Below, in pieces: positions 1-57,593 of a stretch of DNA of 57,593 nucleotides. The notes below the pieces were generated by a model. That model was not told the DNA's origin. It did not search any database and was given only the letters and a program-made list of their open reading frames with translations. Position 1 is the stretch's first letter. Each line of letters starts with the position of its first letter. Origin of the DNA: Geobacter sp. Lineage in GTDB: Bacteria > Desulfobacterota > Desulfuromonadia > Geobacterales > DSM-12255. The DNA is taken from assembly GCA_009886125.1 (NCBI GenBank), contig VFJK01000069.1, forward strand, positions 1 through 57,593, in the 5' to 3' direction. The translations under genes and the position numbers were made by a program.

Positions 1-77
1 CAAGGGCTTAATAAACTGAAAGAGGCTGCCTGAAGCCTACAACCACTACAATATCGGTGAATTGCTTATTCTTCTGC

Positions 78-803
78 TCAGGCTGTCTCACTAAACCCGG
101 CCACCTCATTACCAGTTTCTCCCCCACGTTCATATTTGCCCGCTTCCAAATACATTGTCTTTGGAGATTTAGATTTTAAAACAGATCTAAATTTATCTGC
201 TGCTTTTTTTTCTGCAGCAGCTTGACGAGCAGCTGCTTCTGCCTTTTGAATAGATTCACGATTTTCTTTATCAATACACTCCTGCGCTGATGAACAGTTG
301 TAAAAGCGCCGCATAAGCACATCGTTATCCCACAGTCCTATATATTCCCCTTTGGCTAGATACCCATTAGGCTGGCTCCAAAGTCTCATACCACGCACCT
401 GTAGAATACCGAATCCGTGAAAATTATTTTTTTGGTAACCACCATTATAAATTATACCGTTGCCCCATTGTAAACTACTATATTCACCAAAACCAGATTT
501 CTGATCATCAACCCATTCACCTTGATAACGGACGGTTGTTCCGTCAAATTCTCTCCGAAAATATGTACCTGCCCCATGCTTCATGCCATTCTTGAACATC
601 CCCTCATACTTAGGAGCATTGGAATCACTACCATTACCTTTAGCTATTCCTTTGCCATGTGCAAAACCATTCAAGCATTCACCTTCATATGAAAATGCTA
701 TATCTGAATCAAGCACTTTACAGGTATCTGCTAGGGATCTAGACGGCAATGATAGTACGATTGTAGATAATAGAACTAACACAAGACAATTTGTTCTTTG
801 CAT
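78..803 (-). CDS. Secreted MORN-repeat protein
   Basis: A 241-aa protein. Residues 1-25 form a signal peptide (hydrophobic LVLVLLSTIVLSL, likely cleaved after SLA), so it is probably exported. Residues about 34-150 carry MORN-type repeats of the form YxGxxxNGxxHGxG, for example YEGECLNGFAHGKG, YEGMFKNGMKHGAG and YQGEWVDDQKSGFG. The C-terminal third has an Ala/Lys-rich helix. It lies 96 bp downstream of a larger MORN gene on the same strand, so the two may be co-expressed. MORN repeats form beta-hairpin scaffolds in other systems; nothing here shows a catalytic function. The ribosome-binding site is weak (GGGGTG). Confidence 0.8.
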   Translation of the reverse strand: MQRTNCLVLVLLSTIVLSLPSRSLADTCKVLDSDIAFSYEGECLNGFAHGKGIAKGNGSDSNAPKYEGMFKNGMKHGAGTYFRREFDGTTVRYQGEWVDDQKSGFGEYSSLQWGNGIIYNGGYQKNNFHGFGILQVRGMRLWSQPNGYLAKGEYIGLWDNDVLMRRFYNCSSAQECIDKENRESIQKAEAAARQAAAEKKAADKFRSVLKSKSPKTMYLEAGKYERGGETGNEVAGFSETA

Positions 804-899
804 GCATACACCCCAATTTTTAATAGAAATTTGTATTTTGCAATCAATGAATAATAGCCAGAAATTACATCTCTTTATATTTGATGTGTTAACTCAGCA

Positions 900-2747
900 T
901 TACCAAACATCAACACATGACCGTTCTACAAATAACTCCCTGACACTGGTTTTTGGATCAAACTTGATTGAAACCATTCCATCACCTTTCCCGACAATAA
1001 TACCAGCATAACTATCGGGCCAAACAGTACAAAATTTCATCCCCCACATGTTGCTCTCACAGTCACCACTGTGGCTAAACCTTACAGTCTTTCCCGTGTA
1101 TAACCTGTTGCAGGCATTAAGTTCCGCTTGACGCTTTTCCTGGCGCTTAAGTTCCGCCAACCGAGCCTCTTCCTGACGTTTAATTTCTCTTTGCCTCTCA
1201 GCGATAGCTTGCTCTTCACGAGCTTGCTGCTCCTTCTTAAGGGACTCATTTCTTTTTTTCTTTGCTTTTGAAACCAGTTTGGCCGGATCGTTGTATTGAT
1301 ATTTCGAAATAAATGAATCGAAATCCGCCGATGATCTTGCTAACTCAAATTCTCTTTTTTGAGCGCACAACGGAGATTTGTCATCTTTCCAAATGTCGTT
1401 GCAGCTAGTGCCGTCGGCGTAAGTATAAATCCCTCTGCCATTAAATTTGCCATCCCTGAACTCACCCTCATAGCGGTTGCCACTGACAGATTTAAAAATC
1501 CCTCTGCCATTAAATTTGCCATCCCTGAATTCACCATCATATCGGGAACCGTTGGCGTAAGTATAAATCCCTCTGCCGTTCCGTTTATCATCTTTAAACT
1601 CACCTTCGTAGCGATCTCCGTTGACATCTTTATAAACTCCTTTACCGCTGAATCCGTTATCTTTGAACTCACCTTCATATCGAGATCCGTCGGCGTAAGT
1701 ATAAACCCCTCTGCCGTTCCATTTACCATCTTTATACTCACCTTCGTAGCGATCTCCACTGACAGATTTAAAAACCCCTCTGCCGTTCATCTTGTCATTA
1801 CTGAATTCACCATCATATCGGGAACCATTGACAAAGGTCATTACTCCTCTGGTCTTAACACCATTCTTAAACTCACCGGCATAGCGGCGGCCATCGGCAT
1901 ATACATATACCCCATAGCCATTCTGCTTGTAATTCTTCCACTCACCCTCATTGCGGTCGCCATCGACAGATATAAAAACCCCTCTGCCCTTCCATTCACC
2001 CTTTAAAAAATCTCCTTCATATTTGCTGCCGTTAGGCAAAGTAAGTATACCTTTACCGGTTCTTTCGTCACTTACAAAATCTCCCACGTATTTACTGCCA
2101 TCAGGCCAAGATCGGATTCCCTTCCCAGAACAATAGCCCTGAACAAATGAGCACTCATTCGAAGTTGTTACAGTTCCATTTATTAGCCGTTTAAGCACTC
2201 CGTTACCCTCGATAATTCCGTTAACGCAATTACCTGACCATTCTATGGTCTCATTAGGTTGAGGGTTAGGATTTGGGGCCTTACAACCATTAGCAGCTGA
2301 GATCCAACTTCCTGTGCTACCAAGATCGGTATTCTTCGTTTGCTGTTTCGCTACACTATTGACCGATGTTCCTTGTTGGTCACTATATTTGCCGGCAAAT
2401 CTATCATAACCAGGCTTGCTTGCTTCGTCTCTCCCCTCGCAAGCAGGTAAGGTCTGATATACCGTAGCATTAATTCGATTAATCAGCTTACCTTCACTAA
2501 TTGTGCATCCCCACATATGACTGCATAATTCACCATTTAGAAAAAAATGGAGGTTTCCTTCTCCAGTTGCCTTGTTATTCTGGCATGCTCCATCCCATTT
2601 AACGCTCATTCCTTGTTCGAGTGATCCGATCCAAATCTTACACCCTGTTTCAGAATCTGATAACCACACTTCTGCCCTTGATTGTGTGGGGAGCGCCAGT
2701 AACAACATGCCCATGATTATAGCTATTATTGAACTGAGAAATTTCAC
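900..2747 (-). CDS. Secreted protein with long MORN-repeat array
   Basis: About 615 aa. A GTG start at 2747 is preferred because AGGAGG lies 8 nt upstream; the ATG at 2765 sits just before that Shine-Dalgarno and would have none of its own. The GTG start also gives a clean signal peptide (VKFLSSIIAIIMGMLLLALP, cleaved near SRA). The middle of the protein is a run of roughly ten 23-aa MORN repeats (pattern DGSRYEGEFKDGKxNGRGxY). A charged Glu/Arg/Lys coiled coil follows, then a Cys-containing C-terminal domain that I do not recognise. Repeats alternate between two sub-types, suggesting growth by duplication of pairs. The role is unknown; a surface or periplasmic scaffold is inference. Confidence 0.82.
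   Translation of the reverse strand: MKFLSSIIAIIMGMLLLALPTQSRAEVWLSDSETGCKIWIGSLEQGMSVKWDGACQNNKATGEGNLHFFLNGELCSHMWGCTISEGKLINRINATVYQTLPACEGRDEASKPGYDRFAGKYSDQQGTSVNSVAKQQTKNTDLGSTGSWISAANGCKAPNPNPQPNETIEWSGNCVNGIIEGNGVLKRLINGTVTTSNECSFVQGYCSGKGIRSWPDGSKYVGDFVSDERTGKGILTLPNGSKYEGDFLKGEWKGRGVFISVDGDRNEGEWKNYKQNGYGVYVYADGRRYAGEFKNGVKTRGVMTFVNGSRYDGEFSNDKMNGRGVFKSVSGDRYEGEYKDGKWNGRGVYTYADGSRYEGEFKDNGFSGKGVYKDVNGDRYEGEFKDDKRNGRGIYTYANGSRYDGEFRDGKFNGRGIFKSVSGNRYEGEFRDGKFNGRGIYTYADGTSCNDIWKDDKSPLCAQKREFELARSSADFDSFISKYQYNDPAKLVSKAKKKRNESLKKEQQAREEQAIAERQREIKRQEEARLAELKRQEKRQAELNACNRLYTGKTVRFSHSGDCESNMWGMKFCTVWPDSYAGIIVGKGDGMVSIKFDPKTSVRELFVERSCVDVW
1425..2065 (-). repeat. 69-bp tandem repeats encoding MORN units
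   Basis: DNA encoding the MORN array repeats every 69 bp (23 codons). For example, CCCTCTGCCATTAAATTTGC occurs at 1431 and again at 1500. Because two repeat sub-types alternate, the best matches are often 138 bp apart. Such an array is prone to copy-number change by slippage or recombination. Confidence 0.75.
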
Positions 2748-2912
2748 TTCACTTTCCTCCTGCATGTTTTACAAGACATGATATTTAAATGGGCCACCCA
2801 AAAAATTTTAAACTCTAAAAACAAAGGGCGAATTCAACTAGTAAGTGCACCAGTTGATGCGAGACTGTCATTTATTACCGACTATTACTGAGAATCGCAA
2901 CATTAAATATCA

Positions 2913-3650
2913 CTACTCGCAATTCTCCTGCACCAACAGCTCCCTTGTGTTCAGATTGAGCGCCACCAGGCTGCCGTAGCCCATATGCCCCTTGTCGTAG
3001 CAGCCGTTATCCAGCCTTATGACACTGGTTGCCAGCGACTTCTGAATTTCGAACAGCGGGGTCACGGTATGGCCGCAGACCAGGGTGCGGTCGCCTATGT
3101 TCTGCGGATGCACCCGCTCGGATCGGTCCCAGAGCATGAACTCCGGCGTAGTGTCATGAATGGGGTCGTCAGTAGCAAAATCCAGCCCGGCATGGACCAG
3201 CACATAATCGTCCTTAACTTGAATCCGCCTCATGGCAGCCATGAAATCCAGATACTTTTTCGGGATATCTTCCGGCCTTTCCACGCCGAAACTCTTCAGG
3301 GTTGCAAGGCCGCCGTTGCCGTACCAGATTTTCTCTGCAACCTTGTCCCCGGCAGCAGCCTGGAGACAAAGCTCTTCATGGTTCCCCAGGAGAGGGGACA
3401 CAAAGATATCCTCCCGATCAAACAGCTCGATCAGGTAGTCGAGCACCCCTTTGCTGTCCGGGCCGCGATCGATATAGTCCCCCAGCAGGAATATGGCGTC
3501 TGTCGGTTCAGGCCTTATAACATCTTCAACCAATACCCTCAGCGTCCGGTAGCAACAATGGACATCGCCGATGGCGTAGCGATTGGGTTTTCTGGAGAAG
3601 CGCCCAGTCCACGGTTTTTGCTGCGATCTGCCTGTCCCGGAATCCGTCAT
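2913..3650 (-). CDS. Metallophosphoesterase, Ser/Thr protein phosphatase-like
   Basis: About 245 aa with the phosphoprotein phosphatase metal-binding signature in order: GDVHCC, GDYIDRGPDS and GNHEE near the N-terminus, then HAGLDF and GHT further on. These are the di-metal ligands of the PPP family, which includes bacterial PrpA/PrpB-type phosphatases and ApaH-like enzymes. It is soluble with no signal peptide. The substrate (phosphoprotein or diadenosine polyphosphate) cannot be told from sequence. Start is uncertain: ATG at 3650 is preferred, but a GTG at 3662 in the same frame adds four residues. It stands alone between the MORN genes and a toxin-antitoxin pair. Confidence 0.85.
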   Translation of the reverse strand: MTDSGTGRSQQKPWTGRFSRKPNRYAIGDVHCCYRTLRVLVEDVIRPEPTDAIFLLGDYIDRGPDSKGVLDYLIELFDREDIFVSPLLGNHEELCLQAAAGDKVAEKIWYGNGGLATLKSFGVERPEDIPKKYLDFMAAMRRIQVKDDYVLVHAGLDFATDDPIHDTTPEFMLWDRSERVHPQNIGDRTLVCGHTVTPLFEIQKSLATSVIRLDNGCYDKGHMGYGSLVALNLNTRELLVQENCE

Positions 3651-3741
3651 TACTCTCTGCACTCCACTATCACTGAATTATCGACTGCATCAATACTGTA
3701 AAAAGTTAGAACGTCAGGCCTCCTCCTTCCCCCGCTGCAAT

Positions 3742-4122
3742 TCATGGCCGGAACTTTTGCACGTCAAGATTTTTCAAAACCTTGTAGTGCTTGTCGTTCC
3801 CCGTCAGGAGCGGCAGTCCGTGGGTGATTGCCGAAGCCCCAATCAAGGCGTCGGCCAATTCGAGTGAGTGGCTTAAAAAATGCTGCTCGACATAAAACAT
3901 CGCCTTGGCGGATATCTCTTCCGTCAGGTAGATAACCTTGGCATTCCAGCCACGCAAAGCCTGCCTGAGGAGCGTCAACTCTTTCTTGTTGTTCATCCCC
4001 TGCACCAGTTCCATATAGGTAACCACGGAAATAGAAAAACCATCGAAATTTTCGATGGTTTGATAGGCTTTGTCATTGCCGCGCAGGTACCAGATCAGGA
4101 CATCGGTATCGACCAGCACCAT
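3742..4122 (-). CDS. PIN-domain toxin, VapC-like ribonuclease
   Basis: A 126-aa PIN-domain protein beginning MVLVDTDVLIWYLRG. The acidic residues expected for metal-dependent RNase activity are visible: Asp in VDTDVLIW, Glu in YMELVQG, Asp in ELADALIGA and Asp in LLTGNDKHY. Its ATG starts directly after the stop codon of the upstream antitoxin gene (no gap), so the two are translationally coupled. VapC toxins usually cleave tRNA or rRNA; the target here is unknown. The protein is of family length and looks intact. Confidence 0.87.
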   Translation of the reverse strand: MVLVDTDVLIWYLRGNDKAYQTIENFDGFSISVVTYMELVQGMNNKKELTLLRQALRGWNAKVIYLTEEISAKAMFYVEQHFLSHSLELADALIGASAITHGLPLLTGNDKHYKVLKNLDVQKFRP

Positions 4123-4356
4123 TTAAAACCTGCTTTTGCGCAGTTTGCGGACATATTCGTCAACATTCTGCGTATCGTCGTTCTCCCGCCAGATACCGAA
4201 CAGTTGGTTTTTCTCAGCCTGTGGCACCATTGCCGGAAAAGGAACAAGCTTGGCGCACGGTTTGCCGTGGCGGGTGATGACAACCTCCTCCCCTCTGGTG
4301 ACGGTCTCCAGCAGCTCACTGGAATGAAAACGCAAATCTTTCGCAGTAGCGTTCAC
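4123..4356 (-). CDS. Antitoxin, Phd/YefM family
   Basis: A 77-aa protein with the Phd/YefM N-terminal DNA-binding pattern (ATAKDLRFHSSELLETVTRG followed by EEVVITRHGKPCAKLVP) and a short C-terminal tail that would bind the toxin. It uses a GTG start at 4356 with GGGGGA 5 nt upstream. It lies immediately before the PIN toxin, the usual antitoxin-first order. A palindrome just upstream (4377-4398) is a good candidate for autoregulation. Pairing of a Phd-type antitoxin with a VapC-type toxin is common. Confidence 0.87.
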   Translation of the reverse strand: MNATAKDLRFHSSELLETVTRGEEVVITRHGKPCAKLVPFPAMVPQAEKNQLFGIWRENDDTQNVDEYVRKLRKSRF

Positions 4357-4376
4357 GGGCTTCCCCCTTCAGTAAA

Positions 4377-4398
4377 GTTTACATTTCAAAGTGTAAAC
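4377..4398. promoter_or_regulatory. Candidate operator of the toxin-antitoxin operon
   Basis: Perfect 7-bp inverted repeat GTTTACA-N8-TGTAAAC located 21 bp upstream of the antitoxin start codon. Phd/YefM antitoxins bind palindromes of this kind over their own promoter; binding here is inferred. Confidence 0.55.
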
Positions 4399-4428
4399 AA
4401 TTGAAACAAGTTCGTCAATCCGAATCTG

Positions 4429-5259
4429 CTAACTTTTGCGTAGCGCCAGATACTTCTTCAACGCAACACGCCACGGCTCCGGCTTAAAGCCGCTATCCCG
4501 TTCCAGCTTGCCACAATCGAGCGTCGAGTAGAGCGGTCTGTTGGCAGGGCGATTCAGCTCTTTGGTCGTCATGCTGTTGACCGTCACTCTCAACCCTTCC
4601 TCTTCGAAGATCGCCCGGGCAAATTCATTCCAGGAACAGATCCCGCTGTTGGCAACGTGGTAGGTTCCGCAACAGCCTTTATCCAGAAGCGCTTTTATCG
4701 CCAAAGCAAGATCACCGGTCCAGGACGGAGAACCGATCTGGTCATCCACCACTGAAAGCTCGCTCTTCTCTTTTCCCATCCGGAGCATTGTCTCAACGAA
4801 ATTTTTCCCGTGGAGCCCGTAGAGCCACTGGGTACGGACGATCAGATGCGACGGCGCCATAGCGGCGTTCAGTTCTCCTGCCAGCTTGGATTCGCCATAG
4901 ATACTTAAAGGGCCGACCGGATCATCCTCCAGATAAGGGCTCCCTTTGCTGCCGTCAAAAACATAGTCGGTGCTTAACTGCACCAACGTCGCGCCGATCT
5001 CTCTCGCGGTAAGAGCAAGCAGCCCCACCCCTTCACCGTTTATTGTCATAGCCTGCTCGATGTCAGACTCACACCCGTCGACATCGGTATACGCGGCAGC
5101 GTTGATGATGGTCTTCGGCTTCAGCGTCAGGAGAACTCTCCGCACCGACTCCAGTGACGTTATATCTATGTCCGGCAGATCAAGCCCCCGGACATCTCCC
5201 TTTAGAATCTGGATGAGGTCGTGGCCGAGCATTCCGTTTGAACCAACTACAAGAATCAT
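4429..5259 (-). CDS. rfbD: dTDP-4-dehydrorhamnose reductase
   Basis: A 276-aa short-chain dehydrogenase/reductase. The N-terminal GSNGMLG is the NAD(P)H-binding glycine motif; STDYVFDG and YGESKLAGE carry the catalytic Tyr-x-x-x-Lys; RTQWLYG is typical of RfbD. It catalyses the last step of dTDP-L-rhamnose synthesis for surface polysaccharide. It follows rfbB by about 100 bp in the same direction. rfbA and rfbC are not present in the window, so the pathway genes are split. The spacer to rfbB is filled by a GC-rich palindromic repeat. Confidence 0.93.
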   Translation of the reverse strand: MILVVGSNGMLGHDLIQILKGDVRGLDLPDIDITSLESVRRVLLTLKPKTIINAAAYTDVDGCESDIEQAMTINGEGVGLLALTAREIGATLVQLSTDYVFDGSKGSPYLEDDPVGPLSIYGESKLAGELNAAMAPSHLIVRTQWLYGLHGKNFVETMLRMGKEKSELSVVDDQIGSPSWTGDLALAIKALLDKGCCGTYHVANSGICSWNEFARAIFEEEGLRVTVNSMTTKELNRPANRPLYSTLDCGKLERDSGFKPEPWRVALKKYLALRKS

Positions 5260-5288
5260 GTAAAACCCCCAAAAATATGTGAACCTCC

Positions 5289-5360
5289 AACCCCTCCCGG
5301 CCTCCCCTTGTCAGGGGAGGAGCAATAACTTCCCCCCTGACAAGGGGGGATTGAGGGGGG
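5289..5360. repeat. GC-rich double-palindrome repeat, copy 1
   Basis: Two hairpins in tandem, built from CCTCCCCTTGTCAGGGGAGG and TCCCCCCTGACAAGGGGGGA, fill the rfbB-rfbD spacer and end at the rfbB stop codon. A second copy at 8741-8810 matches this one in reverse complement. It resembles REP-type interspersed palindromes and may end or attenuate transcription between the genes. Confidence 0.75.
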
Positions 5361-6437
5361 TTACTGCCTATCCCCATATTGCTCTGCATAGTATTTCTGA
5401 TATTCCCCGGACGTGACGTGGCCTACCCACTCGCTGTTGGCAAGATACCAGTCAATGGTCTCCCTGATCCCGCTTTCGAAAGTGTAGGACGGCTGCCAGT
5501 CGAGTTCGCGCTTTATCTTCGCGGCATCGATCGCATATCTGCGGTCATGGCCGGGACGGTCCTTCACAAAAGTTATCAGCCTGCGGCTCTCACCGGGCTT
5601 TCTCCCAAGACTCGCATCCATCAGGTCACAGACAAGATGGACAATATCAATGTTCTTCCATTCATTATTACCGCCGACATTGTAAACATCCCCCGGCCTG
5701 CCCGTTTTAAGCACTGTTTCCACTGCGATCGAGTGATCCTTGACATGCAGCCAGTCACGGACATTCAGGCCGTCACCGTAGACCGGAAGCGGCTTTTTGT
5801 TGATGATATTGTGGATCAGGAGGGGGATCAATTTCTCGGGAAAATGATACGGGCCGTAGTTATTTGAACAGCGGGTGTTGAGCGTCGGCATCCCGTAGGT
5901 CTCATGATAGGCCCGCACCAGGAGGTCGGCGCCGGTCTTGCTCGCTGAGTAGGGAGAGTTGGGGGCAAGCGGCGTATCTTCGGTAAAAAAGCCGGTTTCG
6001 CCCAGAGAGCCGTACACCTCGTCCGTGGAGATCTGCAGATAACGGAATTCCGGAACTGCGCCGGACTGCCAGTGCTTTCTGCTCTCCTCAAGAAGAACCT
6101 GGGTGCCGAGCACATTGGTCTTGACGAAGATCTCAGGTCCGGTAATGGAGCGGTCTACATGGGACTCTGCTGCAAAATGGACCACTGCATCCACCCGCTC
6201 CTCTGCCAGCAGGGAGGCTACCAGCGATGCATCGCAGATATCGCCCCGAACAAACCGGTAATACGGGCTATGGTCGACCCGTCTAAGGTTCTCAAGATTC
6301 CCTGCATAGGTGAGTATATCGAGATTGATCACGCGACAGCCGGGATTCCTCGACATGAAACAGTTTATGAAGTTCGAGCCGATAAATCCGGCGCCGCCGG
6401 TAACAAGGATCGATTTAGGTTTGAAGCTGCTCTGCAT
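5361..6437 (-). CDS. rfbB: dTDP-glucose 4,6-dehydratase
   Basis: A 358-aa extended SDR enzyme. GGAGFIGSNF is the NAD-binding motif; STDEVYGSLG supplies the catalytic Thr-Asp-Glu and YSASKTGADLL the Tyr-x-x-x-Lys; the N/C-terminal layout fits RfbB/RmlB. It converts dTDP-glucose to dTDP-4-keto-6-deoxyglucose for rhamnose and related sugars. The start is supported by GGGAGG 7 nt upstream of ATG. It is downstream of lptD, separated by a ~170-nt palindromic element (6468-6636). Both neighbours act in outer-membrane polysaccharide assembly. Confidence 0.95.
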   Translation of the reverse strand: MQSSFKPKSILVTGGAGFIGSNFINCFMSRNPGCRVINLDILTYAGNLENLRRVDHSPYYRFVRGDICDASLVASLLAEERVDAVVHFAAESHVDRSITGPEIFVKTNVLGTQVLLEESRKHWQSGAVPEFRYLQISTDEVYGSLGETGFFTEDTPLAPNSPYSASKTGADLLVRAYHETYGMPTLNTRCSNNYGPYHFPEKLIPLLIHNIINKKPLPVYGDGLNVRDWLHVKDHSIAVETVLKTGRPGDVYNVGGNNEWKNIDIVHLVCDLMDASLGRKPGESRRLITFVKDRPGHDRRYAIDAAKIKRELDWQPSYTFESGIRETIDWYLANSEWVGHVTSGEYQKYYAEQYGDRQ

Positions 6438-6467
6438 CAGCAGACCTCCCGAATATCGTATTTATTC

Positions 6468-6636
6468 TGAATCCGTGGCGGTGAGAGCCGTATCGAACTG
6501 AAACAGCCGGGGCCAATCGCCGGCAGGAATGTTTCAATCTTTTGTATCGGTAAACCTGTGCCGGAAACGAGCTCTCACCGACGAAATCAAGGCAGAGGCG
6601 TTGCAGTGAGAGACGGCTCTCATTGTCACGGATTCA
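6468..6636 (+). repeat. ~170-nt palindromic element, copy A (possible structured RNA)
   Basis: The element fills the lptD-rfbB spacer. Its ends form a continuous 24-bp stem (left arm TGAATCCGTGGCGGTGAGAG..., right arm ending CTCATTGTCACGGATTCA) with three G-U pairs when read as plus-strand RNA. A second stem inside pairs ACTG-AAC-GCC near 6497 with GGC-GTT-CAGT near 6598. A homologue lies at 46467-46636 in the same orientation. Conserved interior blocks are ATCGAAC, GAAACAGCCGGGGC, CTGTGCCGG and GCAGAGGCGTTG. No open reading frame is apparent. The right end stops 3 bp short of the lptD stop codon. Confidence 0.8.
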
Positions 6637-6639
6637 AGT

Positions 6640-8730
6640 TTACAGGAGCTTTAACGTCCCAAGACCTGAAAGACTGAAACTGACAGTGAACTCCCTGTTA
6701 TCAATCCGGTCACGGTAGGAGAGGATAACACCCCAGCACTGATGTTTATACTCTACCGAGTAGAGAGTTTCAAGAAATCCCGGCCGGTCGAACGAGTAGC
6801 GGCCTGCAGCGGAAAGAGTATACGGCTTGAGATCGGCGTACGTGACCTTGCCTTCGATATAATCGAGCTGTTTTTCTGCATGCCGGTAATCGAGCGAGGC
6901 GCGCGTCCCCTTCGGATCACCGATCTCCGTACCGAGCGCAGCATTGGTGACATTCCCGCTGTAGGGGCTGATCCGGTTGTCCGAAAAAAGCTTCCACTTC
7001 GGGAGCGGAAACAGCTCAAGCTTCACTGTCGTATCCGTAAAAGGCCTGCTCTGATCCACGGTCACTTCGAGATCGCGATGGTCACCGCTCAGCTGATACC
7101 CCTGAGAGACAAGGAACCGCAGAAAATCACGATAGTTGACCGCCTCGCCGTTTGAGGACCTCCCGATCAGCGAGTTCAGAAGTGAGAACCTCACCATCTC
7201 CCCGCCCAACGGCCGGTCATCATAGTCGAAAAAGGGTGTGCTGCTCTGATCGCGCTGCTGAGTGTAGCTGTAGTCGATCTCGGGAGTTATCTGATGTTTT
7301 ACCCGTTCGGCATCACCGAGAGAGAGGTCATAGACCCGTGAGAACTCGGTCCGGAGTGATCCGCCGGCTTCGAAAACCCCGCGTTCGCTCCATTCATCCC
7401 CTGTTACCGGGGCGTCAGCATGATAGTATCTCTGATTGTACCCCCCCCAGATCGACCCGGAAAGAAAGCTGCCCGCAGAGAGAGGAAGCGTAAGTTTAGG
7501 AGAGAGCTGAAGTCGCTGCCCTGTGTCGCCCTGCTGCCTGTCGAAATTGATGACGCTCCCGTCAAAAGAGTAGTAGAACGGTCCGGTGCCCAGTTTCTTC
7601 CCGGTTCCTCTCACTTCGGCAAACGGGAGCTGTTGGAGTGTCGCCTTGTTATCTGCAGCATAAAGATCGCTCGTGTATACAGCCCCTGCAGTAAGCAGAA
7701 GATCATCGCGCCGATGGGTCAGAAAAGCGACTGATTCAAGATACTGCCGGTTATACTCACCGCTCGCTGTGCCGTAGTCGCGGAGATAATCACGGTCCAG
7801 CGTCAGGTTCACATCAGCACGCCAGTACGTATCCTCAGTAAAGTTCAGCTGCTGTTTGAGTTCGAGCTCTCCACGAAACCGGTCCTGCTGCGTGTCGTAA
7901 ATCAGGTACCCCTTGTCCGTTCCCGATCCTTTGTTACTCCCCATATAACGGTATTCAAGCCCGAGTCCGGCCCCTCTTCTGCTCTGAAAACCAGCTGTCG
8001 CCGTCAGATCACTGCTTGGAGAGATGGCCCAGTAGTAAGGGACCTCCATAAAAAAACCTTTCTTGGAGGAGTTCCCAAGGTAAGGGAAAAGGAGGCCCGA
8101 CTGCCGTTCGGTCTTTGCCGGGAAAATGAAGTACGGAAGCCAGAAGACGGGAATATCTCCCATATAGAAAAAAGCATTCCTTCCGACTGCGAATTCATCA
8201 AGAGTCAGCTTGAAATCATCAATCCTGAACTTCCAGGCCGGAGTCTCTCCATCACAGGTAGTCAGCACCCCTCTCTGCATGGCAAAATCCTGATCACTGC
8301 TCTTCTCGATCCTTTCACTCTTCAGGTGAAGGTTATTCTGCTTGATAAAGATATCAGCTTTATTGATGAATCCTTTTTTTGATTCGATCTCCAGTTCCGC
8401 ACTCTCTCCAGCTAGGATATCTCCATCTTTCTCGACTCTTACGTTGCCGTTTGCAGAAATAACGCCCTTCTCCCGGTAATACTTCGCAATATCGGCATAC
8501 AGTCTTGATCCGCTCCAGTCAAGTTCGACGTTACCGGATGCGGTTATGACGTCGGCAGCCTGCTCATGGCTCAGGCTGTCAGCGAGTAAATGGAGCTTTC
8601 CAGAGTCAGCAGAAGTTTCGGCTGAATATCCCGGCGCCGCAGCATAAACAAGCAGGATTGAGATTATGAGGAGGGTTCTTAACAATGAGTTTCCTGTTAT
8701 TTTGTGAAGTGATCTAGTACCATGGAACAT
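6640..8730 (-). CDS. lptD: LPS-assembly outer-membrane protein LptD
   Basis: 696 aa with a signal peptide, an OstA/LptA-like N-terminal jellyroll (ADSLSHEQAADVITASGNVELDW region) and a large C-terminal beta-barrel with alternating aromatic strands, ending in a hydrophobic strand. GDIPVFWLPYFIFPAKTERQ and LLFPYLGNSSKKGF are typical of LptD. It inserts lipopolysaccharide in the outer leaflet together with LptE, which is not seen here. Start is uncertain: ATG at 8730 has only a G-run from a nearby repeat upstream, while a TTG at 8685 with AGGA 6 nt upstream would give a more standard signal peptide (LLRTLLIISILLVYAAAPGYSA). Confidence 0.92.
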   Translation of the reverse strand: MFHGTRSLHKITGNSLLRTLLIISILLVYAAAPGYSAETSADSGKLHLLADSLSHEQAADVITASGNVELDWSGSRLYADIAKYYREKGVISANGNVRVEKDGDILAGESAELEIESKKGFINKADIFIKQNNLHLKSERIEKSSDQDFAMQRGVLTTCDGETPAWKFRIDDFKLTLDEFAVGRNAFFYMGDIPVFWLPYFIFPAKTERQSGLLFPYLGNSSKKGFFMEVPYYWAISPSSDLTATAGFQSRRGAGLGLEYRYMGSNKGSGTDKGYLIYDTQQDRFRGELELKQQLNFTEDTYWRADVNLTLDRDYLRDYGTASGEYNRQYLESVAFLTHRRDDLLLTAGAVYTSDLYAADNKATLQQLPFAEVRGTGKKLGTGPFYYSFDGSVINFDRQQGDTGQRLQLSPKLTLPLSAGSFLSGSIWGGYNQRYYHADAPVTGDEWSERGVFEAGGSLRTEFSRVYDLSLGDAERVKHQITPEIDYSYTQQRDQSSTPFFDYDDRPLGGEMVRFSLLNSLIGRSSNGEAVNYRDFLRFLVSQGYQLSGDHRDLEVTVDQSRPFTDTTVKLELFPLPKWKLFSDNRISPYSGNVTNAALGTEIGDPKGTRASLDYRHAEKQLDYIEGKVTYADLKPYTLSAAGRYSFDRPGFLETLYSVEYKHQCWGVILSYRDRIDNREFTVSFSLSGLGTLKLL

Positions 8731-8740
8731 CTAAAACCAA

Positions 8741-8810
8741 CCCCCCTCAATCCCCCCTTGACAGGGGGGAAGCCTTTAAGCCTCCCCTGTCAAGGGGAGG
8801 TTTGGAGGGG
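8741..8810. repeat. GC-rich double-palindrome repeat, copy 2
   Basis: Tandem hairpins TCCCCCCTTGACAGGGGGGA and CCTCCCCTGTCAAGGGGAGG lie between folC and lptD. The unit is the reverse complement of the repeat at 5289-5360, flank included (CCCCTCAA... / ...GGAGGGG). It sits immediately upstream of the lptD ATG. Confidence 0.75.
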
Positions 8811-8841
8811 TTTGGTGCGAAAGAATAAGAGTTACAAGGTA

Positions 8842-10113
8842 CTAGCCGCGTATCGGCATGAACGTCCCGCCGGTGATTAACGTCCGCGCCTCGCCGACAG
8901 TAAACAGAGAGCCGGTCACCAGAATCAGGTCGTCCGGCCCGGCGATCTGTGAAGCGTAATCAAGTCCGGCGTTGACATCTGCAGCAGCGACAGATTTTAC
9001 TCCTCGTGCCGAGCTGAAACCGGCCAGTTCATCAGCAGGGACAGCCCGGTCGATGGATGGTCTCACAGCGACCATGATATCGGCAAGAGGGAGAAGCTGC
9101 ATAAGTGTATCATGCCACGCCTTGTCGGCCATGGTTCCAAAGAGCAGTATAAGCCGGGCATAGCTGAAATCAGCCAGTGATCGCCTCAAGGCAACCGCAC
9201 CGGCAGGATTATGCGCACCGTCGAGAAGGAGCCGTGGCGGACCTTCGAAAAGCTCTAGTCTTCCGGGCCAGAAAGCCCCGCTGACCCCTTTGCGGACCGC
9301 TTCATCGGGCACCTGGAAATTTTCACCCAGCAGCTTCGCCGCAGTGATGGCTGATGATGCGTTTTCAGCCTGGAAACGCCCTCTCAGGGAGAGGGTGAGC
9401 GCTTTCATCGAAAACTCTCCCGAATGGTACGAAACACCCTCCGTCTCTGACTCGGCATGGAAATCCCTGCCATAGACATATGCAGGCGATCCGATAGCTT
9501 CCGCTGCAGCAAGCAGCCGGGAGAGCACCCCGCTCTCCTGGGGAGCTATCACGATCGGCCTCCCCTGTTTTATCACACCGGCCTTTTCATACGCTATTGC
9601 TGAAAGGGTATTGCCAAGATATTCGCAGTGATCGAGACTTATGGGGGTGATTATCGAAAGCAGGCTGTCGACGATATTGGTCGCATCCGATCGCCCCCCC
9701 ATCCCCGCTTCGATGACTGCCAGATCGACTCCTGCTTCCGCAAAAGAGAGGAGCGCTATGGCGGTCACGATCTCGAAGAACGTAGCCTCCTCGGGAGCAG
9801 CCCTGAGCACACGCTCAGCAGCTTCGTGAAGGGCAGGTTCAGACAGTTCGGCATCGTTTACCCTGAATCTCTCGGAAAACCTCGACAGGTGCGGAGAGGA
9901 GAAAAAGGCGGTCCGGTAACCGGCATGAGTCAGTATCGAAGAGAGGAACGCCCCGGTAGATCCCTTGCCGTTCGTCCCGGCGATCTGGACCGTCTTCAGA
10001 TTCCGCTGCGGATTACCGATCCGTGAAAGGATTTCGGTCACCCGTTCCAGACCGGGTTTAATGCCGAAACGGCCTCGGCTGAAAATATGCGTCAATGTCT
10101 CGTTGTAGTTCAT
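8842..10113 (-). CDS. folC: Dihydrofolate synthase / folylpolyglutamate synthase
   Basis: A 423-aa Mur-ligase-family enzyme. IAGTNGKGSTGAF is the ATP-binding P-loop; EAGMGGRSDATN and LLDGAHNPAG are hallmark motifs of FolC. It adds glutamate to dihydropteroate and folates in the cytoplasm. It lies between accD and lptD; a terminator after accD (10188-10220) suggests folC begins a new transcription unit with lptD downstream. No strong Shine-Dalgarno is visible before ATG 10113. Confidence 0.93.
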   Translation of the reverse strand: MNYNETLTHIFSRGRFGIKPGLERVTEILSRIGNPQRNLKTVQIAGTNGKGSTGAFLSSILTHAGYRTAFFSSPHLSRFSERFRVNDAELSEPALHEAAERVLRAAPEEATFFEIVTAIALLSFAEAGVDLAVIEAGMGGRSDATNIVDSLLSIITPISLDHCEYLGNTLSAIAYEKAGVIKQGRPIVIAPQESGVLSRLLAAAEAIGSPAYVYGRDFHAESETEGVSYHSGEFSMKALTLSLRGRFQAENASSAITAAKLLGENFQVPDEAVRKGVSGAFWPGRLELFEGPPRLLLDGAHNPAGAVALRRSLADFSYARLILLFGTMADKAWHDTLMQLLPLADIMVAVRPSIDRAVPADELAGFSSARGVKSVAAADVNAGLDYASQIAGPDDLILVTGSLFTVGEARTLITGGTFMPIRG

Positions 10114-10187
10114 TTCAGCGGGGAATTATAAGTAATCAGCAGAGGAAAGTCGAGGTATTTGGGGAGGAAGCTCCTGGAGCGCTGAGT

Positions 10188-10220
10188 AAAAAAAAGACCC
10201 CCGGAAAGTATCCGGAGGTC
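10188..10220 (-). terminator. Rho-independent terminator after accD
   Basis: On the minus strand, GACCTCCGGA-loop-TCCGGGGGTC forms a 10-bp stem with one G-U pair and is followed directly by eight T. It ends the trp-accD transcript before folC. Confidence 0.88.
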
Positions 10221-10239
10221 TGTGTCTGAAAATCAGGAT

Positions 10240-11094
10240 TTAAGCCGCAACCCGGCAGAGCATCCCGAGTATCTTTGAAAGAGTACTCTTCATATCCTTC
10301 CGTTCGACGATGATGTCGACCATGCCGTGATCGAGCAGGTACTCGGACCGCTGGAACCCTTCCGGCAGCTTCTGGCGGATGGTCTGTTCGATGACCCTGG
10401 GGCCGGCAAAGCCTATCAGAGCTTTCGGCTCGGCCATATTTACATCACCCAGCATCGCGAAGCTGGCCGTAACACCGCCGGTGGTCGGGTCGGTCAGGAT
10501 GGAGATGAACGGCAGCCCTTTGGCCTTCATCTTGGCAAGTGCTGCAGAGGTCTTTGCCATCTGCATCAGCGACAGGATACTCTCCTGCATCCGCGCCCCG
10601 CCGGAAGCAGAAACAACGATTACCGGTGCCCCCTGCTCCAGTCCGCGCTCTATGGCACGAGTGATCTTCTCGCCGACAACGCTCCCCATGCTGCCCCCCA
10701 TGAAGGAGAAATCGAAAACTGCCAGCTGTACTGCCAGGCCGTCTACTTTTCCTTCACCGCAGATAATTGCATCTTTGGAACCGCCCTTGGCAAGAGCCGC
10801 ATCAATCCTTGATTTGTAGCTTTTGGAATCCTTGAATTCAAGGAAGTCAACCGAGACCATACCGGCATCGTACTCCCTGAAACTTCCCTCATCAAGGAGG
10901 AGCTCGATTCTCTGCTGCGCAGATATCCGGAAATGGTGGGGGCATTTGGTGCAGACATTGAGATTGCTCTCGATATCCTTGGCTATAAGGTTCTCACCAC
11001 ATGAAGGGCACTTTATCCACAACCCCTCCGGCGCTTTTCCTTTCTTCTCGTCTTTCACTGCCATAGGAGCTTTGTTGCGTTTGAACCAGGACAT
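10240..11094 (-). CDS. accD: Acetyl-CoA carboxylase carboxyltransferase subunit beta
   Basis: 284 aa with the N-terminal zinc ribbon CPSCG...CTKCPHHF and a crotonase-like carboxyltransferase domain ([37 protein letters not shown]). With AccA it transfers carboxyl from biotin to acetyl-CoA, the first step of fatty-acid synthesis. ATG has AGGGG about 6 nt upstream. It follows trpA by about 70 bp with no terminator between, so it can be read from the trp transcript. Length is normal for AccD. Confidence 0.96.
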
Positions 11095-11165
11095 ATATCA
11101 CCCCTGAAAAATCTTAGTTTACAGTTTCGCTAAATGCAGGTAACAGAATTAACTCTTCAAGTCAA

Positions 11166-11975
11166 TCAATTTGCTGTAGCAACCTGCTCAATCCCTGCTT
11201 TCAGACTGCGGACAGCTTCGGTCACCTTCCGGGCCAGTTCTTCCCCTTCGAACTGCTCGAACAGCTTGACCAGAGCGCTCCCCACCACAACTCCATCGGC
11301 AAGCTTCGAGACTTCGAAAGCCTGCTCCGGCGTAGAGATCCCGAATCCGACGGCGACCGGAAGCGACGCAGTCGCTCGTATCATCTCCACCATCCCGCCT
11401 ATGTCAGCGGCAACCGTCGACCGTGCTCCGGTGACTCCCGCAACCGAGACATAGTAGATAAAACCGCTGCCGATTTTTTTGACCTTCGCGAAACGAGAAC
11501 TATCCGAGGTCGGCGTTAGCAGCGGGATAAAGTCTATGCTGGACCGGCGTGCACAGCGGACTAATTCGTCCGCCTCTTCGGGCGGGAGATCGACCAGGAG
11601 GACTCCGTCTACCCCTGCAGCTGAGGCCTCCCGGCAAAAGCGTTCCAGGCCGAAAACAAAGACAGGGTTGTAGTATCCCATGAGCAGAATCGGGACATCG
11701 CACCCCTTCCTGATATTTTTTACCGCCGCTAAAATGGATGCAAGGTCAGTACCTGACGCCAGTGAACGCTCTGAAGAGAGCTGGATGGTCGGGCCGTCAG
11801 CCATGGGGTCGGAAAAGGGGACACCAAGTTCGATGATATCGGCACCGGCTGCGGCGATTTCAGGAACGATCCTCTCGGTGAATGGAAGATCAGGATCCCC
11901 GGCAGTGATAAATGTTACCAGGGCCTTGCGGCCCTCACGCTTCAACTGATTGAATTTATTACTGATTCTACTCAT
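11166..11975 (-). CDS. trpA: Tryptophan synthase alpha chain
   Basis: 269-aa TIM-barrel protein. [16 protein letters not shown] contains the catalytic Glu and Asp; [13 protein letters not shown] and [10 protein letters not shown] (phosphate binding) are family motifs. It cleaves indole-3-glycerol phosphate to indole, which passes to TrpB. GGAG lies 5 nt before ATG. It is separated from trpB by a lytic-transglycosylase-like gene, an unusual interruption of the trpB-trpA pair. Confidence 0.96.
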
Positions 11976-12024
11976 TCATACTCCGGACAGATCATGGTTC
12001 CTGAAACTTTGACGCATCATTATA

Positions 12025-12648
12025 TCAGGATTTCAACTCATTTGTACCCGAAGTTTGCATCAGTTCCATTTTTGCCATGATCATTCGGCGGATCTTCCGT
12101 ATTTTCAGCTCATACAGTCGTGCCTGCTCACCGCCACCACAGTAGAGGCGCTTTGCTTTCTGGATATTCCCGTCAGACATCTCCAGTTTTGCCTTCAGCT
12201 CTTTAACTGCTGCAGCTGCGCACTTATCGTCCTTTTTCATATCCGAGGGCTTGTACCCGTGGCTTCTTGCACGGCTCGGCATCAACTGCCATACTCCGAG
12301 CGCACCTTCAGAAGAGACAGCATCAGCTGACAGGGAGTGACCTCCTGTTTCAGCGAGCGCGAGTTCTGCAAGGTCAATCGGTTTGAAGGGAGTATCGATG
12401 GTGGTTTCGTAACAGAGGTACGCCAGTCTGTTTGCGCGATCCCTGCTGGTATGGCGGGCGAAGATCGAAGTTATGGCTGGCAGCTGCTTCTGCCTCTCGG
12501 CCCGGTCCTTGAGTTTTTGCTGATTTTTTGCAAGCTCTTCCCGGGTCTGACGCGGGAGTGCTGCTTCGGGGCTCCTGATTATTGAAGCCTGGTTGTTGTT
12601 TACTGTGATGAGTAGGAGGAAGGCCATTATTAATAGTGGTATTCTCAT
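12025..12648 (-). CDS. Secreted lytic transglycosylase-like protein
   Basis: 207 aa with an N-terminal signal peptide (LLIMAFLLLITVNNNQA). Residues about 95-150 resemble the SLT lysozyme fold: LAETGGH with the putative catalytic Glu, then SSEGALGVWQLMPSRARSHGY, matching the ES..GA.G..Q.MP pattern. The fold usually cleaves the peptidoglycan glycan strand. It sits between trpB and trpA, same strand, and has its own sigma70-type promoter and a ~200-nt structured leader (see 12771-12888). The domain is short, so activity is not certain. Confidence 0.75.
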   Translation of the reverse strand: MRIPLLIMAFLLLITVNNNQASIIRSPEAALPRQTREELAKNQQKLKDRAERQKQLPAITSIFARHTSRDRANRLAYLCYETTIDTPFKPIDLAELALAETGGHSLSADAVSSEGALGVWQLMPSRARSHGYKPSDMKKDDKCAAAAVKELKAKLEMSDGNIQKAKRLYCGGGEQARLYELKIRKIRRMIMAKMELMQTSGTNELKS

Positions 12649-12770
12649 AGATAATTTTGGGGAAGTATTGGTGGCTTTGCCGGTTGGTCAGTTTGACCCG
12701 TGCAACTGAAAACATTCATAACAAATAAAATCGATTCCGGCTGTAAACTCCTTTCAATATTGGATTTTTT

Positions 12771-12826
12771 GGCGTCTGAAACCTCTCCGGAGGTATGAAA
12801 CGCCGAAAGGCCCTGAATCCAGAGCC
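12771..12826 (-). other. Hairpins in the leader of the transglycosylase-like gene
   Basis: Minus-strand RNA would form GGCTCTG-GATT-CAGGGCC (12809-12826) and then a longer interrupted hairpin GGCGT...ACCTC-CGG-(A)GAGGT...ACGCC (12771-12804) with a symmetric UUCAU/UUCAG internal loop. No U-run follows, so this is not a simple terminator. I do not recognise a known riboswitch. Confidence 0.55.
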
Positions 12827-12859
12827 TCTCTTAACACGCTCTCTATAAGCGATGTCAGG

Positions 12860-12888
12860 TGTATATATCAACAGCGATCAGATGTCAA
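12860..12888 (-). promoter_or_regulatory. Sigma70-type promoter upstream of the transglycosylase-like gene
   Basis: Minus strand TTGACA (12888-12883), 17-bp spacer, TATACA (12865-12860). It lies just past the trpB stop and would start a leader of about 200 nt before ATG 12648; trpA and accD could be read from it too. Confidence 0.7.
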
Positions 12889-12923
12889 TCGTTTTTTTTA
12901 ATTTATATAGTAATTACAGATAG

Positions 12924-14114
12924 TTACAGCTGAACATTCATAGCCTGGGCTACCGTATGCATATCCTTGTCACCACGACCGGAGAGGCAGACAATAATGG
13001 TCTGCTCCTTTGACATCGTTGGGGCAAGCTTCAGTACATGCGCGATGGCATGGGCCGACTCCAGCGCTGGGATGATCCCCTCTTCCCTGGTCAGCGCCTG
13101 AAATCCTTCCAGGGCTTCATCATCGGTTATCGGAACGTACTCTGCCCGGCCAGACTCCTTCAGCCATGCATGTTCAGGCCCGACGCCCGGATAATCGAGA
13201 CCGGCCGAGATAGAATGTGCGTGGACGATCTGGCCGTCGTGGTCCTGGAGAAGGTACGTCTTATTCCCGTGCAGGACACCGACAGCGCCGGCACAGAGAG
13301 GTGCCGCATGCCGGCCGGAAGGGATGCCGTATCCTGAGGCTTCCACACCGATAATCCGCACTGAGCTGTCTTTAAGAAATGGATAGAAGAGTCCCAGGGC
13401 ATTGCTTCCGCCACCTACGGCAGCCACAAGGGCATCGGGGAGTCTCCCTTCGACTTTCAGATGCTGCCTCCGTGACTCTTTTCCGATGATCGACTGAAAA
13501 TCGCGGACCATCATCGGATAAGGGTGAGGCCCGGCAACTGTCCCGATCACATAGAACGTATCGCGCACCTGCGTCACCCAGCTCCGGAGCGCCTCGTTCA
13601 TCGCATCCTTGAGTGTCGCTGTCCCTGAAGAAACTGAGGTCACAGTTGCGCCGAGAAGCTTCATTCTGAACACATTCAATGACTGGCGCTGTATATCCTC
13701 GGCCCCCATGAAGACCTCACACTCCATCCCCATGAGTGCAGCAATGGTAGCGGTAGCAACCCCGTGCTGACCTGCGCCGGTCTCGGCGATCACCCGCATC
13801 TTGCCCATCCGTTTTGCCAGAAGGCCCTGACCGATGGTGTTGTTTATCTTGTGCGCCCCGGTATGATTCAGGTCTTCGCGCTTCAGGTAGATCTTCGCGC
13901 CGCCAAGCTTTTTCGTCAGCTTCTCCGCAAAATAGAGCGGATTCGGCCGGCCAACATACTGCTTGAGGTAATAAGCGAACTCGGCCTTGAACTCAGGATC
14001 GTTCTTGTACTTTTTATACGCCTTCTCAAGTTCCAGGAGCGCAGGCATAAGCGTCTCGGAAACGTATCTGCCGCCAAACTGGCCGAAATGGCCGTTTTTG
14101 TCAGGTAGTTGCAT
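12924..14114 (-). CDS. trpB: Tryptophan synthase beta chain (TrpB1 class)
   Basis: 396 aa. The PLP lysine lies in [22 protein letters not shown] and GGGSNALG (phosphate of PLP) are present, as is the [13 protein letters not shown]-terminus of canonical TrpB1, which pairs with TrpA. It condenses indole with serine. The gene follows trpF by 3 bp, so the two are coupled. A second, divergent TrpB is encoded three genes upstream in the same cluster (14805-16160). Confidence 0.96.
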
Positions 14115-14117
14115 TAT

Positions 14118-14729
14118 TCAGAATCCTTTTGCCAATCTGATGATCTCTCTGAGCTTTGCAGCATCTTTTTTCCCCGGCGCTGACTCAACACCACTTGAAA
14201 CATCGATCCCGTAGGGATGGACAGAACTGATAGCGTCAACGACATTCTCGGGTGAAAGCCCTCCGGCCAGGATGATCGGGCCGTACTGACGTGCCGCTCC
14301 GGCAAGCTCCCAGTTGAACGTCCTGCCGGTGCCGCCGTAGGCATCCGGAGACCAGGCATCGAGAAGATACCCTGACACCTGGTAATTTTTCAGCGGATCG
14401 ATGCTGACGATGTTCTGAACCCTGAACGCCTTGATGACACGACGATTCACCTCAAGACAATCTTCCGGGCTCTCGTCACCATGAAGCTGGGCCAGGTCAA
14501 GTCCGCAGTAGTCAGCAGTCCAGTTGATCTTTTCCGTCTCTTCGTTGACAAAGAGACCAACGCTCTGGATGAAGGGAGGGAGCCGTGAGATGATCTTGGC
14601 TGCCATGACCGGGTTGATGAAGCGGGGAGACTGTTCGTAAAAAACAAATCCGAGAGCATCAGCACCGGCCTCAACAGCCACCAGAGCATCTTCAACATTC
14701 GTAATACCGCAAATCTTGATTCGGACCAT
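14118..14729 (-). CDS. trpF: Phosphoribosylanthranilate isomerase
   Basis: 203-aa TIM barrel. KICGITNVEDA carries the catalytic Cys; LGFVFYEQSPRFI, QLHGDES and the C-terminal GIDVSSGVE(SAPGKKD) phosphate site are typical TrpF motifs. It converts phosphoribosylanthranilate to CdRP. It lies between trpB2 and trpB. The ribosome-binding site is poor. The spacer to trpB2 contains a simple-sequence inverted repeat. Confidence 0.96.
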   Translation of the reverse strand: MVRIKICGITNVEDALVAVEAGADALGFVFYEQSPRFINPVMAAKIISRLPPFIQSVGLFVNEETEKINWTADYCGLDLAQLHGDESPEDCLEVNRRVIKAFRVQNIVSIDPLKNYQVSGYLLDAWSPDAYGGTGRTFNWELAGAARQYGPIILAGGLSPENVVDAISSVHPYGIDVSSGVESAPGKKDAAKLREIIRLAKGF

Positions 14730-14743
14730 AGGAATACCAGGAT

Positions 14744-14801
14744 GAGGTTAAGATTGAGGTTGAGTAAACCCTTAACCTTAACCTTAACCTCGACCTCAAC
14801 C
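14744..14801. repeat. Simple-sequence inverted repeat between trpB2 and trpF
   Basis: GAGGTTAAGATTGAGGTTGAG faces CTTAACCTTAACCTTAACCT plus CGACCTCAACC across a short loop. The 6-bp unit CTTAAC is repeated three times. It can fold as a long imperfect hairpin and is prone to slippage; it ends at the trpB2 stop codon. Confidence 0.6.
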
Positions 14802-14804
14802 TTT

Positions 14805-16160
14805 CTAGAATTCCACCTTCGGCAGATGGGCTAATGACTCCTTGATCGCCTCCGCCGGATACTCATAATCCTCCAGCTGGCCGCCAAAGTAGGCATCGTA
14901 GGCGGTCATATCGACCTGTCCATGCCCGGAAAGACAGAAGAGAATCGTCTTTTCCTTCCCCTCTTCCTTGGCCTGCAACGCTTCGTCGATTGCTCCGCGA
15001 ATGGCGTGGGACGACTCGGGTGCCGGGATAATCCCTTCGGCGCAGGAAAACATTACAGCCGCCTCAAAGCACCCTTTCTGGGCAACTGCCTTTGCTTCGA
15101 CAATCCCGGCGTTGACCAGCTGCGACACCAGTGGCGACGCGCCATGATATCTGAGCCCGCCGGCATGAATCCCCGGCGGCATGAAGTCATGGCCGAGGGT
15201 ATACATTTTGGCGATCGGCGCCATTTTAGCAGTATCGCCGTAATCGAATTCATAGACACCTTTGGTAAGGGTCGGACAGCTGGTCGGCTCCATGGCAAGC
15301 AGCCGTACGTTTTTGCCGTTCGCCTTGTCAGCAGCAAACGGAAAGGCTATCCCGGCAAAGTTGGAACCACCGCCGTGGCAGCCGATGACGACATCCGGGT
15401 AATCACCGGCAATGGCCAGCTGTTCCTTCGCTTCAATGCCGATGATCGTCTGGTGGAGGCAGACATGGTTCAGAACGCTGCCAAGCGCATAGCGGGTATC
15501 TTCGTGGGTGGCGGCATCCTCGACCGCCTCGCTGATGGCGATACCGAGCGAACCGTTGCTGTCCGGAAATTGTGCCAGGATGGCCCGACCGGCATTGGTC
15601 TGGTCGGACGGCGAAGGGATGACATTCGATCCCCAAAGCTGCATCATGCTCTTGCGGTAGGGCTTCTGGTTAAAGGAAACCTTGACCATGTACACTGTAC
15701 ACGCAAGCCCGAACATCTGGCAGGCAAATGACATGGCTGAGCCCCACTGGCCGGCGCCGGTCTCGGTAGCGATCCGCTTGGTGCCGAATATTTTGTTGTA
15801 GTATGCCTGCGGAATCGCCGTATTCGGCTTGTGCGACCCGGCAGGTGAGCCGCCTTCGTACTTGTAGTAGATCTTGGCCGGAGTACCGAGCGCCTTCTCA
15901 AGCCGGTGAGCCCGGTATAGCGGGGCCGGACGCCAGAGGCGGTAGATCTCGCGCACTTCATCAGGGATATCGATCCATCTCTGCTGCGACACCTCCTGCT
16001 CGATAAGCCCCATCGGGAAGAGCGGGAGAAGATCATCCGGCGTAACCGGCTGCAGTGTTCCGGGGTGGATGACAGGAGAAAGAGGACCCGGCATGTCAGG
16101 GATGATGTTGTACCACTGCTTCGGAATACGGTCTTCGTTTAAAAGAATTTTTGTCTGCAT
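14805..16160 (-). CDS. trpB2: Tryptophan synthase beta-like protein (TrpB2 class)
   Basis: 451 aa, longer than canonical TrpB because of an N-terminal extension ([20 protein letters not shown]...). The PLP lysine is in [11 protein letters not shown] instead of the GAHKINN of TrpB1, and GGGSNFAG binds the cofactor phosphate. This is the TrpB2 branch found in archaea and some bacteria, thought to act without TrpA, using free indole or having a related PLP activity. AAGGAGG lies 8 nt before ATG. It sits between trpC and trpF. Confidence 0.93.
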
Positions 16161-16183
16161 CGGCGCTGCCTCCTTGTACTTTT

Positions 16184-16981
16184 TTATCCCAACAGTTCCG
16201 TTAATTTGGCTCCTATGTCATTTTCACGTACCAGTGATTCTCCCACCAGGAAAGCTCCTGCCCCGGCAGCCTGCAAGCGGACGACATCTGCCCGGCAATT
16301 AATACCGCTTTCGGCCACGATAAGCCTGTCAGAGGGGATCAGTGCGGCAAGCCGTTCTGTGGTCCCAAGATCGGTGACAAACGTATGCAGGCTCCGGTTA
16401 TTGATGCCGATGATGCCGCAATCCGTTCGCAGTGCCATATCCAGCTCCCGCTCGTCATGAACTTCGAGAAGGATATCAAGATACAGCTCCCGGGCAAGCG
16501 CGGCAAGGTCGTCAAGCTGTGGGCTTTCGAGCATAGCCGCGATGAGGAGGACCGCATCTGCACCGCCCGTAGCGGCTTCGTAAATCTGGTAGGGATCGAA
16601 GATAAAGTCTTTTCTGAGAAGCGGAAGTGCCACCTGTTCACGGATAAGAGCCAGGTAGCTCAGGTGTCCCAGAAAGAACTTTTCGTCGGTCAGAACCGAG
16701 ATACAGGTCGCACCGTTGTCCTGATACGTACTGGCTATATCAAGCGGATCGAAATCGGGGCGGATGATCCCTTTGCTCGGAGAGCCCTTTTTCACTTCGG
16801 CAATAACGGCAGTCCAGCCGGAGTGTGCAGCATCGCGGAGTGCCCGCTCAAAACCGCGCGGCTGGTCCTCACGATCGGCAAGCCTGGACTTCATCTCCGC
16901 CAGCGGCTGTGCTGCCATTGCCGCAGCGACCTCAACCCGCTTGTGGGCGAATATCTTTTTAAGTATGTCAGGGGTGCTCAT
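16184..16981 (-). CDS. trpC: Indole-3-glycerol phosphate synthase
   Basis: 265-aa TIM barrel with the expected motifs: [13 protein letters not shown] (catalytic Lys and Glu), [36 protein letters not shown] and VAESGI. It converts CdRP to indole-3-glycerol phosphate. AAGGAG lies 3 nt before ATG. It follows trpD by 8 bp. It is a single-function enzyme, not fused with TrpF. Confidence 0.96.
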
Positions 16982-16989
16982 GTTCTCCT

Positions 16990-18042
16990 TCAGTTGTTCG
17001 TCATCCCGACCAGCTTTTCAAGCTGATTCAAGGCCCGGCCGGAATCTATAGCCTCTTCTGCAAGCCGCACCCCGTCTGCAAGAGAAGGTGCCTTCCCTGC
17101 TGCTGCAAGTGCAAAAGCGGCATTGATCAAGACGATATCACGGCAAGGCCCTGATTCGCCTGAAAGGACGGCTTTCACAATCTCCGCATTCTCTACCGCA
17201 TTTCCGCCGCGCAGCTCCTCCATCCGGCAGAAATCGAAGCCGAGCTCTTCAGGGGTAAAAAGAGTGATATTGACACCGGCAGGGGTCACCTCTGCGACGC
17301 TTGTTGCAGCGGTCAAAGTCACCTCATCCATTCCGTCCAGTCCATGGACGACGAAACCGTGCCTGCAGCCGAGCTTGTGGAGGACATGCGCAAGTTTTTC
17401 CACCAGCGGCTCTGCATAGACCCCCATGACCTGGCACTCTGCCCCGGCAGGGTTGGTGAGCGGGCCAAGGATATTGAAGATAGTCCGTATCCCTATCTCC
17501 TTTCTCGGCCCGATTGCATGCTTCATGGCACCATGCAGCGCCGGCGCGAACAGGAAGCCGATGCCGATCCCGGATATACACTGCTCGACTTTCTCCGGAG
17601 TAATCTCCAGATTTACCCCGAGTTTCTCAAGGACATCAGCGCTGCCGCAGAGAGAGGAGACCGAACGGTTCCCGTGCTTTGCAACCTTGACTCCGCAGGC
17701 AGAAACGACAAAAGCGACTGTTGTCGAGACATTGAAGCTGTTCGTGCCGTCACCACCGGTACCGACGACGTCGAGTATTGTCTCCTGATCGATATTGATG
17801 TCATCGCGGTCGATATCGATGACACCTCTGCCTACACGGATCGGGGTCGCACGCTCCCGCATCACCCGGGCAGCGCCGGTTATCTCTTCGACCGTCTCAC
17901 CTTTCATCCTGAGCGCGGTAATGAATGCACCGATCTGCGCCGGTGTCGCCCCGCCTGACATGATCTGATCCATTACTTCGATCATTTCACCTTCGGTCAG
18001 ATCTTCACGCTCAACGACTTTGGCTATCGCTTTCTTGATCAT
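16990..18042 (-). CDS. trpD: Anthranilate phosphoribosyltransferase
   Basis: 350 aa from ATG 18042, chosen because GGAG lies 6 nt upstream; a longer reading frame to 18096 has no ribosome-binding site. [14 protein letters not shown] binds [22 protein letters not shown] and GPLTNPAG are family motifs. It joins anthranilate to PRPP. Unlike enteric bacteria, TrpD is not fused to TrpG here; the genes are separated by about 78 bp with a small GGTGAAA tandem repeat. Confidence 0.96.
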
Positions 18043-18088
18043 TAGAAACTCCAAAATCTGTGAAAAGTGAATAGAGCGGGTCTTAAAA

Positions 18089-18109
18089 CCTTTCACCTTT
18101 CACCTTTCA
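18089..18109. repeat. Three 7-bp tandem repeats (CCTTTCA)
   Basis: CCTTTCA occurs three times head to tail in the trpG-trpD spacer, flanked by GTGAAAAGTGAA and ACTTTTCAC that could pair as an inverted repeat. A slippage-prone microsatellite with no evident function. Confidence 0.55.
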
Positions 18110-18120
18110 CATTTTACTTT

Positions 18121-18696
18121 TCACTGCCGTTTACTCATCTCCAGAAAATTATTCAACAGCTGCATCCCACCTTCAGTCAATATCGATTCGGGATGGAACT
18201 GCACCCCCCACACCGGCAGTTCTTTGTGCTGAAGCCCCATGATCTCCCCCTCTTCTACCCAGGCGGTGATCTCCAGCGACTCCGGAAAAGAGGCTCTTTC
18301 AACCACGAGCGAATGATAACGGGTCGCATTAAACGGGCTTGGCAGCCCGGCAAAAAGTCCTTTTCCATTGTGGATTATCGGTGAAGTCTTGCCGTGCATA
18401 AGGGTTGCGCTTCTGACCACCTTCCCGCCGAAAGCGGCGCCGATCGCCTGATGCCCCAGACAGACACCCAGCAGTGGAATCTTTCCGGCAAAATGACGGA
18501 TAGCTGCGACAGATATTCCTGCTTCTTCAGGCGAGCAGGGACCGGGAGAGACCACGATACGGGCGGGCTTAAGCCGCTCGATCTCTTCAAGGGTGATCCG
18601 GTCGTTGCGGAACACCTGCACATCCTCACCCAGTTCCCCGAAGTACTGGACAATGTTGTAGGTGAAGGAGTCGTAATTATCGATCATTAGTAGCAT
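18121..18696 (-). CDS. trpG: Anthranilate synthase glutamine amidotransferase subunit
   Basis: 191 aa class I glutamine amidotransferase. [13 protein letters not shown] opens the protein; [10 protein letters not shown] contains the nucleophilic Cys and [11 protein letters not shown] the His-Glu pair. It feeds ammonia to TrpE, and in related bacteria the same subunit can serve PabB. Its ATG overlaps the trpE stop (TGATG), so translation is coupled. Confidence 0.95.
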
Positions 18697-20174
18697 CAGT
18701 AAAGCCCCTTCTCAACAGTTTCTATCGCCTTTACCACTGCCATAGCCTTGTTGACCGTCTCCTGATACTCTGCAGCAGGATCTGAATCCGCAACTATCCC
18801 GGCACCTGCCTGCAGATGGATCTTCCCGTCCTTGATCACGAGAGTCCGTATCGCAATGGCAAGGTCCATATTCCCTGAAAAAGAGAAGTAGCCGACCGCA
18901 CCGCCGTATATCTCCCGCTTCGATGGCTCCAACTCGTCGATTATCTCCATGGCTCTGACCTTCGGCGCTCCGGAGAGCGTGCCGGCAGGGAACGTTGCCC
19001 GGACCAGATCGAAAGCATCCATGTCGCCGTCGATCTCACCCAGGACGTTTGAGACGATATGCATGACGTGCGAATACCGCTCGACAGTCATCAACTCGGA
19101 CACCCTGACAGTCCCGGTCTTGCAGACCCTGCCGAGATCGTTACGCCCGAGATCGACCAGCATCACGTGCTCTGCACGCTCTTTGGGATCGGCTAGCAGC
19201 TCCTCCTCAAACCGGAGATCTTCCTCTACGGTAGCGCCACGAGGCCGGGTCCCCGCTATCGGCCGGAGTTCGACCTTATCCCCCTCTTTCCGGACCATGA
19301 CCTCTGGTGAAGCACCGACAACCAGCGTGTCGTCCATCCGGAGGAAAAACATGTAGGGAGAAGGGTTCAGGGTTCTGAGGACCCGGTAGATATCAAGCGG
19401 GTCGACTGTCAGCTCTGCCGAAAAACGCTGGGACAGGACGACCTGTATGATATCACCGCTCCGTACGTACTCCTTTGCCTTCTCCACGGCGCTTTCGAAA
19501 TCGCTCCGGAGAATATTCGAAGAGAGGGTGACCGGTTTTCTGCCACTTTTTGCATCCTGAGCTGACGGCAAGGGTGATTTCAGTCGTGCAGTCAGTGCAT
19601 CGATCCGGGCAATCGCATCAGCATAGGCATCATCAGGTGAAACTCCATCAAGATGGGCATTTGCGACGACCTTTATCTTCTGACGGACACTGTCAAAAAT
19701 TAGCAGCGTATCGGTAATCAGGAAACAGGAGTCCCATGCACCGATCTCCGCCGGCTTGTCGCTCTTGAGATCCTCGAAGTAGCGGACCATGTCGTAGCCG
19801 ATATAGCCGACCGCTCCACCGAAAAACCTGGGAAGCCCATCCACCTCGACCGGTACGAAGCGTGCGAGATACTCTTTGACTCTGCCCAGAGGATCTTTTG
19901 ACTGCGATGAGACCGGATGCTCACCGCTCCTCAGGATCTCGACCAGGTCTCCGCGAGTACGGATGACAACTGAAGGCGATGCTCCCAGAAACGTATAGCG
20001 GCCCCATTTCTCTCCGCCTTCGATACTTTCGAGAAGAAAGGAGTAGCTGCCATCATCTATTTTTTTGAAAGCGGTCACGGGAGTATCCATGTCCGCCATT
20101 ATCTCGCGATATACGGGGATCAGATTCCCTTTTGATGCCAGGTCGGCAAAAGCTAGTCTGTCAGGGAAATACAT
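18696..20174 (-). CDS. trpE: Anthranilate synthase component I
   Basis: 492 aa. [10 protein letters not shown] near residue 50 is the LLES tryptophan feedback-binding motif, so end-product inhibition is expected. The chorismate-binding half has [35 protein letters not shown] and [11 protein letters not shown]. It makes anthranilate from chorismate and ammonia. GGAG lies 5 nt before ATG. It is the first trp gene; the 85-bp upstream spacer shows no run of Trp codons, so a classical leader-peptide attenuator is absent. Confidence 0.96.
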
Positions 20175-20259
20175 CAGAACTCCAGAGGGAAAAAGATAAT
20201 ATTTGTTACCACAGGAGGGGAGTTTTACGCAAACAATTCATCCGGCAGAAGATAGAAAA

Positions 20260-22521
20260 TCAGCCCTTTAACGTGAAGTAGAAAGTAGCCCCTACCCCTT
20301 CGACAGCGTCAGCCCATACCTTGCCGCCATGCCTGTTGATTATCCTCTGTACAATGGCCAGGCCTATGCCGGTCCCTTCGAACTCGGGACCATGAAGCCT
20401 GTGGAATGGAGCAAACAGATTTTCCGCATAACTCTTGTCGAAACCGGCGCCGTTGTCCTTCACGAAATATACCGGCCGGGAGGCTATAAGCGTGCTGCCG
20501 AACTCGATCTCAGCCTCCTCTACCTTTGAAGAGTACTTCCAGGAATTTCCCAAAAGGTTGGTAAACATGACCTCAAGCAGCCGTTCATCCCCATTGGCTT
20601 CCAGCCCCTCCTCGACCTTGAATCTGACTTTCCGTTCAGGGTCTCTTTCGATCAGGGATGCGGCAATGTTGTTCACAATCCGGCTGAGGTTGACCCGTCC
20701 GGATTTAAGCTCTCTTCGCGAAAGCTGTGAAAGATCGAGAAGATCATCTATCAGAAGCCCCATTTTGCAGCACCCGGCAATGATTCTCGACAGGTACTGC
20801 TTGACCTCGTCATCAAGCCTTTCTGAATACTCACTCTCCAGAATACTGCTGTAGCTGCTGATGTGGCGAAGAGGGGCTCGAAGGTCATGTGAGACCGAAT
20901 AGCTGAACGACTCAAGTTCACGGTTGGCAGCCTCAAGCTCTGAAGTCCGCTCTATGACTCTCTTTTCCAGATCCTGATTGAGCCGCCTGATCTCGTTGTC
21001 CGCATTTACTCTCTCTGTTACATCGCGAACCACCTCGATCCCGCCCACGATCTCACCGGAAGCGTTCCGGAGCGGACAAGCCGTTATCTCGAGATGGAGT
21101 TGATTATCTCCGATTACTCTATTACGGAGCATCTGATACGTCCCTCCGTCCTCAAAGGAACGTTTCATGGGGCAGTCATCACATATGGCAGTATTATGAT
21201 TGTAAGCATCATGATTGTAAGCATCAAAACAGTGCTTTCCGACACAATCACCGACCAGGTTCATATGCGCCTGATTCTGCAGGATCACCTTGTAATCCCG
21301 GTCCTGGATGCTCAGTCCCTCTCCCATGCTCGAAAGGATCGACTCAAGCTTGACTTTTTCCGCCTCAAGTTCGTCAAATGTCTTGAGATACTCTTCGACC
21401 TGATGCCTCAGCTCCTCTTCTGCAGAAGCCAGCTCTTTATTACGATCCTGGAGAGCCTTCTCGCGGATATTTACCGCATCCGCCATTTTCATGAAACTCT
21501 GGTGAAGATCGTTAATCTCAATATAGCCAGAAGATACGACAGTCTCCCGGACATCTTCTCCGGCAGCCAGACTCTTGCTCATCTCAGTGAGAGCATATAT
21601 CGGTGCGCTGAGCCTGTTGACCCGCTTGAATGCGAAAAAGAGTGCCCCGGCAAGCACGCTGAAGGTGAGAAGAGCCAGAAGTCTCTCCATATCGTAGAGA
21701 TGCGCATAGGCATTATCTTTATCGTGAACCGAAACAATGACCCAATCGTTCTGGGGAAAAGGGAGAACCGTCCCGATGACATCCCTGCCTGAAAGTTTGA
21801 ACGAGTACGTGCCGCTCTGCCCCTGGAAACCGGCGGTTATCTGGGGGATGGAGATAAACGCCTCTTTTTCGCCGATCAAGGCCTTGTCGGGATGAGCGAT
21901 CAGGCGTCCGGCAGGGCTGACGATGAACGCATATGCTTTCTGGGAGGTCTTCGTCGGCTCAACAAGCTTGCTGAGATACGAGAGATTCATCGTTCCGGAG
22001 ATCACCCCGTTTTCCCAGGGGATGCCGATCGAAATGACCGACTCTCCGGTCCGTAAGGAGACAAACGGTTCTGACCAGGCCAAACGACCGCTGTTTTTCA
22101 CACTCTTGAAAAGATAGTTCCCTGAAAAATTCTGCTTTGGAGCCTTGCTTCTAACCGGCTGATCGACAGAGCCGGCGGCCCCGAGCAAATTGCCGCTGCC
22201 ATCCATAAAAAGAATCGATTCGAAGAGCGGATCAGCGTCATGAAACCTGTTTGCCACTGATCTCAGATTTTTGAACTCTTTATCATTATGCTCATTCAAC
22301 TCTTCCCGTATCTGCTTCAGCATCACGACCGGTCTCGCGATAAACAGCTCGACTGCAGAGCTGACCGTATGAGCGACTTTTAGGTTGTCAAGACGTATCC
22401 GTTCGCCGGTCTCGCGATGGAACATCGCGACCGAGACAGCCATTGCTACAAGCATCGGCACAAGCGTCAGCAGTGCTATGCTCGCAATCATTGCATTTCG
22501 TATGCTGATCTGCTTTTTCAT
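20260..22521 (-). CDS. Sensor histidine kinase (Cache-HAMP-PAS-HisKA-HATPase)
   Basis: 753 aa. A transmembrane helix at about 12-31 and another at about 283-302 bracket a periplasmic Cache-type sensor domain. HAMP and coiled-coil segments follow, then a PAS domain (about 395-505) with Cys motifs CVGKHC and CDDCP, HisKA with phospho-acceptor His545 in SVSHDLRAPL, and an HATPase domain (NLLGNSWKYS, DNGAGFD, GTGIGLAI). No receiver domain is attached and no response regulator is adjacent. It is immediately upstream of trpE on the same strand. The ligand is unknown. Confidence 0.88.
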   Translation of the reverse strand: MKKQISIRNAMIASIALLTLVPMLVAMAVSVAMFHRETGERIRLDNLKVAHTVSSAVELFIARPVVMLKQIREELNEHNDKEFKNLRSVANRFHDADPLFESILFMDGSGNLLGAAGSVDQPVRSKAPKQNFSGNYLFKSVKNSGRLAWSEPFVSLRTGESVISIGIPWENGVISGTMNLSYLSKLVEPTKTSQKAYAFIVSPAGRLIAHPDKALIGEKEAFISIPQITAGFQGQSGTYSFKLSGRDVIGTVLPFPQNDWVIVSVHDKDNAYAHLYDMERLLALLTFSVLAGALFFAFKRVNRLSAPIYALTEMSKSLAAGEDVRETVVSSGYIEINDLHQSFMKMADAVNIREKALQDRNKELASAEEELRHQVEEYLKTFDELEAEKVKLESILSSMGEGLSIQDRDYKVILQNQAHMNLVGDCVGKHCFDAYNHDAYNHNTAICDDCPMKRSFEDGGTYQMLRNRVIGDNQLHLEITACPLRNASGEIVGGIEVVRDVTERVNADNEIRRLNQDLEKRVIERTSELEAANRELESFSYSVSHDLRAPLRHISSYSSILESEYSERLDDEVKQYLSRIIAGCCKMGLLIDDLLDLSQLSRRELKSGRVNLSRIVNNIAASLIERDPERKVRFKVEEGLEANGDERLLEVMFTNLLGNSWKYSSKVEEAEIEFGSTLIASRPVYFVKDNGAGFDKSYAENLFAPFHRLHGPEFEGTGIGLAIVQRIINRHGGKVWADAVEGVGATFYFTLKG
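21196..21225 (-). repeat. 15-bp tandem duplication inside the PAS domain
   Basis: ATGATTGTAAGCATC occurs twice in a row, encoding a duplicated five-residue block (HDAYN HDAYN) between the two Cys pairs of the kinase PAS domain. In frame, so the protein stays intact. Confidence 0.8.
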
Positions 22522-22688
22522 CTTCCTTAGAGACTCCCGATGAGGGGGATATTATCATGAAAGCATTCTCTAACAAACCGAATTTATGCCTCTCCCGAGT
22601 TTTTTCACTTCCGGGGTTGAAAAGTTCCAGCTGAATGATTAGCTTCTCCAGGTTACACCTCATCTAGGTAAAAGGAGATCGCCGCACC

Positions 22689-24617
22689 ATGAAGACCACC
22701 AAACAGTTCCAGACAGAAGTCCAGCAACTTCTCGACCTCGTTATCCACTCCCTCTACTCGAACAAGGACATTTTCCTGCGGGAACTTGTATCAAACGCTT
22801 CCGATGCGATTGACAAGATCCGCTTCGAAGCCCATTCGGATGAAGCCCTTCTCGAATCGAACAGCGACTGGAAGATCAAGATCACCCCTGATAAAAATGC
22901 CGGGACCCTGACGATCATTGACAACGGTATCGGGATGAGTATGGCTGAAGTGGAAGAGAATATCGGGACAATCGCCCGCTCAGGCACCAAGGCTTTCATG
23001 GAAGCCCTCAAAGAGGCAAAGAGCTCGAATAATCCCGAGCTGATCGGTCAGTTCGGCGTCGGATTTTACTCTTCTTTCATGATCGCCGATCGAGTGACTC
23101 TTACCACCCGCAAAGCTGGAAGCCCTTCAGCCGGATGCAGCTGGGAGTCGACCGGCGACGGCAGTTACACGGTCGAAGAGGTCGAAAAGGCTTCCCGGGG
23201 GACCGAGATCGTCCTTCACCTGAAGGAAGAGATGAAAGAGTATCTTGACGAATGGAAGATCCGCTCGATCATCAAGAAATACTCTGATTATGTCCAGTAC
23301 CCGATCACCATGGACATTACCCGCAAAGAGCCGACAAAAGGGCTCGACGGAAAAGTGATCGAAGGTGGCGGCGACATCGAGAAGACAACTGAAGAGACCC
23401 TCAACTCGATGAAAGCTATCTGGACCCGCCCGAAAAACGAGATAACCGACGAGGAGTATGAGGAGTTCTACAAACATATCTCCCACGATTTCGAAAAGCC
23501 GTTCCGGCAGATTCACTACGCAGCAGAAGGAACGAGCGAGTTCAAGGCCCTTCTCTATCTCCCGGCGCACAAGCCGTTCGATCTCTTTTCACAGGACAAA
23601 AAGAAAGGCGTCCATCTGTATGTAAAAAGGGTCTTCATAACCGACAACTGCGAAGCACTGCTCCCTGACTATCTCCGCTTCGTCAAAGGGGTGGTGGACT
23701 CAAGCGATCTGCCGCTCAACGTCTCCCGCGAGATCCTGCAGGAAGATGTCCAGATCAGAAGGATCCAGAAGAACCTGGTAACAAAGACCCTTTCCACCCT
23801 GGCCGAGATTAAGGAGAAGGAGCCGGAAGAGTACCTGAAGTTCTATCTTGAGTTCGGGCCGGTTCTGAAAGAAGGTCTGCACTTCGACTATGCGAACAAA
23901 GAGAAGCTGCAGGAGCTGGTGCTGTTCGAAAGCACGGCGACTGAAGCCGGAAAACCGGTCTCACTGAAAGAGTACGTTGGGAGGATGCCTGAAGGCCAGA
24001 AGGAGCTCTACTTCATCACCGGCACCAGCCGTGAGATGGTAGCCAACTCACCCCATCTCGAAGGGTTCCGGAGCAAGGGGTATGAAGTCCTGTTCCTCAC
24101 CGACCCGGTTGACGAGTGGGTCGTGCAGGCGCTGACCGAATATGACGGGAAGAAGCTGAAAGCAGTCGATCGCGGCGATGTGGAACTTGACAGTGAAGAA
24201 GAGAAAAAGGTCAAGGAAGAGAAGAAAAAAGAGTCCGAAGAGCAGTATAAAGGCCTGCTTGAGTTCATCAAGGAGAATCTGTCGGAAAGCGTGAAAGAGG
24301 TTCGTTTCTCAGGACGCCTGACCGAGAGCGCCTGCTGCCTCGTTGCCGACGAATACGGTATGAACGCCAACATGGAGCGGATTATGAAGGCGATGAACCA
24401 GGATGTGCCCCAGTCCAAACGGATCCTTGAACTGAACCCTGCCCATCCGATCATGCAGGTGCTCGGCAGGATGTACGATGCCGACAAGGGAGATCCCAAG
24501 CTCGCCGACTACTGCGAACTACTCCTCGACCAGGCGCTTCTCACCGAAGGGTCAGCCATAAAAGACCCGCTGAAATTTACCAAGCTGATTTCCGAGTTGA
24601 TGGTGAAGGCAGGGTAG
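22689..24617 (+). CDS. htpG: Molecular chaperone HtpG (bacterial Hsp90)
   Basis: 642 aa, slightly longer than E. coli Htp[22 protein letters not shown] and GQFGVGFYS form the GHKL ATP-binding site; [12 protein letters not shown]-type sequence ([14 protein letters not shown]) marks the middle domain; a Lys/Glu-rich linker ([17 protein letters not shown]) precedes the C-terminal dimerisation domain. It is an ATP-dependent cytosolic chaperone. AAGGAG lies about 11 nt upstream of ATG. It is divergent from the histidine kinase. I could not identify a convincing sigma32 promoter. Confidence 0.97.
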
Positions 24618-24641
24618 AAGAGTCGATTACTGTTTCTTGCC

Positions 24642-24678
24642 ACAAAAAGGGGTGGACGCCAAAGCGTTCACCCCTTCG
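24642..24678. terminator. Bidirectional terminator between htpG and the caspase-like gene
   Basis: AAGGGGTGGACGC-CAAA-GCGTTCACCCCTT forms a 13-bp stem. On the minus strand it is followed by TTTTTG, and it serves the convergent junction of htpG (+) and the caspase-like gene (-). Confidence 0.65.
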
Positions 24679-24711
24679 TTGGTGAAGGTCATCAATCTTC
24701 AAATCGGGCAT

Positions 24712-24750
24712 GGCTTTGACCTGCCGGTTTTTTCGGGCAGGTCGAAAGCC
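24712..24750. repeat. Long hairpin in the htpG-caspase spacer
   Basis: GGCTTTGACCTGCC and GGCAGGTCGAAAGCC pair over 14 bp with one bulged base and a T-rich loop. It is a second strong hairpin 34 bp after the terminator; neither side has a U-run. Nothing else is recognisable in the 24618-24841 spacer. Confidence 0.6.
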
Positions 24751-24841
24751 TTGTTGGACATTCGGTGTTCTAGCCGCTGGTTTTCATGTTTTGTCAAATG
24801 CGTAGGCCTGACGTTTGAATGGACCTGGATTGAGATAAAGC

Positions 24842-27010
24842 CTATTTTTCATCACGAACCGGCCAAACATAATAGTTGAAGTTTTTACTGAGATAATTTT
24901 TATAGGCTACCTCCATACTGACAACCCAGGCTTGGGCGGAATAGTTGGCAATGCTTGAGGTCCAGTAGTTACTATCTTGGACATTTTTATAACCGTTTGC
25001 ATTGAACCACTTGAATGGGGATTCTCCCCCTCTTTTTTCGAAGGCTTCCAGTTCATCCTTCGTAGGCAAGCGCCAGTCACTGTAACCCCCATAATTCAGC
25101 TTTTCCACCCACCGCATTGCATCATCCCAGGTCATTTTTTCGTCGGCAATATTTCCATTTCGTGACCACATCAGACCACTTACAGTATCTGTGTAAACCA
25201 GTGGGTTCCGCTCCTGTTGGTTCAGAAATTCACCATTTTCATATTCCAGTAAATTGCTATTTGCGTCGTTTATCAACGCAATTTTTAAAATTTCACCACT
25301 TGGTCGTGCTTTCACCTGAGGGCGAATGAGACCACTTTCGTATTGATCTTTGAAAGCCTTTGCTTTTAGAGAATGAAGTGGAATACTGCCATTCAAAGCG
25401 ATGACAATGGAAGTGGATTTACTATTCTTAAGTTCTACCGGAAACCGACCTTTCTCAATATCGTATTTGCCTAACTCCAATCGTACCTGTGAAGCATCAA
25501 GCGTGTATTCCTTTTCCGAAAGTTGCTTCAATTCTTCCCGCAAAGAATCCGCTTCAGCTGTAAGCAGAGCAAGCTCGTTCTGTTTCTTGGTTTCCAGTTG
25601 GTCGCTTTCTTTTTGAATTCTTGCATTAAAGGCATGTTCTTTTTCAAATTCGCCTCGCTTCTGGGCATTCAGGTCTGAAACAATCTTGTTGTAACGGTTT
25701 ATGATCAGTTCTCGCGCTGGGGCTGCGTTATTTTCCAACTTGGTTATCAGTGAATTAATTCGCCTGATTTCTGCAAGTGCAGCGTCAATACTACTAGATA
25801 TGATTAAAGGTCGCTGTTGCCTTTTACGCTCCAGTTCAGCTTTAATTCTGACAAGCTTTGCTTCATTCTCTTTCTCACTTGCTTCAAACTCAGTACGTAT
25901 TTGTTCACTCTTCTGCATACTTAATTGTTCTTCGGCTAATTGCCTTTTCTTTAGCTCTTCAGTCTTAATTCGAGATTCGATGACCCTTTTCTGCCGCTCG
26001 GTTTCTTGTCGTTTCTGGTCATTTTGAGCTTGCAGGGCAGACTGCTCTAACTCCTGCAACTCCGCTTCCAACCTGGCTAGTTCTGCCTTATTGTCCTGTA
26101 ACTTCTGCTCAATGTTGGGGAGAAAGACAAAATCGCCGCTACCTGAAAGCAGGCCAAAGTTAGGTGTCTGGTTATGACCTCTTCCCCTCGCGTCACCATA
26201 GACTTTTTCGCGGATGATGGCCTGGATTTCATTGGCAGTGATAAAATCGCCTTGGGCTTCAAGTATTTCGATCAACCGACCGGTAAAGACGCTATGCCCC
26301 TTGGGACCGCCATCAAGAACTTCCTCGCCTTTGCTGCCAGCGGTTAGAATCTGGCGGACATTCTCTTTGGTTATCTCTTTCAGGTATGACAGGTCGCGGC
26401 GGCTTTTTTTGTCAACTGCCCGGGTGGTCATAAGGCCGCTGTAGCAGGCATCCATGACGTAAAAGACGTGCTTTGCAGGGAGCTTAGCGGAGATTGTATC
26501 CCTCAGTTCGGTCATCGTCAGGTTTTTGCGAATTTTATCAGTTGAGCCATCATAGGGGATCAAGTAGCCAATTTCTTTCCCCTGGGCACCTTTTTCCTGG
26601 TTACCATGCCCCGCCCAAAAGAGGAACAAGGCATCCTCCTCCCCCATTTGGGCGGGCAGTTCTTCAGTCAGAAGTTCCAAGATGCGATCCCTGGTGGCTT
26701 CCTGATTGTAAAGGGTAATTATCTTGTCAAAGCGATAGTTCTTGCGGATGACTGCTTCGACCCCTTTTGCATCGTTAACGGCATAGGAGAGCTGTCTATC
26801 TGGCGGCAGGTTCTGGTAGCGGTCTATTCCTATAATGACAGCGTAGGATTTGTTGTAGAGCTTGACCTCACCGGTCTGGTTGGTAGCAGTGTCTTTGGCG
26901 ACTACGGTGAGGCCGCGGGTTTCAGATGCTTCAATTACTTTGGCTAATGTGAGAGTGCAGCATATCACTCCGATTACCGCAATAATGAAAAACGTAATTA
27001 AATTCCTCAT
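24842..27010 (-). CDS. Secreted caspase-like peptidase (C14) with Lcl/DUF1566 C-terminus
   Basis: About 722 aa from ATG 27010 (AGGAGG 7 nt upstream; an adjacent ATG at 27013 is possible). A signal peptide or anchor (NLITFFIIAVIGVICCTLTLA) is followed by a caspase-fold domain with the His-Cys dyad: H in FWAGHG (about residue 135) and C in MDACYSG (about 189). A long Glu/Gln/Lys coiled coil (about 300-520) leads to a C-terminal Lcl/DUF1566 domain (TVSGLMWSRNG, DWRLPTKDELEA, YWTSS, VWPVR). The export signal suggests an envelope or extracellular protease-like role. Bacterial metacaspase-like proteins often act in stress or defence; that is not shown here. Confidence 0.85.
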   Translation of the reverse strand: MRNLITFFIIAVIGVICCTLTLAKVIEASETRGLTVVAKDTATNQTGEVKLYNKSYAVIIGIDRYQNLPPDRQLSYAVNDAKGVEAVIRKNYRFDKIITLYNQEATRDRILELLTEELPAQMGEEDALFLFWAGHGNQEKGAQGKEIGYLIPYDGSTDKIRKNLTMTELRDTISAKLPAKHVFYVMDACYSGLMTTRAVDKKSRRDLSYLKEITKENVRQILTAGSKGEEVLDGGPKGHSVFTGRLIEILEAQGDFITANEIQAIIREKVYGDARGRGHNQTPNFGLLSGSGDFVFLPNIEQKLQDNKAELARLEAELQELEQSALQAQNDQKRQETERQKRVIESRIKTEELKKRQLAEEQLSMQKSEQIRTEFEASEKENEAKLVRIKAELERKRQQRPLIISSSIDAALAEIRRINSLITKLENNAAPARELIINRYNKIVSDLNAQKRGEFEKEHAFNARIQKESDQLETKKQNELALLTAEADSLREELKQLSEKEYTLDASQVRLELGKYDIEKGRFPVELKNSKSTSIVIALNGSIPLHSLKAKAFKDQYESGLIRPQVKARPSGEILKIALINDANSNLLEYENGEFLNQQERNPLVYTDTVSGLMWSRNGNIADEKMTWDDAMRWVEKLNYGGYSDWRLPTKDELEAFEKRGGESPFKWFNANGYKNVQDSNYWTSSIANYSAQAWVVSMEVAYKNYLSKNFNYYVWPVRDEK

Positions 27011-27050
27011 CATGTTGCCTCCTCTGTATTCTTTGTTCAACTCATAATTG

Positions 27051-27076
27051 ACCGGTTCACTCGCGCGTGAACCGGT
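27051..27076. promoter_or_regulatory. Perfect 10-bp inverted repeat upstream of the caspase-like gene
   Basis: ACCGGTTCAC-TCGCGC-GTGAACCGGT lies 41 bp before the preferred start codon and 72 bp after the nudC stop. No U-run follows on either strand, so an operator or a 5'UTR hairpin fits better than a terminator. Confidence 0.55.
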
Positions 27077-27148
27077 GATCTTCCCAAATGGCACATATCA
27101 GTTTATGGTCATTAGAAAATATTTCAATGCAAATAACGGGTACTCCGG

Positions 27149-28015
27149 CTACTCGCCATCAAGCATATACCGCTCAATGATCCAACGGGCGATGCTTCTT
27201 GCTGGCGGCAGCCCTTCCGGCGGATCTTCACGGCTGAACCAGCGAGCATCCTCCAGTTCGTTCGAATCGACCATTATCTCACCGCTTTCATACTCGGCGA
27301 CAAACCCCGCCATGAGCTGGCTCGGAAAGGGCCAGCACTGGCTGCCGACATACTGCACGTTTTTAACGACAATCCCCGTCTCTTCCAAGACCTCACGTGC
27401 AGCACACTCCTCCAGAGACTCACCCATATCGAGAAACCCTGCCACGAGCCCGTAGCGGCCAGGAAGCCACTCACTTTTTCTGGCAAGCAGAAAACGGTCA
27501 TCTCGCTTCACCAGCACGATACTGCACGGATGGATCGACGGGAAATGCTCGTAGCCGCAGGCGCTGCAAAGCATCCCCCAGCTCCCTGTCATCGGGGTCA
27601 GCGCTCCCCCGCAGCCGGAACAGAAACGACTCTTCCGCTGCCAGTGAAGAATCTGCATGGCCATCCCGCCGAGGGTCAGCGTGGCATCATCGAGGCGGTC
27701 ACCGGCAGCATTGAACGCTTCTGCAGCGAAAAAATCGGGGATCTCTATCGAACGGCTGATGGCGGTCATCCACAAGGGCAGGCCCTGCCAAAGGCCGATG
27801 CAGAGCGGCTTGCAGGTTTCAGGGAGAAAGCCTGGAGCCGCACCGCAGGGGAGTTCCAGCTTTTCGCCAGTCTTGCTGACAATCAGGGAATTCCCTTGAA
27901 GAATCAGCCAATGCCCGTCACCTTCAGGAGCCCGTGAACCTGGGGCCAACGGGACGAAATGCTCTTTGACGGCTTCATGATTGAACGGCAGATCGACAGT
28001 AGACGGATAACGCAT
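27149..28015 (-). CDS. nudC: NADH pyrophosphatase / RNA deNADding enzyme NudC
   Basis: 288 aa from ATG 28015 (GGGGAG 5 nt upstream; a longer frame to 28069 lacks a site). A four-Cys zinc ribbon CSGC...CSAC precedes the Nudix box GFLDMGESLEECAAREVLEETGI-type motif (G..E...E..REV.EE), and SQCWPFPSQLM matches the NudC-specific SQPWPFPxS motif, with Cys in place of the first Pro. NudC cleaves NADH and removes NAD caps from RNA. It is downstream of the TPR gene across a short tandem repeat. Confidence 0.93.
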   Translation of the reverse strand: MRYPSTVDLPFNHEAVKEHFVPLAPGSRAPEGDGHWLILQGNSLIVSKTGEKLELPCGAAPGFLPETCKPLCIGLWQGLPLWMTAISRSIEIPDFFAAEAFNAAGDRLDDATLTLGGMAMQILHWQRKSRFCSGCGGALTPMTGSWGMLCSACGYEHFPSIHPCSIVLVKRDDRFLLARKSEWLPGRYGLVAGFLDMGESLEECAAREVLEETGIVVKNVQYVGSQCWPFPSQLMAGFVAEYESGEIMVDSNELEDARWFSREDPPEGLPPARSIARWIIERYMLDGE

Positions 28016-28066
28016 AAAAACTCCCCAAAAAGAACCACAAATTGAAAAGGCGCCACAAAGGACGCC

Positions 28067-28118
28067 CACTCAACCACTCAACCACTCAACCACTCAACCA
28101 CTCAACCACTCAACCACT
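28067..28118. repeat. 8-bp tandem repeat (CACTCAAC, six copies)
   Basis: Six uninterrupted copies of CACTCAAC plus a partial seventh run from 28067 to the stop codon of the TPR gene. Because 8 is not a multiple of 3, copy-number change could alter a reading frame if it extended into the coding sequence; here it lies just outside the stop. Confidence 0.85.
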
Positions 28119-28921
28119 TACTTCTTCTTACCTTCAAGCTCTTCCTTGATCCCCTCTATGACCGCCTTCACTTCGTCGATCATCTCCTGGGCCTGGGGCG
28201 ACTTCTCATATTTGAGGTACAGCTTCAGGAACCTGACCGCCTCGGTAAGATGCTCCCTGTCCATATGGAGGCTCCCCAGGGTCAGGTAGGCAAGCGTGAA
28301 CTCGGGATCGAGACGGATCGCTTCAAGGCACTCCCGCTCGGCATCATCATGCTCGCCGAGATCATAGAAGAGTTCACCTAGATTGAAGTGAGCCGCAGCA
28401 TCATCCGGATCTACGGAAATACCTTTGTTGAAAGCCTCTATGGCTTTCTCACGGTCTCCAAGCCCGTACCAGGCATCCCCGAGCGCGTTGTAGGCGAAAA
28501 CATTCTCCGGATCAAGCTGCAACGCTTCTCCATAGGCCTTTATCGCATCTTCAGGCCGCTCCATGCTGTTGTAGACCAGACCGATGTTGACATACCCGTC
28601 TGCATCTTTCGGATCTACCTTTATGATCCGCTCATACGTCCGCAGAGCATCCTTGTGAAGACCCTGCTCAAAATAGAGATCCCCGAGCGACGTCAGAGCG
28701 TCCGTATCCGCTGGAGCCAGTTTCAGCCCCGCTTCATAGGCAGCTATCGCCTCTTTCGGCTTCTCCGCACCGGAAAGCGCCTCTCCCATATAGAAGTGCC
28801 CCTCCGGGTTGTCCGGCTCAAGCTCGACACATCTCTTTGCAGCAGCAGTCGCTTTCTTGTAATCGGCAGACTCTATGGCTGCAATGACCTTCTCAAGACT
28901 CTCATCAAATGGAGCGCTCAT
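28118..28921 (-). CDS. Tetratricopeptide-repeat protein
   Basis: 267 aa from ATG 28921, where AGGGG lies 4 nt upstream; the longer frame to 28993 has no such site. About seven TPR units of 34 aa cover most of the protein (for example AIKAYGEALQLDPENVFAYNALGDAWYGLGDREKA). No signal peptide or transmembrane segment; a cytoplasmic protein-interaction role is likely. It is divergent from ptsP, sharing the intergenic region 28922-29090. Confidence 0.88.
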   Translation of the reverse strand: MSAPFDESLEKVIAAIESADYKKATAAAKRCVELEPDNPEGHFYMGEALSGAEKPKEAIAAYEAGLKLAPADTDALTSLGDLYFEQGLHKDALRTYERIIKVDPKDADGYVNIGLVYNSMERPEDAIKAYGEALQLDPENVFAYNALGDAWYGLGDREKAIEAFNKGISVDPDDAAAHFNLGELFYDLGEHDDAERECLEAIRLDPEFTLAYLTLGSLHMDREHLTEAVRFLKLYLKYEKSPQAQEMIDEVKAVIEGIKEELEGKKK

Positions 28922-29090
28922 AGTTCCCCTCACTTTGCTTGAATCAGCAGCTGAATTTACAGAATTTATATCATAGTAGATTTTAATTATCATCTCAATT
29001 CTCTACAATTCAGATTTCGGATCAGGAAACCGCTTCACATACTATTTATTTCATCTATACTCCTTTGCAACTAAGAAGACAGGAATGTCC

Positions 29091-31445
29091 ATGCAAGAAA
29101 AAATCGAATCAATGGGGCTCCGAACACTCGAAGACATCAGCAGCCTGATCCTGCACTCCCACGATCTGAGGGAGACTCTCGACAACATCGTCACGCTTGT
29201 CTCCAGGCGGATGCAATCCGACGTCTGCTCGATATATCTGCTTGACGATGACGGCGAGACGCTGCGCCTCCACTCGACCAAAGGTCTCGCCAAATCCTCT
29301 GTCGGCAAAATCACGATGAATGTCTCTGAAGGCCTTAGCGGCCTGGTCATCGAGCAGCGGGGGGTAATCAGCCTCGAAAACGCTCAGGAGCATCCTCGCT
29401 ATAAATACTTCAAAGAGTCAGGGGAGGAGCGGTATCACTCGTTCCTCGGGATCCCGATGTTCGAACGGAAGTCACCGGTCGGCGTCATCGTGGTCCAGCA
29501 CCGTGAAGCCCGGGCCTACACCAAAAGCGAGATAAGCACGCTCTCCACGATCGCCTACCAGATATCAAGCATCGTACTGAATGCAAAACTGCTCGACTCC
29601 ATCCGGGAAAAGGATGAAGAGCGGGCTCTCCTGGAAAGAGAACTCCGGAACATCCACAGTAGCACCGACATCACCGGCACTGCAGGTATTCTGAACGGAG
29701 AGGCGCTCCGGAACTCATCTGATCGCCATGGCATCGGCGTCTCACCGGGATTTGCGACAGGTAACGTCTATATTCTCAGCAGACGCAACCCTCTGCTTGC
29801 TTCAATAATGGAGAGCGCTCTTTCGCCGGAAGAGGAACATCGTAAACTCAGCCTTGCACTTGAAAAGGCACGGATACAGACCCTCTACATGGAGAAGCGA
29901 GTTGCTGAACGGCTCTCGGAAGAAGATGCCGCCATATTCCATGCTCACCTTCTGATACTCGAAGACAGAGGCTTCATCGGCAAGATCCAGGAACTCATCG
30001 ACCAGGAGTTCGGCGCCGCCAGGGCAGTGCACGAGGTTGTGAACCATTACAAGGATGCCTTCGCCCGGATGAACGATCCGTACCTCAACAGCCGCTCTGC
30101 AGACATGGAGGACATAGGTCGCCGGATCATCGACTCTCTGGACGGGCATACGGAAGAGCCGGTCCATTTTGACGAGAAACGGATCCTGGTCGCTGTCGAA
30201 ATCCTCCCTTCGGACCTTGCAACCATGGAGGTCGAAAACATCCTCGGCATTGTCACTGAAAAGGGTGACATGAACTCGCATGCCGCCATCATAGCCCGTT
30301 CCATGGGAATTCCTGCAGTCGTCGCCGTCGAAGGCCTGCTGCGACAGCTTTCACTGAAAGACGAAATAATTCTCGACGGCAACAGCGGCCATATTTACAT
30401 AAACCCTGACAGCCTTATCAGATCCGAATACGAAAGGCTGACAAATGACTACAGCTCTAAAAGGCGCGAACTCAACGGGCTGAGAGATATCCCTGCTGTG
30501 ATGAAAGACGGGCTGCGCATCTGCCTGAAAGCAAACATCGGTATGATCAGTGATCTGCGGATTGCCGCATTGAACGGAGCGGAAGGGGTCGGTCTCTACC
30601 GGACCGAATTCCCCTTCATGGCCCGGAAGCAGTTCCCGGACCGGAGCGAACAGACAGCTATCTACTCCCGCATCCTTGACGGCTTCGAAGGGCAGCAGGT
30701 GACGATCCGGACACTTGACATAGGCGGCGACAAAGGGCTCCCCTACTTTGACCATCCGGATGAAGACAACCCGTTCATGGGGTGGCGGGCGATACGGATA
30801 TCACTTGAGCGTACCGACATTTTCCGTGACCAGCTTGCCGCTATTATGACCGCTTCCGTTGGCAGGGACGCCAGGATCATGTTCCCCATGATCTCCGGAG
30901 TCGAAGAGATCGTCAGGATTCGCGCAATTGTGGAAGAGGTGAAGGATGAGCTGCGAGGGAGCGGGACCGGGTTCAATGAGCATATCCCTCTCGGGATTAT
31001 GATCGAGATACCTGCTGCCGTGCAGATGGCAGAGATACTGGCGCGGAAGGTGGATTTCTTCAGCATCGGGACAAATGACCTTATCCAGTACACTCTTGCG
31101 GCTGACAGGAACAACCCGAAGGTTAAAAAGTACTACACTCCCTATCACCCGGCGATTCTCCACTCGATAAAAAGAGTCTCTGCTGCCGGGAAGAACGCCG
31201 GAATCCCGGTTTCGATCTGCGGCGAGATGGCGTCCGACCCTCTCTGCGCCCTCCTGCTGGCAGGTCTCGGGATTACGGACCTCAGCATGTCTTCTCCCTC
31301 GATCCCGATGGTGAAACAGGCATTAAGGGGCGCATCATTCGAATCAGCAGCAGCTGTCGCCGCACGAGTGCTGCAACTGGAAAGCAGCGAAGAGATTCTA
31401 TCCTTTCTGAAAGAGTCAAGCATTGAACTGGGGATTGTCAGTTGA
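29091..31445 (+). CDS. ptsP: PEP-protein phosphotransferase of the nitrogen PTS (EI-Ntr)
   Basis: 784 aa from ATG 29091, chosen because AGGA lies 6 nt upstream; ATG 29085 would abut that AGGA. An N-terminal GAF domain (about 15-165) is followed by a PEP-utiliser domain with the phospho-His in GDMNSHAAIIARS (about residue 397) and a TIM barrel ending ICGEMASDP with the catalytic Cys. EI-Ntr takes phosphate from PEP to NPr and EIIA-Ntr, signalling nitrogen and potassium status; GAF may sense glutamine. The gene is monocistronic or leads into the cytochrome gene 76 bp on. Confidence 0.95.
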   Translation: MQEKIESMGLRTLEDISSLILHSHDLRETLDNIVTLVSRRMQSDVCSIYLLDDDGETLRLHSTKGLAKSSVGKITMNVSEGLSGLVIEQRGVISLENAQEHPRYKYFKESGEERYHSFLGIPMFERKSPVGVIVVQHREARAYTKSEISTLSTIAYQISSIVLNAKLLDSIREKDEERALLERELRNIHSSTDITGTAGILNGEALRNSSDRHGIGVSPGFATGNVYILSRRNPLLASIMESALSPEEEHRKLSLALEKARIQTLYMEKRVAERLSEEDAAIFHAHLLILEDRGFIGKIQELIDQEFGAARAVHEVVNHYKDAFARMNDPYLNSRSADMEDIGRRIIDSLDGHTEEPVHFDEKRILVAVEILPSDLATMEVENILGIVTEKGDMNSHAAIIARSMGIPAVVAVEGLLRQLSLKDEIILDGNSGHIYINPDSLIRSEYERLTNDYSSKRRELNGLRDIPAVMKDGLRICLKANIGMISDLRIAALNGAEGVGLYRTEFPFMARKQFPDRSEQTAIYSRILDGFEGQQVTIRTLDIGGDKGLPYFDHPDEDNPFMGWRAIRISLERTDIFRDQLAAIMTASVGRDARIMFPMISGVEEIVRIRAIVEEVKDELRGSGTGFNEHIPLGIMIEIPAAVQMAEILARKVDFFSIGTNDLIQYTLAADRNNPKVKKYYTPYHPAILHSIKRVSAAGKNAGIPVSICGEMASDPLCALLLAGLGITDLSMSSPSIPMVKQALRGASFESAAAVAARVLQLESSEEILSFLKESSIELGIVS

Positions 31446-31521
31446 GTTTTTTCTGGAGATTTTCAAGCGGCTATCGTATAAAACACCATCAGTATTTATA
31501 ACTGTCAACGGAGTTTGAACT

Positions 31522-31794
31522 ATGAAAAGACTCGTCTACGCTCTGCTTTTGACAACCCTTATATACTCAATGGCCGAAGCAAAGATCTTCAAGGCTTACA
31601 ACGGTGATGTCGACTTCAACCACTCCAAGCATATGGGGCTGTATCCCTGCACAGAGTGCCATGAAGGGCCGCCGCGCCAATTCGGCATCAACAAGGAAAA
31701 GGCGCATAAACTCTGCCTCGGCTGCCACAAAAAAGAAGGAGCCGGTCCCTTGCGCCACTGCGGTGAATGCCACGGTAACGGCAAAAAAGAGTAG
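31522..31794 (+). CDS. Periplasmic triheme c-type cytochrome, c7/PpcA-like
   Basis: 90 aa. Signal peptide at 1-20 (ends AEA), then a ~70-aa mature domain with three heme motifs CTECH, CLGCH and CGECH plus additional His residues (FNHSKH, EKAHK, RHC) for bis-His ligation. Length, the AYNGDV opening and the heme order match the c7 family (PpcA group) that carries electrons across the periplasm in Geobacter during metal reduction. GGAG lies 8 nt before ATG. Which paralogue it is cannot be told. Confidence 0.92.
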   Translation: MKRLVYALLLTTLIYSMAEAKIFKAYNGDVDFNHSKHMGLYPCTECHEGPPRQFGINKEKAHKLCLGCHKKEGAGPLRHCGECHGNGKKE

Positions 31795-31806
31795 GACCTT
31801 ATCTAT

Positions 31807-31956
31807 ATGACCTCAAGCAATCTACAGGAGCTGCGGCAGAGGGCGTTGGCAGCAGTCGGACGCTTCCATTCCACCCATGACGACATCGCAACCAGACACG
31901 ACGATTATCTTGCCGAGGCGGAAAAAGTGAATTCCATAGTTGAACCTATGAATTAG
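31807..31956 (+). CDS. Small hypothetical protein, 49 aa
   Basis: A 49-codon frame, MTSSNLQELRQRALAAVGRF..., lies between the cytochrome and the DUF2442 gene in the same direction. It is charged, Ala-rich at the start and probably helical, without a signal peptide. A weak AGGA lies about 10 nt upstream. Codon choice looks coding-like. Its position 45 bp before a DUF2442 gene suggests co-transcription. It could be a truncated gene; no family is recognised. Confidence 0.5.
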   Translation: MTSSNLQELRQRALAAVGRFHSTHDDIATRHDDYLAEAEKVNSIVEPMN

Positions 31957-32307
<351 letters not shown>

Positions 32308-32427
32308 ACCGTACTCCTAAAAATTTCTTGCCAATTGAAAGGGGTCGTTTTCCCAGACCACAAATAATCACCGCCAGCTTCTGCCACAACTCAAGACAGC
32401 AAAAATGTTATGTCCAAGTCCAAAGAA

Positions 32428-32458
32428 AGCCCCCGTGCGGCGGAGGCCGACGGGGGCT
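32428..32458 (-). terminator. Terminator downstream of the small secreted basic protein
   Basis: AGCCCCCGT and ACGGGGGCT form a 9-bp stem extended by CGG/CCG inside; on the minus strand it is followed by TTCTTT. Confidence 0.65.
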
Positions 32459-32488
32459 GGATTGAGCCGTTAGATCAACGTGGTTGGA

Positions 32489-32704
32489 TTATCGCCTTAC
32501 TCGTACTGTAGACCGAGAAGTGCTGCGAGTTGTTTTCCCGCCAGAAGTCACTGCCTGCTTGGTAGTGGTTCGATAAGTATTTTTTCCGGTTTGCCGAACC
32601 TGAGTCTGCTGACGAACTACCGCCCGCCGTTGCGGAGCCGCCAAAGCTGCGGTTGCACTGAATCCCAATATGAAGATTATTGCTAATGCGATGTTCCGTT
32701 TCAT
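32489..32704 (-). CDS. Small secreted basic protein
   Basis: 71 aa from ATG 32704 (GGGGG 5 nt upstream; a GTG at 32710 abuts the G-run). A clear signal peptide (KRNIALAIIFILGFSATAALA) leaves a mature part of about 50 residues that is Arg/Thr/Ser/Gln-rich with no acidic residues. I do not recognise the family. A basic, probably disordered periplasmic or secreted protein; role unknown. A terminator follows at 32428-32458. Confidence 0.7.
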   Translation of the reverse strand: MKRNIALAIIFILGFSATAALAAPQRRAVVRQQTQVRQTGKNTYRTTTKQAVTSGGKTTRSTSRSTVRVRR

Positions 32705-32750
32705 GCTCACCCCCAGTTAAACAATTTCCTACGTTATTTTCACCGAAAAC

Positions 32751-33308
32751 TCATTTTAGCGGCATAAAAACTACAAGTACAGCCACACGGTCTTTTTTAA
32801 TTTTTTCCCAATAAATTTTGACATTTTTCCCTTTCAGGGATGCGTCCGTCATCATTTTATCAAAGTTCGACATTTCACCGTTTGCATAATATGTCTCGCT
32901 CTTACCTTTTGTGTCAGTAAAAGTGAGGTAGCATGAATCACCACATTCAAGCGACTGAAATGATCCTTCCGAAATACCAGAGGCATTTGCTTTAAGTACA
33001 GTCTTTACCGTAAATACTTTATGACCGGCTGGCGTTATCAAAATTTGGCCGGTGGATGGCCCTGACACAACATGATCATAATCACCGATGACCGTGATAT
33101 CTGATTTACTTTTTATTGCTACATCTACAGCTTTACGTTGCGGGCTTTTGAAATTAGTACTGAGCAAATACGTAGTGCCGTTAGAGGCCAGGATGTAAAT
33201 ATTGTCCGATTCCTTCTTGACCTTCCCAGTAAGTACTATGTCGTCTGCAAAAGAAAAACTGCTGAGAGAAATGACTACAAATAATAAGAAAAATATCCTA
33301 ATTCTCAT
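32751..33308 (-). CDS. Hypothetical secreted protein
   Basis: 185 aa. N-terminal signal peptide RIRIFFLLFVVISLSSFSFA. The mature part is beta-rich, with a Cys pair (LECGDSC) in the middle. Codon use is more AT-rich than in the biosynthetic genes. It is followed by the small basic secreted protein and preceded by a zinc-ribbon membrane gene, all on the minus strand. No family recognised. Confidence 0.72.
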   Translation of the reverse strand: MRIRIFFLLFVVISLSSFSFADDIVLTGKVKKESDNIYILASNGTTYLLSTNFKSPQRKAVDVAIKSKSDITVIGDYDHVVSGPSTGQILITPAGHKVFTVKTVLKANASGISEGSFQSLECGDSCYLTFTDTKGKSETYYANGEMSNFDKMMTDASLKGKNVKIYWEKIKKDRVAVLVVFMPLK

Positions 33309-33350
33309 AAATAACCCCTAGGAACAGTTCAGTTGCCGATTTAATCTATA

Positions 33351-33794
33351 TCAAATCCACGGCTGCTGATTTGTTGTAATCAACTTGTAATACAAGTAGT
33401 TACCTCTAACCCCATAATAAAATGGGTAAATTACGAATAGACCACCTACAGTTATGCTGCCTAGAACAATTGCCAAAATACCGCTACCCCATAAACTTTT
33501 TGAGAAGCACCAAAGTACTCCAAAAAAGAAAGATGCCCAATTCCATTTACCTTTATAAATTTCATTGGATTCAAATATCTTACGAAATTCATGCTGGTAA
33601 TATGGTTTTAAATGAGCAAAACCTGGGATTGCCTGTTCTACAGTTTTAGCTGTTGGCTGTTGATACTGAGGCTGTGGCTGTGGTTGTTGAAACTGCTGCT
33701 GACTCGGTTGTGATGGAACAGCTACTTGAGTTCCGCAAAATTGACAGGCTACATCTCCAGCAGACATGTTTGCTCCACATTTACTGCATACCAT
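33351..33794 (-). CDS. Zinc-ribbon membrane protein (DUF2628-like)
   Basis: 147 aa. An N-terminal zinc ribbon (CSKCG...CQFCG), a Gln/Pro linker (residues about 29-50), and a C-terminal domain with WNWASFFFGVLWCFSKSLWG and a hydrophobic helix (ILAIVLGSITVGGLFVIYPF), like DUF2628-type membrane proteins. AGGAGG lies about 5 nt upstream of ATG. It belongs to a minus-strand group with the SPFH/zinc-ribbon protein, suggesting joint action at the membrane. Function unknown. Confidence 0.75.
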   Translation of the reverse strand: MVCSKCGANMSAGDVACQFCGTQVAVPSQPSQQQFQQPQPQPQYQQPTAKTVEQAIPGFAHLKPYYQHEFRKIFESNEIYKGKWNWASFFFGVLWCFSKSLWGSGILAIVLGSITVGGLFVIYPFYYGVRGNYLYYKLITTNQQPWI

Positions 33795-33823
33795 AGTCCC
33801 CTCCTCGTTATTGCCTAAATCAG

Positions 33824-34522
33824 CTATCCGCGTAGCTGTTTGATGATATTTTCCCGCCGTTTAAGGATCGACTCAAGCAGGCTGAGGTGATCAAGTGCAC
33901 TTGCTGAGTCACCGATGCCGTTTTCAAGAGTGGCAAGCCCCTTGGAAAGTTCCTCGTTTATCCCCTCGCTGCCGGGCAGAGATTGTAAGGTCTTGTAGCG
34001 TGCTTCGTCGCAAAGACGCTCCAATCGATTCTTCACGGCAGAATCCTGGCCAGAATCGGCTCTCACTCTTTCCGCCAGATCATTCAGCTTCATCCTGAAG
34101 AGCTGCATGAAACTGTTCTGGGCGTCATCAGTCCGGCCTTGTTCCGCAACCTTGCGGGTTGCCGCCATCATAAGTGAGGCTCCGATCACAAAAGCGAGTA
34201 GCAGCAGAGCCGTTATGACAACAAGCGGAGTATAGTCACACCCTCCCAGATAGAGCCAGACAACAGCCACTGCTCCCAGCAGATTGAGGCCGGCCATAAC
34301 TCCCATACCGGCATGAAGTGGTAATGCCTGATGAAATTCACATTTACCGGCAGCAAGCGGATTAGTCGCCGCAGCCCAGACAAATATCTCTGCCAGAACA
34401 ACACAGAATGCAGTCAGCAGGAATCTGCTGTCCGCCAGGCTTTCAGATGCAGCCATAGAAAGCAGGGCAACGCTCACAACTGCTACGCCAATCAATACCG
34501 CAAAGCTCTTGATATTATTCAT
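33824..34522 (-). CDS. Hypothetical membrane protein
   Basis: 232 aa from ATG 34522 (GAGG 8 nt upstream). The alternative start at 34561 would overlap the upstream gene and has no site. Four hydrophobic helices fill the first half (SFAVLIGVAVVSVALLSM, LLTAFCVVLAEIFVWAA, GVMAGLNLLGAVAVVWLYLGG, LVVITALLLLAFVIGASLMMA). The C-terminal ~110 aa is a cytoplasmic helical/coiled-coil region. It starts 10 nt after the SPFH gene stop, so the two are likely one operon. No family recognised. Confidence 0.75.
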   Translation of the reverse strand: MNNIKSFAVLIGVAVVSVALLSMAASESLADSRFLLTAFCVVLAEIFVWAAATNPLAAGKCEFHQALPLHAGMGVMAGLNLLGAVAVVWLYLGGCDYTPLVVITALLLLAFVIGASLMMAATRKVAEQGRTDDAQNSFMQLFRMKLNDLAERVRADSGQDSAVKNRLERLCDEARYKTLQSLPGSEGINEELSKGLATLENGIGDSASALDHLSLLESILKRRENIIKQLRG

Positions 34523-34532
34523 TTGGCAAACC

Positions 34533-35840
34533 TCACTGAATGGCTGTTCCGCACTGAGCACAGAACTTCACGTTTGGCGCAGCAAGCTCGCCGCATTTCG
34601 AACAGGTCTTAACCAGTTCTTTCCCGCAACTGGGACAAAACCGACACTTTTCCGCAGTTACCGTACCGCAGTTGGAACATTTTACTGGCATCTGCGAGCC
34701 GCATTCACGGCAGTTAATCTGTCCGTCAGGATTATCGGTGCCGCATTTGGCGCAGAGATTATAAACATCCCCGCAGTTGGGGCAAAATTTTGCCCCCTTT
34801 GGTGCTTTAGTCCCGCATTTGTCGCAGATGCAAGACTGCTGCTCTGTATTCGGCGAATCTTGAACAACTGCAAAACCGCAGGCGGCGCAAAATTTCCCGT
34901 TGACTGGGATTTGCCCGCCGCATTTTGGACAGGGAGTGCCTTGAGATTGTGACGGAGCGAACTGCATCTGCTGTGCCATCCCCATGGCAGCGTTTCCCAT
35001 TGCCCCGCCCATACCGAAACCCATCCCCATGCCGATACCGGCCCCCATTATACCAGTGCCTCCCCCGCCAGGATTTGAGGCAGCTGACTCCATGGTATTG
35101 AAGGAGCGTTCCTGCTGATAGCTGTAGCCAACAATGTTCATCTCCGCTTTTTTGGCCAGGGCTGCCTTGAGCTGTTTGACGGAAGGATCATCTTCCGGCG
35201 CATTAATCGAAAGTATCTTGAACTGCATGAGTTTGAGCCCAAACTCCGCCAGATCTCCTTCAATGTCATGTTGGAGAAAATCCGATATTTCGGATAGATG
35301 GGCGTTGATCTCCAGAATCGACATCCCCTCAAGCACGAGTTTGCGGGCAATCGACTCTTTTACTTTTGTGATTACAATCCCCTTGAAATGGGACATGAGG
35401 GTGTTGCCGTCATACTGCGAAAGAGTGCCGACAATCTTGATCAAAAACTTGGCGCCGTTTTCTATCTGCACGCCAAATTGACCGAAGCCCCGCACAGGCA
35501 GCATGATCTGATATTTCGGGTCCATGAGCTGGATTGGATCGGGAGTACCCCACTTGACATCAAGCGTTATGGCCTTGTTGATGAACCAGACTTCAGCAGT
35601 AAACGGCGACTGACCGCCAAAAGGTATTTTGAAGAATTTGCTCAGGATGGGAATATTATTGGTATCGAGGGTATGACGACCTGGGCCGAAAGTCCCTATC
35701 ATCTTCCCTTCCTTAAGAAGGATCGCCTCCTGGCTCTCCGACACAATGAGCTGTGTCAAGGTGGAGAGTTCCTGTGAAGGGAATTTCCAGACATACACTC
35801 CGGGAATTGAATTCCATTTTACAAGATCAATAAATGCCAT
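34533..35840 (-). CDS. SPFH-domain protein with zinc-ribbon tail
   Basis: 435 aa. An SPFH/band-7 domain (about 25-255, including LIVSESQEAILLKEGKMIGTF and FGPGRHTLDT), a Gly/Met-rich linker (about 260-300), then a run of zinc ribbons: CPKCG/CAACG, CDKCG/CPNCG, CAKCG/CRECG, CSNCG/CPSCG and CSKCG/CAQCG. The same architecture occurs in YdjI-type proteins linked to membrane stress. SPFH proteins build oligomeric membrane scaffolds. No transmembrane helix is seen. It begins the minus-strand group with the two membrane genes. Confidence 0.85.
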   Translation of the reverse strand: MAFIDLVKWNSIPGVYVWKFPSQELSTLTQLIVSESQEAILLKEGKMIGTFGPGRHTLDTNNIPILSKFFKIPFGGQSPFTAEVWFINKAITLDVKWGTPDPIQLMDPKYQIMLPVRGFGQFGVQIENGAKFLIKIVGTLSQYDGNTLMSHFKGIVITKVKESIARKLVLEGMSILEINAHLSEISDFLQHDIEGDLAEFGLKLMQFKILSINAPEDDPSVKQLKAALAKKAEMNIVGYSYQQERSFNTMESAASNPGGGGTGIMGAGIGMGMGFGMGGAMGNAAMGMAQQMQFAPSQSQGTPCPKCGGQIPVNGKFCAACGFAVVQDSPNTEQQSCICDKCGTKAPKGAKFCPNCGDVYNLCAKCGTDNPDGQINCRECGSQMPVKCSNCGTVTAEKCRFCPSCGKELVKTCSKCGELAAPNVKFCAQCGTAIQ

Positions 35841-36041
35841 GGCCGTTTTCTCACTTATCGTGGAATGTCAGTATGTGGATATGGTAAAGCCTACTTCTAA
35901 CTTTGCCGTTTTTCTTATCAATGAAACCAGTTCTAATTAGAAAATTTGCCTGGTCAAACGACATGACATTAAATAACATTTCGATATGCTTAGCATGACA
36001 TTTAATGCCATTCTTATGATGTTAGATCTCATATTGTCAAG

Positions 36042-36066
36042 TTAATATGTTTTTTAACATCATTAA
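36042..36066. promoter_or_regulatory. AT-rich inverted repeat upstream of the XRE regulator
   Basis: TTAATATGTT and AACATCATTAA form a near-perfect inverted repeat 51 bp before the XRE start codon, in an AT-rich 276-bp divergent spacer (35841-36116) that also holds two near-direct copies of CATGACATT(T/A)AAT. A plausible operator for the adjacent regulator. Confidence 0.4.
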
Positions 36067-36116
36067 ATACTCAGCCCCCAACATATATTCTTTCATGAAA
36101 ATTCGGGGGGATTGGC

Positions 36117-36437
36117 ATGAAAAATACCAAGGAACTGCTGGGGGCACGAATCAAGGAGTTCCGCAAAGCACAGGGAATGACGCAGGAACAACTTGCTGAA
36201 CAAATCGGTGTTGAACCGAGACATATAAGCAGAATGGAAGGCGGCTACAATGCGCCATCAATCGACCGCCTCGAAAAGATCGCTAAGGCCCTGAACGTCC
36301 CGATGCGAGATTTTTTCGACTTCATGCACCTTGACAGCCCCGATGCTCGAGCACAGAGCCTGGAAGAAATGTTGAAGGGAATGGACGAGAATTATCAGCG
36401 GATTATCTACAAGATCGTGCGGGCATTTGAGGGATAA
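36117..36437 (+). CDS. XRE-family transcriptional regulator
   Basis: 106 aa. Residues about 6-62 are a Cro/C1-type helix-turn-helix (LLGARIKEFRKAQGMTQEQLAEQIGVEPRHISRMEGG...), followed by a short helical tail (SLEEMLKGMDENYQRIIYKIVRAF). Target genes are unknown; it is divergent from the SPFH gene group and precedes a BrnT-like toxin pair by 64 bp, so either could be controlled by it. A G-run (GGGGGG) lies upstream of ATG. Confidence 0.85.
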   Translation: MKNTKELLGARIKEFRKAQGMTQEQLAEQIGVEPRHISRMEGGYNAPSIDRLEKIAKALNVPMRDFFDFMHLDSPDARAQSLEEMLKGMDENYQRIIYKIVRAFEG

Positions 36438-36500
36438 CTGGAGGAAGCTAACCGGGTTTATAATTGTTTTTTTGCTTAAAGTTGTGATAGCGTTACCATC

Positions 36501-36776
36501 ATGATTTTTGAATGGGACGAGAAAAAAGCTAATGGCAACCTGAAAAAGCACGGAGTCAGCTTTGATGAAACCGCGACTGTTTTCCGCGACCCCCTCTCAC
36601 TAACGGTTGTCGATTCGCTGCATTCAGAAACCGAGCATCGCTTCACCGACATTGGATTGTCAGACCAAGGCAGGCTTCTTGTGGTATCCTATACGGAGAG
36701 GGCATCGCGCATTCGAATCATCAGTTCTCGACTGGCGCTACCAGCGGAAAGGAAGGAATATGAAAAAGGTAATTAA
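36501..36776 (+). CDS. brnT: BrnT-family toxin
   Basis: 91 aa matching the BrnT ribonuclease toxin family: FEWDEKKANGNLKKHGVSFDETATVFRDP, then SLHSETEHRFTDIGLSDQGRLLVVSYTE and RIRIISSR. BrnT is a RelE-fold RNase. Its 3' end overlaps the next gene by 17 nt, indicating coupling. The partner downstream is not a standard BrnA. Confidence 0.85.
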   Translation: MIFEWDEKKANGNLKKHGVSFDETATVFRDPLSLTVVDSLHSETEHRFTDIGLSDQGRLLVVSYTERASRIRIISSRLALPAERKEYEKGN

Positions 36777-37035
36777 CACCGATGATATAAAAGCAGTTGA
36801 TTTTTCCGGCGGAATACGCGGTAAACATCATGCGGCCTGCAAACAGGGATACTCTGTAAAGGTGCATCGTGAAGACGGAACTGCCATAATTCACAAGTTT
36901 GTTCCAGAAAAAGGCGCCGTTGTGCTCGATGAGGATATCAGAAGCTATTTTCAGGACGCCAAGGCTGTCAACGCAGCTCTGCGAGGTCTTATAAACCTGC
37001 TGCCGCAGGGCAGAAAGCGTGTTGGTGCCGCTTAG
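36760..37035 (+). CDS. Probable antitoxin partner of BrnT
   Basis: 91 aa from an internal ATG at 36760 with AAGGAA a few bases upstream; a longer frame in the same register starting at 36607 would lie almost wholly inside brnT and is not credible. The sequence (VINTDDIKAVDFSGGIRGKHH..., ending DAKAVNAALRGLINLLPQGR) begins with a beta-rich part and ends with a ribbon-helix-like SxAVNxALR segment as in DNA-binding antitoxins. It takes the place of BrnA. Overlap with brnT and the terminator right after support a two-gene operon. Confidence 0.7.
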   Translation: MKKVINTDDIKAVDFSGGIRGKHHAACKQGYSVKVHREDGTAIIHKFVPEKGAVVLDEDIRSYFQDAKAVNAALRGLINLLPQGRKRVGAA

Positions 37036-37065
37036 CCGTACGCAATAATTATTACGAACACTCAA

Positions 37066-37102
37066 ACGCCCCGTCCCGGATGAACCGGAGCGGGGCGTTT
37101 TT
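37066..37102 (+). terminator. Rho-independent terminator after the BrnT pair
   Basis: ACGCCCCG and CGGGGCGT form the outer stem with an inner CCGG/CCGG stem, followed by TTTTTATT on the plus strand. Confidence 0.88.
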
Positions 37103-37165
37103 ATTGTATCCTTTATAAAACCTCCCGGCTTCGAGAAATGAGCCGGATGCCAGGCGCACCGCAGA

Positions 37166-37206
37166 CCGGAATGAGAGTCGTAGCAGCGCTACGACGAGCG
37201 TTCCGG
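37166..37206. repeat. REP-like GC-rich palindrome before the pyc stop
   Basis: CCGGAA and TTCCGG flank a perfect 8-bp inner stem GTCGTAGC-AGC-GCTACGAC. It lies in the 37103-37248 spacer between the BrnT-pair terminator and the 3' end of pyc, followed by GC-rich sequence with no frame. It looks like an interspersed palindromic unit; only one copy is in the window. Confidence 0.6.
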
Positions 37207-37248
37207 GCGAGGAGCAACGCCGCAGGCGGCCATTTATCGGAGCCGCAG

Positions 37249-40200
37249 CTACCCCAGGACGAAGACGAGGTCCTCTTTCTCAATCTTCTCCCCTTCCTTG
37301 AACTTCACCTCCACAATCGTTCCATCTGCCTTTGCCTTTATATTCGTCTCCATCTTCATCGCTTCGGTGACCATGAGCACATCGCCGGCCTTGATCTCGT
37401 CACCGGCCTTGACATTGACCTTCAGCACCTTGCCGGGCATCGGTGCACCGATATGGCCGGCATTCCCCTTGTCGGCCTTCTCCCGTGCTGCCGTATCGCT
37501 CTGCACCGACTGATCGCGCACCGTTACTGAACGGGCATTGCCGTTCAGTTCGAAATAGACCTGACGGGTACCGTCCTTCTGGACCCTGCCGACCGCGTTC
37601 AGTTTTATGATGAGGGTCTTCCCCGCCTCGATATCAAGAGAGGTCTCCTGCCCCGGCTCCAGGCCGTAGAAGAAGATCGGCGTCGGGATGACTGAGGTGT
37701 CGGAATACTCCTGACGATGGCGATCAAACTCCGGGAAGACATTGGGGTAGAGTATGGCCGAGATAAGCGCCTTGTCGTCTATCCTGTGCCCGAGTTTCTC
37801 CTCCAGCTTGAGCCGCTCTTCATCGAAATCCGCTGGCTCCAGAAGTTCGCCGGGACGGCAGGTAATCGGCTGTTCTCCTTTCAGGATGACCCGCTGCAGC
37901 TCTTCAGGCCACCCCTGATACGGCTGCCCGAGCATCCCCTTGAACATCCCGACAACAGACTCGGGGAACGCCAGATCCTCTTTGGAGGTAAATACATCCT
38001 CCGGTTCAAGGTTGTTCTTGACCAGAAACATCGCCATGTCACCTACCACTTTTGAAGACGGAGTGACTTTCACGATATCGCCGAACATCATGTTCACCTT
38101 GTGGTACATCTCCTTGCACTCGTCCCAGCGTTCGATCAGGCCAAGACCGGCTACCTGCGGCTTGTAGTTCGAGTACTGGCCCCCCGGTATTTCGTGATGG
38201 TAGACCTCTGCGGTCCCGGATTTAAGCCCGGATTCAAACGGAGCGTAGTAGTCACGGACTGTCTCCCAGTAGTTTGCCAGATGCTGCAATCCTGCTGCAT
38301 TCACCTTTGGATCCCGCTCGCTCCCCTCAAGGGTCGATACGAGCGCATTCAGGTTCGGTTGTGCCGTCAAACCCGAAAGTGATGACAATGCCGCATCAAC
38401 GATATCAACTCCTGCCTCGCTCGCTTTCAGGAGAGTTGCACTGCCGTTACTTGACGTGTCATGAGTATGCAGATGGACAGGAATCCCGATATTCTCTTTC
38501 AATGCCTTTACGAGCCGGTATGCTGCAAGCGGTTTCAGCAGCCCCGCCATATCCTTGATCGCCAGGATGTGCGCCCCCATCTTCTCCAGCTCTTTCGCCA
38601 TGTTCACATAATATTCGAGAGGATATTTGTCCCGTTTCGGGTCGTTGATGTCACCGGTATAGCAGATCGATGCCTCGCAGATCTTGCCGCTCTTCCTGAC
38701 CGCTTCCATCGCCACCTTCATGCCGGTCGTCCAGTTCAGCGAATCGAAGACCCGGAAGATATCGACCCCCGAATTTGCCGCCTCTTCAACGAATTTCTGC
38801 ACGACATTGTCGGGATAGTTGGTATAGCCGACTGCGTTCGACCCGCGCAGCAGCATCTGGAAAAGGATGTTCGGAATCATTTCGGAGAGCTTGTGCAGTC
38901 TCTGCCAGGGATCTTCCTTCAGGAACCTCATGGAGACATCGAAGGTAGCTCCGCCCCAACACTCAAGCGAGAACAGGTCGGCGCCGAGATACGAGGTCGG
39001 TTCAGCTATCTTCAGCAGGTCATGAGTACGGACACGGGTCGCCAGGTTTGACTGATGTGCGTCACGCATCGTGGTATCGGTTATCAGAAGCTTATTCTGT
39101 TCAAGGACCCATTTTGAAAGGCCGTCTGCACCCAGCTTCATGAAGAGGTCACGGCTCCCTGCCGGACGAGGCTTAGTCATGTCGATTTCAGGGACTCTTG
39201 CCTCGATCAGCTCAACTGACTTGAGCGGTTTGGCGACACCAGGTGAACCGTTGACAATAACGTCGCCCAGGAAGGTCAGCACTTTTGTCGCCCGGTCCTT
39301 TTTCTCCCGGATATGAAGGAGCTCGGGATGCTTGTCGATAAAGGATGTATCACACTTCCCTTTCAGGAATACCGGGTGCGTAACGACATTTTCAAGAAAG
39401 CCGATGTTGGTTTTGACCCCGCGGACTCGAAACTCCTGAAGCGAGCGGTGCATTATGTTGCTCGCCTCGGAGAACGTGAGCCCCCAGGAACTGACCTTGA
39501 CAAGGAGCGAATCGTAGTGAGGGGTGATCTTCGCTCCGGTGAAGGCGTTGCCGGCATCGAGCCGCACACCACAGCCTGCGGCGGATCGGTAGGTAGTGAG
39601 TGTGCCGAAATCCGGTGCAAAGTTGTTCGCCGGGTCCTCTGTCGTGATCCGGCACTGGATCGCATAACCGCGCATGTCGATAGCACTCTGCGAAGGGATG
39701 TTAATCTCCGGATCGGAAAGTTTGTGGCCGGCCGCGATCAGTATCTGGGTCTGGACCAGGTTGCGCCCGGTTATCATCTCGGTGACGGTATGCTCGACCT
39801 GAATGCGCGGGTTCATCTCGATGAAGTAGTGATTCCCCTCCGCATCGACAAGGAATTCGACCGTTCCGGCATTGCGGTATTTGACCTGCCCGGCTATCTT
39901 GAGAGCGGCAGTGCAGAGTTCTTCCCTCTGGCTCTGGGTAAGGGTGAGCGACGGAGCAAACTCCACAACCTTCTGGTGACGGCGCTGCACCGAGCAGTCA
40001 CGATCGAAGAAATGGACAAGATTACCGTAGTTGTCTCCCATGATCTGAACTTCAATATGCTTCGGGTTCTCGATATACCGCTCAAGGAAAACATCCGCAT
40101 TCCCGAAAGAAGCCTTTGCCTCGCTGCTCGCAGCGACAAGACCTTCCAGAAGCTCTTTTTTGTTATGTGCGACCCTCATTCCTCTCCCGCCGCCACCTGC

Positions 40201-40695
40201 GGAAGCCTTGATGATGATCGGATAGCCCGACTCCTTGGCGAACTTGAGAGCCTCCTCCTCTTTTACGATCGGATTTTCCGTCCCGGGAACCACCTGGACA
40301 CCGGCTGTAACAGCGGCCTTGCGACCGGCGACCTTATTGCCAAGTGCCCGCTGCATCTCCGCAGTCGGTCCGATGAAAGCGATCCCGCTGGCCTCACATT
40401 TCTCGGCAAATTCAGCATTCTCTGCCAGAAATCCATAGCCCGGATGAATCGCATCCACATCAGCCTTCAGTGCAAGTGCAATTATCTCATCGATGCCAAG
40501 ATACGCATCAATAGGGGGTTTCCCCTTCCCGATCAGATAAGCCTCGTCAGCCTTGTATCTATGAAGGGAAAGTTTGTCCTCTTCCGAGTAGATCGCAACC
40601 GTTCCGATCCCGAGTTCTGTACAGGCACGGAAAATCCGGATCGCAATCTCCCCGCGGTTTGCCGCCATTATTTTTCTGAATTTTTTCTTCTGCAT
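37249..40695 (-). CDS. pyc: Pyruvate carboxylase
   Basis: 1148 aa, the normal length of one-chain pyruvate carboxylase. The N-terminal biotin carboxylase (about 1-455) begins IMAANRGEIAIRIFRAC and has the ATP-grasp Gly-rich loop; the carboxyltransferase barrel (about 540-810) has TTMRDAHQSNLATR and the GVDIVDAAL region; the C-terminal biotinyl domain has EAMKMETN with biotin on Lys1114, 34 residues from the end. It makes oxaloacetate from pyruvate for anaplerosis. GGAGG lies 6 nt before ATG. It is monocistronic with its own promoter. Confidence 0.97.
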   Translation of the reverse strand: MQKKKFRKIMAANRGEIAIRIFRACTELGIGTVAIYSEEDKLSLHRYKADEAYLIGKGKPPIDAYLGIDEIIALALKADVDAIHPGYGFLAENAEFAEKCEASGIAFIGPTAEMQRALGNKVAGRKAAVTAGVQVVPGTENPIVKEEEALKFAKESGYPIIIKASAGGGGRGMRVAHNKKELLEGLVAASSEAKASFGNADVFLERYIENPKHIEVQIMGDNYGNLVHFFDRDCSVQRRHQKVVEFAPSLTLTQSQREELCTAALKIAGQVKYRNAGTVEFLVDAEGNHYFIEMNPRIQVEHTVTEMITGRNLVQTQILIAAGHKLSDPEINIPSQSAIDMRGYAIQCRITTEDPANNFAPDFGTLTTYRSAAGCGVRLDAGNAFTGAKITPHYDSLLVKVSSWGLTFSEASNIMHRSLQEFRVRGVKTNIGFLENVVTHPVFLKGKCDTSFIDKHPELLHIREKKDRATKVLTFLGDVIVNGSPGVAKPLKSVELIEARVPEIDMTKPRPAGSRDLFMKLGADGLSKWVLEQNKLLITDTTMRDAHQSNLATRVRTHDLLKIAEPTSYLGADLFSLECWGGATFDVSMRFLKEDPWQRLHKLSEMIPNILFQMLLRGSNAVGYTNYPDNVVQKFVEEAANSGVDIFRVFDSLNWTTGMKVAMEAVRKSGKICEASICYTGDINDPKRDKYPLEYYVNMAKELEKMGAHILAIKDMAGLLKPLAAYRLVKALKENIGIPVHLHTHDTSSNGSATLLKASEAGVDIVDAALSSLSGLTAQPNLNALVSTLEGSERDPKVNAAGLQHLANYWETVRDYYAPFESGLKSGTAEVYHHEIPGGQYSNYKPQVAGLGLIERWDECKEMYHKVNMMFGDIVKVTPSSKVVGDMAMFLVKNNLEPEDVFTSKEDLAFPESVVGMFKGMLGQPYQGWPEELQRVILKGEQPITCRPGELLEPADFDEERLKLEEKLGHRIDDKALISAILYPNVFPEFDRHRQEYSDTSVIPTPIFFYGLEPGQETSLDIEAGKTLIIKLNAVGRVQKDGTRQVYFELNGNARSVTVRDQSVQSDTAAREKADKGNAGHIGAPMPGKVLKVNVKAGDEIKAGDVLMVTEAMKMETNIKAKADGTIVEVKFKEGEKIEKEDLVFVLG

Positions 40696-40742
40696 CTGAA
40701 CCCTCCACTTTAATTTATAAAAAAATAACTGCTAAAAGGCGG

Positions 40743-40782
40743 CTAATTATTTAGGTAAACTAAAATTATTTAGTTATTTTAG
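40743..40782. promoter_or_regulatory. Iterated CTAA...TTAG half-sites upstream of pyc
   Basis: CTAATTATTTAG and CTAAAATTATTTAG, with a further TTAGTTATTTTAG, are near-palindromes repeated every 15-17 bp between the pyc promoter and start codon. They look like an operator array for a regulator of pyruvate/acyl metabolism; the regulator is unknown. Confidence 0.4.
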
Positions 40783-40807
40783 ATAGTTACGTGACATAAT
40801 TTCCCGC

Positions 40808-40836
40808 ATAAAACCAGAATGGGTTATAATTGTCAA
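40808..40836 (-). promoter_or_regulatory. Sigma70-type promoter of pyc
   Basis: Minus strand TTGACA (40836-40831), 17-bp spacer, TTTTAT (40813-40808). Gives a 5'UTR of about 100 nt to ATG 40695. Confidence 0.6.
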
Positions 40837-40861
40837 CAAGAATAATGGTACATTGGGATCA

Positions 40862-40889
40862 TTGAAAATCTGTCGCGCTTGTGTATAAT
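40862..40889 (+). promoter_or_regulatory. Sigma70-type promoter of the parvulin lipoprotein gene
   Basis: TTGAAA (40862-40867), 16-bp spacer, TATAAT (40884-40889), about 46 bp before the start codon. Confidence 0.75.
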
Positions 40890-40935
40890 GCTAAAAAAAT
40901 AAATTCCTCGATATGATTCTTAAAGGAGACACTTG

Positions 40936-42021
40936 ATGAACAAGAGAGTTACCAGCTGCCTGCTATTGACAGGTTTTGCATTTTTGCTGATCAGCGGCTG
41001 CGCCGGTGAAAATGCCACACTGAAAAGCGAGAGTACCGTACCAGCCGTGAAAGAGACCGTTGCCGTCAAAGAGTCAGACCCCAAGCCCTCAGAACCTTTA
41101 AGGAAAGATCCTCCCGTCGAAACGGTAAAAAGCACCACCGGCGATCCGGCCGCGAAAGTAGGGTCTACCACCATAACCCGTGGAGAACTGGATCGGGCGA
41201 TGAATATCCTTGTCGCCCAGAACCGGATCCAGCCGGGCACTACTCCGGAATCGTTGAAAGAAGCTCAAAAAGCTGCTCTCGATCAGCTTATCTTTGCTGA
41301 ATTGATCTACCAGGAGGGGTTAAGGACTCCGCCGGCTGACCTCGAAAAGCAGATAGACTTCAAAATGGCCCAGAACAAAGGGAAGTTCGGCTCCCCTGCC
41401 CAGTTCGAAGAAGCACTCAAAAGTTCAGGCGTCACTGAGAAGGATCTGATCGAGATCACCAGGAAAGATATCGTCATCAGCAATTATATCGAGACAAAAA
41501 TTGCTTCGACAATAAAGATAAGCGATGAAGAGATCCAAAATTTCTACAATGAAAACAGGGAGCGGATTTCTGAAGAGCCACAGGTAAAGGCAAGCCACAT
41601 TCTTATCGGTGTCGACTCGTCAGCCTCTGCCGAGATAAAGGCAAAAGCAAAAGAAAAAGCCGAAGCTATCCTCAAGGAGCTTAAAGGCGGAAAGGATTTT
41701 GCTGAAGCTGCCAAAGCTGATTCAACCTGCCCCAGCAAGAATCAGGGTGGTGATCTCGGGTTCTTCGGAAAAGGGCAGATGGTCCCTGAGTTCGAGCAGG
41801 CGGCTTTCGCACTGAAGCCGGGGGAGCTGAGCAGCGTTGTTGAGACCCAGTTCGGTTATCACATAATAAAGGTGACTGAGAAAAAAGAGTCGGAGCCTCC
41901 AAAACTGGAAGAGCTTAAAGAGAAGATCACGGCATTCCTGAAAGGACAGAAGACTCAGAAAGCTGTCTATGAATATGTTACAAACCTGAAGAAAGGGGCT
42001 AAGATAGAAATTCTGCTGTAG
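40936..42021 (+). CDS. Parvulin-type peptidyl-prolyl isomerase lipoprotein
   Basis: 361 aa from ATG 40936 (AAAGGAG 7 nt upstream; TTG 40933 is a poorer choice). A lipobox LLISGC predicts lipidation at Cys of the signal peptide. A SurA/PrsA-type chaperone region (about 75-215) is followed by a parvulin domain (about 220-320) with VKASHILIG, GGDLGFFGKGQMVPEFEQAAFALKPGELS and TQFGYHIIKV. It likely folds envelope or exported proteins. The Ser/Thr/Lys/Pro-rich stretch after the lipobox is a linker. A strong terminator follows. Confidence 0.92.
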   Translation: MNKRVTSCLLLTGFAFLLISGCAGENATLKSESTVPAVKETVAVKESDPKPSEPLRKDPPVETVKSTTGDPAAKVGSTTITRGELDRAMNILVAQNRIQPGTTPESLKEAQKAALDQLIFAELIYQEGLRTPPADLEKQIDFKMAQNKGKFGSPAQFEEALKSSGVTEKDLIEITRKDIVISNYIETKIASTIKISDEEIQNFYNENRERISEEPQVKASHILIGVDSSASAEIKAKAKEKAEAILKELKGGKDFAEAAKADSTCPSKNQGGDLGFFGKGQMVPEFEQAAFALKPGELSSVVETQFGYHIIKVTEKKESEPPKLEELKEKITAFLKGQKTQKAVYEYVTNLKKGAKIEILL

Positions 42022-42049
42022 GGAGCAGACAAAACAGTTGCTCAGTTCC

Positions 42050-42087
42050 GTAAAAGGCCCGCGACAACACTGTCGCGGGCCTTTTAC
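42050..42087. terminator. Bidirectional terminator after the parvulin gene
   Basis: GTAAAAGGCCCGCGACA and TGTCGCGGGCCTTTTAC form a perfect 17-bp stem with a 4-nt loop; T-runs lie at both stem bases. Confidence 0.85.
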
Positions 42088-42186
42088 GCAGGAAACATCA
42101 CTGATTGCACCACCACTACAACAATAATCAGCAGGAGCCCTGGAGGGGGCAACCCCTGACACGGGACAACACAAAGCGCACAAGTC

Positions 42187-42232
42187 TCTTCGGGAGTACA
42201 CCGGTCTGAAACCGCCGGCGTTCTCCCGAAGA
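42187..42232 (+). other. Hairpin in the spacer before the CHASE2 kinase
   Basis: TCTTCGGGAG pairs perfectly with CTCCCGAAGA around an inner CCGG/CCGG element, and ACCTTTCATTTTTTCCC follows. It could be a terminator or part of an untranslated element. The rest of the 42088-42406 spacer holds only a candidate promoter (42343-42371). Confidence 0.5.
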
Positions 42233-42342
42233 ACCTTTCATTTTTTCCCAGGTCTGAAGAAAACGACCCCCCATCAGCGGCAGACAGCACCGCCTCCCGG
42301 AGGATTTATTCCAGGCCCGACTGATCCCTGACATCAAATCGA

Positions 42343-42371
42343 TTGACGCCTGCAATATCAAGGTGTTATGT
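42343..42371 (+). promoter_or_regulatory. Candidate promoter of the kinase-phosphatase-FHA operon
   Basis: TTGACG (42343-42348), 17-bp spacer, TTATGT (42366-42371), 35 bp before the kinase ATG. Confidence 0.5.
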
Positions 42372-42406
42372 TTCATTCTCAAAACGGCAGATAAACAGGG
42401 AACCCC

Positions 42407-44893
42407 ATGAAAATTCCCAAGAAGATCTTCGCAGACTGGGTCATAGGAACCTTATTGACCCTGGTGATGCTGGCCGCGTTACTTCTTCAGTGGTCACCGC
42501 TGCAGTCCCTGGAGCTCAAGTCCTACGATTTCCGGGAGAGACTGCGCGAAGAGAAGCGGCAGAGCCCGGTCGTCATAGTGGCGGTCGACGATGTCAGCAT
42601 CGCTGCAATGGGGAGATGGCCATGGCCCCGAACCTACATGGCAGAGATCATCGAGCTGCTGAAAGCTGATGGCGCCGCCCTGATCGGACTGGACGTCCTG
42701 TATACCGAGACGGACAAAAGTTCCGGCCTTGCCGAGATGAAAGCCCTCAGGGAGAAACTGGAGGCAATCCCCTCCTACAGCAGAAACAGCCAGCTCTCCT
42801 CGATCCACAACGCCATACTGCAGTCCGAACAACTTCTTGACAACGATGCCCGGCTGGCAGCTTCACTGACTGCTGCCGGCAATGTCGTACTCCCGCTCTA
42901 CCTGACGGTCAGCGAGCAGCTGACGCGGCAGGAGTCAGCTCTGCCTGACTACCTGAAAGCCAACTCGGTCGCCGTCCCGGCCAACGCCGCACCGTTCCGG
43001 GCTGTGGAGATCACTTCGCCGGTGCAGGATTTCATCGCCACTGCCAAAGGGCTCGGTCATGTGAACATTCTGGCCGATGTCGACGGCTCACTGAGAAAAG
43101 AGACCCTGGCGATACAGTATCAGAATCAGCTTGTCCCTTCTTTCGCACTCCAGCTGGTCCTCAACTACCTGAAACAACCGGTCTCCTCTCTGAAAATCGG
43201 GGATGAGCTCTCCGTCGGCCCGATCAGCATTCCGGTCAACAAGAAGCTGCAGATGCTGATCGGCTTCAATGGACCTGCCGGCACCTTCCCCTACTACTCC
43301 TTCGTCGATATCATGAACAGCAAGGTCCCTCCCGGCACCTTCAAGAACAAAATCGTCCTGATCGGCCATACTGCCACAGGCATCGCGACCCCGCAGGTGA
43401 CTCCGGCACAGAGCAGCTTCCCTCCTGTGGAGACCATAGCGACCGTCGTCGAAAACATCCTCAGCAAGAACATCATGCAGCGGCCCTCCTGGGCGCTCCC
43501 TCTCGACGCCGGACTGCTGGTCCTGATCGGCCTCTTCCTCTCGTTCGTGGTGCCTCGCCTGAAAGCCGGGACCAGTGCCATAATCTCGGCGGTGATACTG
43601 CTTGTCTGGAGTTCCGTAGCTACCTGGCTCTTTATCCATCAGGGGCTCTGGCTCGACATGATGCCTCCGGCCCTCCTTCTCTGTATCGGCTATACCGGGA
43701 TCGTCACCAAACGGTTCATGATCACCGAACAGAGGAAGGAGCTGGTCGAAGCCGACAGTATCGAGACGAACAAGATGCTGGGCCTCTCCTTTCAGGGGCA
43801 GGGACTGCTTGACCTGGCGTTCGAGAAGTTCCGGAAGTGCCCACTGGACGAGACCATGAAGGACCTGCTCTACAACCTGGCCCTGGATTTCGAGCGGAAG
43901 CGGATGTTCACCAAGGCCGCGGCGGTTTTTGAGCATATCGGTCAGACCGGGACGTACAAGGATATCGACACCAGGATAACATCGCTAAAGAGCGCCGGCG
44001 AGACCATGATGTTCGGCGGTGGCGGCGGGAGAAAAGACTCTACCATCATCCTTAGCGGAGGAGGCTCTTCCAAACCGACCCTTGGACGCTATGAGGTGGA
44101 AAGGGAGCTGGGACGCGGCGCCATGGGGGTCGTCTACCTGGGCAAGGATCCGAAGATCAACCGGCAGGTCGCCATAAAAACCATCAGATTCGACGAGATA
44201 GAACCGGATCTTGTCGAAGAGACGAAGATGCGGTTTTTCCGGGAGGCAGAAGCGGCCGGTACTCTTTCCCATCCGAATATCGTCACTATCTACGATGTCG
44301 GCGAAGAGTATGATCTCGCCTATGTGGCCATGGAGCTTCTGGACGGCAAAGACCTTGCCGCTTTCACCTCAAAAGAGAACCTGCTCCCTCACAAGGAGGT
44401 CCTCAGGATCATCAGGGCGGTGGCTGATGGTCTGGATTTTGCCCATAGCAAAGGGATCGTCCACCGGGATATCAAACCTGCCAACATCATGCTGCAGAAT
44501 AACGGGGATGTGAAGATCGCCGATTTCGGCATCGCGCGGGTGATGTCCTCCTCTACGACACAGACCGGCGTCGTAATGGGTACACCGAGCTACATGTCAC
44601 CGGAACAAGTGGTCGGACAGAAGGTTGATGGCCGGTCCGACCTCTTCTCCCTGGGGGTGGCCATGTTCGAACTCCTTACCGGCACAAAGCCCTTTACCGG
44701 CGACAGCATCGCCACACTCATGTACAACATCGCCAACAAATCGCCGGTACTGCTCACCAAGGTCGATCCCTCGGTGCCCGAGTGCTGTGCCTATATCGCA
44801 CACAGGCTTTTTGTCAAGGATCTGGAAAAACGTTATCAGCGGGGGAAGGATGTGGTTGCCCACATCGATCTCTGCCTGCAGAAGCTGGGGTGA
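42407..44893 (+). CDS. CHASE2-domain membrane Ser/Thr protein kinase
   Basis: 828 aa. An N-terminal transmembrane helix (WVIGTLLTLVMLAALLLQW) and an extracytoplasmic CHASE2 sensor domain (about 30-355), three transmembrane helices (about 363-445), a linker with a Gly-rich patch, then a Hanks-type kinase (about 562-825): Gly loop GRGAMGVV, VAIKTIR lysine, HRDIKPAN catalytic loop (about 686), DFG (about 706), GTPSYMSPEQ. Architecture fits an environmental sensor kinase. PP2C and FHA genes follow at once, so their products probably act with it. Confidence 0.94.
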   Translation: MKIPKKIFADWVIGTLLTLVMLAALLLQWSPLQSLELKSYDFRERLREEKRQSPVVIVAVDDVSIAAMGRWPWPRTYMAEIIELLKADGAALIGLDVLYTETDKSSGLAEMKALREKLEAIPSYSRNSQLSSIHNAILQSEQLLDNDARLAASLTAAGNVVLPLYLTVSEQLTRQESALPDYLKANSVAVPANAAPFRAVEITSPVQDFIATAKGLGHVNILADVDGSLRKETLAIQYQNQLVPSFALQLVLNYLKQPVSSLKIGDELSVGPISIPVNKKLQMLIGFNGPAGTFPYYSFVDIMNSKVPPGTFKNKIVLIGHTATGIATPQVTPAQSSFPPVETIATVVENILSKNIMQRPSWALPLDAGLLVLIGLFLSFVVPRLKAGTSAIISAVILLVWSSVATWLFIHQGLWLDMMPPALLLCIGYTGIVTKRFMITEQRKELVEADSIETNKMLGLSFQGQGLLDLAFEKFRKCPLDETMKDLLYNLALDFERKRMFTKAAAVFEHIGQTGTYKDIDTRITSLKSAGETMMFGGGGGRKDSTIILSGGGSSKPTLGRYEVERELGRGAMGVVYLGKDPKINRQVAIKTIRFDEIEPDLVEETKMRFFREAEAAGTLSHPNIVTIYDVGEEYDLAYVAMELLDGKDLAAFTSKENLLPHKEVLRIIRAVADGLDFAHSKGIVHRDIKPANIMLQNNGDVKIADFGIARVMSSSTTQTGVVMGTPSYMSPEQVVGQKVDGRSDLFSLGVAMFELLTGTKPFTGDSIATLMYNIANKSPVLLTKVDPSVPECCAYIAHRLFVKDLEKRYQRGKDVVAHIDLCLQKLG

Positions 44894-44896
44894 ATC

Positions 44897-45703
44897 ATGA
44901 ACAGTGTTGCATCCGGATTATCTGATCGCGGCATGATTCGGGAGGGGAACGAAGACAGCTTCGTCATCGACTCCGATCGTGGACTTTTTGCCGTGGCAGA
45001 CGGCATGGGGGGGCATAATGCCGGTGAGGTCGCCAGCAGGATGGCGATCGATGTACTGCGGGACTACATCTCCCGCACTGTTTCCGGTGGAGAGGTCCTT
45101 CTCGGGGGCCACGACCACAACTATTCAGACAGTGCAAACCGGCTTGCTTCCGGGATACGGCTGGCGAACAGGGTCATCCATGAAACAGCCCAGAGTAATA
45201 CTGCCCAGCGCAATATGGGAACCACCATCGTCTCGGCGATCCTGGACGACGACCGTCTGAGCATTGCCCATGTCGGCGACAGCCGGGCATATCTGCTGAG
45301 AAACAACGGCTTGATCCCCCTCACCGAAGACCACTCCCTGGTTGCCGAACAGGTGCGAATGGGGCTGATAACCCGCGAAAACGCTGAGTCTTCGACCCAG
45401 CGCAACATCATTACCAGGGCTCTCGGGCTGGAGCAGGAGGTCGCAGTCGATCTTTGTGATCTTCCCGTTGCCAGCGGAGACCTGATCCTCCTCTGCAGCG
45501 ATGGGCTTACCACCATGCTGGCAGACGAAGCGATCACCGCGATACTCCTGGACGGCCAGGAACCGGAAGAAATCTGTCGACACCTGGTCGAAGCAGCGAA
45601 CAGTAACGGCGGCAGGGACAATGTGACCGTGGTGGTACTCATGGTACGCGGCGGCGCCCTGTCAGGGCTTTCACGGATGTTCAACTGGGCAAGGAGCAGC
45701 TGA
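44897..45703 (+). CDS. PP2C-type Ser/Thr protein phosphatase
   Basis: 268 aa with PP2C motifs: SDRGMIREGNEDSF, FAVADGMGGHNAGE, IAHVGDSRAYLL, TRALGLEQEV, LLCSDGLTTML and GGRDNVTVVV, which bind two or more metals. The protein is soluble. It starts 3 nt after the kinase stop and its stop overlaps the next start (TGATG), so kinase, phosphatase and FHA are co-translated. It likely reverses phosphorylation by the kinase. Confidence 0.95.
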   Translation: MNSVASGLSDRGMIREGNEDSFVIDSDRGLFAVADGMGGHNAGEVASRMAIDVLRDYISRTVSGGEVLLGGHDHNYSDSANRLASGIRLANRVIHETAQSNTAQRNMGTTIVSAILDDDRLSIAHVGDSRAYLLRNNGLIPLTEDHSLVAEQVRMGLITRENAESSTQRNIITRALGLEQEVAVDLCDLPVASGDLILLCSDGLTTMLADEAITAILLDGQEPEEICRHLVEAANSNGGRDNVTVVVLMVRGGALSGLSRMFNWARSS

Positions 45704-46458
45704 TGGCAAAACTTTATCTGAAATTCAAGGAATCGGTGATCAGGGAGATCATCCTGCAGAACGGTGTCACGACGATCGGACGGACCGAGCAGAACGACAT
45801 CCACATAGACAACCTCGCTGTCTCCGGCAGTCACGCCCGTATATTCTGCGAAGGCGGGAAATATTTCATCGAAGACCTGAACAGCACCAATGGGACGTAT
45901 ATCAACGACCGACGGATCTCCCGGAACCAGCTGACCCATAATGCTGTCATAACCATCGGCAAGCATACCCTGGTCTTCCTTGATCCAACAGCATCCGCCC
46001 CGGACAGCAATGAGACGATAGTCATGCGCAAGCCGGTTGAAAACAGTGAAGCCACGGTGGTCATCTCTCCGCCCAGGCAGGCGCCGCAACAGGATCAGAC
46101 CATAGTCAGAGGTGCAGCTGCGACACAGGCTCCACCCATGGCGGCTCTGGCCACAGAAAAAATCGGCAGATTGACCGTAATCGACGGTAGAACCGACACC
46201 CCCGAATACCTTCTGGAGAAAAAACTCGTCACCATCGGCAAATCAGACACGGCAGAGATAAAGCTGAAAGGATTTTTTGCCCCGAAAGTGGCGGCTGTTA
46301 TCAACAGGACCGGCGAAGGCTATTTCATCACGCCTGCTGCAGGAGAGAAGAAACTGCTCGTGAACGGCAGGCCGATCAACAGTGCCCACCCGTTAAAACC
46401 GCTCGATATCATTGAGGTTGCCTCGCTGCGGCTGCAGTTCTCATTCAGGGAGGGATAA
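45703..46458 (+). CDS. FHA-domain protein
   Basis: 251 aa. An N-terminal FHA domain (about 18-90) has the phosphothreonine-binding signatures TIGRTEQNDI, SGSHARI and STNGTYIN. After a Pro/Ala/Gln linker, a second FHA-like fold (about 165-250: TIGKSDTAEI, LLVNGRPINSAHPLKP) lacks the Ser-x-x-His motif, so it may not bind phospho-Thr. It is expected to dock phosphorylated targets of the kinase. It is the last gene of the operon; the palindromic element B follows. Confidence 0.9.
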   Translation: MAKLYLKFKESVIREIILQNGVTTIGRTEQNDIHIDNLAVSGSHARIFCEGGKYFIEDLNSTNGTYINDRRISRNQLTHNAVITIGKHTLVFLDPTASAPDSNETIVMRKPVENSEATVVISPPRQAPQQDQTIVRGAAATQAPPMAALATEKIGRLTVIDGRTDTPEYLLEKKLVTIGKSDTAEIKLKGFFAPKVAAVINRTGEGYFITPAAGEKKLLVNGRPINSAHPLKPLDIIEVASLRLQFSFREG

Positions 46459-46466
46459 TACTCCTT

Positions 46467-46636
46467 TGAATCCGTAGCAGTGAGAACCGTATCGAACGGA
46501 AACAGCCGGGGCTGATCGCCGCATAGTCCGCTCGTATCTTTTTTGACGGTTGATCTGTGCCGGCTATGGAACAATCATTGACGGAACAGTAGCAGAGGCG
46601 TTGTAGTGAGATATGGTTCTTACTGTTACGGATTCA
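46467..46636 (+). repeat. ~170-nt palindromic element, copy B (possible structured RNA)
   Basis: Homologue of the element at 6468-6636 with the same length and orientation, here filling the spacer between two convergent FHA genes. The 24-bp terminal stem (left TGAATCCGTAGCAGTGAGAA..., right ending CTTACTGTTACGGATTCA) has three G-U pairs on the plus strand. On the plus strand it lies in the 3' region of the kinase-phosphatase-FHA operon. It ends 4 bp before the stop codon of the minus-strand FHA gene. Confidence 0.8.
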
Positions 46637-46640
46637 ATAA

Positions 46641-47705
46641 TCAGGCAGGGGTAATTCTCAGGTTGGTCTCTCCAAGCGTTATCACATCCCTTGGAGAAAG
46701 TTTTTTAGTGGTAATGCTTTCGCCGTTGACCTGGGTGCCATTGGTACTCCCCTGGTCCTCGATCACGAGTTTATTCTCCAGGATCTTCAGCTCCGCATGA
46801 AGCCGCGAGATCTGGCCGTCATTCAGGATCAGATCACAATCCCTGCGTCCGATCGTACAGGGGAGCGTTACAGTGAATCGTTCCCCCTGCTGCGATCCGG
46901 TCTCCACATTGAGTACCACTGTGGGAAGTTTCGATCTCTGCCTGAGCATCCCGGTTTTCTCTGCTTCCGGAAGAGCTTTCGGCTCAACTTCTCCGGCCTT
47001 CTGATCCCCGCCGGCCAGAAGATCGAGCAGCGCTGAAGAGTCAAGCAGACCCGCATCTCCCGCCTCCTCCGTAACCATATCGCGGAAAACATAGATCTCG
47101 ACTTTTGCTCCGGGCTGAAACGCATACAGCAGCATCTCTTCGTCGACCGTCATCCCTTCAGGACGTTCAAATTCCAGGTCGGAATAATGAACAGTCGCTG
47201 CCCTGCCGTCCTTGAAAAAGAAGAAATTGAATGTCCTCTCCCTGCAGAGCGTGATCAGGGCATGTGCGCCTCCTTCACCGATCTGCCGGACGATGTACTC
47301 AAGGTCGATCATTGATGTCGGAGCCTTGATAGCAGGCTCTTCCTGCAGGAAGAGGAGCATGCATTTCAGGAGTACCGGGTCGGTCTGGCACAGGGTAACC
47401 GTCATTGATTCAGCAGCTGAAGTGGAGAGGTGGGCACCGAGTTCCCTGATGGTGTAGCTGACCGGTTTGCCCCCTGCATATCTGCCGGCGGCGTATGGTG
47501 AGCCCTTCAGAAAAAAGAGGAAGTAAATCGTCGCATCAGAACCGACAAATTTGATGTAGCCGGTTAGCGGGGAATCAGGAGAGGATACCTGCGCCAACAG
47601 AGCACTGATCAGGTCGCGGGAAAACGGCTTTTCGCTGCAGAGTATTTTCTGTTCAGGAAACTGATAACTGTCCATAGCAGAGTGTATAGCAGGCAGTTGC
47701 CCCAT
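46641..47705 (-). CDS. DUF4388-like / FHA-domain protein
   Basis: 354 aa from ATG 47705 (AGGA 8 nt upstream). The N-terminal ~230 aa resembles the effector-type domains found with gliding/signalling proteins (IYFLFFLKGSPYAAGRY, FNFFFFKDGRAATVHYSD repeated in two halves). The C-terminal FHA domain (about 265-354) has TIGRRDCDL, SRLHAEL and STNGTQVN. It begins 2 nt after the glycosyltransferase-like gene stop (TGACAATG), so these two are coupled. It faces the kinase-FHA operon and could bind the same phosphoproteins. The N-terminal family name is inference. Confidence 0.82.
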   Translation of the reverse strand: MGQLPAIHSAMDSYQFPEQKILCSEKPFSRDLISALLAQVSSPDSPLTGYIKFVGSDATIYFLFFLKGSPYAAGRYAGGKPVSYTIRELGAHLSTSAAESMTVTLCQTDPVLLKCMLLFLQEEPAIKAPTSMIDLEYIVRQIGEGGAHALITLCRERTFNFFFFKDGRAATVHYSDLEFERPEGMTVDEEMLLYAFQPGAKVEIYVFRDMVTEEAGDAGLLDSSALLDLLAGGDQKAGEVEPKALPEAEKTGMLRQRSKLPTVVLNVETGSQQGERFTVTLPCTIGRRDCDLILNDGQISRLHAELKILENKLVIEDQGSTNGTQVNGESITTKKLSPRDVITLGETNLRITPA

Positions 47706-47707
47706 TG

Positions 47708-48421
47708 TCAATTTCCTGAATCCTGCTGTTTGATAAAAGTATGCCCATTGAGGAACGCTCGTGTCATCCGTGCCGGACTTTGCGGGTCAAGCAGCTCCTG
47801 CCGGTTCAGATCTGCAGCTGAGTCGATGTCATGCCACACCGGCAGGAATGACATCCTGAGACCGGCATCCTTCGCCCGGTTGACAGTCGCGGCAAAGACA
47901 TCCCCGCTGCTCCAGGGGATCCCGCTGAACAGCCCGTCCCGGATCGTTTTCAACCCCATCAGATAATAGCCGCCATCCTCGGCAGGGCCCAGTACCAGAT
48001 CGACCAGCTCATCTGCAAGCAGGTCGAAAGCCCTGGAAATATACTCTGGAGGAAGATCTGGAGAATCTGAGCCGATAATAACGACCTCTGTGCAGCCACA
48101 CTCGAACCGATCGCGGAACGCACTATTCAACCGCTCACCCAGGTCGGCCCCCATCTGCGGATAGGACTCCATATCAGGGGCCAGAGATAAGAAGTACGCC
48201 GCCGCACCCTGCTCAGCCTGGAAGAAGAGCACCGTGGAGCCCCTCTCTACCCTGCGCGCTGTCGTCAGAGTGTCAGCCAGCATACAGGAGTAGAGCAGCG
48301 CCGCATCTTCTTCCGACAACGGAGGCGAAAGGCGGGTTTTGACCATCCCGGGAAACGGTTTTTTTGCAAAAATGATCAGCGAACGGGCGTTTGTTGATTT
48401 TTGGCAGGCATAAACAGACAC
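47708..48421 (-). CDS. DUF2064 glycosyltransferase-like protein (TIGR04282)
   Basis: 237 aa with the TIGR04282/DUF2064 pattern: IFAKKPFPGMVKTRL near the N-terminus, IGSDSPDLP (the DxD-like metal site) and GPAEDGGYYLMGL. These are GT-A nucleotide-sugar-binding folds of unsettled substrate. GTG start at 48421 with GAGG 9 nt upstream. It is followed at once by the FHA gene. The upstream spacer contains DnaA-box-like repeats. Confidence 0.85.
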   Translation of the reverse strand: MSVYACQKSTNARSLIIFAKKPFPGMVKTRLSPPLSEEDAALLYSCMLADTLTTARRVERGSTVLFFQAEQGAAAYFLSLAPDMESYPQMGADLGERLNSAFRDRFECGCTEVVIIGSDSPDLPPEYISRAFDLLADELVDLVLGPAEDGGYYLMGLKTIRDGLFSGIPWSSGDVFAATVNRAKDAGLRMSFLPVWHDIDSAADLNRQELLDPQSPARMTRAFLNGHTFIKQQDSGN

Positions 48422-48515
48422 TAATTAAAACCTCAGATCAGCAGCTCGTGACATCAGACAGTTAGCGGCTCAACAGATTATTAAGAGGATGTACATGAAA
48501 GGTAAAAATTTAGCT

Positions 48516-48555
48516 TTATCCACAGATTAGGTAGTTATCAACAGTTTTATCAACA
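48516..48555 (+). promoter_or_regulatory. Cluster of three DnaA-box-like 9-mers
   Basis: TTATCCACA (48516-48524, the exact consensus DnaA box), TTATCAACA (48535-48543) and TTATCAACA (48547-48555) lie in the same orientation within 40 bp of an otherwise featureless spacer between folE2 and the DUF2064 gene. Could bind DnaA as a regulatory or titration site. Confidence 0.6.
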
Positions 48556-48577
48556 GGGGGTATGGAGCAGTTGTTCA

Positions 48578-49360
48578 TTAAAGATTTATCCGGGATTTAT
48601 CCCGTTCAATACAGGCATACGCCGAGTGCTTGTGAATTGATTCAAAGTTCTCCGCTTCCACGCTGAACCAGGTGATTGCAGGCTCTGCCAGCAGCTTTTC
48701 AGTGACTTCACGGACAATATCCTCGACGAATTTCGGGTTTTCGTACGCCTGCTCCGTGACATGTTTTTCATCGACCCGCTTCAGAAGCGAATAGACCGGG
48801 CTTGAACCGCACTCTTCTACAGAGGCGACAAGGTCCTCTATCCAGACAAAACTGCTGTATCTGACCTTTATGGAGATGATGGAGCGCTGGTTGTGAGCAC
48901 CGTAAGTCGACAGCTCCTTGCTGCACGGGCAGAGGGAGGTTACCGGAATCCTGATGCCGAGGACGAAATCGAAACCTTCCGAGAGTGTCGCAGCAAATGA
49001 GCAGGTGTACTCCATCAGGCTCCGGGCCTTTGAAACAGGCGCCCTTTTTTCGATAAAGTAAGGAAACTCCATCTCCAGATGGGCAGTCGATGCGCCGAGT
49101 TTTTTCTTCATCTCGGCAAGCATGATCTCAAGCTTGTCGAGTGCGATCTCCTCCCGGTAGCTGTTCAGGATCTCGATGAAGCGGCTCATGTGCGTCCCCT
49201 TGAACTGATGAGGGAGGTCGACATACATGTTGATCCGGGCAACGGTGTGCTGGAACTTCTTCTTCCGGTCCATGACGACGATCGGGTAGGAGATATCCTT
49301 CACCCCGACCTTGTCGATAGGGATGTTGCGGGTGTCGCGGGATTTCTGAACGTCAAGCAT
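48578..49360 (-). CDS. folE2: GTP cyclohydrolase I type 2
   Basis: 260 aa from ATG 49360 (AAGG 5 nt upstream; the longer frame to 49381 lacks a site). Typical GCYH-IB sequence with TSLCPCSKELS holding the catalytic Cys and the HNQRS motif. It makes 7,8-dihydroneopterin triphosphate from GTP for folate and for preQ0/queuosine. It follows queC by 48 bp, which points to the queuosine route. Confidence 0.94.
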   Translation of the reverse strand: MLDVQKSRDTRNIPIDKVGVKDISYPIVVMDRKKKFQHTVARINMYVDLPHQFKGTHMSRFIEILNSYREEIALDKLEIMLAEMKKKLGASTAHLEMEFPYFIEKRAPVSKARSLMEYTCSFAATLSEGFDFVLGIRIPVTSLCPCSKELSTYGAHNQRSIISIKVRYSSFVWIEDLVASVEECGSSPVYSLLKRVDEKHVTEQAYENPKFVEDIVREVTEKLLAEPAITWFSVEAENFESIHKHSAYACIERDKSRINL

Positions 49361-49408
49361 AAGTGCCTTCCGGCTTGTCAAGGCCTCGCCTCAAGAGCGA
49401 CTGGAGAT

Positions 49409-50092
49409 TCAACACGACCTGGTAGAATATTTGATCGGATCGGGCACACCTGCTTCGATGAACCCCTTCAGTCGGAGACGACAGGAGTCGCAGAGTCCGC
49501 AGGCAACCCCTTCCGGAGTGGGGTCATAGCACGAATGGGTACGGGAGTAGTCAACCCCGAGGCCGAGCCCTTTTTTGATGATCTCTGCTTTCGTCAGGGA
49601 GATGAGCGGGGTGTGGATGCGGAAAATATTCCCCTCGACTCCGGCTTTGGTCGCGAGGTTTGCTGTCTTTTCAAAAGAGGCGATATATTCGGGACGGCAG
49701 TCAGGATAACCTGAGTAATCAAGGGCGTTCACCCCGATGAAGATATCAAAGGCGCCGATGACTTCAGCCCATCCCAGCGCAAACGAGAGAAAGATGGTAT
49801 TCCGTGCCGGGACATAGGTCACCGGGATATCGCTCCCGACACCGTCCTTCGGCACATCAATACCGCTGGTAAGAGCACTTCCGCCGACCTTGCGGTAATC
49901 GAACTCCACGACAAGATGATCCACCGCACCGATTGTACGGGCATTCTTCCGTGCCAGCTCTAGCTCTACCGAGTGCCGCTGCCCGTAGGAAAAACTTATT
50001 GCATAAGGAGAGAACCCGTCGGCCGATGCAATCGCCATGCAGGTCGTCGAGTCCAGACCACCACTGTAGAGAACCACCGCTTTTTTCGACAT
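49409..50092 (-). CDS. queC: 7-cyano-7-deazaguanine synthase
   Basis: 227 aa from ATG 50092 (AAAGG about 8 nt upstream); the longer frame to 50152 is not supported. [12 protein letters not shown] is the PP-loop ATP site, and [17 protein letters not shown] holds the four zinc Cys. It converts CDG to preQ0, the queuosine precursor. It precedes folE2. QueD and QueE are not in the window. Confidence 0.95.
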
Positions 50093-50166
50093 CACCGCAC
50101 CTTTATCCGTTTTCGTACTGCATGCCGCTTGGAGTTCATCCTGACAGGTCACTTCCAGAGATCACG

Positions 50167-51072
50167 TCACTGATTGTTCTTTTTATAGGGATAGCTCCCC
50201 ATGTTGATTTTGAGATGCTTCACAATATCGTAGAGCGGCTTGAAGTCATCATCTGACGTCGGGATAAACCTGACTGCCCCGAAGCGAAATAATACCTTTT
50301 TCCCTTCAGGATCACTGTGCATCTGAAGCATAGCCTTTTTCAACGCATCGGTCTTTACCTGCTCGAGTCCTTTCCGGACGGCGAACGTATTATCCGGAAA
50401 CCCCAGCTTCCTAGGGGTCTCGTTGACTATCTCTATAAGCGTGTCAAACAGTTTGTTCTCCTTGCGGTATCTTGCAACGACCGTGTCCTTTGCCCCGCCG
50501 ATATCGGCCTGATGGTTCATTACCGCACGGATTGCCGCCTCGTGGCTCCCTACCCAGATAATGTTCATATCTTTATCGATGTTGATCCCTTTCCCTTCCA
50601 GATATTCTCTCTGGGCAAGGTAACTGGCTGCAGTCCCAGGGTCGGCAAGGGCGATCGTCCTGCCTTTCATGTCGGCAGGCTTCTTTATCCCTGTATCTCT
50701 CCTGACAAACAGAAAGCCGGTATAGGTGGATTTCCCGCCCGGAAGAACAGGCCGCGCAACAGGCACCACACCTATCCTGGCCCGTGTTATGCCATAGACG
50801 AAGCTGCCGAAAAAACCGGCGTCTATGTTACCGTCGCGCATCTCCTCATAAAGCTGACCATAATTTGAAAGCGGTTTGATATCGATATCATAGCCGGTCT
50901 TCTTTTCCAGATATTCGGAAAGAGGGAGAAACCGTTCCATCTGTTTTACCAGATTGACCTCAGGGATGACCCCGATGATGATTTTGCCTGAGGCAGCCTC
51001 AACCGGCGGAGAGGAGAACAGGATCAGCGCTGATACAGCGACTGCAAGAGAAACACGGTAAAAAGCGATCAT
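50167..51072 (-). CDS. PhnD-like ABC-transporter substrate-binding protein
   Basis: 301 aa with a signal peptide (VSLAVAVSALILFSSPPVEA). The mature part matches the PhnD/phosphonate-binding family (PF12974): LPLSEYLEKKTGYDIDIKPLSNYGQLYEEM, then DAGFFGSFVYG, and ADPGTAASYLAQREYL. No matching permease or ATPase for phosphonate lies nearby. It is 12 nt downstream of mlaD, in the place where mlaC often sits, so it may serve the Mla system. The ligand is unknown. Confidence 0.82.
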   Translation of the reverse strand: MIAFYRVSLAVAVSALILFSSPPVEAASGKIIIGVIPEVNLVKQMERFLPLSEYLEKKTGYDIDIKPLSNYGQLYEEMRDGNIDAGFFGSFVYGITRARIGVVPVARPVLPGGKSTYTGFLFVRRDTGIKKPADMKGRTIALADPGTAASYLAQREYLEGKGINIDKDMNIIWVGSHEAAIRAVMNHQADIGGAKDTVVARYRKENKLFDTLIEIVNETPRKLGFPDNTFAVRKGLEQVKTDALKKAMLQMHSDPEGKKVLFRFGAVRFIPTSDDDFKPLYDIVKHLKINMGSYPYKKNNQ

Positions 51073-51084
51073 TTATTTTCCCGA

Positions 51085-52044
51085 TCAGAACACTGAAAGA
51101 TTTATATATTTTTTCGGATTTGCCTTGATGTCGATCAGCAGGGCATCAATGCTTTCTATCATCTTGACCAGTTTATCATACGCTTCCTTATCGTTCAGCA
51201 ATTTCCCCGCAGTACCCTCTTTCGAGTGAAGCCTTACCGCTACATCTTCAAACGATTTTACCGCACTGTCAGCCCGGGAAACCAGTGCCAGCCCCTTGTC
51301 ATACAGCTCGCGATCCCGTATCAACCTGCCGAGCGTCCCGTCCTTGGTCTGAATATCAGAGAGTGTCGCATCGGCCCGGTTCAGTATCGAGACAAACTTG
51401 TAGTACGGCTCGTTGTTGTGTATCAATTTCCCGATTGAGCCTTCACCGCTGTTCAAAGTATCGGCGATCTGCTTTAACTCAAGCGACAGCCCGGCAAGAT
51501 TGTCATACAGCTTCTTGTCTGTTGTCAGCTTGCCGAGTGTCCCCTCTCCCCTGTCGACCTTCTCCAGAATGCTGTTCAGGCGGTCGAATGATGCCCCGGC
51601 CTTCTGCATGACATCGTCAAGCCGGGCGACATTCTCGCCATAGATCCTTTCGGGCGGAGACTCGGAATATTTCAGACTCGGGGTAATATCCACATACTTT
51701 TCGCCCATCAGCCCCCGTGTCTTGATGATGACCCTGGAATCCTTGCCGATCTTTTTGAGAGCGTTTCTTTCGATCTGTAGCGTCACTTCGATCTCATTGT
51801 TCTTTTCAGGGCTCTCGAAGCGGATATCGGTCACCAGGCCTACATCTACCCCGGCCAGCCAGACCGGAGCGCCGATCTTCAGCCCGGCAACATCAGGCAT
51901 GATAACAGAAAGCGTCCCCTTCTGGATGAACATTTTGGTCTTGTCCCCCATCATCAGCACGCCTGCACCGAAAAGGAGTATGGCAAGCAGGATGAATATC
52001 CCCGCTTTTACCTGAGACCATCTTAGGTTATCGCTCCGTTTCAT
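51085..52044 (-). CDS. mlaD: MCE-family lipid transport protein MlaD
   Basis: 319 aa from ATG 52044 (AAGG 5 nt upstream). The longer frame to 52200 would lie mostly inside mlaF. A single N-terminal transmembrane helix (VKAGIFILLAILLFGAGVLMM) anchors a periplasmic MCE domain (about 40-125, with VWLAGVDVGLVTDIRF). The rest is helical repeat sequence with recurring GTLGKL/GSIGKL segments, as in MCE C-terminal helices. It overlaps mlaF by 17 nt. Confidence 0.93.
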   Translation of the reverse strand: MKRSDNLRWSQVKAGIFILLAILLFGAGVLMMGDKTKMFIQKGTLSVIMPDVAGLKIGAPVWLAGVDVGLVTDIRFESPEKNNEIEVTLQIERNALKKIGKDSRVIIKTRGLMGEKYVDITPSLKYSESPPERIYGENVARLDDVMQKAGASFDRLNSILEKVDRGEGTLGKLTTDKKLYDNLAGLSLELKQIADTLNSGEGSIGKLIHNNEPYYKFVSILNRADATLSDIQTKDGTLGRLIRDRELYDKGLALVSRADSAVKSFEDVAVRLHSKEGTAGKLLNDKEAYDKLVKMIESIDALLIDIKANPKKYINLSVF

Positions 52045-52816
52045 GGTCACCTTCTGCCTCGACATATCTGAACAGGGACTCTTCCCCCGGAGTGAAGAAC
52101 TCCCTGACCGACGCGATCGCGGATAGCTGGAGCTCTTCCCTGGATCCTTCGAATACGAGCCTGGCCTCATGAATGAAGGAGAACCGGTTCGAGACCGCAA
52201 AAGCTGTATTCATATCATGCGTCACCACGAGTGTTGTCTTCCCCTCACCCTGAAGTCTTATCATAAGCTGCTGAATATTGTAAACGCCAATCGGGTCGAG
52301 TCCGGTGGTCGGTTCGTCGAAGAAGATGTACTCCGGGTCAGCTGCCAGCGACCGGGCAATCGCCGCCCGCTTTTTCATCCCGCCGGAAAGCTCGGCCGGA
52401 TACAGGTCGATCGCCTTTTCGAGACCGACAAAACCGAGCTTTTCATGGACAATGGCCTCGATCTCCGCCTCAGAGAGCTCCCCTTCCTCCAGTAGACGGT
52501 AACCGACATTCTCTCCGACAGTCATTGAATCAAAGAGTGCTCCCCCTTGAAAAACTATGGCCATCTTTTTCCGGGTCTGGGTCAGAGTTTTCTCGGAAAG
52601 TCCGGAAATATCGATGCCGTCGATGAAGATAGCCCCTGAAGAAGGCTTCAGCAGACCCAGGATCAGTTTGAGTATGGTTGTCTTCCCTACCCCGCTTACT
52701 CCGAGGATCGTCCGGTTCTCCCCCTGCTCCAGACGCAGATCGAAATCGCGCAGGATACTTCTCCCGCCGACGGTGTAGCTGACTTTATCCATCACTATGC
52801 AGCTTTTTTCAGACAT
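52028..52816 (-). CDS. mlaF: Lipid ABC transporter ATPase MlaF
   Basis: 262 aa ABC ATPase: Walker A GVSGVGKTT, signature LSGGMKKRAAIARSL, Walker B YIFFDEPTTGLDP, H-loop VVTHDM. With MlaE it drives phospholipid transfer between membranes. It is 6 nt after mlaE and overlaps mlaD, so the three form a tight operon. Length is normal. Confidence 0.95.
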   Translation of the reverse strand: MSEKSCIVMDKVSYTVGGRSILRDFDLRLEQGENRTILGVSGVGKTTILKLILGLLKPSSGAIFIDGIDISGLSEKTLTQTRKKMAIVFQGGALFDSMTVGENVGYRLLEEGELSEAEIEAIVHEKLGFVGLEKAIDLYPAELSGGMKKRAAIARSLAADPEYIFFDEPTTGLDPIGVYNIQQLMIRLQGEGKTTLVVTHDMNTAFAVSNRFSFIHEARLVFEGSREELQLSAIASVREFFTPGEESLFRYVEAEGDHETER

Positions 52817-52822
52817 CCGTCC

Positions 52823-53593
52823 CTACCTGAAAGCGATGAACAGCTTGGTTATGAAGAAGTCGGAAACCAGGATGCAGACCGAGGCGATAACGACTGTCCG
52901 CTTTACCGCTACACCTACCCCCTCGGCGCCGCCGGAAACCCGCAGCCCCACATGGCAGGCGATCATGACGATCAGAAAACCGAAAAAGACCGGTTTCGCA
53001 ACTGCTTCGATCAGGTCCTGAAACTTCATGAACTGCGGAAGGGATTTCCAGTACATCAGCGGGCTGATCTGGTAGCCGGAGGCGATCAGATAGCCGCCGG
53101 AAATCGCAACCGCGTCGGTTACCACCGCCAGAAGCGGCATGGCGATGAGCATCGCCTTGAGCCGGCTGGTGATAAGCCGCCGGATGATGTCTGTCCCCTC
53201 GACCTGCATCGCATCGACCTGCTCGGTCACGACCATCGTGCCGAGTTCGGCCGTTATCGACGAGCCGACCCTCCCCGCGACCATGAGTGCCGACAATACC
53301 GGCCCCAGCTCCTTGATCATCGTCACCGCCACCATTCCGCCGATATAGCTGGTGGCGGCAAACGGCTTCAGCTGGATGATTGCTTGCAGCGCCATGACCA
53401 TGCCGGAAAAAAGCCCGGTCAGACAGACGATGAAGAGCGAGCCGACACCCCCCTTGTCGAGTTGGGCCATGAACTCACGGTAGTAGAAAGGGGGGGAGAA
53501 TATTCTGAAGAGGGCTTTCAGTGAGAGGCTGAAAAAGCTCTGCAGCTCGGAGAAGAAGACCAGTAACCGTTTTTCGAAAAATCTGGAGGGCAT
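52823..53593 (-). CDS. mlaE: Lipid ABC transporter permease MlaE
   Basis: 256 aa from ATG 53593 (an in-frame TTG at 53596 also exists). About five transmembrane helices, with the MlaE-family loop GSSITAELGTMVVTEQVDAMQVEGTD, which is highly conserved. It is the inner-membrane permease of the Mla-type retrograde or anterograde lipid transporter. First gene of mlaE-mlaF-mlaD. It follows lon by 140 bp on the same strand. Confidence 0.95.
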   Translation of the reverse strand: MPSRFFEKRLLVFFSELQSFFSLSLKALFRIFSPPFYYREFMAQLDKGGVGSLFIVCLTGLFSGMVMALQAIIQLKPFAATSYIGGMVAVTMIKELGPVLSALMVAGRVGSSITAELGTMVVTEQVDAMQVEGTDIIRRLITSRLKAMLIAMPLLAVVTDAVAISGGYLIASGYQISPLMYWKSLPQFMKFQDLIEAVAKPVFFGFLIVMIACHVGLRVSGGAEGVGVAVKRTVVIASVCILVSDFFITKLFIAFR

Positions 53594-53733
53594 CAAGAGT
53601 CCGGTAAAAGAGATATAAAAACATTGAAATTATAGGTGTTTGAGAGAATATTGCAAGGGTAATGCGTTCAGGAATTATTCGGACCGAGACAGCATGTATG
53701 CAGCCGCCCATGACGTGAGGGCCGGGGACGATG

Positions 53734-56046
53734 CTACTGCAGGGCTTCCGAAAGAACCTGACCGATCTCTTGTATGAAAATGAATGTCATGGATGAGCGT
53801 GTCTCGTCCGGTATGTCATCCAGGTCATTCCTGTTCCTGTCCGGAATGATCAGCTTTACCACCCCGGCACGCCGTGCAGCCAGCACCTTCTCCTTGAGCC
53901 CGCCAATTGCCAGCACGCGCCCGGTGAGGCTGATCTCGCCGGTCATGGCCGTGTCACGACGGGCCGGACGGCCCGAAAGCAGCGACACCAGGGCAGTTGC
54001 CATGGTGATACCGGCCGAGGGGCCGTCTTTGGGAATGCTCCCGGCAGGGACATGGATATGAATGGTGGTCTCCTCAAAGGCATCTGCCGGGATTCCGAGT
54101 CCGGCACTGTTTGCCTGGACATAGGAGAGTGCCGTCCGGGCGGACTCCTTCATGACATCACCGAGTGAGCCGGTCAGGATAAGCTCCCCTTTACCCCTCA
54201 TCCGGGTCGCTTCGACAAAGATGATATCGCCGCCGGTCTCGGTCCAGGCCAGACCGGTCACTACTCCGACCCGGTCATGTTCAGCAGCAACTTCATTGAA
54301 AAACTTCGGATGTCCAAGAAACTCCTCCACCAGCGCCGGTGTTACAGGGGTGCGAAGCGTCTTGCCCTGGGTGATCTCTTTGGCCAGCTTGCGGCAGACC
54401 GAACCGATGTTTCGCTGCAGGTTGCGCACCCCTGCTTCACGGGTGTAATCGCTGATGATCCGTTCGAGTGAGGCCATCTCGAATACCGGCTGAAAGCTGC
54501 TCAATCCGTTTTCATCTATCTCCCGCGGGATTAGAAAGCGATTGGCGATATGCACCTTCTCCCCGCTGGTATACCCGGAGAGGGTTATGATCTCCATCCT
54601 GTCTTTCAGCGCAGCAGGTATCGGGTCGAGTTGGTTAGCCGTAGTTATGAACATGACATTGTGCAGGTCGAACGGTACGTCCAGGTAGTGGTCGGTAAAG
54701 GTGTTGTTCTGCTCCGGATCGAGAACTTCCAGCAGGGCGCTGGCCGGGTCACCACGGAAATCAAGACCGATCTTGTCTACCTCGTCGAGCATGAAAACCG
54801 GGTTGTTTGCGCCGCAGCGGTAGATCTCCTGGATCACCCTCCCGGGAAGGGAGCCGATGTAGGTACGACGATGGCCGCGGATCTCGGCTTCGTCCCTCAT
54901 CCCGCCGAGGGAGATCCGGATGAATTTACGCCCCAGAGCCCTGGCGATCGAACGGCCGAGACTGGTCTTTCCCACCCCTGGCGGACCCACAAAACAGAGG
55001 ATCGGCCCTTTCATGTTCTCTTTCAGCGTCCGGACCGCCAGATACTCCAGTATCCGCTCTTTAACATTTTTCAGGTTGTAATGGTCATCATTCAGAACCT
55101 GTTCCGCCACGTTTATATCCCGGTTATCGGCCGTACTGACCATCCAGGGCATGCCGCTAAGATAGTCCAGATACGTCCGGGAAACGGTATATTCCGGTGA
55201 CGCATGATTGATCCGTTCCAGCCGTTTCAGCTCTTTTTCGGCTATAATGCGTACCTCGTCGGGCATTGCTGTCGCGGCCAGCTTCCTCTTCAGTTCGTTC
55301 AGATCTGTTTCCGGCTGTTCATCGTCTCCCAGTTCCTCCTTGATCTGCTTCATCTGCTCACGAAGCAGATACTCCTTCTGGGTTTTTCCCATCCGCTTCG
55401 AGACCTCGGTCTGGACCTCACCCTTGATCTGCAGGCGCTGCACCTCACTGGTGAGGCCGGTGTAGACCTTCTTGATCCTTTCAATCGGATCGATGGTCTC
55501 GAGGATCTCCTGCTGCTCCTCAAGTGACAGGTTCAGATAGACAGCAACCAGATCGGAGAGCCGGGCCGGATTGTCGATGTAGTTGATCAACTTCATGACA
55601 TCATCGGGAAGAGGTCGACCGTAGGAGAGCGCTATCTTCAGGAGGGCCGACAGGCTGGAGACCAGAGCATCGGAAACGATGGTCTTTTCGACGAATTCAC
55701 TGATCGGCTCGATCCGGACAAGAGGGTAAGGGCTTTCGACTGCCACCCCTGCCAGCTTGACCCGCGAAATCCCTTCAAGAGTCACCTTTGTGGTCTCATC
55801 AGCCAGCCGGGTCAGTTTTGTGACACGACAGACGGTTCCCACCTCATGGATCGATTCGGCAACACTCCCGGCGACTTCCCGTCTGGCCTTGAAGAGCGCG
55901 ATCAGGTTGTTATAGTTGACCGTCGCCTCAAACATCCGCAGCTCATGCTCATTGAGGAAGATGGTGAGGATCATGTACGGGAAAGCCACCATCTCCTGGA
56001 GCCGGTACAGAGGAAGCGTCTCGGGTATGTGGGTCGAGTCGGGCAT
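53734..56046 (-). CDS. lon: ATP-dependent protease Lon
   Basis: 770 aa from ATG 56046 (AAGG 7 nt upstream; an in-frame TTG at 56064 is weaker). LON substrate-binding domain at the N-terminus, AAA+ domain with Walker A GPPGVGKTSLG (about 347) and PVFMLDEVDKIG, then the protease domain with catalytic Ser in PKDGPSAGITMA and Lys in GGLKEKVLAARRAG. It degrades misfolded and regulatory proteins. It is of the usual length. It stands alone between the ABC-F gene and mlaE. Confidence 0.96.
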   Translation of the reverse strand: MPDSTHIPETLPLYRLQEMVAFPYMILTIFLNEHELRMFEATVNYNNLIALFKARREVAGSVAESIHEVGTVCRVTKLTRLADETTKVTLEGISRVKLAGVAVESPYPLVRIEPISEFVEKTIVSDALVSSLSALLKIALSYGRPLPDDVMKLINYIDNPARLSDLVAVYLNLSLEEQQEILETIDPIERIKKVYTGLTSEVQRLQIKGEVQTEVSKRMGKTQKEYLLREQMKQIKEELGDDEQPETDLNELKRKLAATAMPDEVRIIAEKELKRLERINHASPEYTVSRTYLDYLSGMPWMVSTADNRDINVAEQVLNDDHYNLKNVKERILEYLAVRTLKENMKGPILCFVGPPGVGKTSLGRSIARALGRKFIRISLGGMRDEAEIRGHRRTYIGSLPGRVIQEIYRCGANNPVFMLDEVDKIGLDFRGDPASALLEVLDPEQNNTFTDHYLDVPFDLHNVMFITTANQLDPIPAALKDRMEIITLSGYTSGEKVHIANRFLIPREIDENGLSSFQPVFEMASLERIISDYTREAGVRNLQRNIGSVCRKLAKEITQGKTLRTPVTPALVEEFLGHPKFFNEVAAEHDRVGVVTGLAWTETGGDIIFVEATRMRGKGELILTGSLGDVMKESARTALSYVQANSAGLGIPADAFEETTIHIHVPAGSIPKDGPSAGITMATALVSLLSGRPARRDTAMTGEISLTGRVLAIGGLKEKVLAARRAGVVKLIIPDRNRNDLDDIPDETRSSMTFIFIQEIGQVLSEALQ

Positions 56047-56111
56047 GGCGGGCCTTTGGTGCAATTCTTGTTGTTTCTGTCACTTAAAGAGTACTACTCA
56101 GGGGGGTTGTG

Positions 56112-57593
56112 TCAAGGCGAGGATTGGACGTTACTTAGGAACTGCTCCCACTCTTCATAAAGTCCTGCCAGTTCAGCCTCTGCAGCCGAATGTTCCGCAC
56201 CGAGCTTCTGCAGCGCCGCGTAGTCGCTAGCAAGAGACTGGTCGGCGAGCTTCTCTTCCAGCTCTTTGAGCATTGTTTCAGCTCTCCCGATGGCAGCTTC
56301 GATCTCTGCGAGTCGCTTCTGACGGGAGCGTTCCTCTTTCTGACGCTGTTTGTCGCCTTCACGCTGCTTCAGGCGTTCTTCCTTTACATCGGGGTTCGCG
56401 GTCCGAGGATCGAGGGGCGAGAGCGATGAAACAACTTCAACCCCCTGTTTTTTGGCAAGAAAGTATTCGTAATCGCCGTGATAGGAAGTGAGTCCGCCGG
56501 CTTCGACCTCGACGACGCGGGTCGCGAGACCGTCGATGAAATGGCGGTCGTGGGAAACGAAGACGACGGTTCCGGGGAAGGTGCGCAAGGCATCGAGAAG
56601 CATATCCTTACTGAAAAGGTCGAGGTGATTGGTCGGTTCGTCCATGAGGAGGAGATTCGCCGGACGGAGCAGCATCTTGGCCAGGGCGAGGCGGTTGCGC
56701 TCGCCGCCGGAAAGGACGCTGACCTTCTTGTGGATGTCATCTCCGGAAAAGAGGAAGGCGCCGAGCAGGTCTCGCAGACGCGGCACCATGTCGTACGGGG
56801 CATCGGAGTAGAGTTCGTCATAGGCGCTTTTCGACCCTTCCAGTGCCTCGGCCTGGTCCTGGGCAAAGTAGTCGATGACGACATTGTGCCCGTCCAGCCT
56901 GCTTCCGCTCTGGAACTCCCCGCCGCTGAGTATCTTCATCAAGGTGGACTTTCCCGCGCCGTTGTGCCCGACAAGGGCGATCTTCTCACCCTTCTCGATC
57001 GTCAGAGAGACCTGATCCAGAACTCTCAGCGAACCATAGCATTTTGACACACCGACAAGCTCCATCATCACCCTGCCGCTCTTCGGAGGCTCCGGGAACT
57101 GGAAACGGATCTTCTTCCGCTCAGGAGGTATAACGATACGCTCTATCTTCTCCAGCTGTTTGACCCTCGACTGCACCAGTGCCGCCTTGTCAGACTTGTA
57201 GCGGAAACGGCGGATGAAATCCTCCAGCTTCTCGATCTCCTCGTCCTGTCGGCGTTTTGCCTCCCTGAGAGCGTTCACCCGCTCGTCACGCTGAAGGAGG
57301 TACCCTGTGTAGTTGCAGTAATAGTCACTTATGGAGTGGTTCCAGACCTCGGCAATCCGGCTGCAGACCTTGTCGAGGAAGAAACGGTCGTGAGAGACGA
57401 GCATCACTGAAAACGGGTAGGAGCAGAGATACTCTTCGAGCCAGTTCCTCGCCTCGATATCAAGATGGTTGGTCGGCTCATCCAGCAACAGGACGTTCGG
57501 TCTCTGCAGAAGAAGCTTTGCCAGAGCGATCCGCATCTACCAGCCGCCGGAGAAAGTTCCGCAGTCCCGCTCCCACTGCTCCGGAGTAAACCC
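56112..57593 (-). pseudogene. ABC-F ATPase gene interrupted by an in-frame amber codon (5' end beyond window)
   Basis: An ABC-F family (Uup/YheS-like) gene runs off the window end. An in-frame TAG at 57539-57537 interrupts the first ABC signature: TTFSGGW-stop-MRIALAKLL, where relatives have Gln or Arg, so one C-to-T change (CAG to TAG) explains it. Downstream of it, 474 aa remain open (ATG 57536): Walker B LLLDEPTNHLD, the linker, a second ABC with Walker A GHNGAGKST, LSGGERNRLALAK and LLLMDEPTNHLD, and a C-terminal coiled coil. Both partial ATPases look well conserved, so the lesion may be recent, a sequencing error, or suppressed. ABC-F proteins act on the ribosome. Confidence 0.7.

Follow-up and report, generated by a model that had tools for sequence, protein, structure and literature searches.

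In the pspA-ydjGHI system of Bacillus subtilis, the SPFH protein YdjI is described in PMC8581546 as lacking a membrane helix and as needing YdjG/YdjH to reach the membrane, with the operon under sigma-W control. At a reference locus of this system (L197), YdjH belongs to the TPM proteins and YdjG to the Zn_Ribbon_TF proteins, in agreement with PMC11237479. The flotillins FloA and FloT, which share the SPFH superfamily, bind the membrane via their own helix or hairpin, again according to PMC8581546.

In a 57,593-nucleotide stretch of Geobacter sp. DNA (contig VFJK01000069.1, i.e., the whole stretch analysed, hereafter the window), an earlier note had pointed out five minus-strand genes in a row, and all five ORFs are confirmed. 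They are closely spaced from 35840 down to 32489, with intergenic gaps, calculated from the coordinates, of 10, 29, 42 and 40 bp from gene 1 to gene 5. The block and its surroundings contain the following features.

36501 to 36776, plus strand: BrnT-type toxin gene (PF04365, E 1.6e-25), in the same inserted segment
36117 to 36437, plus strand: XRE-family regulator (HTH_3, E 4.6e-19), divergent from the block
35841 to 36116, no strand: divergent intergenic region of 276 bp, with four ATGAYRTT half-sites at 35963, 35995, 36016 and 36056
34533 to 35840, minus strand: gene 1, SPFH (Band_7_1), 435 aa, with a glycine-rich segment followed by five zinc ribbons
33824 to 34522, minus strand: gene 2, MEM, 232 aa from ATG, a membrane protein of four helices and a C-terminal helical tail
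33351 to 33794, minus strand: gene 3, ZnR-DUF2628-like, 147 aa, with an N-terminal zinc ribbon and a DUF2628-like membrane segment
32751 to 33308, minus strand: gene 4, SEC185, 185 aa, predicted secreted, no family
32489 to 32710, minus strand: gene 5, SEC73, 73 aa from GTG, small, basic, predicted secreted
32428 to 32448, minus strand: terminator-like hairpin 3' of the last gene, a consensus match

Terminator-like sites number three in the region, versus 4.5 expected in shuffled sequence. The GTG-started frame of SEC73 contains an alternative ATG two codons inside. The GC contents of genes 3 and 4 (0.394 and 0.385) break with those of genes 1, 2 and 5 (0.505, 0.521 and 0.509), suggesting that the block may be composite.

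The individual proteins bear out what had been read from the letters. Gene 1, noted as an SPFH protein with about five zinc ribbons, scores 150 bits against PF13421 Band_7_1 (cut-off 24; E 9e-44), which places it among the SPFH proteins with C-terminal zinc ribbons; five CxxC...CxxC ribbons are counted, with Pfam matches to DZR (3.5e-22) and to Zn_Ribbon_1 in five stretches, and no membrane helix is found by hydropathy. MEM shows the four hydrophobic segments expected of the four-helix protein. It matches nothing in Pfam better than E 0.29 and, as a single query among 395 genomes of the phylum, only its own genome; its structural model is of moderate quality (pLDDT 65.6) and has no PDB match at E <= 0.001. 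The description of gene 3 as a zinc-ribbon DUF2628-like membrane protein agrees with matches to both Zn_Ribbon_1 (21.9 bits, cut-off 25) and DUF2628 (21.1 bits, cut-off 23), each just below its cut-off. SEC185 and SEC73, noted as secreted partners, each have a single N-terminal hydrophobic segment with a signal-peptide-like start, i.e., predicted secretion, and neither reaches the cut-off of any family in Pfam or NCBIfam. Of the order's 141 genomes, SEC185 is found in that of the window only, with no homologue in the other 140, and a plasmid search gave one weak Mesorhizobium match (E 0.05). Its model (pLDDT 46.5) is too poor for a fold search and merely suggests strands. Homology of SEC185 to a lipoprotein-like protein at locus L115 was considered because the patterns look alike by eye, but it was rejected, as there is no BLAST similarity. 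From PHROGs came only further zinc-ribbon matches.

The first three genes had been likened to YdjGHI, and this likeness holds for the SPFH protein alone. Like YdjI, gene 1 is a Band_7-type SPFH protein without a membrane helix, with C-terminal zinc ribbons, and is encoded with membrane proteins. However, it has five ribbons, whereas the YdjI-type proteins checked (L195, L197 and L199) have one each, and its glycine-rich segment is unmatched in these three and also in L188, a member of its own clade (see below). The membrane partners belong to different families in the two systems: MEM has no TPM match in Pfam and gives a blastp E of 0.064 over 40 residues to the YdjH of L197, and gene 3 carries a single ribbon plus a DUF2628-like part, where YdjG has two N-terminal ribbons and one C-terminal helix; its blastp match to the YdjG of L197 (E 0.020) covers 31 residues only. 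In a midpoint-rooted tree whose bootstrap had not fully settled, the window SPFH lies outside the YdjI-type clade (100/100), which holds four of the five PspA-linked rows, the fifth (L136) being unplaced on a long branch. This tree contains 87 of 158 rows (the loci with an SPFH match number 161, of which 3 short rows were dropped), namely those scoring >135, those with a label and one in three of the others; L009, truncated and named Flavobacteriales, was left out. Compared with FloA/FloT, gene 1 is without a membrane segment of its own, and no block protein matches NfeD.

PspA itself was sought on two scales. Within 8 kb of the SPFH gene, pspA is found at none of the 13 loci of the window's clade, the window included, by a home-made profile that was grown from three sequences and found five loci overall (L121 and L196, the latter the PspA place of G528, were not scanned; flanks were often shorter than 8 kb). 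Genome-wide, PF04012 has no match in the window's genome (G000, 99.74% complete), while 9 of 14 control genomes match, and 9 of 10 further genomes are negative, including the carriers G498, G409, G527, G529 and G530. The carriers searched in this way, some of them incomplete drafts, are these six genomes and G528, seven in all. PspA-positive carriers are G528, where the frame has two stops, and G917 (known from L197), which has both this module (L182) and pspA-ydjGHI (L197), 1.95 Mb apart. Membership of the block in pspA-ydjGHI was rejected on all five features compared, i.e., pspA in the operon, PspA in the genome, YdjH, YdjG and the tree.

The window SPFH instead belongs to a clade of its own (100/95), whose 13 loci are the window, L115, L006, L007, L008, L116, L182–L186, L188 and L190. 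A four-helix gene adjoins the SPFH gene at 12 of these 13, the window among them; the exception is L115, the window's closest relative (57%). A four-helix HMM trained on 10 of the 12 neighbours, with MEM and the L190 gene held out, recovers both (E 2e-13 and 6e-8, respectively), and hhalign of MEM against the family gives 95.1% (E 3.3e-8). The HMM also matches genes beside SPFH genes outside the clade, at L137 (2.5e-19) and L045 (6.8e-10), and marginally at L134 (5e-4) and L057 (8e-5, a doubtful 61-aa ORF). The pairing of a window-clade SPFH gene with an adjacent four-helix homologue is seen again in distant bacteria, which is more than chance. No earlier description of the pair was found in the open-access literature, with most subscription papers outside the search.

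Beyond this pair, the modules vary. At 11 of the 12 other clade loci (by eye), a membrane protein whose C-terminus carries a zinc ribbon is encoded within three genes downstream on the same strand. In the modules of L006, L007, L008, L116, L182–L186, L188 and L190, which together with L115 are closest by the SPFH tree, a zinc-ribbon membrane gene follows the four-helix gene except in L006. The third gene of the window differs, its product having an N-terminal ribbon and a DUF2628-like part, and genes like SEC185 or SEC73 were not noticed in those modules. The ribbons number five in 8 of the 13 clade SPFH proteins and two to four in the remainder. Lipoprotein-like genes (labelled by eye) follow the module in L115, L008 and L190, with a Cds6_C NTF2-like domain in the first and DUF6591 in the other two. 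Scattering of the genes in other genomes had been named in advance as evidence against a five-gene set; genes 1 and 2 stay paired elsewhere, but genes 3 to 5 as such do not.

Together with the XRE and BrnT genes, the block forms a segment of ~5.4 kb between a cytochrome c7 gene, whose match is below cut-off, and a pyruvate carboxylase gene. At the same place one congener has only ~0.2 kb, so the segment is accessory, and synteny shows it to be absent there in two congeners, in line with the island-like setting that had been proposed. A DUF2442 gene also lies in the segment, and the BrnT gene is probably a neighbour rather than part of the module. In the synteny check, G003 offered a 4.5-kb ptsP contig with a different ORF next and no pyc, which says nothing on the segment's presence, and the response-regulator label in G001 was assigned by eye. 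A phage or plasmid origin was considered and rejected, as a pattern scan of IMG/VR found no relative and the matches to gene 1 in 7 phage and 25 plasmid records are all <60% identical.

Local control by the XRE regulator, also suggested earlier, draws its support from gene context only. The regulator gene lies 276 bp from the block. In G498, an XRE gene of 53% identity points away from the TM2-SPFH set (locus L223, with the TM2 gene in between), and in G453 one of 60% identity lies divergently to a zinc-ribbon operon (L229/L238). That operon holds the best match of gene 3 within the order (26–29% identity) and is headed by a ZnR-AIM24 gene (E 7.9e-66), whereas the window block is headed by SPFH; its contig is only 3.1 kb. 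However, the ATGAYRTT pattern, a candidate operator chosen after inspecting the region, is absent from 17 of 21 rows of related XRE loci and present as one half-site in 4 (20 distinct loci, since L115 and L223 are the same). In a scan of 19 further loci, a zinc-ribbon gene is directly divergent from the XRE in 2; most relatives of this common family adjoin other genes.

Several other explanations deserve weighing. The strongest, which we consider somewhat less than an even bet, is that the functional unit is SPFH plus MEM, perhaps with the zinc-ribbon membrane protein, with SEC185 and SEC73 riding along in the accessory segment as unrelated passengers. The GC break between genes 2 and 3, the lack of SEC185 homologues elsewhere in the order and the gene 3 homologue in an XRE/zinc-ribbon operon without SPFH on its short contig speak for passengers, whereas the shared strand, the gaps of 42 and 40 bp and the lipoprotein-like genes after the module in L115, L008 and L190 speak against them, albeit these have other domains and that of L115 is not similar to SEC185. 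A chaperone-like role for the SPFH protein, as a platform on which membrane protein complexes are put together, instead of a part in a stress response, seems rather unlikely: band-7 proteins have been proposed to be chaperone-like (PMC11237479), and a related SPFH-ZnR gene at L189 lies near genes for YukD and FHA-FtsK, as in type VII secretion, but the five proteins contain no protease or ATPase domain in Pfam, and a regulator close by as well as the accessory distribution suggest that the block is used conditionally.

An anti-phage defence system, the other half of the island proposal, is improbable. The segment is accessory and carries BrnT and DUF2442 genes, the XRE protein has matches to 28 PADLOC profiles, the best being HTH_VI (7e-16) and CapH (1.3e-15), with restriction–modification control proteins among them, as well as to NCBIfam RstR phage repressors below cut-off, and pspA-ydjGHI is induced by phage SPP1 (PMC11153139). 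However, the XRE regulator alone resembles those of defence systems and phages, and its matches may stem from the common HTH fold; four of the five block proteins match nothing in PADLOC up to E 0.1 and gene 3 reaches just E 0.0062; and a pattern scan of IMG/VR found no relative. Elsewhere in the window, 38 other genes match 45 PADLOC families, of which the 25 listed are matched by one protein each, with PD-T4-6 kinase models, which a CHASE2 kinase gene in the window may explain, and single mad3, mad6, MkoA and C3a189 models. Least probable, and largely refuted, is a diverged pspA-ydjGHI relying on PspA, or on a different ESCRT-III-like protein, encoded outside the block. It would fit the shared SPFH Pfam family, the missing membrane helix and the C-terminal ribbons, and some band-7/flotillin operons without pspA may use PspA encoded elsewhere (PMC11237479), but the PF04012 results in G000 and the further genomes, the separate SPFH clade and the lack of convincing TPM/YdjG homology in MEM and gene 3 argue against it.

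We read the block as an accessory SPFH/zinc-ribbon membrane module that is PspA-free and was probably acquired by transfer. The explanation we favor, at roughly even odds, is a membrane scaffold without PspA, possibly controlled locally by the XRE protein, which works in the manner of YdjI with a receptor and stands outside the pspA-ydjGHI system. By analogy with the recruitment of YdjI by YdjH/YdjG, MEM would be the membrane receptor that recruits SPFH oligomers, which would form a sub-membrane scaffold, and the zinc-ribbon array would dock the zinc-ribbon membrane partner or client proteins. The XRE regulator would switch the set on in response to a signal that is probably envelope-related, and, more speculatively, SEC185 and SEC73 might participate by extending the complex into the periplasm. 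A broader, tentative proposal, to which we give clearly less weight, is that these loci represent a distinct, widely transferred PspA-free membrane-stress scaffold, in which SPFH is recruited by a dedicated four-helix receptor, the ribbons are a common plug for interchangeable zinc-ribbon-capped membrane proteins (DUF2628-like, TM2, membrane-ZnR), and XRE regulators control such sets within the order to which the window belongs. The known role of YdjI is to anchor PspA at the membrane; a separate clade that has another membrane partner and lacks PspA in its surroundings would suggest such scaffolds to be capable of acting independently of the ESCRT-III-like PspA. Many proteins now named only 'SPFH domain-containing protein' would thereby gain a testable partner.

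Five open reading frames (ORFs) lie in a row on the minus strand, from 35840 down to 32489, with intergenic gaps of 10, 29, 42 and 40 bp, which bears out the arrangement described in the earlier note. Gene 1 encodes the SPFH protein, for which Pfam gave Band_7_1 at E = 9e-44 and a double zinc-ribbon match at E = 3.5e-22; it contains a glycine-rich segment followed by five CxxC...CxxC ribbons, and hydropathy analysis found no membrane helix in it. MEM, the gene 2 product, possesses four hydrophobic segments, and in a low-depth model (pLDDT 65.6) its helix 4 extends past the membrane part and leads into a helical bundle. Gene 3 combines an N-terminal ribbon with a DUF2628-like part, both a little under the Pfam cut-offs. 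SEC185 and SEC73 (genes 4 and 5), each with a single N-terminal hydrophobic segment, received no family assignment at cut-off in Pfam or NCBIfam, and are counted in the block because of their strand and spacing. A terminator-like hairpin follows gene 5 on the 3′ side, a kind of site no more frequent in this region than in shuffles. The block is a real accessory unit and is probably co-transcribed.

In the window, ~5.4 kb (31795–37248) separates the cytochrome c7 and pyruvate carboxylase genes and holds a DUF2442 gene, the block, an XRE gene, a BrnT gene (Pfam E = 1.6e-25) and a small ORF. This ORF (36760–37035) follows BrnT where a BrnA antitoxin gene would lie and has no significant Pfam match. 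The corresponding spacing is ~0.2 kb in the congener G002, and a response-regulator-like ORF, so labelled by appearance, lies between the two genes in the congener G001; for the third congener, G003, the contig is too short to be informative. No SPFH, XRE, BrnT or DUF2442 was found by tblastn in the G001 and G002 stretches, and the segment is thus accessory. The GC contents of genes 3 and 4 (0.394 and 0.385) differ from those of genes 1, 2 and 5 (0.505, 0.521 and 0.509), suggesting a composite history of the block.

All four genomes of the genus contain an SPFH match, with just 26–35% identity to gene 1 for those of the other three and for the genome's own second copy on contig C174. This second gene (L005, 1471–3341; 33% identity) appears ribbonless by eye, and a separate zinc-ribbon protein is encoded after it. 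With the window's own genome counted, a gene 1 match at E ≤ 0.001 occurs in 86 of the order's 141 genomes, and close relatives are confined to genomes G498 (57%) and G409 (51%). Further close relatives (45–53% identity, some partial) came from phylum samples around loci of Oscillospiraceae (L006) and Eggerthellaceae (L008), from Turicibacter (L007) and from a single truncated contig named Flavobacteriales (L009). When 87 SPFH rows were placed in a tree, the window SPFH fell within a clade of 13 (100/95), with the G498 locus L115 as sister (100/98). The G409 protein clusters with those of G592 and G917 (99/93) in another part of this clade. Proteins from the order are thus split within it, which suggests transfer.

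An adjacent four-helix gene accompanies SPFH in 12 of the 13 clade loci, the exception being L115. A four-helix HMM trained on 10 of these 12 neighbours recovered the held-out genes, window MEM (E = 2e-13) and that of L190 (E = 6e-8), and hhalign matched MEM to a seven-member family profile (95.1%, E = 3.3e-8); as a single-sequence query against 395 phylum genomes, MEM found no match outside its own genome. Four matches lie beyond the clade, clear at L137 and L045 and marginal at L134 and L057. By eye, 11 of the 12 other clade loci encode, no more than three genes downstream, a membrane protein whose C-terminus carries a zinc ribbon. Across 161 SPFH loci, a four-helix-family gene occurs within 3 kb in 16 and PspA within 8 kb in 5, with no overlap. 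Genes 1 and 2, and the type of gene 3, belong to a recurring SPFH module with no PspA nearby. At L200 (G1114, 2292–5917) and L201 (G961, 2109–5695), an SPFH-zinc-ribbon gene is followed by genes for a DUF2207 membrane protein and then a membrane-zinc-ribbon protein, an arrangement in which the receptor may again have been exchanged. At L189 (G600, 1080–7987), a related SPFH-zinc-ribbon gene adjoins YukD-like (PF08817) and FHA-FtsK/SpoIIIE genes, neighbours of the type VII secretion kind.

Among the order's other 140 genomes no SEC185 homologue turned up, and Pfam, NCBIfam and PHROGs gave no useful match. The model built from its sequence alone is of low quality (pLDDT 46.5) and does no more than suggest strands. 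Lipoprotein-like genes downstream of the module at L115 (Cds6_C NTF2-like), L008 and L190 (both DUF6591) offer a loose parallel to genes 4 and 5, not a homology claim.

The XRE gene is divergent from gene 1 and starts 276 bp upstream. Its product shares 53% identity over 100 residues with the XRE divergent from the G498 TM2-SPFH set, and 42% over 65 residues with a shorter XRE divergent from SPFH at L190. The family is common, with matches at E ≤ 0.001 in 140 of the 141 order genomes, many HTH-only. L217 and L219 are the two among 19 further XRE loci where the XRE gene has a zinc-ribbon ORF as its immediate divergent neighbour; L223 is identical with the G498 locus. A window-XRE homologue in G453 (L229/L238, contig C86) is divergent from an operon for four zinc-ribbon proteins: a leading ZnR-AIM24 fusion (E = 7.9e-66), two others and a ZnR-DUF2628-like protein, the best gene 3 match outside the window (29%); any gene 3 match occurs in 24 of the 141 genomes. 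The 276 bp region contains four ATGAYRTT half-sites, a pattern picked post hoc after inspection of the region; the figure for shuffles is 0.16, and none of 2000 contained four. However, this pattern is not repeated at other XRE loci, with none in 17 of 21 rows and one in 4. Local control of the block by XRE, as the earlier note suggested, is plausible from gene context. PADLOC gave the XRE 28 profile matches, the best of them to HTH_VI and CapH. That the block is a defence system, as the earlier note had considered, is an unsupported rival reading. A CHASE2–protein kinase fusion at 42407–44893 is possibly the source of PD-T4-6 matches.

The earlier note likened genes 1–3 to the Bacillus YdjGHI set, of which part holds. 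Band-7 genes adjoin pspA in several phyla, according to PMC9239133. G917 carries a canonical pspA-ydjGHI locus (L197: PspA E = 3.6e-34, YdjG with Zn_Ribbon_TF, YdjH with a TPM domain) nearly 2 Mb from its window-clade member L182. The ydj operon described in PMC11237479 has these same domains, and chaperone-like roles in assembly are proposed there. Of seven carriers searched genome-wide, the window's genome among them, PspA was absent in six and present in G528; G917 has it at L197. The YdjI-type clade of five rows (100/100), which includes four of the five PspA-linked rows, stands apart from the window clade; the fifth PspA-linked row, L136, is unplaced on a long branch. Membership of the block in pspA-ydjGHI was rejected, as a genome-wide search found no PspA in the window's genome, genes 2 and 3 lack convincing similarity to YdjG and YdjH of L197, and the SPFH clades are separate. 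What remains of the likeness is the SPFH/zinc-ribbon type and, most likely, a YdjI-like mode. According to PMC8581546, YdjI has no membrane helix and its membrane localisation depends on YdjG/YdjH, and the window's set may operate along these lines. The window SPFH would, like YdjI, act together with a membrane receptor, and this is the most likely mode of action of the set.
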